From assembly GCA_012728725.1 (NCBI GenBank), contig JAAYEM010000067.1, forward strand, positions 1 through 37,372: a stretch of 37,372 bases of DNA. The letters run 5' to 3'. Every line of letters starts with the position of its first letter. The first letter of the stretch is position 1. The notes below the pieces were generated by a model, which was not told the DNA's origin, did not search any database, and saw only the letters and a program-made list of their open reading frames with translations. The translations under genes and the position numbers were made by a program. Shown in pieces: positions 1 through 37,372 of this stretch. The stretch comes from Tissierellia bacterium. Lineage in GTDB: Bacteria > Bacillota > Clostridia > Tissierellales > Tepidimicrobiaceae.

Positions 1-36
1 GATTTTTTCAATAATTTGGTGTATAATTGTATTCAT

Positions 37-107
37 AAGAATAGCCTCCCTTATGTTATGTTGTTGTTTAGCATACTTCCATCATAACATATGGGGCTAT
101 TCTTTTT
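37..107 (+). terminator. Large hairpin with T-run, probable terminator of an upstream gene
   Basis: Bases 37-46 pair with 95-104, and an inner arm 53-60 pairs with 83-90 around a loop of about 22 bases. The right arm runs into a run of T. It lies before any gene in the window, so it probably ends a transcript entering from the left. Confidence 0.55.
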
Positions 108-229
108 TGTACTTTTTCCTACAATTATTTTACACTAACATATATGGTATAATAAAAGATTTCCTTGCCATCATTTTAAAAAATGATATATTATATTATG
201 ATTCTTAATTCAAAGGAGCTGTTGTATAT

Positions 230-2491
230 ATGGCAGAACATGGATTTATAAATATTGTAAATGCTTGTGAAAACAATTTAAAAAATGTATCGGTAAAAAT
301 CCCTAAAAAGAAGATTACCGTATTTACTGGGGTTTCAGGTTCTGGAAAATCCTCCCTCTGTATTGATACAATTGCAGCAGAATCCAGGCGGGAGCTTAAT
401 GAAACCTTCCCCAGCTTTGTTCAGCAATACCTTCCCAAGTATGGGAGGCCAAAGGTGGGAAAAATAGAAAATCTTCCTGTTACCATAATATTGGATCAAA
501 AAAAGCCAACGGCCAATTCCCGTTCCACTGTAAGTACCTACACTGATATTTACTCTTTATTAAGGCTTTTGTTTTCAAGGGTAGGTAAGCCCTTTGTGGG
601 CTATTCCGACGTATTTTCCTTCAACCATCCTGCAGGGAAATGTCCCCACTGCGATGGATTAGGAGAAGTGACAGATTTGGATATACACAAACTTGTTGAT
701 TTTAATAAATGCTTAAATGATGAAGGGGTTATAAATTTCCCAGCCTTTACCACGGGAGCCTGGCGGTGGAAAAGGTATGCCTATAGCGGCCTATTTGATT
801 TAAATAAAAAGATAAAGGATTATTCTAAGGAAGAGCTGGACTTGCTTCTTTATTCCCCTCAAATAAAGCTTAAAAACCCACCACCAGAATGGCCAAAATC
901 GGCTAAATATGAAGGAATAGTTCCTAGGATGTACAGGAGCATAATAGGCAAAAAGGAAGGCAAACGCCATCAAAAGATACTAGATAAGATGGTTACCACC
1001 TATACCTGTCCCCAATGTGGAGGGACTAGGCTTAATGAAAAGATAAGGAGCTGTAAAATAAATGGCAAGAATATTGGAGATGTGGTTGAGATGCCTATCC
1101 CAGACGCCATAGAATTTATCCAATCCATTGACCACCCTCTGGCCAAAGAATTGAAAAAAGAAATAATCAAAAGGCTTAAGGCCCTGGTAGATATTGGGCT
1201 GGGATACCTGTCCTTAAATAGGGGAATGACAACTTTGTCCGGTGGGGAAGCCCAAAGGATAAAGATCGCCAAATATATCAACTCCGCATTAACGGATCTG
1301 GTATATGTGCTAGATGAACCAAGTGTAGGCCTTCATAATCATGATATTGAACTTTTAAAAAACTCCCTAATCAAATTAAGGGATCATGGGAATACCATAC
1401 TTATTATAGAACACCATAAAGAGATAATAAAAATTGCAGACTATATAATAGATATGGGGCCAAAGGCGGGAGCCCAGGGTGGACAGATAATGTTTACAGG
1501 CAGCTATGAAGAGCTGATAAAGTCTGATAATTTAACTGGAAGGCTATTGAATAAGAAAGAAGCTTTAAAATCCAATTTGAGGAAAGCTAAAGATTGGTAC
1601 CCTATTGAAAATGCAAATCTCCACAACCTAAAAAATATTTCAGTTAAACTACCCTTAGGGGTATTAACGGTTATTGCTGGGGTGGCAGGTTCTGGTAAAA
1701 GCTCTTTAATGGAGGTTTTTGAAAGGACCTATCCAGAAGAGGTGGTTTCCATCCAGCAAAAGGACATAGGCATAAATTCCAGGTCAACTCCTGCCACCTA
1801 TTTAGATATACTGGATGATATAAGGAATATATTTGCCAAGGCCAATAAGGTAAGCCCTGGACTATTTAGTTTTAATTCAAAGGGGGCCTGTCCTGCCTGT
1901 AAGGGTAAAGGGGTTATCCTTTCAGATATGGGCTTTATGGACCCCATTGAAACCATCTGCGACCTCTGTAATGGCAGCCGTTACTCAGAAGAGGCCCTGC
2001 AATACACCTATAATAATAAAAATATTGCTGAGGTACTAGATCTTACCGTTGAGGAGGCCATAGACTTTTTTAAAGGGGAGGACTTTGTAGAAAAACTTTA
2101 TTCCCTGGAAAGGGTAGGCCTAGGTTATATTCGCCTTAACCAGTCTATGACCACCCTGTCGGGAGGAGAGCTGCAAAGGGTTAAACTGGCAAGCCACCTC
2201 AACTTAAAAGGCAGCATATTTATAATAGATGAACCAACAGGGGGCCTCCATATCCAGGATGTTAAAAAGCTATTGGACCTATTCAACTATCTAGTAGATG
2301 AAGGAAATAGCCTTTTCGTAATCGAGCACAATATAGATGTAATAAAGGAGGCAGATTATATTATAGAGCTGGGCCCTGGCGGTGGAATCCATGGAGGAAA
2401 GATCCTATTCCATGGCACCCCTAGGGAAATGCTTGAGTCTAAATATTCAATAACAAGGCCCTATTTGTTGGAAAATTTGCCTGATTACTAA
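230..2491 (+). CDS. UvrA-like ABC ATPase (UvrA2 type, lacks UvrB-binding domain)
   Basis: This 753-residue protein has the tandem ABC layout of excinuclease subunit A. Walker A motifs are GVSGSGKSS at residues 34-42 and GVAGSGKSS in the second half, with signatures LSGGEAQRIK and LSGGELQRVK and both D-E-P Walker B segments. CxxC pairs (CPHC, CPQC, CPAC, CDLC) mark zinc modules. Canonical UvrA is about 940 residues. The missing part is the segment after the first ATPase motifs that holds the first zinc module and the UvrB-binding domain, as in UvrA2 paralogues. UvrA binds DNA lesions with UvrB, but a UvrA2 is unlikely to recruit UvrB this way; some relatives are linked to drug or DNA-adduct tolerance. 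No uvrB or uvrC lies nearby. AAAGGAG at 212-218 fixes the ATG, and an extended -10 (TGGTATAAT, 145-153) lies upstream. Confidence 0.88.
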   Translation: MAEHGFINIVNACENNLKNVSVKIPKKKITVFTGVSGSGKSSLCIDTIAAESRRELNETFPSFVQQYLPKYGRPKVGKIENLPVTIILDQKKPTANSRSTVSTYTDIYSLLRLLFSRVGKPFVGYSDVFSFNHPAGKCPHCDGLGEVTDLDIHKLVDFNKCLNDEGVINFPAFTTGAWRWKRYAYSGLFDLNKKIKDYSKEELDLLLYSPQIKLKNPPPEWPKSAKYEGIVPRMYRSIIGKKEGKRHQKILDKMVTTYTCPQCGGTRLNEKIRSCKINGKNIGDVVEMPIPDAIEFIQSIDHPLAKELKKEIIKRLKALVDIGLGYLSLNRGMTTLSGGEAQRIKIAKYINSALTDLVYVLDEPSVGLHNHDIELLKNSLIKLRDHGNTILIIEHHKEIIKIADYIIDMGPKAGAQGGQIMFTGSYEELIKSDNLTGRLLNKKEALKSNLRKAKDWYPIENANLHNLKNISVKLPLGVLTVIAGVAGSGKSSLMEVFERTYPEEVVSIQQKDIGINSRSTPATYLDILDDIRNIFAKANKVSPGLFSFNSKGACPACKGKGVILSDMGFMDPIETICDLCNGSRYSEEALQYTYNNKNIAEVLDLTVEEAIDFFKGEDFVEKLYSLERVGLGYIRLNQSMTTLSGGELQRVKLASHLNLKGSIFIIDEPTGGLHIQDVKKLLDLFNYLVDEGNSLFVIEHNIDVIKEADYIIELGPGGGIHGGKILFHGTPREMLESKYSITRPYLLENLPDY

Positions 2492-2495
2492 AACA

Positions 2496-2526
2496 AACCG
2501 GTATAACTACTAAAGTTATACCGGTT
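2496..2526. terminator. Bidirectional terminator between uvrA-like gene and purC
   Basis: A perfect 13-bp inverted repeat (2496-2508 with 2514-2526) and 5-base loop lies between two convergent genes, four bases after the plus-strand stop. T-rich flanks occur on both sides. Confidence 0.8.
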
Positions 2527-2530
2527 ATAT

Positions 2531-3226
2531 TTAACCTTCTAGAATCATTCTTTCCAATTCAAAGGGCTCAATGTATTTGCCATCCTTATATGCCCTCATG
2601 CTGCCTCCTGATATTTCATCGATCAGGGTAATCTCCCCTTCTTCTCCTACCCTTCCAAACTCCAATTTGATATCATATAGCTCAATGCCCTTCTTAGCCA
2701 ATTCATCCTTTACTATATTGCTGATCTTCAAAGTAAGCTCCTTCAACCTTTTGTACTCATCAGGAGTTAGGATTCCCAACATATAAAGGGCATCCTCAGT
2801 AATAAGTGGGTCATTCCTCTCATCGTCCTTAAGGGTTATTTCCACATATCCATCCAGTGGTTGACCTTCCTTGGCATACATTCCATAACGGCGTAGGAAA
2901 CTTCCCACTGCCCTAAAACGGCAAATCACCTCTAATCCATTGCCAAATAGTTTAGCTTGTTTTACAGTCATGGTAGCTTCTTCAATATCTGCATCTATAT
3001 AGTGGGTTGGTATTCCCTTCTCCTCCAGTAGTTCAAAGAAGTATTTGGTCAATCTAAGGCCAGATCTTCCCATACCTTCAATTGTTAAACCCACCTTGTT
3101 GGCACCTGGATCAAATACTCCATCTTCACCTGTTACATCATCTTTAAATTTTAAAAGCAGGTTGCCATCTTCTAATTGATAAACATCCTTGGTTTTACCC
3201 TTGTTAAGTAATTTCACAATAATCAT
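2531..3226 (-). CDS. purC: SAICAR synthase (phosphoribosylaminoimidazole-succinocarboxamide synthase)
   Basis: PurC joins CAIR and aspartate with ATP to form SAICAR in de novo purine synthesis in the cytosol. The 231-residue length is usual for the family. Diagnostic segments are the N-terminal nucleotide loop NKGKTKDVYQ, the central CRFRAVGSFLRRYG, the KLEFGR strand and the C-terminal IDEISGGSMR corresponding to the family DEI signature. It stands alone here, with no other pur gene in the window, and a YczE-type gene lies 23 bases upstream on the same strand. The first ATG touches the ribosome site (AGAGGGG directly before it), while the GTG at codon 4 (3217) has a 9-base spacing and is the likelier start; both give the same core protein. 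Confidence 0.9.
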   Translation of the reverse strand: MIIVKLLNKGKTKDVYQLEDGNLLLKFKDDVTGEDGVFDPGANKVGLTIEGMGRSGLRLTKYFFELLEEKGIPTHYIDADIEEATMTVKQAKLFGNGLEVICRFRAVGSFLRRYGMYAKEGQPLDGYVEITLKDDERNDPLITEDALYMLGILTPDEYKRLKELTLKISNIVKDELAKKGIELYDIKLEFGRVGEEGEITLIDEISGGSMRAYKDGKYIEPFELERMILEG

Positions 3227-3249
3227 CCCCTCTTAATTATTATTGTTTT

Positions 3250-3939
3250 TCATATCTGCTTTTTATTTAATAACTTTTCCTTTATAAATCTTATATCGTC
3301 ATCTATAAATCTGTGCTCTACTGCACCAACATCAAATTTGGTAACCTTAAATGCCAGCTGCATAAAGTAGCCCCCTGTAAAGGCCATAATCAATGTCCCA
3401 ATGCCTACACTGCCTCCTAATATGTAGCCTATGGCTACAGAAACAACTTCTAAGGAGCTTCTGATAAGGCGGACGGATTTTTTGGTCTTTTTTACAAGGG
3501 CTACCATCAGCCCATCCCTTGGGCCTGATCCAAACCCAACGCCAATATATAGGAAGCAACCAATACCTATTAAGAACATTCCTATAACCATCATAATAAT
3601 ACTTGGGATAAATCCATCAAATATGGGAATTAGTTTATTAAACATGAGAAAGTCTATAAAAAGGCCAATTAGCAACATATTGAGTATGGTACCCCAGCCC
3701 ACCCTCTCACCAAATATGATATCCAATATTACTATTGATAAACCAGTAACGATATTAGCCCTTCCCAGGGTAAGTCCAGTCAATTTAGAAAGGCCATGAT
3801 GAAAAACATCCCAAGGGGACAAGCCTAGATTAGCATTGATGGTCATCACCATTCCAACGGCACAGACAAAAAGACCTGCTATTAGCCTAGCAAATTTAAG
3901 TATTGTATCCTTTACATTTTCCAATAAAAAAACCCCCAA
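3250..3939 (-). CDS. YczE/YyaS-type integral membrane protein
   Basis: This protein of about 229 residues has five or so hydrophobic segments and matches the YczE family: an N-terminal RLIAGLFVCAVGMVMTI helix, then GLSPWDVFHHGLS, and a later GFGSGPRDGLMVAL glycine-rich turn. Its transported substrate or partner is not known. The longest frame opens with TTG at 3939, but the GGGGG tract at 3933-3937 sits eight bases before a second TTG (codon 6, 3924), which I prefer. An extended -10 TGGTATAAT lies at 3970-3962 on this strand. It is probably cotranscribed with purC, although no functional link is evident. Confidence 0.75.
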   Translation of the reverse strand: MGVFLLENVKDTILKFARLIAGLFVCAVGMVMTINANLGLSPWDVFHHGLSKLTGLTLGRANIVTGLSIVILDIIFGERVGWGTILNMLLIGLFIDFLMFNKLIPIFDGFIPSIIMMVIGMFLIGIGCFLYIGVGFGSGPRDGLMVALVKKTKKSVRLIRSSLEVVSVAIGYILGGSVGIGTLIMAFTGGYFMQLAFKVTKFDVGAVEHRFIDDDIRFIKEKLLNKKQI

Positions 3940-4096
3940 GCTTGTTTATTTTCTTCTATTAATTATACCACGGAAAGCAGCTTTAAAACCCTTTTTATAA
4001 TATATTACTTTTAGAAATCCCAACCACTATCACATATAAAATGCCTTTCTAAAATGATATAATAAACTTAATACTCTTATTTAAGAAGGTGATTCT

Positions 4097-4768
4097 ATGA
4101 ATATTTTAGTAATAGATGATGAGAAACTTATAGTAAAAGGACTAAAACATAGTTTAGAGCAGCAAGGCTACAATGTTTTTCCAGCCTACAATGGGACTGA
4201 AGCCTTAAGAATCATAGATGAAGAGGATATAGACTTTATAATATTAGATTTAATGTTACCAGATATAGATGGAATGATGTTGTGTAAAAAAATTAGGAAA
4301 AATTACGATACACCCATACTAATGCTTACAGCCAAGGATGGGGATTATGATAAGATATTAGGCTTTGAATTTGGTGCCGATGATTATATGACAAAACCCT
4401 TCAATGTGCTGGAATTGATAGCCAGGATTAAAGCTATAAGTAGAAGGCTTAAAGCAAGGAAGGAAGAGGTGCTATTATCCCTGGGGGATTTAACGATCAA
4501 TTGGTATGAGAGAAAGGTTTATGTAAAGGGTAGGGAAATAAAGCTTACTGCCAAGGAATTCGATATGCTCTACCTGCTGGCAAAGAATCCAGGAAGGGTC
4601 TTTACCCGGGAAAATATATTCAATCATATATGGGATGAGGAGCCTTTGGATGTAAGGACCATAGATGTCCATATTAAAAACATTAGGGAAAAGATTGAAG
4701 AGGATATTAAAAATCCAAAATATATTAAGACAAAGTGGGGGGTAGGTTATTATTTCAATAAGGACTAA
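4097..4768 (+). CDS. OmpR/PhoB-family response regulator
   Basis: The 223-residue protein has an N-terminal receiver (residues 1-118) with the acidic pair D7-D8, phospho-acceptor D51 in ILDLMLP, T in LMLTAKD and the conserved lysine in MTKPF. A C-terminal winged-helix DNA-binding domain (about 128-222) contains TAKEFDMLYLLAKNPG and VDVHIKNIREKI-type helices. The sensor kinase follows after one base, so the pair is one transcriptional unit. GAAGGTGAT before the ATG is a good ribosome site. Phased direct repeats before the next gene but one are a plausible target. The stimulus cannot be read from the sequence. Confidence 0.93.
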   Translation: MNILVIDDEKLIVKGLKHSLEQQGYNVFPAYNGTEALRIIDEEDIDFIILDLMLPDIDGMMLCKKIRKNYDTPILMLTAKDGDYDKILGFEFGADDYMTKPFNVLELIARIKAISRRLKARKEEVLLSLGDLTINWYERKVYVKGREIKLTAKEFDMLYLLAKNPGRVFTRENIFNHIWDEEPLDVRTIDVHIKNIREKIEEDIKNPKYIKTKWGVGYYFNKD

Positions 4769-4769
4769 A

Positions 4770-6146
4770 ATGCTCATCATATTCAGTATCATCCTTATTC
4801 TTACCTTCCTAATATTTGGAAGGGTGATTTTGGACAAGTATAAAACTACTAGGATAAAAAGCGAGGAAATCAGATTATTCCAGACGGCTAATATAGTGGC
4901 TGATACTTATAAAGGAAATATGGAGGACCTTGTATTTGCTAGAATTATGGTAAAAAGCTATGGCAAACAGGCCAATGCAAGAATATTGGTGGTAGATTCC
5001 AATAGAGAAGTTTTAATAGATAACTATAATACCTATATAGGTAAGACCCTTAATAACCAGGAGATAATAAGCAGCATTAAAGGCCAATCCAAATCTGGAC
5101 TATATAAAATTGAAGACAAGGAAGTGCTCCAGCTTTCCGTCCCTATCGCATTAAATATAGGATATGAGACTAAAATAATAGGAGGAGTCCTAATATCTGC
5201 TTCTTTGGAGCAAATAAACGAGGATATTGAGGATTTAAGGGAGAATATGTTAAAGATCTCCATTATTGCATTGACCCTGGCCCTCATATTGACCGCCCTG
5301 GTAGCAAATAGGATAACCAAACCCTTGAGAAACCTATCCCGAGGAGTAGAGGAGATAACATTAGGACATCTGGGATATGAAGTTAAAGGATCTAGGGGAG
5401 GGGAAGTTGGGCAGCTGATTAAAACCTTCAACCAGATGAGCCATAAACTGAAAGCAATAGAGGAAAATAGAAAAAAATTCATAAACAGCATTTCCCACGA
5501 GCTTAAAACCCCCTTAACCTCTATAAAGGTATTGATAGAATCCCTTTCCATAGGCAATAATAGTATAGAAACCTATAGGGAATATCTGAAGGACATATAT
5601 GGGGTAGTGGAGAGGATGGAAAACCTAGTTGATTATCTAATGACCTCCATAAAGCTTGAAGATATTACTTTAAATATAAAGAAAGAGGATATATGCCAGA
5701 TACTGGAGGATACGGTTAAAATAATAAGTCCTTATGCTGAAAAATACGGGGTTAGATTAAGCCTTAATAGCTGCCAAGGCATTTATGTAAAGTGTGATAA
5801 GGACAGGGTTAAGGAGGTATTCATCAATTTAATAGATAATGCTATAAAATACAGGGATGAAGGTAAGGATTATAATTACTGTTCTATATCCATTAATACT
5901 ACTGGTAAATCTATCCGTATCACTGTAGAGGACAATGGATTAGGCATACCGGAAAAGGATATGGATAGTATATTTGAAGGAGGATTTAGGGTATTGGAAG
6001 GGGATATTAAATTAGGAAAAGGGGTAAAAGGGTATGGCATTGGATTGGCTGTGGTAAAAAGCATAATAGATAAGCATAAGTGGAATATATATTTAGATAG
6101 TAGTTTAGGTGTAGGCAGCACCTTTACAATAGAGATACCCCTCTAA
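4770..6146 (+). CDS. Membrane sensor histidine kinase with extracytoplasmic Cache-like domain
   Basis: The 458-residue kinase has a first membrane helix at residues 1-20, an extracellular region at 21-160 containing ARILVVDSNREVLIDN and GGVLISASLEQ, as in single-Cache sensors, and a second helix at 161-180. Next come a HAMP linker (about 181-233) and the H box FINSISHELKTPLTSIK with phospho-acceptor H243. The N box FINLIDNAIKY, G1 VEDNGLGIPEKD and G2 GYGIGLAVVKS complete the ATPase domain. AAGGA five bases before the ATG supports this start, leaving an unusually short cytoplasmic N-terminus; the frame stays open a few codons upstream but without a standard start. It forms a cognate pair with the preceding regulator. 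Confidence 0.92.
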   Translation: MLIIFSIILILTFLIFGRVILDKYKTTRIKSEEIRLFQTANIVADTYKGNMEDLVFARIMVKSYGKQANARILVVDSNREVLIDNYNTYIGKTLNNQEIISSIKGQSKSGLYKIEDKEVLQLSVPIALNIGYETKIIGGVLISASLEQINEDIEDLRENMLKISIIALTLALILTALVANRITKPLRNLSRGVEEITLGHLGYEVKGSRGGEVGQLIKTFNQMSHKLKAIEENRKKFINSISHELKTPLTSIKVLIESLSIGNNSIETYREYLKDIYGVVERMENLVDYLMTSIKLEDITLNIKKEDICQILEDTVKIISPYAEKYGVRLSLNSCQGIYVKCDKDRVKEVFINLIDNAIKYRDEGKDYNYCSISINTTGKSIRITVEDNGLGIPEKDMDSIFEGGFRVLEGDIKLGKGVKGYGIGLAVVKSIIDKHKWNIYLDSSLGVGSTFTIEIPL

Positions 6147-6167
6147 TTTTTAGAGAATTTTATTAGA

Positions 6168-6223
6168 TTCTTAATAGTTTCTTAACATTTCTTTATTTTA
6201 TATTAAAAAATATTTCCTATAAT
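6168..6223 (+). promoter_or_regulatory. Promoter with phased TTCTTAA direct repeats
   Basis: TTCTTAATAGT (6168-6178) and TTCTTAACATT (6179-6189) repeat head to tail with an 11-base period, and a degenerate third copy follows. A TATAAT box lies at 6218-6223 with no good -35. Direct repeats at helical spacing over the -35 region are typical of OmpR/PhoB-type activator sites, so the regulator encoded just upstream is the natural candidate. Confidence 0.45.
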
Positions 6224-6252
6224 ATAAGCAAATGGGGAAAGGAAGTGATTAT

Positions 6253-6864
6253 ATGAAAAAATACATTGCTATATTTTTACTAGTAATAATGGCTATTAGC
6301 CTTGTAGCTTGCACCAAAAATAATAATCCATCTAATGATGAAAATATAGTGGAGGAAGATCCAAAGGATGAAATAAATGAAGGGGAAAATAAAATCGAAG
6401 ATGAAATTGAAGGGGAAACTGAAAATGAAATAGTGGACCCTGATCCTAAAACCGAGGAAAAAGAGGTAACCCTCTATTTTGTTAATAGGAAGTATGTAGA
6501 AACTGGGGATGAAAGCCTGGATAAGCTGGTAGCAGAAAAGCGTACCATCCAATATGGGGATATATCCCTGGAAGAGGCCATTGTGAAGGAATTGATGGAA
6601 GGCCCAGAATCTGAAGAGCTGGCCACACTAATCCCGGGAACAGTGAAGTTGCTAGGCGTAGAATTGGCTGATGGAACCGCCTTTGTAAACTTTGCCAGGG
6701 AAGGCCTATATGGAGGGTCTATGCAGGAAGATTTTACCATATCCCAGATAGTATATACTTTAACAGAACTAAACAATGTAGAAAGGGTACAGTTCCTAGT
6801 AGATGGAGAAAAAGTAGAAACATTAATGGGCCACTTTGAAGCAACAGAACCCTTTGAAAGATAA
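6253..6864 (+). CDS. GerMN-domain lipoprotein
   Basis: The 203-residue protein starts with a lipoprotein signal (MKKYIAIFLLVIMAISLVAC, lipobox LVAC), then a Glu/Asp-rich linker to about residue 72. A C-terminal domain matches the GerMN/sporulation fold: VTLYFVNRKYVE, a PESEELATLIPGTVKLLGVEL segment, and DGTAFVNFAREG. GerM-like proteins act at the spore or cell envelope, but GerMN domains also occur in vegetative lipoproteins, so a sporulation role is unproven. The frame is open from 6232, but AAAGGAAG at 6238-6245 places the start at the ATG at 6253, which also makes the signal peptide regular. It follows a two-component pair and probably has its own regulated promoter. Confidence 0.85.
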   Translation: MKKYIAIFLLVIMAISLVACTKNNNPSNDENIVEEDPKDEINEGENKIEDEIEGETENEIVDPDPKTEEKEVTLYFVNRKYVETGDESLDKLVAEKRTIQYGDISLEEAIVKELMEGPESEELATLIPGTVKLLGVELADGTAFVNFAREGLYGGSMQEDFTISQIVYTLTELNNVERVQFLVDGEKVETLMGHFEATEPFER

Positions 6865-6891
6865 AGGATTCGCTTATCTAGTGAATCCTTT
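6863..6891. terminator. Bidirectional terminator
   Basis: AAAGGATTC (6863-6871) pairs with GAATCCTTT (6883-6891). It overlaps the stop codon of the plus-strand lipoprotein gene and abuts the stop of the minus-strand SLH gene, serving both. Confidence 0.75.
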
Positions 6892-8237
6892 TATTTGTCC
6901 CTATTAGCCTGTTCTGGAAACTGAGTGTGTTCTTCATGCAATCCCATTAGTTTACATATAATAGTGAATGTTTCTCCCCTGCTTATGTTATTTTTAGGCT
7001 TATAGGTATTGTCTGGATAGCCTTCTATCACCTTGCTTTCATAGCCTGCCTTTACATATTCCAAGGCCCAGTTTCCAATTTGATCCTTATCCTCAAAGGG
7101 TAGTTCTAAGGATTTATCCTTTAAGCTTATATTAAAAGCCCTACTTAAAACAGCAATCATCTCTTCCCTGGTAATATAATTATTAGCTTTAAATAATCCA
7201 GAGGGATAGCCTTCAAATATATTTGCCCTAGTAGTAGCTATAACATATCCCCTAGCCCAGTTTGGAATATAATCTTTATATCCAATAGTGGCTGCATATT
7301 CTTCTTTTAAACCTAGAGCCCTGGCTATTAATACAGCAGTCTCCGCCCTGGTTACCAGGCTATCTGGCAATACTGCCTCATTAACATAGGTTACCGGATC
7401 CACTGCACCACTAAAATAATCTTCTATAGTATACTCTTCATGGGGATAGCCAGTTATAACCCCATGGTTTAATAAGCTTATTATACAATCATGGGCCCAG
7501 TGGGGCTGGTCAAGGGGCACCGGTTCTTCTGTAATTTCTACCTCTGTAGTTTCTTCATCTTTTGGCATATGGCCTCTGCCATTATCATCATAGCCACCAT
7601 TACCATGGTCTTCTCCATCATCTATAATGCACCTTTCATGTACATTTATATAGATAGGCATCTGGGCTGTTACTGACTGAAGCTCATTTCCAGCTTCTAA
7701 ATCCATATACAATATGTATTTTAAGTCTACTGTAGCTCCCTTCTTTATAGTAAACCTATCCTTTCCAGCCAGTTCATAACCTTTTATCAAGTGTCCAATA
7801 CTTGCATAATCTACCAATGTTTTATCAAAGGTAAATAGCCTGCCCTTTTCTATTTTCAGTCTTACATCCCTTAAAAAGGATTCATAAACCAGATCTAGTG
7901 GATATTCATTGTTGACTGTAAATTTCCCTTTATCCAATCCTACTCCTAAATTCTCCACTCTCATGTTATTGTATTGGTTGTGGATCCTGATTACTCCAAT
8001 GATCCCACCTATTCCCTTTTCTGCCTCTTCTACCCTGGCTGGATATAATAAGCCTCCTCCCAACAGATCTCCTTTGTAGGAGTAGCTGCCATCCTTATTA
8101 ATTGTAATTATAACATTGGCTTTCCTACTGTTAGTTGCAAAATTAGACTGAATTAAGCCAGTAGTCAAATAGATACCCATCAGTATGAGTGCCAATAAGT
8201 GGAATAGGGTCAGGAATGGCTTCTTTCCCTTTTTCAT
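6891..8237 (-). CDS. S-layer-homology (SLH) surface protein of the SipW/DUF5305 locus
   Basis: The protein of about 448 residues begins with a basic tip and membrane/signal segment (LFHLLALILMGIYLTTGLI), followed by a beta-rich region of about 200 residues with no family I recognise. A low-complexity D/G/N/E stretch follows, then three C-terminal SLH repeats: PHWAHDCIISLLNHGVITGY with TRAETAVLIARALGL, then PNWARGYVIATTRANIFEGY with TREEMIAVLSRAF, then GNWALEYVKAGYESKVIEGY with SRGETFTIICKLMGL. SLH triplets bind secondary cell-wall polymer, so the protein is probably wall-anchored. The reading frame is open to 8312, but GGGGTGAT just before the ATG at 8237 sets the start. It is the last gene of a same-strand series of secreted proteins, suggesting that it ties their product to the wall. 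Confidence 0.85.
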   Translation of the reverse strand: MKKGKKPFLTLFHLLALILMGIYLTTGLIQSNFATNSRKANVIITINKDGSYSYKGDLLGGGLLYPARVEEAEKGIGGIIGVIRIHNQYNNMRVENLGVGLDKGKFTVNNEYPLDLVYESFLRDVRLKIEKGRLFTFDKTLVDYASIGHLIKGYELAGKDRFTIKKGATVDLKYILYMDLEAGNELQSVTAQMPIYINVHERCIIDDGEDHGNGGYDDNGRGHMPKDEETTEVEITEEPVPLDQPHWAHDCIISLLNHGVITGYPHEEYTIEDYFSGAVDPVTYVNEAVLPDSLVTRAETAVLIARALGLKEEYAATIGYKDYIPNWARGYVIATTRANIFEGYPSGLFKANNYITREEMIAVLSRAFNISLKDKSLELPFEDKDQIGNWALEYVKAGYESKVIEGYPDNTYKPKNNISRGETFTIICKLMGLHEEHTQFPEQANRDK

Positions 8238-8371
8238 CCTATCACCCCATTGAAAAAAATCTACTTCTCCAATTGTATTGTATGAACTACAGACCCTATT
8301 TATTTGGCACATAAGTATACTTTTAATTACTACTTTTTAACCATTAATACATAAGACCTTGGACAAAGTAT

Positions 8372-9436
8372 CTATATTGACTTTTCAGCAAACTCCATAC
8401 TACCTAAATCCAGCACATATATTTCATCCTGTCCAATTACATAAAATCTATTTATGTCCCTATAATCATAACTGTACTTATACAAAATTGGCCTTCCTAT
8501 TTCATCTGCAATTCTCACTAAATCATCCATAGATTTTACTGAATATAAATCATCATGGGAAGCTGATATTTCATTATTTAAAGCCACAAACCTATCCCCA
8601 TGCTTTTTAAATAGCCTTCTCAATTCCTTTTTATAAGGATCTTCACTGGTGCCTTCGGTGAAAAATACTAGGAATACAATTCCTAATAGGGCTACCCCAA
8701 TAATGGCTCCTAGAATTATAAGCTTATTCTTATTTACAGGTAGCTGAACTTCCCTTGTCTCTTCAATAGCACCTGGCTGGTCTATTGTTCTATTTCCCCT
8801 TATTTGAATCATAGATGAGTTTAAAGGAATCATCAAACTTGGACTTATGGTTTCTTCAATTCTACCTACCCTTGTTTCCCCTTCCACTTTTATATTCATA
8901 ATAATGGTTAAGCTTGTCTGACAGCTTATTTTAGATGCCTCAAGTATTTTAGAGGCAAACTCATTATATTCCCCAATATTTATATTTACATCTTCTTTTA
9001 TGGACTTGCTTTCACCAGCAATGGTAAAACTTTTATTGGGTCTAAGTATAAAGTCCTTTTCCCAGATACTCATAATATTTTCATCCCTATCAGTGGTATA
9101 GCCCTGAACCTTTGCTATTATATGGTAAGTTCCCTTTAAATCTTTAGCCTTGTCTCCACTGAATTCATAATTAAAGCGAGCCTCTATATGGTCTATAAAT
9201 TCTGTAATATAGATCCTATCCTCAGATAATGATTTGGTATCATATAATTCATTGGGTTTAAAATATACTGTAAAGTCTGCAGTGGCTTTGTTATTATAAC
9301 TAAATAGAGGAACCTTCTCCTCCTCATAACCTGGATCTTTTATAGCCCTATACAGTAAAAAAGAAACACCAGCAACTCCAATTATCAAAAAAGATATTAA
9401 TCCCAGCCTTAATTTCTTATGTATACTAAATTTCAT
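8372..9436 (-). CDS. DUF5305-family membrane protein
   Basis: The 354-residue protein has a membrane helix near the N-terminus (LISFLIIGVAGVSFLLYRAI), an extracytoplasmic beta-rich region of about 200 residues and a second helix (LIILGAIIGVALLGIVFLVFF) near residue 250. A cytoplasmic tail of about 90 residues contains YKKELRRLFKKHGDRFVAL. This two-helix layout and the outer domain match DUF5305, a family of unknown function found in archaea and bacteria; from memory it occurs beside signal peptidases and SipW-dependent proteins. It could be an assembly or anchoring factor, which is inference. GGGGAG eight bases before the ATG at 9436 decides the start over an upstream GTG (9445). Confidence 0.75.
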   Translation of the reverse strand: MKFSIHKKLRLGLISFLIIGVAGVSFLLYRAIKDPGYEEEKVPLFSYNNKATADFTVYFKPNELYDTKSLSEDRIYITEFIDHIEARFNYEFSGDKAKDLKGTYHIIAKVQGYTTDRDENIMSIWEKDFILRPNKSFTIAGESKSIKEDVNINIGEYNEFASKILEASKISCQTSLTIIMNIKVEGETRVGRIEETISPSLMIPLNSSMIQIRGNRTIDQPGAIEETREVQLPVNKNKLIILGAIIGVALLGIVFLVFFTEGTSEDPYKKELRRLFKKHGDRFVALNNEISASHDDLYSVKSMDDLVRIADEIGRPILYKYSYDYRDINRFYVIGQDEIYVLDLGSMEFAEKSI

Positions 9437-9620
9437 TCCCAACACTCCCCTAGGCCTTTTACACTACTTTTTCTATAAGGTAATATGCATATCCTCCATA
9501 TTTTTTATGACAAATTTCTATGTAATCATATTTAGTTCAACTGTTCTCTTTATATATTATGGACAAGCTATCTTGATTTTTATACGTATTGTGTGTAAAA
9601 AGAATAAAACAGGCATATAA

Positions 9621-9648
9621 AAAGAGTAGGAGTAAAATCCCACTCTTT
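9621..9648 (-). terminator. Terminator after the 256-residue SipW-type protein gene
   Basis: AAAGAGT (9621-9627) pairs with ACTCTTT (9642-9648), with an inner GGA/TCC helix and one mismatch. A U-rich stretch follows on the minus strand. Confidence 0.7.
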
Positions 9649-10417
9649 ATTTAGTACCTTCTATCTCTTGAATATCTCCGTCTCCACCGTATCCATTTTC
9701 TCCATCATATGGATTTTGTGTTGGATCCTTTGCCCATTGTTCCCAATCAAATGTTATCTTGAACTTGCAATATTGGTTTTGATATTCATTTCCTGCATCT
9801 GGATGAAGCTTAAATAGTATGCAATTTTCCTCTTCTACCTCTTCAGACTCAGCTCCTAGTGTAAACCATCCACCAGGCTCAATTACTAAATTTACCTTAT
9901 TAGTACTTTCTACTAATTTATCAAGAGCTCTTTGTACTGTCCACCAATCTTGATTTACATGAGCCCACTTATCTTTTACGCCATCACCATTTACGTCAGC
10001 CTTCCAAGTGGTTTGGGCTCGTAGTAAATTAAATAAATCTTCGTTTCCACTTAAAAGTTCAACTCTAGCACCCTTAAGTTTAGCAGGAATTGTTCCTTTA
10101 TTTTCAAATTTCATATCAACTTGAACTACTCCACCAGGATATAGATCTTTAAATTCTACAATAGCTGAATTACCATCAGGCAAAACTTTAGTATTTGCTT
10201 TAACTCCATGTGTCCAGTCATACTTGTGCCAATCATGGGCTTCATTTTTCCTTTGATCATCACCAGTACGTGTACCTACACCTGTTATTTCCACATCAAA
10301 TTTCCCAGTTCTTACTGTTGTTGTCAAGAATAGCTCTTCATTCCATATAGCATAGCCTGCACCTATCAACATAATGGCTACTATCAATACCAGCATCAAA
10401 AATTTGGCCCTTTTCAC
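9647..10417 (-). CDS. SipW-dependent secreted protein, candidate major surface-fibre subunit
   Basis: The 256-residue protein opens with a SipW-type signal peptide: a hydrophobic run ending GAGYAIWNEELF at about residues 19-30, followed by TGKFDVEITG, the usual start of TasA/camelysin-like mature chains. The core has KFENKGTIPAKL, the strand and turn seen in many such proteins. DVNGDGVKD at residues 141-149 has the D-x-N-x-D-G spacing of a calcium loop. Two cysteines (C199, C217) may pair. The tail is acidic and Gly-rich. It starts at GTG after AAGGAGAGGATAAGT. Terminators both upstream (10604-10619) and downstream (9621-9648) isolate it as a single-gene transcript, which fits a highly made structural protein. 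TasA-like fibre formation is inferred; the direct observation is the signal type and the clustering with the peptidase. Confidence 0.8.
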   Translation of the reverse strand: MKRAKFLMLVLIVAIMLIGAGYAIWNEELFLTTTVRTGKFDVEITGVGTRTGDDQRKNEAHDWHKYDWTHGVKANTKVLPDGNSAIVEFKDLYPGGVVQVDMKFENKGTIPAKLKGARVELLSGNEDLFNLLRAQTTWKADVNGDGVKDKWAHVNQDWWTVQRALDKLVESTNKVNLVIEPGGWFTLGAESEEVEEENCILFKLHPDAGNEYQNQYCKFKITFDWEQWAKDPTQNPYDGENGYGGDGDIQEIEGTK

Positions 10418-10603
10418 ACTTATCCTCTCCTTTTTACTGATTTTTAACTTTTCCCTACTCCTATAAAAATTATAGGTTGTTCTTCCCCTTTTTACGCCCC
10501 TCCAAAGTATACTTTTCTTTTATAATTTAGTTGTAAAATAATGGGCCTTAAGGCCTACATATATGCTACTTTAGTACCATATAAATTTATGCAAAACAAA
10601 AAA

Positions 10604-10619
10604 CAGGGTAATAACCCTG
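10604..10619 (-). terminator. Terminator after the signal peptidase gene
   Basis: CAGGGT and ACCCTG form a 6-bp stem with a 4-base loop six bases beyond the peptidase stop. TTTTTTGTTTT follows on the minus strand. Confidence 0.75.
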
Positions 10620-10624
10620 CTTAA

Positions 10625-11839
10625 CTAAAATACTATTTCATCTAAAGGAATATTACCTTTACTCTTTATAAGGAGAGTTGGCCAGCCTAATTTGGGTATT
10701 GTCTTTATTACCTGACCCCTTATATTTTCCGGCTTTACTGGGTCTGGATCCTGTCCTGAATTATTGTCTCCTTTAGTTATGAAGCTTATCCCTTTCTCTT
10801 CTTCCCTTTTTATATCTATTATCCTATGGGATATAAGTATCCCGTCCCTTTGAAACTGTATTATGTCTCCAACTTTAAGCTTATTTATACCTTCTATATC
10901 TACTATCCTCTCCACTAGGATAATATCCCCTGGTTTTATCTCTGGCTCCATACTTCCAGTGGCGATAACAGATGGGTATATGGGAAAGACTCCTACTGCA
11001 AACCATACAATCAATATGGATATAATGCTTGTGATTAACCAACTAAGGGGGCTTTCTTCCAGATCCTTTTTCCTCAATTGTTTAGAGGCGGTATAGTATA
11101 TATTCTGCATGGACATCATGAAAAATATGGGACAAAGAATGCCTATCAATGCCATGGTAATCCACTTTATATCTGGTAGAACTGGAGACAGCCAATGGAA
11201 AGCCTCTATAACTCCCATATATGTAATAGAAGTTAGTGGCCCCCCTAGATATGCCAAATATCCAGCAAATAAATTTTGAGTAAAATCCGGCGCCAAATAC
11301 TGGCCTATGAATTGGACTAACTGGGAAAGGCTTATTAAACTAGTATAATTATTAAAGGAGATGCCGGTAAATGTCATAAATATAGCTATTAGTATAAATA
11401 CCCAGTATCTTTCCTCTTTATTGAAACCCTTTATTAGGTAGCTCCTAATAAATTCTCTGCATACCAAGGCTGGGCCTATAGATATAATATTTCTAATAAT
11501 CCCCATTATGGAATGATCATATGGACTCTTGCCTAGACCGTCTATAAGTCCAGCTAATATGGAAATAATGATATAAATAATTGCAAAATTAAAGGCCCAA
11601 AAATACAAAAGTTTTCTCAACCTTAAATATCCTTTAGCCCTAATACATGGAAATCTCCATACCAGGGCCAGGAAACCCATCCATAGAATTGGCCTTATTA
11701 TATAATTGAATGCAAAACTACCTATAATATTTACAATATTTGAATTTTCCAGTATGTACATAAACAAAATTAATATTATTAATACAAGACATATTTTATT
11801 GTAATTTGCTGTAGGCAAAAACTTATCCCTGGTAATCAT
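10625..11839 (-). CDS. Signal peptidase I of SipW/Sec11 type fused to a polytopic membrane domain
   Basis: The C-terminal third (from about residue 270) is an S26B signal peptidase: a membrane helix, then ATGSMEPEIKPGD with nucleophile Ser296, GILISHRIID with His338 and ITKGDNN with Asp358. A histidine where ordinary bacterial enzymes have lysine marks the ER/archaeal/SipW class. SipW cleaves TasA- and YqxM-like precursors in Bacillus, and three likely substrates are encoded on either side. Bacillus SipW is about 190 residues; here an extra N-terminal region of about 270 residues with seven or so hydrophobic segments is fused in front. Its function is unknown, and one loop (VCREFIRSYLI) only loosely recalls CPBP-type membrane proteases. 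The gene begins at ATG 11839 and follows the 158-residue secreted protein gene by 64 bases. Confidence 0.85.
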   Translation of the reverse strand: MITRDKFLPTANYNKICLVLIILILFMYILENSNIVNIIGSFAFNYIIRPILWMGFLALVWRFPCIRAKGYLRLRKLLYFWAFNFAIIYIIISILAGLIDGLGKSPYDHSIMGIIRNIISIGPALVCREFIRSYLIKGFNKEERYWVFILIAIFMTFTGISFNNYTSLISLSQLVQFIGQYLAPDFTQNLFAGYLAYLGGPLTSITYMGVIEAFHWLSPVLPDIKWITMALIGILCPIFFMMSMQNIYYTASKQLRKKDLEESPLSWLITSIISILIVWFAVGVFPIYPSVIATGSMEPEIKPGDIILVERIVDIEGINKLKVGDIIQFQRDGILISHRIIDIKREEEKGISFITKGDNNSGQDPDPVKPENIRGQVIKTIPKLGWPTLLIKSKGNIPLDEIVF

Positions 11840-11903
11840 ACTTGTCCCTCATTTAATAATGTTTATCAAATCACTTGAATATGCTAATTATTTAAGTCAA
11901 TGT

Positions 11904-12380
11904 CTAATTCATGTTTTCAGTAGGGTTTTCCTCATGGTCTAAATTAACTTCTTTGCCTTCCACTTCTCCACTAATTTTGGATTCATCATTATTCCCATTG
12001 TTGTTGTCAATTTCTTCCTCCCCTGGTTCATCTCCATCTATTACTTGACCACCATTTTTTTCTACACTATCCCATTGGATTAAATTATCTACCGGTATTT
12101 CCAAATCATATTGTCCACCTTTTTCAACTTCTATTCCAATAAGTTCAGTAATTACTTCCTCTTCTGGCTCCTGGACATCAAATTCATTCAGTTTTGGCCT
12201 TTCCATTTCCCCTAGCATATTTTCTAACTCTTCTCTCTTAGCCAATACATGTTCTGGGTCTGGTAGTACATCTATATCTACCTCAATGGTTAACATTTCA
12301 CTCCATAGCCCATATCCGCCAGATATAAACAATATTGCAAATATAAGGCTTAAAAGGATTACAATTATTACCTTCCTCAT
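11904..12380 (-). CDS. Small acidic protein with SipW-type signal peptide
   Basis: The 158-residue protein has a membrane/signal helix ending SGGYGLWSEMLTIEV at about residues 20-34. The G-Y-G-x-W-S-E-x-L core matches the other two putative SipW substrates in the locus. The rest is strongly acidic, with runs of Glu, Asp and Asn and no cysteine. The only segments that look folded are LIGIEVEKGGQYDLEIPVDN and neighbours. No family is recognised. CGGAGGTAATTAT before the ATG is an excellent ribosome site. Its place between another SipW-type gene and the peptidase gene suggests a minor or accessory component, in the manner of TapA, but no TapA homology is visible. Confidence 0.65.
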   Translation of the reverse strand: MRKVIIVILLSLIFAILFISGGYGLWSEMLTIEVDIDVLPDPEHVLAKREELENMLGEMERPKLNEFDVQEPEEEVITELIGIEVEKGGQYDLEIPVDNLIQWDSVEKNGGQVIDGDEPGEEEIDNNNGNNDESKISGEVEGKEVNLDHEENPTENMN

Positions 12381-12415
12381 ATAATTACCTCCGTATCATC
12401 ATTGAATGGATTTTA

Positions 12416-12925
12416 CTATAGTCCCTGTTTAAAGTAGTAATATTCAGTAAAGGTATAGGTTTCAGTAGGAAATAATTCTTCTATTATTTGATCCATATCA
12501 AAGCCTTCTTCATACTGTTCAGGAACTATGGACTTTCCCTGTAATAATGGTTTCCTATATTCCTCTAGATCTATAATATATTTAAACTCCCTGGTCTTTC
12601 CTGGATATATAATGGTTCCATCTTCCAATACTGCCGGCACTGTTCCTTCATTTATAATAGAAAAAGTTATGGTTTCCTTCTTTCCTTCATAGCATTCCCC
12701 ACTTACTTTTAAAGTCTTGCCATCAAAAGATGGTACTACAATTAAATTATCACTTTGGCCACCAGTAAAGCTAAGATTGAAATTTCCTGTGCTAATGGAT
12801 ACATCCATATTGAGGCCCTCATTCCAATACCCGTACCCAATGCCTATAGAGCTTACTGCTATTATGGCAACTATGAATATTGTAGATTTGATGTGTAATA
12901 TCTTTTTCCTTTTCCCCCTGCTCAA
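12416..12925 (-). CDS. SipW-dependent secreted protein, TasA/camelysin-like
   Basis: The protein of 169 residues has a basic N-terminus (RGKRKK), a hydrophobic helix and the SipW-type site GIGYGYWNEGLNMDVSISTG, followed by NFNLSFTGGQ. A middle portion FSIINEGTVPAVLEDGT matches the beta-strand/turn seen in the 256-residue paralogue (FENKGTIPAKLKGA). The C-terminus is Tyr/Phe-rich (TYTFTEYYYFKQG). A GTG at 12934 overlaps the ribosome site itself; the TTG at 12925, eight bases after AAAGGAGG, is the true start. It begins 43 bases after the response regulator gene and is probably transcribed with it, so a two-component system may drive it directly. Confidence 0.75.
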   Translation of the reverse strand: MSRGKRKKILHIKSTIFIVAIIAVSSIGIGYGYWNEGLNMDVSISTGNFNLSFTGGQSDNLIVVPSFDGKTLKVSGECYEGKKETITFSIINEGTVPAVLEDGTIIYPGKTREFKYIIDLEEYRKPLLQGKSIVPEQYEEGFDMDQIIEELFPTETYTFTEYYYFKQGL

Positions 12926-12968
12926 AGAGGTCACCTCCTTTGATTTCAGCTATAAACTAGGCTGCACC

Positions 12969-13586
12969 TTACATATTGATAAATTCATTGGCCAAGAGTG
13001 CTACCTGAGTCCTATGTTCCAAGCCTAGTTTAGACAAAATATTGCTAACATGTTTCTTTACAGTATGTTCTGATATAAAGAGTTTTTCTGCTATTTCACA
13101 GTTGCTTAGCCCTTTTCCTAATTCCATAAATACATCCTGCTCCCTGGGGGTCAATTCATCCAGATATGTATTTTTATGATTATTTGTAATCTCATATTTT
13201 ACAATTTCCGGATCTATAAACTGTTTTCCCCTTAAAACTAAATGTACAGCATATAGTATATCTTCAGCAAAGGCTTCCTTAAGTATGTATCCTTCTACTC
13301 CCACCTCCTTACAGCGTATAAAATCTTCCTTTTTCAAAGATGAAGTTAGTATTATAAATTTGGTTTTAACTTCTCTTTTTTTGGAGCTGATCACTATATC
13401 TAACCCATATTCCTTACCAAGATAAAGATCTATTATAGCCAAGGTTGGTTCTTCCCTTTCTATTACCATCTCAGCTTCTTCCCTACTGGAAGCTTCTAAT
13501 ATAATGTCGATATCCTCCTCAAAGGATAGGATAGCTGATAAGCCCCTTCTTACCAATGGATGGTCATCCACTATAAGTATTTTCAT
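12969..13586 (-). CDS. NarL/LuxR-family response regulator
   Basis: The 205-residue regulator has a receiver domain with acidic DDHP (residues 7-10), phospho-acceptor D53 in AIIDLYLG, and TSS near residue 81. A C-terminal LuxR-type helix-turn-helix follows (about 140-200: LTPREQDVFMELGKGLSNCEIAEKLF is split by the usual turn before SEHTVKKHVSNILSKL). It overlaps the kinase gene upstream by four bases (ATGA), indicating translational coupling. Its likely targets are the SipW-type secretion genes that follow, possibly including its own operon. The binding sequence is not recognisable. Confidence 0.92.
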   Translation of the reverse strand: MKILIVDDHPLVRRGLSAILSFEEDIDIILEASSREEAEMVIEREEPTLAIIDLYLGKEYGLDIVISSKKREVKTKFIILTSSLKKEDFIRCKEVGVEGYILKEAFAEDILYAVHLVLRGKQFIDPEIVKYEITNNHKNTYLDELTPREQDVFMELGKGLSNCEIAEKLFISEHTVKKHVSNILSKLGLEHRTQVALLANEFINM

Positions 13587-15301
13587 ACAAGAGCCTCCCC
13601 CTCTTTAACTGGTACCTTATTAGGTATAACAACCTGTATTTTAGTGCCCCTACCTGGATAGCTGTCTATTTTAATCTCTCCTCCTAAGGATTGGGTCAAT
13701 TGATATAGGTTTTTAAGTCCCAAGCCCCCAGTTTTATCTTCAGTAACTTTGCTGACATCAAATCCAACCCCATCATCTATTATTCTTAACATATTGACTC
13801 TAGCCTCAATAGTTAAAGATACTTCTATATTTTGAGCTTTTCCATGACGCACTGCATTTGCAATTCCTTCACATATTATCCTATAAAAAGCCTTCTTCTG
13901 TTCGCAATTTAACAGCTCATCATCCCCTTCTATATTAAATGGAATGGTTACCCCATTAAATCTCTTCATATCCTCTATATAGTTTTTAATATCCATTACA
14001 AAGCTATCTGAGCCGGCCTTTTTCCAACTAAGGCCATATATCTTTTCCCTTAATTCCTTCATTACAGTCTTGGTTGTATTCCTAATTATATTAAGTTTAT
14101 CCTCTATTTCCTCTTTGGTGTATTTATCTAAATTTCTAATCAAGGAAAAGACGCCACAGGACATGCTGAAAAGCCTTTGAAGGACACTATCGTGTATCTC
14201 ATTGGCTATTCTATTCTGTTCCTCTGAAATCAATAACCTTTCATTTATTTCCTCTAGAGAGAGCCTTTCAAAGGTTGTAGACAATAATTCTGACAGGAAT
14301 TGAAGTTGATAAATGGTATTCCGGTATATGATCCCCTCTTTAATATGTATTAATTTGCAGCCCAATATGCCATAATCTTTATAATTGGATTTTACCGGCA
14401 TCATTATGAATCTGGTATTGGATATGGATATTTCTACAGGTGATTTTTGTTCTAGTATATTTTTTAAATCTTTTTGAATGTATTCTTCTATAGACTTTAC
14501 AAACCCATTATCCAATTGGGAAAACATCTTATTTTCATCTTCCGATACATCATAATAGAATAATAGGTGGCTTTTGGTTATTTTTCTAGTATATTTAAAT
14601 AAAAGCTTTATTAGGCCTTCCTTATTCCCTTTACTAGTTAATATATTGATGGATTGGTACAGGGTCTTTATATGATCATTAGATTCTATAATCATATTAT
14701 TAGCCATTTCCAATTGTTTGTTTGCTATTTCTAGTTTTTTACTCTTTTCCTTGGTCTTATCTATATAAACAGCCCAAAGTTGAATTGCAACTACTATCAT
14801 GATAAAGCTTAGTATATAGTTGGATTCCTCCCTTATAAGTCCTAGTAGGTATTGGCCATTATAAGTGGTAAAATATGCTAATATACTAGAGGTTATTAAA
14901 TAAGCAGATAGATTAATCCAGCAATATATTTTTTTTAGAAATACAGAGCTTATTAATATGGTGTTGAGGCTATACCAGACAAATGGACTATTAATGCCTC
15001 CATTAAGTCCTCCTGAGGGTATCAATAACATACAGTTTCCTATGGTTTCTATGGTAAGAAGGATTTTAATGCTTTTATTGGATCTTTCCTTGGCTAGATA
15101 AAGATAGGACAATATTATTGCTGATATGGTGAGGCAGCCTATTATAAAGATCCTTTTACCAAGGTAATGGTCAGGATCATTAATAAAATAGAATAGGGAT
15201 GTAATTAGTAAGGATATGTACCTATATGCAAATAGAATTTTTGATTCTTCTAATCTACCCCTAAAAAAGGAATCTTTTCTTTTTGTAATTTTTGAAATCA
15301 A
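13583..15301 (-). CDS. NarL-family sensor histidine kinase with multi-helix N-terminal domain
   Basis: The 572-residue kinase has about five or six membrane helices in residues 20-180, a coiled-coil linker (KKLEIANKQLEMANN) and a GAF-like region at about 215-350. The HisKA_3 dimerisation helix EEQNRIANEIHDSVLQRLF places the phospho-acceptor at H370, and an HATPase_c domain follows with AVRHGKAQN, DDGVGFDVSK and GGLGLKNL. This is the DesK/LiaS/NarX class. The start is TTG, seven bases after AAGGG. It is the first gene downstream of the structured leader and terminator at 15402-15535 and of four further genes on the same strand. The stimulus is unknown; multi-helix sensor ends of this kind often sense membrane state or small hydrophobic ligands. 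Confidence 0.9.
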   Translation of the reverse strand: MISKITKRKDSFFRGRLEESKILFAYRYISLLITSLFYFINDPDHYLGKRIFIIGCLTISAIILSYLYLAKERSNKSIKILLTIETIGNCMLLIPSGGLNGGINSPFVWYSLNTILISSVFLKKIYCWINLSAYLITSSILAYFTTYNGQYLLGLIREESNYILSFIMIVVAIQLWAVYIDKTKEKSKKLEIANKQLEMANNMIIESNDHIKTLYQSINILTSKGNKEGLIKLLFKYTRKITKSHLLFYYDVSEDENKMFSQLDNGFVKSIEEYIQKDLKNILEQKSPVEISISNTRFIMMPVKSNYKDYGILGCKLIHIKEGIIYRNTIYQLQFLSELLSTTFERLSLEEINERLLISEEQNRIANEIHDSVLQRLFSMSCGVFSLIRNLDKYTKEEIEDKLNIIRNTTKTVMKELREKIYGLSWKKAGSDSFVMDIKNYIEDMKRFNGVTIPFNIEGDDELLNCEQKKAFYRIICEGIANAVRHGKAQNIEVSLTIEARVNMLRIIDDGVGFDVSKVTEDKTGGLGLKNLYQLTQSLGGEIKIDSYPGRGTKIQVVIPNKVPVKEGEALV

Positions 15302-15401
15302 ATTTCAACCCTTCTTTTTATTGTATATTTATAAACAATCTAAGCCCTTAATTTATTATATTAAGGCCCTTATTAATATTTCCACTTACTTCAAAAATAA
15401 A

Positions 15402-15433
15402 ACCCAACCTATAAACAAAGTTATAGATTGGGT
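15402..15433 (-). terminator. Strong leader terminator upstream of the kinase operon
   Basis: The minus-strand RNA forms a 13-bp stem (15433-15421 with 15414-15402) with one U-G wobble that would be a C-A mismatch on the other strand, so the hairpin belongs to the minus strand. UUUUAUUUUUG follows. It lies about 100 bases before the kinase start, where a terminator has no gene to end except a leader RNA. Confidence 0.8.
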
Positions 15434-15535
15434 CGGTTGCACCACTGACTCCCCATGTGTAAGGTACCCATATACAACACATGGTTCCTTGCCTCCCAAA
15501 TTAATATATTAATTCTTGCATTCATTATAACAAGG
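15402..15535 (-). ncRNA. Candidate structured leader RNA (riboswitch or attenuator) for the SipW locus
   Basis: Between the ttcA-like gene and the kinase gene, the minus strand carries an extended -10 (TGTTATAAT, about 15536-15528). It is followed by a 16-base palindrome (AATTAATATATTAATT), then GGGAGGCAAGG. An 8-bp stem comes next (CCATGTGT with ACACATGG, about 15485-15455) whose loop holds GGGTACC, then GGGAGTCAGTGGTGCAACCGACC, which is more than chance structure, and then the terminator. GC content is clearly above the surroundings. I could not match it to GEMM, ydaO, T-box, SAM, TPP, cobalamin, glycine or preQ1 consensus features. Start and extent are approximate. Confidence 0.45.
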
Positions 15536-15590
15536 GAGGCTGGTATTTTTTGTAGTATTTAGTTGTCGAAATAAAATTTAAACCCTTCCT

Positions 15591-16469
15591 TTATTCCTCA
15601 TCATAAAAGTCTAAAAAGGAATACTTCTTCCCATCCTTTTCCCAGCCCAATATACAGTTTAAATTAACGTTTTGGGCTGCCCTAAAAATGGATATGTCTA
15701 CATTGGTAAAGTTTTCCTTTAATTGCTCTATCAAGGCCTTTATTTCATAACGCTTATTCCCTATTTTTTTAGCAGCCACCATGCAGGCACAATTTAAAGG
15801 CATTATTCCACTATACCTAATAAATCTCTCTATATAAGCTTCTTCTATATAGTAAAGGGGACGTATCAGCTCCATTCCCTCATAGTTTTGAGATTTCAAT
15901 TTGGGCAGCATGTTTTTAAAGTTTCCAGAACACAATATATTTAATAGGGTGGTTTCAATTACATCATTAAAATGATGGCCTAGGGCTAGTTTATTACACC
16001 CTAGCTCCTGGGCTTTGCCGTATAAGGCCCCCCTTCTCATCCTGGCACACATATAGCAAGGATACTCTCCCGCTATCCTATTGGCTACCTCAAATATTCC
16101 TGATTCAAATATGTGGATGGGAATATTTAAATAATTACAGTTTTCTATCAATAATTCCCTTATATCTGGATGGTAGCCTGGATCCATGGCTATAAATTCT
16201 AATTCAAAATTTGCCCTTCCATGTCGATGGAGTTCTTGGAATAGTTTAGCCATAAGGAGGCTATCCTTTCCTCCCGAAATAGCCACTGCAATCCTATCTC
16301 CATCTTCAATCAATTGATAATCCTTTATAGCCTTTATAAATTTACTCCAAATATGTTTCCTATACCTTTTAATTATACTTCGCTCTATCTCTTCTAAAGG
16401 TTTTCTATCACCTAAGGGCACTATTACTTCACAGCCAGTCCCTGCTAATTTGTTATCTTTTGTAGCCAC
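15591..16469 (-). CDS. TtcA-like PP-loop ATPase (tRNA thiolation family)
   Basis: The 292-residue protein has the PP-loop SGGKDS at residues 65-70, a CYMCARMRRGAL segment whose CxxC pair is typical of TtcA/TtuA-type enzymes, LGHHFNDVIETTLLN, and a later NCAC cysteine pair. Such enzymes adenylate a tRNA base and insert sulfur using an iron-sulfur cluster; the exact tRNA position is not certain for Gram-positive members, so ttcA is not assigned. The frame is open to a TTG at 16502, but GGAG eight bases before a GTG at 16469 decides the start. The UPF0251 gene lies 82 bases upstream on the same strand and the two may be cotranscribed. Confidence 0.8.
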   Translation of the reverse strand: MATKDNKLAGTGCEVIVPLGDRKPLEEIERSIIKRYRKHIWSKFIKAIKDYQLIEDGDRIAVAISGGKDSLLMAKLFQELHRHGRANFELEFIAMDPGYHPDIRELLIENCNYLNIPIHIFESGIFEVANRIAGEYPCYMCARMRRGALYGKAQELGCNKLALGHHFNDVIETTLLNILCSGNFKNMLPKLKSQNYEGMELIRPLYYIEEAYIERFIRYSGIMPLNCACMVAAKKIGNKRYEIKALIEQLKENFTNVDISIFRAAQNVNLNCILGWEKDGKKYSFLDFYDEE

Positions 16470-16551
16470 AAGTATCACTCCATTAATTACTTTATCAATC
16501 AATATATTCTATATTAAAAATAATATAAATGCAATGTCATAAATCTACCAT

Positions 16552-16911
16552 TTATTGGCCTTTGCATCTCCTATGTCTATGTCCACCCCTACCACAGCTT
16601 ATGCAGGTTTCCCTATCCAGCTCACATAATATATAGTCTCCACCTTCTATCTTAAGGACCTTCCCATTTACTATGCTATCTGCTATTTTTTGCTTAGCTA
16701 CCGTATACATCCTTTGGACTGTGGAACGGGCTACCCCCATCCTATTAGCACATTCCTCCTGCTCTAGGCCTTCCAGATCTATAAGCCGTATAGTCTCATA
16801 TTCCTCTACTGATAGGATTATGGTTTCCCCACTATCTTTACCGTTTACTGGCCCAAAGGTCTTATAAATTGGCAATCCACATACCCTTCTTCTTTTCCTC
16901 GGCCTAGCCAT
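16552..16911 (-). CDS. UPF0251 (DUF134) DNA-binding-like protein
   Basis: The 119-residue protein matches the DUF134 family: MARPRKRRRVC start, IILSVEEYETIRLIDLEGLEQEECANRMGVARSTVQRMY forming a sigma-70 region-4-like helix-turn-helix when split at its turn, and a C-terminal Cys/His tail (CISCGRGGHRHRRC) that could bind metal. These proteins commonly sit beside DUF5320 and iron-sulfur or dinitrogenase-cofactor-like genes, as here with DUF5320. The start is the ATG at 16911, nine bases after AGGAG, rather than the TTG at 16920. TGGTATAAT at 16943-16935 on this strand is a likely extended -10. Confidence 0.85.
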   Translation of the reverse strand: MARPRKRRRVCGLPIYKTFGPVNGKDSGETIILSVEEYETIRLIDLEGLEQEECANRMGVARSTVQRMYTVAKQKIADSIVNGKVLKIEGGDYILCELDRETCISCGRGGHRHRRCKGQ

Positions 16912-16947
16912 TCCTTTCAACTCCTTTCCCCTATATTATACCATAAT

Positions 16948-16973
16948 AAAAGGATAGGTTTCCCTATCCTTTT
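16948..16973 (-). terminator. Terminator after the DUF5320 gene
   Basis: AAAAGGATAGG (16948-16958) pairs with CCTATCCTTTT (16963-16973). It directly follows the DUF5320 stop on the minus strand, ahead of the UPF0251 promoter. Confidence 0.75.
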
Positions 16974-16974
16974 A

Positions 16975-17247
16975 TTACTCCCCCAGATTTCCAAGTATCT
17001 CCTCTATTTCCTTCAATCTAGATTTTAAAAAATCCCTTTCTTCTTCTAATATTGCCTTCTTTTCTTCTTGGGTCAAGGGGTAAGGTCTGGTGGGGTAGGC
17101 TCCCATACCTCTGCCAAAGGCCCTAAATCCATAGCCGTAACCTAATCCCCTTCTCCTTCCGCCAAAAGCCCATGGCCTACAATATCCTCTCCCCCATCCA
17201 GTCATTGGACCTATTCCCATAGGACCTGTTCCATCAAATCTTGGCAT
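16975..17247 (-). CDS. DUF5320-family small Gly/Arg-rich protein
   Basis: The 90-residue protein opens MPRFDGTGPMGIGPMTGWGRGYC, the signature of DUF5320, and continues with a Gly/Tyr/Arg-rich middle. It ends in a coiled-coil helix (EEKKAILEEERDFLKSRLKE). Family members cluster with UPF0251 and with NifX/NifB-like cofactor proteins, which suggests a role in metal-cofactor handling, but no activity is established. It has its own promoter and terminator. GGAGGGAAT before the ATG is the ribosome site. Confidence 0.85.
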   Translation of the reverse strand: MPRFDGTGPMGIGPMTGWGRGYCRPWAFGGRRRGLGYGYGFRAFGRGMGAYPTRPYPLTQEEKKAILEEERDFLKSRLKEIEEILGNLGE

Positions 17248-17288
17248 CCTATTCCCTCCTTTGGTTTTGGGTATATGTTTTTAATTAT

Positions 17289-17316
17289 ATTATACATGGT
17301 CTTGGGTATAAGTCAA
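17289..17316 (-). promoter_or_regulatory. Sigma-A promoter of the DUF5320 gene
   Basis: On the minus strand TTGACT (17316-17311) and TATAAT (17294-17289) are separated by 16 bases, about 40 bases before the start codon. Confidence 0.6.
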
Positions 17317-17436
17317 TAACCTTTGGAAAATATTTTAAAATTTACTTATATTGCCTGTATTATGATGAAATTAAATAATTTTGATAGATAGATTTAGGTG
17401 ACAACTGTAATGGGGGAAAATTATGCCCAAAAAGAA

Positions 17437-17467
17437 AAGGCTATAAATCTATCATATTTATAGCCTT
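17437..17467 (-). terminator. Terminator of the ccdA-tlpA operon
   Basis: A perfect 12-bp stem (17437-17448 with 17456-17467) lies eight bases past the thioredoxin-like gene and is followed by TTTTCTTTTT on the minus strand. Confidence 0.8.
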
Positions 17468-17475
17468 AAATAGAA

Positions 17476-18102
17476 CTAGTCTCCCTGTCTAATGCCATCC
17501 AAAATTTGGCTGGCCTTATCATAGGTTAACATACCAGGAAATGCCCCTAGCAATATTCCATCTTTGTCAATGAAATATGTTCTAGGGAAAGAAGTTACTA
17601 AATAGGTTTTGGCCACCTCACCTTTTGTATCTAAAACTACTGGAAAATCATAACCACCTTTTTTGATATATTCCTCTACTTCTTCTTTGCTTTCCTGAAC
17701 ATCTACTGCCAATACTACCAGGTCCTCATTTTCCTCATGCAATTTTTGTAAATCGGGCATTTCAGCATCACAGTAGACACACCAGGTTGCCCAAAAGTTT
17801 AATAGTACAATCTTACCCCTAAAATCCTCTAATGATACCTCTTCTCCCTCTAAATTGGTAAGGGTAAAGTTTGGTGCTTCTTTGCCAACGGCCAAATCTG
17901 TTACTTTCCCCTCCACACTTTCTTCCGCCTCTTCTACCTCATTTCCTGACTTCTCAACTGTCTCTTCTTCAAAGCTTTCCGCCTCAATAATATTTTCCTC
18001 AGGTAGATCTTCTGCTAGTTTTTTATCCCTTTCCAGGTTGTAGTAGTATAATCCACCTACTAGCACTAATACAATAGCTATTATTAAAATCCTTCTAGTC
18101 AT
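17476..18102 (-). CDS. TlpA/ResA-family membrane-anchored thiol-disulfide oxidoreductase
   Basis: The 208-residue protein has an N-terminal membrane anchor (ILIIAIVLVLVGGLYYY), a Glu-rich linker and a thioredoxin-fold domain from about residue 70. The active site is WCVYC (C108, C111) within LLNFWATWCVYC, and the cis-proline segment is TSFPRTYFID. The enzyme faces outward and passes electrons from CcdA to exported cysteine proteins. The ccdA gene immediately upstream overlaps by four bases (ATGA) if the first ATG at 18120 is used. I prefer the ATG at 18102, nine bases after AGAGGA, but either is possible. Confidence 0.87.
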   Translation of the reverse strand: MTRRILIIAIVLVLVGGLYYYNLERDKKLAEDLPEENIIEAESFEEETVEKSGNEVEEAEESVEGKVTDLAVGKEAPNFTLTNLEGEEVSLEDFRGKIVLLNFWATWCVYCDAEMPDLQKLHEENEDLVVLAVDVQESKEEVEEYIKKGGYDFPVVLDTKGEVAKTYLVTSFPRTYFIDKDGILLGAFPGMLTYDKASQILDGIRQGD

Positions 18103-18116
18103 TTGATTCCATCCTC

Positions 18117-18809
18117 TCATAATAATAGTCTACTTATATTTATAACCTTATCAAAGAATACCAATAATCCAAATATTACCATTATAAGGCCGCCAATTTT
18201 AGGGATATATTCAATAAATCTTCCCGCCTTATCTAAGAATTTGCTGAATACATTAATAAATAAGGCAGTCAATATAAAGGGAATTGCCATACCGATAGAA
18301 TATACTAGCAATAGATATACCCCTTTTGAAACTGTAGCTGTTCCGCTTGCGTATATGAGTATAGAAGCTAATACTGGACCAAAACATGGGGTCCAGCCTG
18401 CTGCAAAGGCCATTCCCATTAAAATAGAACTAAACCAATTGGATATATCTTTAGGTTTTGCTACTCTCTTCTCCATGCTTAAAAATTTTAGCTTAATTAT
18501 ACCCATCATGTTTAAACCAAATATTATTATCAGTATGCCACTAACCTTAGAAAAGATATCCTTATTCCTTGCAAATAGTCTGCCTAAAAAGCTAGCCGAT
18601 GTGCCCATTATAATGAATATAATGGTAAAACCAATAACAAATCCCATGGTCCTAGTTAAGGCTAATAGTCTTCTCTTTTCCAACTCATCCTCTAGGGTAA
18701 CTCCAGCCATGTACATTATATAGACTGGAATCAAGGGCAGTATACATGGTGAAAAAAAGGATAAAAAACCTGCTCCAAAAGCGATAGGTAAGGATACATC
18801 TGCAGCCAT
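18117..18809 (-). CDS. ccdA: CcdA-type thiol-disulfide electron transporter (DsbD membrane domain)
   Basis: The 230-residue protein has six membrane segments with the two conserved cysteine sites FFSPCILPLIP and GWTPCFGPVLA, the electron-relay cysteines of the CcdA/DsbD family. It moves reducing power across the membrane to the TlpA/ResA-like protein encoded next. There are no cytochrome c genes in the window, so a general role in exported-protein reduction or spore-envelope redox is as likely as cytochrome maturation. AAGGGGGAAGATT before the ATG at 18809 decides the start over the frame that continues to 18857. Confidence 0.88.
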   Translation of the reverse strand: MAADVSLPIAFGAGFLSFFSPCILPLIPVYIMYMAGVTLEDELEKRRLLALTRTMGFVIGFTIIFIIMGTSASFLGRLFARNKDIFSKVSGILIIIFGLNMMGIIKLKFLSMEKRVAKPKDISNWFSSILMGMAFAAGWTPCFGPVLASILIYASGTATVSKGVYLLLVYSIGMAIPFILTALFINVFSKFLDKAGRFIEYIPKIGGLIMVIFGLLVFFDKVINISRLLL

Positions 18810-18930
18810 AATCTTCCCCCTTACTCCTATATTCTTAAGGATATATATACCCCCCATCCCTATATTTATAACTCCAATTTATTATTTTTTCTAATAATTT
18901 TATTAACTATATCCATTCCAATAGAAAATA

Positions 18931-18959
18931 TTAAAAGACAGTAGCAAACTGTCTTTTAA
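18931..18959 (-). terminator. Terminator of the methyltransferase gene
   Basis: A perfect 12-bp stem (18931-18942 with 18948-18959) with a 5-base loop overlaps the stop codon of the methyltransferase gene and has U-rich sequence after it. Confidence 0.75.
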
Positions 18960-19555
18960 TAAAACCTATATATTAAAAATTTTTCATAATTGTTATTAGA
19001 GTCTGATACCCATATTTTGTCTACAAGCCTAAAAGGGGTATTTTTTTTAAGAAATATTTTATATTCTGGCATTGGATAGTATAGGATAATATCCATTTGT
19101 CTCCTCTCTGTTTTTGTGGATTTCAAAATATTGTTAACAACCTTTTTGAATATTTTAACAGAAAAGGGATTGAAAAAATAGAATATATTATCCTCAGCTT
19201 TTATTTCATAGTGTTCTGCCAAGCCATATTCAATACTAATAGGTGCCTTTATATGTTTAGCCCTTTGCCTATAACTCATCTTATTATCAAGGGCCTCCTC
19301 ATAAGTTTTATCATGGACTTCAATTCCCGTTACCGGTATTTGGAAGCGATCATGTATGTAGAATAAAACCCGCCCTCTGCCACAGCCAAAATCCACAAGC
19401 CTGTCCCCTTTATTTATTTTATACGACTGAAAAAGCTTATCCAAGGCAGAATAAGGGGTAGACTCACAGCGATTATAATGGGAGGAACCATCCCTCCATT
19501 CCCTTATTCCTACAGTTTTTATAGAAAGCCTCCTATCATACTTCCTCTCAGCCAA
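18956..19555 (-). CDS. Class I SAM-dependent methyltransferase
   Basis: The 199-residue enzyme has motif I VDFGCGRGRVL at residues 54-64, the acidic end of strand 2 in VTGIEVHD, and an FYFFNPFSV segment at the motif IV position. The substrate is unknown; the N-terminal ESTPYSALDKL and FFNPFS features recur in a small uncharacterised family. It starts at TTG, six bases after AGGAGG. It stands alone between two terminators or promoters, so no partner is suggested. Confidence 0.8.
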   Translation of the reverse strand: MAERKYDRRLSIKTVGIREWRDGSSHYNRCESTPYSALDKLFQSYKINKGDRLVDFGCGRGRVLFYIHDRFQIPVTGIEVHDKTYEEALDNKMSYRQRAKHIKAPISIEYGLAEHYEIKAEDNIFYFFNPFSVKIFKKVVNNILKSTKTERRQMDIILYYPMPEYKIFLKKNTPFRLVDKIWVSDSNNNYEKFLIYRFY

Positions 19556-19791
19556 CCATATCCTCCTCTCAATAGTTTTCCTTATTTGAATAATTGTCTA
19601 AACTACAATTATTACTAGCTATACTAGTCCTACCTCCCCTTATTCTACTATAATAATCCATGCTTGTCCAAATCACGGGAATAAAACTAGGATATGATCT
19701 TTTTGAGGATATGGAAGAAGCATCTGCAATTTAATTACCAGTAATTTACCTTTAAAATATGATATTGATAATTCCATTCAGGGGAAAATTT

Positions 19792-20706
19792 TTACCATAT
19801 CTGAACTTGAAAGGCCTTCTTTAAATAATCCTCTAATCTGTTTGGCCCTGCCAATACTTCTCTCCCTACAAATAGGGTACCATCCTTTTTGGTTTTGGTA
19901 CACCATCTTATGAGCATAATTTGTCCCTGTGCGATTTCTATACCAGTTATACAGCTGGGATGTACACAGCTTCCTGAGTTGAAATATGGCGTTTCTCCTA
20001 CTTGAGGAAACATGGGCATATGGTTATGCCCAGCGATGATCATCTGATTTTCTTCCATGGACCATCTAGTAAGCTTCCTTGCAAAGGCATCCTTCAATTT
20101 ATGGTTCTTTGCAGTCCTTGTGGGGTTGTTTACCCCATATAGTTCAAAGGGCTTCCATATATATCTAACCAATAATCTGGTCAATCTCCATAAATCGCTA
20201 TTTCTAATCTCAATCTGATGGCCATGTATCAAAAATATCTTATCTCCTGTGTTCTTATATTCCAACACCAATCCTTCATGGATCTTTATATTGGGAAATA
20301 GGGGGATGTACTCATTTTTAATCTCATCAAAAAATTGATATAGATTTTCCCTTACAAATCCCTGATCCCTTTTTTCCATATCATGATTTCCGTAAATAAA
20401 ATAAAGCCTATTTTCTTTATAAAATTTTGATAATTTTATAAAAATCTCCCTATGTGCCTGGATTATATCTAGCATATTTCTAATTTCCCACAGCTCATCT
20501 CCATCGCCCACTTCTATATAGGTATAACCTCTGTCATAATAATAATCTAAAGCAGCCATATAGAGATTTTTATTCCTTGCAAAGTTATCGGACCATCCCC
20601 CATCCCCTCTATGACAATCGCTCATAATAATTATCTTTGAAGTATCATCAATTGGAATCACTTTAGATGATTGAAAAATCTTAGTCAAACGGTTTAAAAG
20701 TCTCAT
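19792..20706 (-). CDS. Calcineurin-like metallophosphoesterase
   Basis: The 304-residue protein carries the full two-metal phosphoesterase set: SDCHRGD, VGDGDELWE, YGNHDME, LIHGHQIE and AGHNHMP. Related enzymes include UDP-2,3-diacylglucosamine hydrolase (LpxH) and phosphodiesterases, but a Gram-positive cell has no lipid A, so the substrate is open. No signal peptide is seen, so it is cytosolic. GGGGTGAG five bases before the ATG is the ribosome site. The region upstream (20760-20830) can form two mutually exclusive hairpins. Confidence 0.85.
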   Translation of the reverse strand: MRLLNRLTKIFQSSKVIPIDDTSKIIIMSDCHRGDGGWSDNFARNKNLYMAALDYYYDRGYTYIEVGDGDELWEIRNMLDIIQAHREIFIKLSKFYKENRLYFIYGNHDMEKRDQGFVRENLYQFFDEIKNEYIPLFPNIKIHEGLVLEYKNTGDKIFLIHGHQIEIRNSDLWRLTRLLVRYIWKPFELYGVNNPTRTAKNHKLKDAFARKLTRWSMEENQMIIAGHNHMPMFPQVGETPYFNSGSCVHPSCITGIEIAQGQIMLIRWCTKTKKDGTLFVGREVLAGPNRLEDYLKKAFQVQIW

Positions 20707-20787
20707 AAGGGCTCACCCCAATAATACCATTTATTTCATAATATTATTGAGGTGACAAATAGGTGAAAAATAAGTTCGCACCAAAAT

Positions 20788-20829
20788 CCTTTAGTAGGCT
20801 AAAGGGACCCTTGCATTTTCATTCCCTTT
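20788..20829 (-). other. Two mutually exclusive hairpins in the leader of the phosphoesterase gene
   Basis: On the minus strand, AAAGGGA (20829-20823) can pair with TCCCTTT (20807-20801), while CTAAAGG or its complement at 20805-20799 pairs with 20794-20788. The arms share bases 20801-20805, so only one hairpin can form. A short AUUUU follows the second. This could be a leader switch or chance structure. Confidence 0.25.
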
Positions 20830-20877
20830 GTATGGTAAAGTCATGATGGTTAGTAAGTTGGGGCCTGCACCACAAAA

Positions 20878-20928
20878 AAGAGATAGAAACTAGCCTATTG
20901 CTTATGTCATAGACTAGATCTATCTCTT
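20878..20928 (-). terminator. Terminator of the arabinose ABC transporter operon
   Basis: AAGAGATAGA (20878-20887) pairs with TCTATCTCTT (20919-20928), with a further CTAG/CTAG helix inside. It follows the ATPase stop by 12 bases and runs into TTTTTTG on the minus strand. Confidence 0.75.
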
Positions 20929-20939
20929 GTTTTCAGATA

Positions 20940-22043
20940 TTAATGACAGATGGCTTTTTCTGTTTCCTTATCGAAGAAATGCATCTTGTTAATATCAAAG
21001 GCAATTTCAATTCGACTATCAGGGGTGACAATAGTGTCAGAAGGGGTTCTACATATAAGCTTTTCTCCATAGCAATCGAGGTAAACGTATATCTCACTTC
21101 CCATTAGTTCTGTAATCTCTACAAGGGCCTTTGTTTTATAGTCGCTCAATTCACCAGCCTCTGGAATCTTTATATTTTCAGGACGAATTCCTGCAACTAC
21201 CACCTTTCCAGCATAGGGTTTTAATTTATGAGCCTTTTCACCTGTTAAAGTGAATTGATAATTTCCACTGAAGTCAACAATGGTTTCTCCCCCTTCAACT
21301 TTAACTATTGCATCAAGGAAGTTCATCTGGGGAGCACCTATAAAGCCTGCAACAAATAAATTAGCAGGATAGTTATAAAGGTTTTGAGGGGTGTCAACCT
21401 GCTGCATAAATCCATCATTCATAACTACAATCCTATCTCCCATGGTCATGGCTTCTATTTGATCATGGGTTACATACACAAAGGTAGTCTCAAGCCTTTT
21501 ATGCAATTTAATAAGTTCCGATCTCATGGCAGTACGTAATTTGGCATCAAGGTTAGAAAGGGGTTCATCTAGCAGGAATACTTGGGGATTCCTAACCATG
21601 GCCCGTCCCAAAGCAACCCTTTGCCTTTGTCCTCCTGATAGGGCTTTTGGCTTTCTATCAAGAAGATGCTCAATATCTAATATTTTGGCAACCTCAGTAA
21701 CCCTTCTTTTTATTTCATCCTTGGGTACTTTTCTTAATTGTAGGCCAAAGGCCATATTCTTATAAACGGTCATGTGGGGGTATAAGGCGTAGTTTTGGAA
21801 AACCATTGCAATATCTCTATCCTTAGGATGAACATCGTTTACAAGTCGGTCTCCAATATAAAGCTCTCCCTGGGTTATCTCTTCTAGCCCAGCAATCATC
21901 CTGAGGGTTGTAGATTTACCACAGCCTGAAGGCCCCACAAGGATTACAAATTCTTTATCCTTTATTTCCAAATTTAAATCTGTAACAGCTTTTACATCAC
22001 CTGGATAAACTTTACTAACATTTTTAAATGTAATACTAGCCAT
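20940..22043 (-). CDS. MsmX/UgpC-type ATPase of a CUT1 sugar ABC importer
   Basis: The 367-residue ATPase has Walker [10 protein letters not shown] (residues 37-45), Q loop [13 protein letters not shown], signature [15 protein letters not shown], Walker [14 protein letters not shown] and H loop [15 protein letters not shown]-terminal MalK-type regulatory domain has the GIRPENIKI strand. It energises uptake by the two permeases encoded just upstream. Many Bacillota share one MsmX between several importers, so this one may also serve others. It is the last gene of the four-gene operon, 33 bases after the second permease. Confidence 0.93.
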
Positions 22044-22076
22044 TGCAACCTCCCCTATACTATATCTTTAAATTTA

Positions 22077-22910
22077 TTATCCTTTCAAACCAGACATGAC
22101 AATGCCTCTAACTATATACTTTTGACAGAGTATATATATTACCAGTACCGGAATTAAAGCCAGCATAGATCCCGCCATTATAAGATCATACCTGGTAGAA
22201 AATGAATTCCTAAAGCTGGCCAGGCCTAATTGTACTGTAAACTTGGTATCCGTATTTAGATAAATTAGTGGATTCATAAAGTCGTTATATGAACCTTGGA
22301 ATAGAAAAACTCCCAATGTGGCAATTATAGGTTTGGATAGGGGTAGCATAATAGTTGCCCATATCCTAAGTTTACCACAGCCATCAATAACAGCTGCCTC
22401 CTCCAGATCTACTGGAATAGTCATAAAAAACTGTCTCAATAAGAATATAGAAAAGGCAGTCCCAAAGGCTGAAGGCAATATCAGCGGCGCATATGTATCA
22501 ACCAATTTGAGATTTGAAAAAAGCAAGAATCTTGGAATCATTGTAACCGCCGATGGTATCATCATAGATGAAATAAAGAGCATAAATAGAAATTTCCTAA
22601 AGGGGAATTCAATCCTTGCAAAAGCATAAGCTGCCAAGGAAGAAAATATTATATTAAATACAACTACTGGTATTGTCACCTTCATAGAATTTAAAAACAT
22701 CTCAAAGAATGTTATCCTACCAGCATTGAGAACTTGCCTATAGTTTTCCCATTTCCAAACAGAAGGAAAGAACTTAGGAGGATAAGCAAATAATTCCCTC
22801 TGGCTTTTGAATGAAGATACCAACATCCAAAAGAAAGGAAGAAGGACAATAGCTGTTGCAAAAGCCAGTATTATATAGGATATTATTATGGATCTTCTAG
22901 ACTGTTTCAT
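22077..22910 (-). CDS. CUT1 ABC permease, MalG/AraQ type
   Basis: The 277-residue permease has six membrane segments and the family EAA loop DLEEAAVIDGCGKLRIWATIMLPLSKP when read across its turn. An N-terminal IILAFATAIVLLPFFWMLVSSF helix and the late NDFMNPLIYL segment are typical of MalG-like partners. It pairs with the permease encoded 17 bases upstream. Placement beside the arabinose genes makes AraQ-like oligosaccharide import the best reading. AAGGAGGAGTGCAATT before the ATG sets the start. Confidence 0.9.
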   Translation of the reverse strand: MKQSRRSIIISYIILAFATAIVLLPFFWMLVSSFKSQRELFAYPPKFFPSVWKWENYRQVLNAGRITFFEMFLNSMKVTIPVVVFNIIFSSLAAYAFARIEFPFRKFLFMLFISSMMIPSAVTMIPRFLLFSNLKLVDTYAPLILPSAFGTAFSIFLLRQFFMTIPVDLEEAAVIDGCGKLRIWATIMLPLSKPIIATLGVFLFQGSYNDFMNPLIYLNTDTKFTVQLGLASFRNSFSTRYDLIMAGSMLALIPVLVIYILCQKYIVRGIVMSGLKG

Positions 22911-22927
22911 AATTGCACTCCTCCTTA

Positions 22928-23851
22928 TTAAATATCATACTGAACATTCTTGTTCAAGATCCTATCCTGAATTAGGGTAACTGTTAAAATAATTATAAAC
23001 ATAACCACTGCCATAGCACAGGCATATCCCATTTTACCATACTCAAAGGCATTGGCAAATAGATAGTAGGATACAGTGTGGGTAGAGTATCCTGGTCCAC
23101 CCTTAGTCATTATAAATACCTCTGTGAAAACTTGGAATGCATCTATTACACTGGTTAGAATGACAAAATACATGGATGGCATTATAAGAGGCAGTTTTAT
23201 ATTTATAAATTTCCTCCAGGGTGTAATTCCATCGATAGCAGCGGCTTCATACAAAGTTTCAGGAATTCCCTGTAAAGCAGAAAGCAAGATAAGCATATTG
23301 TATCCAGAATGCTTCCATATGGACATTAGTGCAATAGAAATAAGGGAAAACCTCTTGTCGGATAGCCAGCCAACGGGAGGAATTTTGAATAGGGATAAAA
23401 CATAGTTTAAAACACCAAATTCAGTATTATAAATCCAAACAAATAGCAGGGCACACACAACCATTGGCGTTATAACTGGAAGGTAAAACATTACTCTAAA
23501 AAAACCAATTCCCCTTAGGGGCATGTCCATAGCCAAAGCCACTATCAAAGAAACGGTTATGGAAGCAGGTACATATATTATAACCCATTTAGTAGTGTTC
23601 TTTAAGGATTCCAAAAATACAGGATCCTTAAATAGAGTTTTATAATTTTCTAAACCTATGAATTTGGGGGCACTTAAAATTCCCCAGTCAAAACCACTTA
23701 TTATAAAAGAAGCAACAACGGGATAAATTACAAAAACACATAGGCTTATAAGGGCTGGTGCAATAAATAGATATCCTGTTAATGCCTCTTTCCTCTTAAG
23801 GCTCATGCCTTTTGTCTTCTTCTGTGAAATGTCGGTAGTGGCGCTTTTCAT
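22928..23851 (-). CDS. CUT1 ABC permease, MalF/AraP type
   Basis: The 307-residue permease has six membrane segments: a YLFIAPALISLCVFVIYPV first helix and an EAA loop ETLYEAAAIDGITPWRKF, followed by IKLPLIMPS. FTEVFIMTKGGPGYSTHT is the signature of the MalF/AraP side. A GAGGAGG site precedes the ATG. It is separated from the binding-protein gene by a strong hairpin (23901-23939) that probably lowers its expression relative to the lipoprotein. Confidence 0.9.
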   Translation of the reverse strand: MKSATTDISQKKTKGMSLKRKEALTGYLFIAPALISLCVFVIYPVVASFIISGFDWGILSAPKFIGLENYKTLFKDPVFLESLKNTTKWVIIYVPASITVSLIVALAMDMPLRGIGFFRVMFYLPVITPMVVCALLFVWIYNTEFGVLNYVLSLFKIPPVGWLSDKRFSLISIALMSIWKHSGYNMLILLSALQGIPETLYEAAAIDGITPWRKFINIKLPLIMPSMYFVILTSVIDAFQVFTEVFIMTKGGPGYSTHTVSYYLFANAFEYGKMGYACAMAVVMFIIILTVTLIQDRILNKNVQYDI

Positions 23852-23900
23852 TCTAAACCTCCTCTATACTAGTTTAGACCATTAAATAAGCCATTATCAT

Positions 23901-23947
23901 GGCTATGGCAAAGATAACTGAAGTATCTTTGCCATAGCCTTCAGTTA
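23901..23947 (-). promoter_or_regulatory. Intercistronic mRNA hairpin between binding protein and permease genes
   Basis: GGCTATGGCAAAGATA (23901-23916) pairs perfectly with 23924-23939 (16 bp, 7-base loop) and no U-run follows on the minus strand. This suggests an mRNA-stabilising or partial-termination element. An alternative 9-bp helix joins 23915-23923 with 23939-23947, and the two cannot coexist. Confidence 0.6.
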
Positions 23948-23963
23948 TATTATTAATTTAAAA

Positions 23964-25316
23964 CTAATCGTTAAATAGGGTTTCGTTAGCCTTCTTATCT
24001 ATATTGCGGGCTGCTTCTTCGATAGTTTGAGAACCTTCAAATACAAGGGAAAGCTCTGCAGATATGATAGCATCGTACTCAGCCCATTTACCTGTAGCTA
24101 AAGCTTCAATTTGTTCCTTATCTCCAATGTATTTTGAAGTAGCTATAAAGGCTTCTGCTGGTTCTCCAAGTATATTCTTATTTGTTATTAAGTTTTCATA
24201 TAGAGGTACTGATAAACCACTTGCTAGAGTATAGCTTAATCCTGTTTCACTCATTAAGAATGATAGGAAGTTAGCTGCAATCTCTTTGTTTTCAGTATGG
24301 GCACTTATAGCCACATTAGCTGTAATGAAAGGACATACTCTTGTAGTTCCTTTAGGGAATTCTACAGCTGTCCATTCAAAATCACACTCTGCCAAGAAGC
24401 TTGGAACAACCCAACGGCCAGATGGGTACATGGCAACTTGTCCAATAATAAATAGACGGTCTTCACTTTCTCCAGTTGTTCCTGGAGCAGGAGCATAACC
24501 CTTTTCTACTAGGGTAGCTGGTACTGATAATCCCTTAATAGCATTTGGATCTGATATGTTGGATTTTCCATCCTTGAACCATTCTGCATCATAATTACCC
24601 ATAAAGTTTATCCAATCAGCACGATAGTTGTTTACAGCAGTACCATATTGAACTGTTCTGCCATTTTCCACTATAGTAAGCTTTTCTGCCAGCTCAATAT
24701 AGTCATCCATGGTCCAATCAGATGTAGGAATTGGTATTCCCGCTTCTTCGAATAGGTCTACGTTTATGTACATTACATAGGATGTGAAATCTTTAGGAAT
24801 AGCGTATTGTATACCATCTGCTTGTCCATATTCTAAAGCTCCATCAAACATACCTTCTGCAATAGCAGGATACTTTTCAAGAACATCAGTTAAATCAGCA
24901 ACAAGCCCTGCATCTGAAAATTCTTTTACACGAGCTTCATTTAGCCAGAATACATCTGGTAGTGTTCCTGATGCTGCTAGAGTTTGTAGCTTTGTATAAT
25001 AGTCTCCAGGAGTGTACATCTGTTCAACTTCAACACCTGGTACCAGTTCTTCATAGGCCTCAATTAAATCTGCATACATTTGGCGCTCATAATCATCGCC
25101 CCAGTGCATGAAGGTAATTTTCCCCTCAAGACCCTTTGATAGTTCATATCCATCCCATTTTAAATCAGCTGGTTTTTCACTAGCTTCCTCAGTTGATGTT
25201 TCCTCTTTAGTACTTTCACTAGGCTCTTGTGTGTCCTCAGATTTTGAACCGCCACAGCCGGATATTAGGGACAGCATTATAATAAGAACTAGAAAAATAC
25301 TGATAGCTCTTTTCAT
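23964..25316 (-). CDS. Sugar-binding lipoprotein of a CUT1 ABC importer (AraN-like)
   Basis: The 450-residue protein has a lipoprotein signal with lipobox ISGCG, then a Ser/Thr/Glu-rich linker. A family 1 solute-binding fold follows from about residue 55 (LEGKITFMHWGDDYERQMY, TLPDVFWLN, MYINVDLFEEAGIPIP, RLFIIGQVAMYPSGRW). It captures sugar outside the membrane for the two permeases. Divergence from the GH127-ara genes suggests arabinose-containing oligosaccharides. The frame is open to 25412, but AGGAGGG before the ATG at 25316 gives a regular signal peptide. Two imperfect palindromes lie in the 120 bases upstream, consistent with repressor control. Confidence 0.9.
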   Translation of the reverse strand: MKRAISIFLVLIIMLSLISGCGGSKSEDTQEPSESTKEETSTEEASEKPADLKWDGYELSKGLEGKITFMHWGDDYERQMYADLIEAYEELVPGVEVEQMYTPGDYYTKLQTLAASGTLPDVFWLNEARVKEFSDAGLVADLTDVLEKYPAIAEGMFDGALEYGQADGIQYAIPKDFTSYVMYINVDLFEEAGIPIPTSDWTMDDYIELAEKLTIVENGRTVQYGTAVNNYRADWINFMGNYDAEWFKDGKSNISDPNAIKGLSVPATLVEKGYAPAPGTTGESEDRLFIIGQVAMYPSGRWVVPSFLAECDFEWTAVEFPKGTTRVCPFITANVAISAHTENKEIAANFLSFLMSETGLSYTLASGLSVPLYENLITNKNILGEPAEAFIATSKYIGDKEQIEALATGKWAEYDAIISAELSLVFEGSQTIEEAARNIDKKANETLFND

Positions 25317-25350
25317 AAAAATTTCCCTCCTATTATTGTTTTTACAAAGG

Positions 25351-25385
25351 AATATTGAATACTTGACCCTTGAAGATACAATATT
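25351..25385. promoter_or_regulatory. Imperfect palindrome, candidate operator 1 of the transporter operon
   Basis: AATATTGAATACTTG and the reverse complement of GAAGATACAATATT match at 12 of 14 positions around a short centre. It lies 35-70 bases before the lipoprotein start. The half-site resembles that of the next palindrome (TTG-W-AT-A-CTT). Confidence 0.4.
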
Positions 25386-25403
25386 GAAACCAGCACTAGG
25401 AAT

Positions 25404-25433
25404 TTGTATCATTCAAGTTGTTCAAGTATACAA
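25404..25433. promoter_or_regulatory. TTGTAT/ATACAA palindrome, candidate operator 2 of the transporter operon
   Basis: TTGTATCATTCAAG on the plus strand faces TTGTATACTTGAAC on the minus strand. TTGTAY halves recall AraR-type operators; the assignment is inference. Confidence 0.4.
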
Positions 25434-25815
25434 TAATCGCTTTTTATGTTATGGCAAAGATATTTAAATATCTCTGCCTTAACTACAAGGATAAATTTTA
25501 ACTGACAAATCCATATTATACAGCTTTACAGGTGGATGGCTATTTATAATTCCTCACATAATTGGACTATCAAATACCCTGGTTTATTATATAATAATAT
25601 CAGACAACCAAAGTTCAACTTGTATAAACTTATCAGAAAATTGTCACCTTAAATTAAAATCATTATAATAAAAAAACCTTAATATGTCAATAATTTCAGA
25701 CAAAAAAACAAGTATATAAATCAAAAGATGTATTTAACAATAATTAACCTAAAATACAAGTTTTTTTCATATTTTCGCTAGTATTATTGGATTTATTGTT
25801 ATATAATTTATTATT

Positions 25816-25865
25816 ATGGGATGATATGTAGGATAGTTGTATGGGATGATATGTAGGATAGTTGT
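25816..25865. repeat. Perfect tandem duplication, 25 bases x 2
   Basis: The unit running from 25816 to 25840 (ATGGGATGATATGTAGGATAGTTGT) is repeated exactly at 25841-25865. Each copy ends in a TTGTA half-site, and the second copy lies seven bases before the -35 of the DUF624 promoter. Confidence 0.9.
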
Positions 25866-25872
25866 ACACAGA

Positions 25873-25923
25873 TTGACAAATTCTATTTTTCCCTTTAAAG
25901 TTAAAATATGTACTTTTGTATAC
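25873..25923 (+). promoter_or_regulatory. Promoter and candidate operator of the DUF624 gene
   Basis: TTGACA (25873-25878) and TAAAGT (25896-25901) are 17 bases apart. ATGTACTTTTGTATAC at about 25907-25922 covers the expected transcription start and resembles the pair of half-sites over the GH127 promoter. Confidence 0.45.
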
Positions 25924-25949
25924 CATAATTTTTTAATAGAGGGGATTTT

Positions 25950-26636
25950 ATGTTTTTTAAGAATTACTACAAACCAGGACCAGGGGTAGATAAAAACGCC
26001 CCTCCCAAAAAAGGTCTAGCCTTATATATAGATCTTTTAACCATTGATTTTTGGGGTTTTGTTGGCTTAAATATGCTGTATGTAATTTTTTGTATTCCCA
26101 TAATAACCATAGGAGGAGCAACTTTAGCATATACTGAATTATGCTGTAAACTAATAAGGAAGGAGCCTGTACTCACCCTTACCGATTTTTTAATTAGTTT
26201 CAAAGAAAATTTTAAGAAGGGGATTTTTCTTAGCTTAATACTTCTATTGGTTTTATTTGACCTATTCATTATATACACCAATGCAATTGCTTATTTGGAT
26301 AAGGGATTAGGTTCCCAAGAAATAGCTTTTTGGGCAATAATTAGTATATTTAGCATCATATTAACCTCCTTACTGGCCTATCTAATGCCAATGATGTCTA
26401 ATTTGGATTTAAATTTTCTATTTCAACTTAAAAATGCTTTTATATTGATGATAGTAGGCGGTTTTAGGACCATTGTAGTTTCAGCCTTCAATATAGCCCT
26501 ATTCATTTTGACTGTTATCTATTTCCCCCTTTCAGGGATAGTATTCTTTATACTAGGATTCTATATTTTAATTTTTACAAATTGTTTCTTTACCTGGCCT
26601 TTAATTGAAAAATATGTGGTTTTACAAGAGGAATAG
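25950..26636 (+). CDS. DUF624 (YesL-like) membrane protein
   Basis: The 228-residue protein has five or six hydrophobic segments and the DUF624 opening: FFKNYYKPGPGVDKNAPPKKG, then LTIDFWGFVGLNMLYVIFCIPIITIGG. Family members are common in carbohydrate-utilisation operons of Bacillota, next to CUT1 importers, but their function is unknown; an accessory role to the transporter is plausible. GAGGGG precedes the ATG. It lies divergent from the binding-protein operon and 122 bases before araR, so it may be cotranscribed with the repressor gene. Confidence 0.85.
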   Translation: MFFKNYYKPGPGVDKNAPPKKGLALYIDLLTIDFWGFVGLNMLYVIFCIPIITIGGATLAYTELCCKLIRKEPVLTLTDFLISFKENFKKGIFLSLILLLVLFDLFIIYTNAIAYLDKGLGSQEIAFWAIISIFSIILTSLLAYLMPMMSNLDLNFLFQLKNAFILMIVGGFRTIVVSAFNIALFILTVIYFPLSGIVFFILGFYILIFTNCFFTWPLIEKYVVLQEE

Positions 26637-26758
26637 CATGGAAGCAGAAACCATATGGAAAGCTTATATTACCTATGGATAATTTACTTGTAAGCATAGT
26701 ATTTAATTAGATTAAAATATTTTTATTGGTAATGATTAAATACATTGAGGTGAAATAC

Positions 26759-27835
26759 ATGAGAAAAAAGGTACCAAAATATATTCAACTGGCTGAAGAG
26801 TTTAAAGAAAGGATAGCAAAGGAAGGACTGGAAAAAGGAGATAAGTTCTATACAGAACATGCCCTTTCTCAGATGTACTCTGTCAGCAGGCAGACTGTAA
26901 GGCGGGCAATCAATATTCTTGTCAACCAACAGATTCTCGAAAGCAGGCAGGGAAGTGGAACCTATGTTGCTACCCCTACCCATGTGCAGAGGCCTAAAAC
27001 TAAGACCATAGGTGTAATTATAACCTATTTTGGTGAATACATATTCCCCAGCATTATAAATGGAATAGAATCGGTAATAAGCAGCAGGGGATACAAGATG
27101 CAGCTAGCCAGCACCAGGAACGATGTAGAAAATGAGGCTAGGGCATTAAAATCCATGCTTGATGCAGGAGTGGATGCCTTTATAATAGAGCCTACCAAGA
27201 GTGCCTTGCCTAATGGAAATATGTATTTATATAATGAGATCTCCAATAAAAATATACCCTTGATTTTTTTAAATTCCTATTATCCAGGAATGGATTTCCC
27301 ATACATTGCCTTGGACGATGTAAAGGCAGGCTATCTGGCAACTAAGTATTTGATAGAAAATGGCCATAAAAAGATTGCCCTTTGTTTAAAATCGGATGAT
27401 ATGCAGGGCCACCTGCGCTATAAGGGAGCCATGGCTGCTGCCCATGATAACAATGTTACAATATCCATGAAAAATGTGATGTGGTTTACCACAGAGGATA
27501 TTAAATATTTTGAGGAAGATAGGAATAGGATCCTAAGGTATATAAATAACTGTACAGCCCTTTTCTGTTATAATGATCAGATTGCCGCCAAGGTCTTAAA
27601 AATACTGCAGGAGGAAGGTTGCAATATTCCAGAGGATTATTCCATAGTAAGTATAGATGATGAAAAACAAGCTGCCCTTTGTTCTCCAGCCCTTACCACT
27701 GTAGCCCATCCTAAAAAACTTTTAGGCATTAAAATAGCCGAGTCCATATTTCACCTTCTAGCAGGTGAAAAATGTAATACCATTAAATTTGAACCTGAGT
27801 TAGTAGTTAGGGATTCAGTAAAAAGAATATTGTAA
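26759..27835 (+). CDS. araR: AraR-type arabinose repressor (GntR DNA-binding, LacI effector domain)
   Basis: The 358-residue regulator has an N-terminal GntR winged helix (residues 5-70: PKYIQLAEEFKERIA, LSQMYSVSRQTVRRAINILV, RQGSGTYVA). A LacI/periplasmic-binding-like domain follows (KTIGVIITYFGEYIFPSIINGIES, FLNSYYPGMDFPYIALDD, ALFCYNDQIAAKVLKIL, SIVSIDDEKQAALCSPALTTV). This chimera is diagnostic of AraR, which leaves its operators when it binds L-arabinose. GAGGTG six bases before the ATG at 26759 sets the start; the frame is open from 26726. It sits between the two arabinose operons and probably controls both. Confidence 0.92.
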   Translation: MRKKVPKYIQLAEEFKERIAKEGLEKGDKFYTEHALSQMYSVSRQTVRRAINILVNQQILESRQGSGTYVATPTHVQRPKTKTIGVIITYFGEYIFPSIINGIESVISSRGYKMQLASTRNDVENEARALKSMLDAGVDAFIIEPTKSALPNGNMYLYNEISNKNIPLIFLNSYYPGMDFPYIALDDVKAGYLATKYLIENGHKKIALCLKSDDMQGHLRYKGAMAAAHDNNVTISMKNVMWFTTEDIKYFEEDRNRILRYINNCTALFCYNDQIAAKVLKILQEEGCNIPEDYSIVSIDDEKQAALCSPALTTVAHPKKLLGIKIAESIFHLLAGEKCNTIKFEPELVVRDSVKRIL

Positions 27836-27842
27836 AAAGTGA

Positions 27843-27870
27843 GCATTTACTGGAATGGTAAATGCTTTTT
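27843..27870 (+). terminator. Terminator of araR
   Basis: GCATTTAC (27843-27850) pairs with GTAAATGC (27858-27865), followed by seven T. Confidence 0.8.
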
Positions 27871-27898
27871 TTAGTACAATTTTTTAAATTTGTACTAA
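27871..27898. promoter_or_regulatory. Candidate AraR operator upstream of the GH127-ara promoter
   Basis: TTAGTACAA (27871-27879) and TTGTACTAA (27890-27898) form a perfect 9-base inverted repeat with a 10-base centre. It lies 28 bases before the -35. The GTAC-centred halves match the general form of AraR sites. Confidence 0.5.
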
Positions 27899-27910
27899 AA
27901 GCTTAAAAAA

Positions 27911-27956
27911 TGTACACCTTTTTGTATTGACTATTATATGGAATTTAATTTATAAT
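27911..27956 (+). promoter_or_regulatory. Promoter of the GH127-araADB operon with overlapping half-sites
   Basis: TTGACT (27927-27932) and TATAAT (27951-27956) are 18 bases apart. TGTACACCTTTTTGTAT (27911-27927) abuts the -35, so a bound repressor would block polymerase. A leader of about 80 bases follows to the GTG start. Confidence 0.6.
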
Positions 27957-28040
27957 TTTAATTACAATAAGTACATATTTAGTATTAATGTGTTCAATAA
28001 AACTTTTTATCAAACAAGTTAATTAAAAGGAGGTATTAAT

Positions 28041-30308
28041 GTGAATTTTAAGGATATTGAAAGGCTTATAGACATGGATATAGAAAGAATCTATCTAGGC
28101 AATTTGTCCACGGTAGAAGCAGACCTTAATCTCCCTTTGAAAGGAGAAAACGGAACCATTTTCAGCTGGCAATCATCCCATGAATACCTATTATCCAATG
28201 ATGGCAAGGTAAACCGTCCTCATTTTGGTGCAGGTAACAGACAAGTTACTTTAACCCTGACTGCAACAAATCAAGGCATAACAAAGACCAAGGCCTTCAC
28301 GGTAAATATCCTGGAAAAAGAATATCCCTTCAAAGTAAAATCAGTCTATCCAATTACCATATACACAAAGGTGGGACAAGTCCCTGATCTTCCTGCCCAC
28401 GTGGTAGTTTTTAATGATCGCAATGAAGATATAGTCATTCCCGTTAAATGGGAAGAAGTTGAAAAATCTATGGTAGAAAGGGAAGGGGAATTTGTGGTTA
28501 AAGGCCTAGTAAAGGATAAGGCTACAGCCCAAGCAAAAGTTATAGTGACCAATGATGAAAATCTATTATCCCCTAAATTAGATAAGGAAAAAGTGGTTCA
28601 TTTTCGCCATATCAAGGATGTAGAATTGCTACCCCAAAGCGACTTTTATGATCAACAGCAAAGATTCCTTGAATGCCTATTAAACATTGATGATGACAGC
28701 ATGTTGTATAATTTTAGATGTGCAGCTGGTCTAGATACTAAAGGAGCTAAGCCTATGACAGGCTGGGATGCCCCTGAATGTAAATTAAAGGGACACACCA
28801 CAGGCCATTATCTATCCAGTCTTGCTCTGTGCTACGGAGCTACAGGAAATGAAAAAATAAAATCTAAACTCGACTATATGGTAGATGAACTTTATAAATG
28901 CCAGGAAGAAATGGCCAAATATCCTGATAAATTTGCACCTGGGTTTTTGAGCGGCTACGATGAGGAACAATTTGATCTGCTAGAAGAATACACTACATAT
29001 CCCACCATCTGGGCACCCTACTATACCCTTCATAAGATTATGGCCGGCCTAAGGGACTGCTATCTAATAGCTGAAAATTCCAAAGCCCTTGAAATACTAA
29101 AGGGTATAGGGCTGTGGGTTTATAACCGCTTAAGCAAGCTTACAAAGGCCCAAAGGGATAAGATGTGGTCCTTGTATATTGCAGGTGAATATGGAGGAAT
29201 TAATGAAGTTTTGGCAGATTTGTACATTATCACAGGAGATGAAAGATACCTAGAAGCAAGTAAATATTTTGATAACGATAAGCTTTACCTGCCCATGAAG
29301 ATGAAAATAGATGCCCTGGGCAACCTTCATGCAAATCAGCATATCCCTCAAATTGTCGGTTGTCTAAGACAGTTCGATGCAAGCAAGGAAAAAGAAAGGT
29401 ATGAAATAGCAGAAACCTTTTGGAATTTTGTAACTGAAAACCATATATATTCCATAGGGGGTACAGGGGAAACTGAAATGTTTAAACCTGCAAGGCAGAT
29501 AGCTAAGTTCATATCAGAAAAGACTGCAGAAAGCTGTGCCAGCTATAATATGCTTAAATTAACAGGAATGCTTTATGAATACAACCCCGATCCCAGATAC
29601 ATGGATTACTATGAGCTAACAGTTACAAATCACATCCTTTCCAGTGGAGATATATCAGGACCTACAGGTGGCAGTACTTATTTTATGCCTAGCAATCCAG
29701 GGGCACAGAAAACATTTAGCATTACTGAAAATTCCTGCTGTCATGGTACAGGTTTGGAAAACCACTTTAAATACGGTAAATATATATACGCAAAATCCAA
29801 AGATTCACTTTATATCAATCTATTTATCCCAAGTAAACTTAATACAGAAGAGGCTGATATTGAACTATTAACTGATATAGATAAAACTAATTTTAATGTC
29901 ACAGTTAAGATTAACCATCTTAATGGCAAAAGTATCAAGATTAGAAGGCCTTCATGGTCAGAGGATATAAAGATAAGGGTAAATGGGTCAGAAATAGAAG
30001 CAAATGCAGAAGGTGGATACTTTACCTTTGAAATAGAAAAGGGAACTATTGAATTGATATTTACTTGCAAAGGATATCTATCCAAATGTGTAGATGATGA
30101 AAAAACAGCTAGCATCTGCTGGGGACCCTATGTTTTAGCTATCTTATCAGAGGAAACTGAATTTATAAGCTTGGATATAGACGATGAAACAGTAGGAGAC
30201 AGGCTATTACATGAGGGTAATTTGAAATTTACATTGGAAGACTATAAATTAATGCCCCTGAATAGAATTAATAAGGAAAAATACCATCTTTATGTTAAAT
30301 TAAAATAA
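28041..30308 (+). CDS. GH127 beta-L-arabinofuranosidase (DUF1680), cytoplasmic
   Basis: The 755-residue enzyme has N-terminal Ig-like modules (residues about 12-95 atypical, 98-172 Big_4-like), then the GH127 (alpha/alpha)6 barrel and beta-sandwich. E497-x-C499 (ESCASYNMLKLTG) and C566-C567 (NSCCHGTGLE) correspond to the zinc/cysteine site described for Bifidobacterium HypBA1, where a cysteine is the nucleophile. It should release L-arabinofuranose from beta-linked arabinosides. No signal peptide is present, so it works inside the cell on imported oligosaccharides. GTG start, seven bases after AAAGGAGG. It is the first gene of the operon with araA, araD and araB. Confidence 0.88.
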   Translation: MNFKDIERLIDMDIERIYLGNLSTVEADLNLPLKGENGTIFSWQSSHEYLLSNDGKVNRPHFGAGNRQVTLTLTATNQGITKTKAFTVNILEKEYPFKVKSVYPITIYTKVGQVPDLPAHVVVFNDRNEDIVIPVKWEEVEKSMVEREGEFVVKGLVKDKATAQAKVIVTNDENLLSPKLDKEKVVHFRHIKDVELLPQSDFYDQQQRFLECLLNIDDDSMLYNFRCAAGLDTKGAKPMTGWDAPECKLKGHTTGHYLSSLALCYGATGNEKIKSKLDYMVDELYKCQEEMAKYPDKFAPGFLSGYDEEQFDLLEEYTTYPTIWAPYYTLHKIMAGLRDCYLIAENSKALEILKGIGLWVYNRLSKLTKAQRDKMWSLYIAGEYGGINEVLADLYIITGDERYLEASKYFDNDKLYLPMKMKIDALGNLHANQHIPQIVGCLRQFDASKEKERYEIAETFWNFVTENHIYSIGGTGETEMFKPARQIAKFISEKTAESCASYNMLKLTGMLYEYNPDPRYMDYYELTVTNHILSSGDISGPTGGSTYFMPSNPGAQKTFSITENSCCHGTGLENHFKYGKYIYAKSKDSLYINLFIPSKLNTEEADIELLTDIDKTNFNVTVKINHLNGKSIKIRRPSWSEDIKIRVNGSEIEANAEGGYFTFEIEKGTIELIFTCKGYLSKCVDDEKTASICWGPYVLAILSEETEFISLDIDDETVGDRLLHEGNLKFTLEDYKLMPLNRINKEKYHLYVKLK

Positions 30309-30326
30309 TTGATATGGAGGTATAAT

Positions 30327-31805
30327 ATGGACGTTCGCAATTATAAATTTTGGTTTGTTGTAGGTAGTCAGACCTTATATGGACAGGAGGTATTAGATAC
30401 CGTAGATGCCCGTGGCAGGGAAATGGCAGATAAGATGACTAAATCAGGCAATCTGCCCTGGCCACTAGAATATAAGGGGACTGTAAAGTCCAATGATGAA
30501 ATCCTTTCAATAGTGACAGAAGCAAATACTAGCCCTGAGTGTGCAGGCCTTGTGGTATGGATGCACACCTTTAGCCCAAGTAAAATGTGGATAAATGGGC
30601 TAGTAAATTTACAAAAGCCCTATTGCCACTTTGCTACCCAATACAATCGTACAATACCAAATGAAGAAATCGATATGGACTTTATGAACCTAAATCAAGC
30701 AGCCCATGGAGATAGGGAACATGGATTTATAGCAGCTAGATTAAGAAATAGAAGAAAAATTATTGCAGGTTACTGGGAAGATGAAGATGTTCAGATCCGT
30801 TTAGGCAACTGGATGAGGAGTGCTGTAGGAGCCTGCTTTAGCAAACAGGTAAAGGTAATGAGATTTGGCGATAATATGCGGGAGGTTGCAGTAACTGAAG
30901 GGGACAAGGTGGAAGCCCAGATTAAGTTTGGTTGGCAGGTTAATACATGGCCTGTAGGGGAGCTGGTAGAGTATATAAATAAGGTCACTGCTCAAGAGGT
31001 AGATGAATTGATTAAAGAGTATGCAGAACTATATGTATTAAACACCGATGATATTGAATCGGTAAGATACCAGGCAAAATGCGAAATTGCAATTAAAAAG
31101 ATGCTGGAAAGGGAAAATTGTGTAGCCTTTACCAATACCTTTGAAGACCTACATGGTATGGAACAACTACCTGGCTTGGCAACCCAAAGATTACTAGCCC
31201 AAGGGTATGGATATGGAGCTGAAGGAGACTGGAAGACAAGCGCCTTGACTGCCATAATGAAGGCAATGGCTACAGGCCTTGAAGGTGGAACAGGCTTTAT
31301 GGAAGACTATACCTATGATCTAACAAAAGGCAATGAATTATCCCTAGGTGCCCATATGCTGGAAGTATGTCCTACCCTTGCAGGCCACAAACCTAGAATT
31401 GAAGTTCATCCATTGGGAATTGGAGGCAAAAACCCTCCTGCAAGGCTGGTATTTGAAGGTAAACCAGGTAAGGCTATCGTTGCTACACTAATTGATTTGG
31501 GTGGCCGCTTCCGCCTAATATGCCAAGATATAGAATGTGTTAAACCTATATATCAAATGCCTAACCTTCCTGTTGCCAGGGTTATGTGGAAACCCCTTCC
31601 TGATTTACTAACAGGAGTAGAGGCGTGGATACTAGCCGGAGGAGCCCATCATACAGTATTAAGCTATGCCTTAAATGCAGAACATATGGAAGACCTAGCA
31701 GAAATCTGGGGAATAGAGTTTGTTCACATTTCCAAGGATACAGACATTAAAAGCCTAAAAAATGAGCTATTCCTTAAGGATTTAGCCTGGAAATTACAAG
31801 TGTAG
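30327..31805 (+). CDS. araA: L-arabinose isomerase
   Basis: The 492-residue enzyme interconverts L-arabinose and L-ribulose. Family features include the start YKFWFVVGSQTLYGQE and the manganese-site residues in GYGAEGDWK, GGTGFMEDYTY, LGAHMLEVCP and the late GGAHHTVLSY. Length is normal (about 495-500). TGGAGG six bases before the ATG at 30327 decides the start, 18 bases after the GH127 stop. The araD gene follows after nine bases. All key residues are present, so it should be active. Confidence 0.96.
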   Translation: MDVRNYKFWFVVGSQTLYGQEVLDTVDARGREMADKMTKSGNLPWPLEYKGTVKSNDEILSIVTEANTSPECAGLVVWMHTFSPSKMWINGLVNLQKPYCHFATQYNRTIPNEEIDMDFMNLNQAAHGDREHGFIAARLRNRRKIIAGYWEDEDVQIRLGNWMRSAVGACFSKQVKVMRFGDNMREVAVTEGDKVEAQIKFGWQVNTWPVGELVEYINKVTAQEVDELIKEYAELYVLNTDDIESVRYQAKCEIAIKKMLERENCVAFTNTFEDLHGMEQLPGLATQRLLAQGYGYGAEGDWKTSALTAIMKAMATGLEGGTGFMEDYTYDLTKGNELSLGAHMLEVCPTLAGHKPRIEVHPLGIGGKNPPARLVFEGKPGKAIVATLIDLGGRFRLICQDIECVKPIYQMPNLPVARVMWKPLPDLLTGVEAWILAGGAHHTVLSYALNAEHMEDLAEIWGIEFVHISKDTDIKSLKNELFLKDLAWKLQV

Positions 31806-31814
31806 GTGATTCTT

Positions 31815-32507
31815 ATGTATAAGGAATTAAAGAAAAGAGTATATGAAGCCAATATGCTGCTCCCCAAACATAAGCTTGTAAAGTTTACCTGGGGCAATGT
31901 TTCAGAGGTTGACAGAAATAATTCTGTAATAGGGATTAAACCTAGTGGTGTTAAATATGAAGATTTAACACCACAGGATATTGTAATAGTAGATCTTAAA
32001 ACTGGAAAGGTAGTAGAAGGGGATCTAAAACCCTCTTCCGATACTGAAACCCATCTTGAAATATACAGGGCCTTTGAAAATGTGGGGGGAGTTGTCCATA
32101 CTCACAGCCCCTGGGCCACAATATTTGCCCAGTTGGGAGAAGAAATACCTCCATTAGGAACTACACATGCCGATTACTTCTATGGAAATATACCTGTAAC
32201 CAGGCCTATGACAAAGGATGAAATAGCTACAGAATATGAAAAAAACACCGGAAAAGTTATAGTGGAAACCTTTAAAGATATATCCTATAAGGATATTCCC
32301 GCTGTGCTGGTTTACAGCCATGGACCCTTCGTTTGGGGCAAGGATGCAGATAATGCAGTCCACAATGCAGTTGTTTTGGAAGAGCTTGCTTTTATGGCCT
32401 GGCATTGCCTTATGATGAAAAGAGATCTTAAGAAGATACAAAAAGAGCTTTTGGATAAGCACTATCTAAGGAAGCATGGGAAAAATGCCTATTATGGACA
32501 GAAATAA
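31815..32507 (+). CDS. araD: L-ribulose-5-phosphate 4-epimerase
   Basis: The 230-residue class II aldolase-fold enzyme makes D-xylulose 5-phosphate from L-ribulose 5-phosphate. It has the phosphate-binding GNVSEVDR and [10 protein letters not shown] segments, zinc-site histidines in [13 protein letters not shown] and the later YSHGPFVWG, and [20 protein letters not shown] five bases before the ATG at 31815 sets the start rather than the GTG at 31806. It is the middle gene of araA-araD-araB, with the kinase 12 bases downstream. Confidence 0.95.
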
Positions 32508-32519
32508 AGGAGGTAACCT

Positions 32520-34118
32520 ATGTCTTATGATAATATAAGGGAAATTATCTCATCGGGAGATATAAGCTTAGGAGTGGAATTTGGCTCCACCAGAATTAAG
32601 GCAGTCCTTACTGCTCCAGGAGGAAGGGTTATAACTACAGCCAGCTATAATTGGGAAAACCAACTAATAGATGGTATATTTACATACCCTCTGGAGGAAG
32701 TATGGATAGGCCTTAGGAAATGTTATAAAGATATAGCCCAGTATGTAAAGAAGGAATATGGACTTGAAATAACAAATATTTATTCAATGGGTTTTTCCGC
32801 CATGATGCACGGGTATCTGGTATTTGATAAGGATGGGGATTTGCTGGTACCCTTTAGGACCTGGCGCAATACCATAACTGGGGAAGCTGCTGATATATTA
32901 AGTAAACTATTTAATTTCAATATTCCCCAGAGATGGAGTATAGCCCATTTATACCAAAGCATGCTAAATAAGGAAGAACATATTGATAAAATTGATTTCC
33001 TTACCACCCTGGCAGGATATGTCCATTGGAAGGTTACTGGTGAAAGGGTTATAGGTATAGGTGATGGTTCAGGCATATTCCCTATAGATGACACCACCCT
33101 AGATTATGATAAAAATATGATGGCACAATTTGAAAAATTAGCCCAAAAAGGAGGCTATACCATTTCCCTTGAAAAGATATTCCCAAGGATACTACTAGCA
33201 GGGGAATCAGGAGGAAGGCTTACTAAAGAAGGAGCCCTTTTGATAGATCCAACGGGTACCTTACAAGAGGGAGCCCTAGTATGTCCCCCAGAAGGGGATG
33301 CGGGCACTGGTATGGTGGCCACCAATACCATAAGCCCTAGAACCGGAAATATATCCGCTGGTACTTCCATTTTTGCCATGATAGTTTTGGAGAAAAACCT
33401 ATCCAAATACTATACTGAAATAGATATAGTAACCACCCCTGTTGGGCATCCTGTGGCCATGGTCCACTGCAATACCTGTACATCGGATATAGATGCATGG
33501 GTTAAAGTGTTCTACGAATTTGCACGGAAAATAGACGGCAGCATAGATATATCTGATATCTATAATATACTGTATCATTCAGCTCTAGATGGAGAATACG
33601 ATTGTGGAGGTCTTATATCAGTTAATTATCTGTCTGATGAACCTGTGGCTGGAATTAAAGGGGGAGTTCCATTATTTATCAGAAAGGCAGATAGTGAATT
33701 CAATCTTTCTAACTTTATGAGAACCCATATTTATTCCAGCTTCGCCACTGTTAAAATTGGATTGGATCTATTATTTGATGAACAGAACATAAAAGTGGAT
33801 AGACTACTAGGCCATGGTGGACTATTTAAAATAGAAAAGATTGCCCAGCAAATGCTGGCCAGTGCCCTTGATACCCCTGTAGAGGTTACCAACACAGCAG
33901 GTGAAGGCGGAGCTTGGGGCATGGCAATTTTGGCCGAATATGCAGCCCATAAAGAAGAAAATCAATCCCTTGAAGATTACTTAAATACAAAAATATTTGT
34001 AGACACAGAATCTATAGTATGCTATCCAGATGAAGAGGAAAGGAAAGGCTTTAACAAGTTTTTTGAAAGATATAAAAGGGCTTTGAAAGTAGAAGATTTG
34101 GCAGTGGAAAAGCTATAA
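32520..34118 (+). CDS. araB: FGGY-family kinase, probable L-ribulokinase
   Basis: The 532-residue kinase has the FGGY/hexokinase fold: N-terminal LGVEFGSTRIKAVL phosphate loop, AMMHGYLVFD, RTWRNTITGEAA, the second-domain ISAGTSIFAMIVL and the nucleotide region LLGHGGLFKIEKIAQQMLA with NTAGEGGAWGMAIL. Its position after araA and araD makes L-ribulose the likely substrate. It does not look like the classical E. coli or Bacillus AraB; from memory, a non-classical ribulokinase (AraK) was reported in Clostridium acetobutylicum, and this may belong to that type. Automatic annotation might call it xylulokinase. AAAGGAGG precedes the ATG. Confidence 0.8.
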   Translation: MSYDNIREIISSGDISLGVEFGSTRIKAVLTAPGGRVITTASYNWENQLIDGIFTYPLEEVWIGLRKCYKDIAQYVKKEYGLEITNIYSMGFSAMMHGYLVFDKDGDLLVPFRTWRNTITGEAADILSKLFNFNIPQRWSIAHLYQSMLNKEEHIDKIDFLTTLAGYVHWKVTGERVIGIGDGSGIFPIDDTTLDYDKNMMAQFEKLAQKGGYTISLEKIFPRILLAGESGGRLTKEGALLIDPTGTLQEGALVCPPEGDAGTGMVATNTISPRTGNISAGTSIFAMIVLEKNLSKYYTEIDIVTTPVGHPVAMVHCNTCTSDIDAWVKVFYEFARKIDGSIDISDIYNILYHSALDGEYDCGGLISVNYLSDEPVAGIKGGVPLFIRKADSEFNLSNFMRTHIYSSFATVKIGLDLLFDEQNIKVDRLLGHGGLFKIEKIAQQMLASALDTPVEVTNTAGEGGAWGMAILAEYAAHKEENQSLEDYLNTKIFVDTESIVCYPDEEERKGFNKFFERYKRALKVEDLAVEKL

Positions 34119-34123
34119 ATACA

Positions 34124-34158
34124 AATAGGGAGGTAAAAATTTTGTCTACCTCCCTATT
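34124..34158. terminator. Bidirectional terminator between araB and the transporter pseudogene
   Basis: AATAGGGAGGTA (34124-34135) pairs perfectly with 34147-34158. It lies between convergent genes. Confidence 0.8.
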
Positions 34159-34171
34159 ATTATCATAATAT

Positions 34172-35462
34172 TTAAGACCAAATGAACCAAACCAGAATAT
34201 ATCCTACCATTACAGCTATTAGGGTAAATGGAACACTGATCTTCATAAATTCTTTGGCACTGACTTCATAGCCTTCCCTTCTCAATATTCCAATACCTGT
34301 TATATTGGCCGATGCTCCTATTGGGGTTAAATTACCACCTAAGGTTGCTCCTGCTAAAAGTCCAAAGTACAATATAGTAGGATCAACTCCCAGTTCTGCT
34401 GCAATTCCAGCAGTTACAGGCAGCATAGTTGCTACATAGGGGATATTGTCTATAAAGGCTGATAATAACACCGATGCCCAAACAATAAGAGTATATACAA
34501 TAAACAAATTATCTTTACTAGCCCTCACAAATAGTTTGCTGATATCCTTTACCACCCCTGCTTCAGTAATACCTCCAATTACAACAAATAGTCCTACCAA
34601 TAAAAGGACGGTAAAATAATCTATCTCCTTTAAAGCATTTATAAAGCTATTAAAGCTTTTTGTCACCAGCATACTTCTTATAGAGCCGATAATAAAGAGG
34701 CTAACACAAATTATCCCATTAATATACTTTTCTATTGGAGCTGGTATGTTTGGAATTAATGAAGCTACAATCAATAGAATTACCATCCCAATAAGTAATA
34801 TGGTGGGAAAGTAATCCTTTACCTCTGTTCTTTCCATGGAGGTTACTGGCTCTTTATATCTCCTGAATAAAACCATTAAAACAAGGGTTGATGCAAGAGC
34901 TGCAGCTTGAACTACCCAGAACATGCCAACTTTACCCCTATAGATGAAGAAATCCAAAAAATTTAGGTTTGCATGCCCTCCTAAAAGGATGGATGTGGTA
35001 TCCCCTACCAGGGTTGCAGCCCCTTGAAGGTTAGATGAAATTGATATGGCAATTATACTGGGTACTGGGGAGGCTTTAAGCTTTTTAGATATATTTAAGG
35101 CTACAGGGGCTACCATGAGAACTGTAGCCACATTATCTATAAATGCAGAAATGATACCAGCAAAAAGTGCTAATGAAATAATAGCCCATTTAACATTTGG
35201 GGTTTTTTCAATAATAATATCTGCTAGTAATGATGGCATTTTAGATTCAATGAAAAAAAGAAACTATTCCCATAGTTCCAGTAATCATTAAAATAACATT
35301 CCAATCTATAGTAACCATAAGCTCACTTAAAGGCAAAATTCCCAGTATAACAAAAATTGCAGCCGATGCCAGAGCTATGTAAGTCCTAATCTTCGGAAAA
35401 GCCAAAAGGCATACATAAGTTAAAATAAATAATATTAATGCAAGAGTCTTCATAGGTTTCAT
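34172..35462 (-). pseudogene. ArsB/NhaD-superfamily (SLC13-like) transporter, frameshifted
   Basis: An ion-transporter-superfamily protein of about 429 residues is split by one extra base. The first 70 residues (LALILFILTYVCLLAFPKI, MVTIDWNVILMITGTMGIV) end at a stop at 35247. The remaining 355 residues continue in another frame with SAFIDNVATVLMVAPVAL and SAFIDNIPYVATMLPV, the paired motif of the family. The shift lies in a run of seven T on the minus strand (35259-35253). Dropping one T restores VSFFIESKMPSLL without loss. It could be a sequencing error, a genuine null allele or slippage. Substrate (arsenite, sodium/proton, dicarboxylate) is not determined. The start may be codon 4 (ATG 35453), nine bases after AAAGG. 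Confidence 0.85.
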
Positions 35463-35649
35463 CCTTTATACTTAGCAAATTTATCCAATCTTTTTTTATA
35501 AATACAATTCTCTTTTAGCAAACTATCTTTTTTATGATGGGATAATTATTCCTTTCTGTTGGCCGTTTACCAATTCCAAATCTTTTATTTAATATGACAC
35601 AGATATATTATAGCATGTGAAAAAGATAAGCAAAATATTAAAATAGTAT

Positions 35650-35687
35650 ATGGCACATAAGGTTTATCCCTATGTGCCATTTTTTTA
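35650..35687. terminator. Terminator after the DUF4489 gene
   Basis: ATGGCACATA (35650-35659) pairs with TATGTGCCAT (35671-35680), with seven T after it on the plus strand and a weaker U-rich stretch on the minus strand, the side of the nearby DUF4489 gene. Confidence 0.6.
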
Positions 35688-35724
35688 TTACATCCTAAAT
35701 TTCTATTATTATTCAAAGCAAATA

Positions 35725-36306
35725 TTAGCACTGGTCTTGTGCAATAGCACTTAAATCAGGTTTAACTACTCTCATTGTATCAAATTTTCCCTCGAAGTCA
35801 CGGCCCTCTACTTTCATAATATATTCATGGACATCTGAGGTTGGCTTGTCACAGAATGTCACTGTAAATGGCTGACTCATTTCTACCTCTAGTTCATCAA
35901 TTCTATTCTCAACATCAATTTCATATAAATATCTCCAGCTTTGAACTATTTCTTTTTCTCCATTGGTAACCCTTATTAATTTAAATAATAGATCAACCTC
36001 TACTTCATGTTCAGCGCCCCTATCATCTTCTACTTCAAAATTAATAATACTTGAAAATTCTAGTTTAACCACAGGCTTTTTTAGACAACTAACATCTATT
36101 CTCAAGCGGTCCAAAACAAACTCTTGTCCTCTTAGTACTTTATTATCTTCAATCTCGAAAAATGCATCTGATGGTCTAAGGCCACATTCTAAAATTACTT
36201 CTCTATGCTTATGGCATTTATCTTTGTGTTTTGAACCTTTGTCTTTAAATTCAACTTCTATATTATCCTTAAATTCAGGATAATGCATATCCCTTACATG
36301 GTTCAT
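35725..36306 (-). CDS. DUF4489-like protein
   Basis: The 193-residue protein has no signal peptide. A charged, His/Lys-rich N-terminus (FKDKGSKHKDKCHKHREV) precedes VILECGLRPSDAFFE and a beta-rich domain with LDRLRIDVSCLKKPVVKLEF and SSIINFEV. It closes with PFTVTFCDKP and a YIMKVEGRDFEGK strand. The ECG, C-L-x-K-P-x-V-K-L-E-F and late cysteine features match DUF4489 of Clostridia, whose role is unknown. GGGAGGTAATTTC before the ATG is a strong ribosome site. It appears monocistronic, ending at the hairpin at 35650-35680. Confidence 0.65.
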   Translation of the reverse strand: MNHVRDMHYPEFKDNIEVEFKDKGSKHKDKCHKHREVILECGLRPSDAFFEIEDNKVLRGQEFVLDRLRIDVSCLKKPVVKLEFSSIINFEVEDDRGAEHEVEVDLLFKLIRVTNGEKEIVQSWRYLYEIDVENRIDELEVEMSQPFTVTFCDKPTSDVHEYIMKVEGRDFEGKFDTMRVVKPDLSAIAQDQC

Positions 36307-36400
36307 GAAATTACCTCCCTGCTATAATATTGAGATCTTTTTTTCCCAATACATAGTATGAGGCTTATCCAAACTATGTTAATAAAAACTTGTACAATAA

Positions 36401-36440
36401 AAAACCAATAGGCCTATTATAGTAAGCCTATTGGTTTTTT
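36401..36440 (-). terminator. Terminator of the 125-residue gene
   Basis: AAAACCAATAGGC (36401-36413) pairs with GCCTATTGGTTTT (36426-36438). The minus-strand side continues with TTTTTTATTG, eight bases past the stop codon. Confidence 0.8.
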
Positions 36441-36447
36441 ATTTATT

Positions 36448-36825
36448 TTAAAACCTTTTAATACCCCTTAAATCAAAAAATACATTCCTTTCCTTAAAGG
36501 GAGTGGGATTAGTATATTGCAATCTTACCTTGTCAAAATCACTTATTTTTTTGGAATGAAAATATGGCTTATTAAACTTTAGTCTTTCATCCCTTAGCCA
36601 ATGGGGAACCTCCATGTCATGTAATTGAAGATAGTAATCTATCAAAGCTGATACTTTAGTTAAATAAACTATCTCTTTTTCATCACATTCCTCTAAATCT
36701 AGCGGATCATATAGGCTATTTATAAAATCCATATCCTTAGATTTTAATAACTCTAACAATTGATTTATACTTGTATCTTCATCTGGATATTCATACAAAT
36801 CCCTCAAGTATTTATTGCTAATCAT
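36448..36825 (-). CDS. Conserved-looking small protein of unknown function
   Basis: The 125-residue protein has no membrane segment or signal peptide. It is helical and acidic in the first 75 residues (SINQLLELLKSKDMDFINSL, DEKEIVYLTKVSALIDYYL). It then carries VPHWLRDERLKFNKPYF and PTPFKERNVFFDLRGIKRF. The W-x-x-D-E-R and P-x-P-F-x-x-R-N-x-F-x-D pattern recalls small proteins encoded beside nucleotidyltransferase-like genes in toxin-antitoxin-type pairs, but no partner is next to it, and I do not assign a function. GGGAGG eight bases before the ATG and the terminator downstream show a real gene. Confidence 0.7.
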   Translation of the reverse strand: MISNKYLRDLYEYPDEDTSINQLLELLKSKDMDFINSLYDPLDLEECDEKEIVYLTKVSALIDYYLQLHDMEVPHWLRDERLKFNKPYFHSKKISDFDKVRLQYTNPTPFKERNVFFDLRGIKRF

Positions 36826-37195
36826 AACCCGAATCCTCCCTAGATATTTTATGAAATTTATTTGTATTTCTACTAAGAGGGTCAGGGGTATATAAACTGA
36901 AATTGTATCTAATAATTCCTTTTTAAATAGCCTATAAAATCTATTATTTCATGTATTTGCCTCTATAATATTTGTTTAGCAGTGCTCATCTTATCATTAC
37001 CCCTTAAATAACATTGTATACATTTATTATATCATATCATTTTTATACATAATATTAATTTACAAATTCACAATTTACAATTAAAAATTTGCGACCCTTA
37101 GGTCGCAAAACTATTTATGATAGGGTTCTCCGTATCAACTCTACTTGTAAAATTAATATTAATTTTTATCATAAAAATAACAGGATACTCTCCTG
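36826..37195. other. Gene-free stretch with a palindrome and terminator
   Basis: No gene is supported here. It contains the upstream region of the 125-residue gene (a TATAAT-like box near 37035 on the minus strand), AT-rich ACAATT-type simple sequence near 37060-37080, a palindrome at 37088-37109 and the toxin-gene terminator at 37175-37201. Confidence 0.6.
37088..37109. repeat. TTTGCGACC palindrome, possible dispersed element or terminator
   Basis: TTTGCGACC (37088-37096) and GGTCGCAAA (37101-37109) form a perfect 9-bp stem with a CTTA loop. It is GC-rich beside AT-rich ACAATT repeats and follows no gene directly. Confidence 0.45.
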
Positions 37196-37201
37196 TTATT
37201 T
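37175..37201 (-). terminator. Terminator of the PemK/MazF-like gene
   Basis: AAATAACAGGA (37175-37185) pairs with TCCTGTTATTT (37191-37201). It overlaps the stop codon of the toxin-like gene and is followed by TTTTTAT on the minus strand. Confidence 0.75.
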
Positions 37202-37372
37202 TATTAACTCATCAATTTTATTCTTAACCTGGTTCATAACATGGCTAGTAACTTTTCCAAATTTCTTAACAACAATATTTTGAGATAAAGTATATATTTT
37301 ATCAACCCTTATACATGAGTCTACTTTCAAATTTCCTTCCACTAAATCATTATTTGTAATTAATATACTATA
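37196..37372 (-). CDS. PemK/MazF-family toxin, C-terminal part (cut by window end)
   Basis: The last 58 codons of a gene entering from the right edge read without interruption to a TAA at 37198-37196. The translation includes DLVEGNLKVDSCIRVDKIYTL, SQNIVVKKFGKV and a final helix NQVKNKIDELIK. The L-K-x-D-S-x-I-R-x-D-K-I-Y-T-L stretch is the usual C-terminal strand pair of MazF/PemK endoribonucleases, which cut mRNA at short sequences. The active-site N-terminal half and the antitoxin, normally encoded upstream, lie outside the window. The gene ends in its own terminator. Confidence 0.75.
   Translation of the reverse strand, partial: YSILITNNDLVEGNLKVDSCIRVDKIYTLSQNIVVKKFGKVTSHVMNQVKNKIDELIK

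Follow-up and report, generated by a model that had tools for sequence, protein, structure and literature searches.

We identified a locus in contig JAAYEM010000067.1 of a Tissierellia bacterium (positions 1 to 37,372, the whole stretch analysed and hereafter the window) that is predicted from its sequence to build a surface fibre of the TasA/AbpX type. According to our reading, the locus receives two inputs, assembles its fibre by donor-strand complementation, attaches it through a protein with SLH repeats and employs a DUF5305 protein as assembly partner; as a whole, this reading appears reasonably probable. The genes lie on the minus strand in the order kinase, NarL-type regulator, S1, S2, Ser-His signal peptidase, S3, DUF5305 and SLH (Table 1).

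Table 1. Positions of genes and regulatory elements of the predicted fibre locus in the window, in the direction of transcription.
Feature	Position	Strand	Match or remark
TATAAT, -10 element 5' of the riboswitch	15524..15529	-	Sequence, by eye; no good -35
c-di-GMP-II riboswitch aptamer	15422..15505	-	Rfam RF01786, 78.1 bits, E 3.3e-16
Intrinsic terminator	15401..15434	-	14-bp stem, T-rich tail
Sensor histidine kinase, N-terminal membrane part	13583..15301	-	HisKA_3 PF07730, E 4.4e-10; HATPase_c PF02518, E 5.5e-13
NarL-family response regulator	12969..13586	-	PF00072 and PF00196
S1, SipW-type precursor, predicted minor subunit	12416..12934	-	Small TasA-superfamily domain
S2, SipW-type precursor	11904..12380	-	Donor-like N-terminal strand, then acidic tail
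SipW-type S26B signal peptidase	10625..11839	-	
Terminator between peptidase gene and S3	10601..10622	-	
Dyad TGGTACT-AA-AGTAGCA, predicted regulator site	10564..10579	-	7-2-7 spacing
Conserved promoter box AAAGTATACTTTGGAGGG	10498..10515	-	Start 41 nt before the -10
TATAAT, -10 of the S3 promoter	10469..10474	-	
S3, predicted major TasA-like fibre subunit precursor	9647..10417	-	
Terminator 3' of S3	9621..9648	-	11-bp stem, T-rich tail, -14.3 kcal/mol
DUF5305 protein	8372..9445	-	PF17231, E 1.5e-43, 149.2 bits (cut-off 29)
SLH protein	6891..8237	-	Ordinary-looking signal peptide, predicted TasA-like N-domain (8135-7617), SLH repeats

Every gene named in an earlier note on this DNA was found at the place and on the strand given there, and the neighbourhood of DUF5305, SipW and precursor genes recurs in many Bacillota genomes and is kept in related ones. 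The complete order from kinase to SLH gene was found in genomes of several Bacillota families and orders, and the arrangement is thus not due to chance. Some genomes have variants of the locus, with extra copies of S3 or no SLH gene. DUF5305 was present in 12 of 100 related genomes searched, and the core was also detected in one Thermoplasmata archaeon record and three Deltaproteobacteria records. The locus of record L036 is typical of Bacillota, and the title of this record, Lutibacter sp. B2, a name from the Bacteroidota, is probably erroneous. Cultured strains with the locus include Sedimentibacter saalensis, Geosporobacter subterraneus, Natronincola peptidivorans and Sporosalibacterium faouarense, which makes the predictions below testable.

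All three precursors have donor-like mature ends, W-(N/S)-E-x-L. In TasA fibres, every subunit lends its N-terminal strand to complete its successor, and a strand from TapA initiates the chain (PMC9674648, PMC10151520). Profile comparisons indicated kinship of S3 and S1 with archaeal AbpX (E 2.2e-14 for S3; E 2.9e-8 for S1 against 9sj2) and of S3 also with TasA (E 2.4e-4 against 8aur and 3.6e-4 against 5of1); S1 and S3 matched each other at 99%. The Pfam family Camelysin (PF12389) was matched by 10 of 15 S3 family members, with the window S3 itself below the cut-off, and the window S3 scored 15.7 bits against the C. perfringens BsaA family (TIGR04090), also below the cut-off of 60. S2 had no Pfam or NCBIfam match and no recognisable domain, and its acidic tail is 31% D+E. 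Judging from peptidase and signal-peptide homology, SipW would free the mature ends of S1, S2 and S3 to serve as donor strands. S1 and S3 would both give and receive strands. With a donor strand and no acceptor domain, S2 could only start or cap the fibre, and from this one short segment we hypothesize a TapA-like donor role for it.

The peptidase was the only protein in the genome to match TIGR02228 above the cut-off (83.3 bits versus 51.85), and its score against the Bacillus SipW family (71.8) was below the cut-off of 190. Ser296, His338, Asp358 and Asp364 are invariant in all 47 homologues compared, and a domain of approximately 260 residues, which matches no known family, precedes the catalytic part. 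The DUF5305 protein had no sequence relative among solved structures, and no paper naming this family was found in the literature searched. Its AF2 model (pLDDT 90.9, pTM 0.63) suggests a transmembrane helix, a beta-sandwich ectodomain, a second transmembrane helix and a small C-terminal domain. The best structural matches of the beta-sandwich, RbmA (Z 9.0) and transglutaminase domains (Z ~8), were too unspecific to assign a function from the fold. In 46 of 54 loci, no more than 3 kb separate DUF5305 from a long SipW; among the eight unlinked cases, three are on short contigs or contig ends (L047, L048 and L050) and three have SipW present but further off (L031, L034 and L044). In view of this near-constant adjacency, DUF5305 most likely assists assembly at the membrane as a partner of the peptidase.

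S3 evolved out of step with these two proteins. Sequence identities of the peptidase and DUF5305 run together over 946 locus pairs (r 0.91), whereas those of S3 do not follow them (r 0.29). The window S3 shares 54-65% identity with the S3 proteins of five distant lineages but only 24-26% with those of its nearest relatives. On the tree of the peptidase and DUF5305, the six carriers of window-type S3, a class picked from the identity table, require six changes, and a single clade was rejected (p 2e-49). Either S3 has been swapped within an otherwise stable set of genes, or lineages retained different ancient copies. Three Clostridiaceae loci (L071, S3 at 6201; L045, at 3660; L048, at the start) have S3 on the strand opposite the adjoining DUF5305 gene. 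An invertible segment around S3 was considered for these loci, and a search for inverted repeats on either side turned up none that was convincing.

Both the anchoring role of the SLH protein and the assembly role of DUF5305, as the earlier note had proposed them, are what we also infer, and a TasA-like domain in the SLH protein would make anchoring more specific. The protein more likely starts at the ATG at 8237 than at 8312. Its SLH repeats are clear (PF00395, E 2.4e-27, 95.1 bits versus 20.8), and it is these repeats, and nothing else in the locus, that speak for the S-layer involvement suggested previously. The N-domain had no significant sequence match to TasA and no sequence relative among solved structures, and its sequence comparison with S3 (63%) was suggestive only. 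However, its AF2 model (pLDDT 88.5) was closest to the TasA monomer 5of2 (Z 9.5 over 143 residues, 3.2 A), followed by TasA 5of1 (Z 9.3) and the fibre form 8aur (Z 7.7), compared to no more than 6.3 for unrelated folds. Foldseek ranked the archaeal bundling pilin 7ueg first and TasA 8aur second, with modest TM-scores (0.4-0.5). No Trp occurred in the first 20 mature residues of any of 23 SLH protein homologues. The N-domain is thus predicted to have a TasA fold without the donor-strand end. Such an acceptor-only protein could take up the final donor strand and tether the fibre to the wall, and the SLH protein may accordingly be both cap and anchor. Another explanation is that the SLH protein decorates the fibre or competes with it, its TasA-like domain being self-complemented and taking no donor strand. 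That the soluble, self-complemented monomer, and not the fibre form, is the closest structural match fits this idea, as does the observation that some loci (L033 and L049) have no SLH partner within view. Against it, in most complete loci the SLH gene is tightly linked to the other genes, and the missing donor end is what an acceptor-only unit should have; we regard this alternative as rather doubtful and favor the anchor.

The first regulatory input, and the most informative element of the locus, is a c-di-GMP-II riboswitch, which did not appear in the earlier note. The window aptamer passes the RF01786 gathering score of 53.5 bits and is the only c-di-GMP-II riboswitch in the genome, which encodes 8 GGDEF matches over the cut-off. 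The riboswitch and its terminator precede a transcription unit containing the kinase, regulator, S1, S2 and SipW genes, and the 5' arm of the terminator shares 13 nt with the 3' end of the aptamer. Across the window and related loci, 15 aptamers scored above the gathering score, and a terminator overlaps the aptamer 3' end by 11-17 nt in all 15. They precede the kinase in the window and in L015, L016, L019, L020, L021, L022, L032, L035, L036, L037, L040 and L042, and the SLH gene in L056; the fifteenth is the second L019 copy described below. A local model, built from 8 of these same 15 aptamers, recovered all 15 with at least 62 bits each and gave no further strong matches. C. difficile has four class II c-di-GMP switches, each of them an ON switch (PMC6366702). 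This precedent, together with the terminator-overlap layout, suggests that the window riboswitch is an ON switch: binding of c-di-GMP would block the terminator, such that expression of the kinase-to-SipW unit is restricted to high c-di-GMP, the sessile state. No riboswitch was detectable in several related loci that begin with the kinase (e.g., L028, L031, L034, L043 and L049), and the c-di-GMP input therefore appears to be common, not universal.

Additional riboswitches were observed in or near these loci. In Sporosalibacterium (L019), the second c-di-GMP-II riboswitch (12405-12488) precedes a small extra SipW-type peptidase (12559-13158), which is followed by an additional SLH protein at 16649. 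c-di-GMP-I class riboswitches were found at L061:4781, at L035:1098 and at 15.8-17.5 kb in L031 and L034, the latter two being GGC variants in tandem. A Desulfosporosinus locus (L052), in which DUF5305 occurs without SipW within view, has a weak aptamer-like match (7460-7545, 27.8 bits) before a regulator gene. Molybdenum/tungsten cofactor riboswitches lie downstream of the SLH gene in L014, L020 and L021.

The second input would act on S3. The claim that the major subunit has its own transcript held up: S3 lies between terminators at 10622-10601 and ~9648-9621 and has its own conserved promoter. This promoter and the dyad upstream of it are new relative to the earlier note. The DUF5305 and SLH genes may likewise be driven from promoters of their own. 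The consensus of the S3-upstream dyads is the inverted repeat TACTACT-AA-AGTAGTA, from which the window dyad differs at outer positions. It conforms to the 7-2-7 frame of NarL sites, with inverted heptamers, 2-bp spacing and the pattern TAC...T-AA-A...GTA; an engineered high-affinity NarL site reads TACCCCT-AA-AGGGGTA (PMC4549865). Dyads matching at least 13/16 positions were present in 26 of 71 S3 upstream regions versus 0.56% of shuffled sequences, an enrichment that the shuffles alone overstate because some of the scored S3 promoters had themselves served to define the consensus. Independent support comes from its position, its absence before other genes and the NarL-type spacing; the upstream regions of the other seven locus genes held five dyads of at least 13/16 in total. 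In all 16 loci whose promoter box scored at least 11/14, which are the loci counted here, this box starts exactly 41 nt 5' of TATAAT or a near match. The distance from dyad to box, read off the table, is approximately 27, 48 or 71 nt, in steps of about two helical turns. The degenerate dyad TRSTACTWWAGTASYA, a pattern written to fit the window site, had one exact match in the 2.07 Mb window genome, at S3.

The dyad also co-occurs with the regulator. With loci judged intact hand-sorted into groups and the threshold lowered from 13 to 12 after seeing the data, dyads of at least 12/16 were found in 25 of 28 loci with the regulator family and in 0 of 11 without it (Fisher p 2e-7); the unsorted set of all loci, tested at 13/16, gave a p of only 0.034. 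A regulator-type dyad at this position makes S3, and not the minor subunits, the likely direct target of the regulator. The earlier note had placed the minor subunits and the peptidase under direct two-component control; these genes sit behind the riboswitch and the dyad precedes S3, so its wiring was probably the reverse of the actual one. The co-encoded kinase would phosphorylate the NarL-type regulator, which would then bind the S3 dyad and turn on S3. The two inputs would form an AND gate: c-di-GMP would permit production of the sensor and the export machinery, and the signal sensed by the kinase would release S3. All claims made here are computational: gene content, conservation, riboswitch and dyad are results of sequence analysis, from which switching, regulator binding, processing, polymerisation and anchoring are extrapolated.

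Alternatively, the same fibre locus might be controlled by c-di-GMP alone, with the regulator acting on its own gene or on other genes and an unrelated factor binding the S3 dyad. The link between dyad and regulator consists of co-occurrence and resemblance, many regulators share similar NarL-type sites, and a few SLH genes also have upstream dyads. We nevertheless consider this arrangement unlikely, given the distribution of the dyad among intact loci with and without the regulator family, its NarL frame and the single exact match of the pattern in the genome, and retain direct control of S3 by the co-encoded pair. Two other roles for the dyad were examined and rejected. As a global regulon signal, its 11-base core was no commoner than the control in the genome and the longer pattern gave one site. 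As evidence for action of the regulator on the riboswitch promoter, no dyad enrichment was seen before the kinase within a 300-base window that covers that promoter partly.

Several known systems resemble this locus in part. The B. subtilis tapA-sipW-tasA operon shares an S26B SipW, a TasA-superfamily subunit, short donor-like mature ends and a minor precursor able to start the fibre (PMC9674648, PMC10151520). In contrast, no TapA-like domain was found in the window locus and the window peptidase carries a long extra N-terminal domain; a c-di-GMP riboswitch, DUF5305, an SLH partner and a co-encoded NarL pair are not described for the B. subtilis locus in the accessible parts of the sources. 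The C. perfringens sipW-bsaABCRSD operon has SipW, a polymer-forming secreted subunit and an in-operon two-component system, BsaRS, which, according to the accessible part of the report, is needed for the operon to be expressed and binds its promoter (PMC7395162). This is a precedent for the dedicated two-component system, which the earlier note had listed among the differences from the Bacillus locus. The gene order given in that part of the report differs from that of the window locus, and no riboswitch, DUF5305 or SLH protein is mentioned there. The archaeal bundling pili AbpA/AbpX, which are donor-strand fibres, are the closest solved sequence relatives of S3 and S1; they are archaeal, and the accessible part of their description does not deal with regulation or SLH wall anchoring. 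An ordinary cluster of exported proteins with a specialised peptidase and no fibre, such as camelysin-type surface proteins or S-layer accessory proteins, would agree with the Pfam name of the S3 family (Camelysin metallo-endopeptidase) and with the filament being known here only as a prediction from genes, but is very unlikely in view of the significant profile matches to the filament-forming AbpX and TasA and the donor-like ends of all three precursors.

For the fibre locus proposed here, the nearest regulatory parallel is C. difficile Cdi-2-4 (pilA1), in which a c-di-GMP-II aptamer with a terminator turns on surface filaments at high c-di-GMP; that switch controls type IV pili, whereas the window switch precedes a SipW/TasA-type fibre locus (PMC6366702). 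The literature searched contained no description of a SipW/TasA-type fibre under the control of a c-di-GMP riboswitch. If correct, our reading would connect the TasA-like matrix fibres of Clostridia with c-di-GMP signalling and provide a testable answer to how a TasA-like fibre is attached to the cell wall. More tentatively, and with less than even confidence, we suggest that these loci represent a widespread and distinct system, which would combine an AND gate of c-di-GMP and a NarL pair, fibre parts that only donate, both donate and accept, or only accept strands, an anchor in which a TasA-like domain is fused to SLH repeats, DUF5305 as a core assembly partner of long SipW in bacteria and archaea, and S3 exchanged between lineages on a stable chassis.

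The surroundings of the locus in the window were also inspected. A lipoprotein gene with a spore-germination domain (PF10646, 6232-6891) and the SLH gene are convergent and have a terminator-like hairpin (6863-6891) in common. On the other side, positions 20940-34118 contain an arabinose-type utilisation cluster, whose genes, named from translations only, include an ABC sugar transporter, an AraR-like regulator, L-arabinose isomerase, ribulokinase and an epimerase-like protein.
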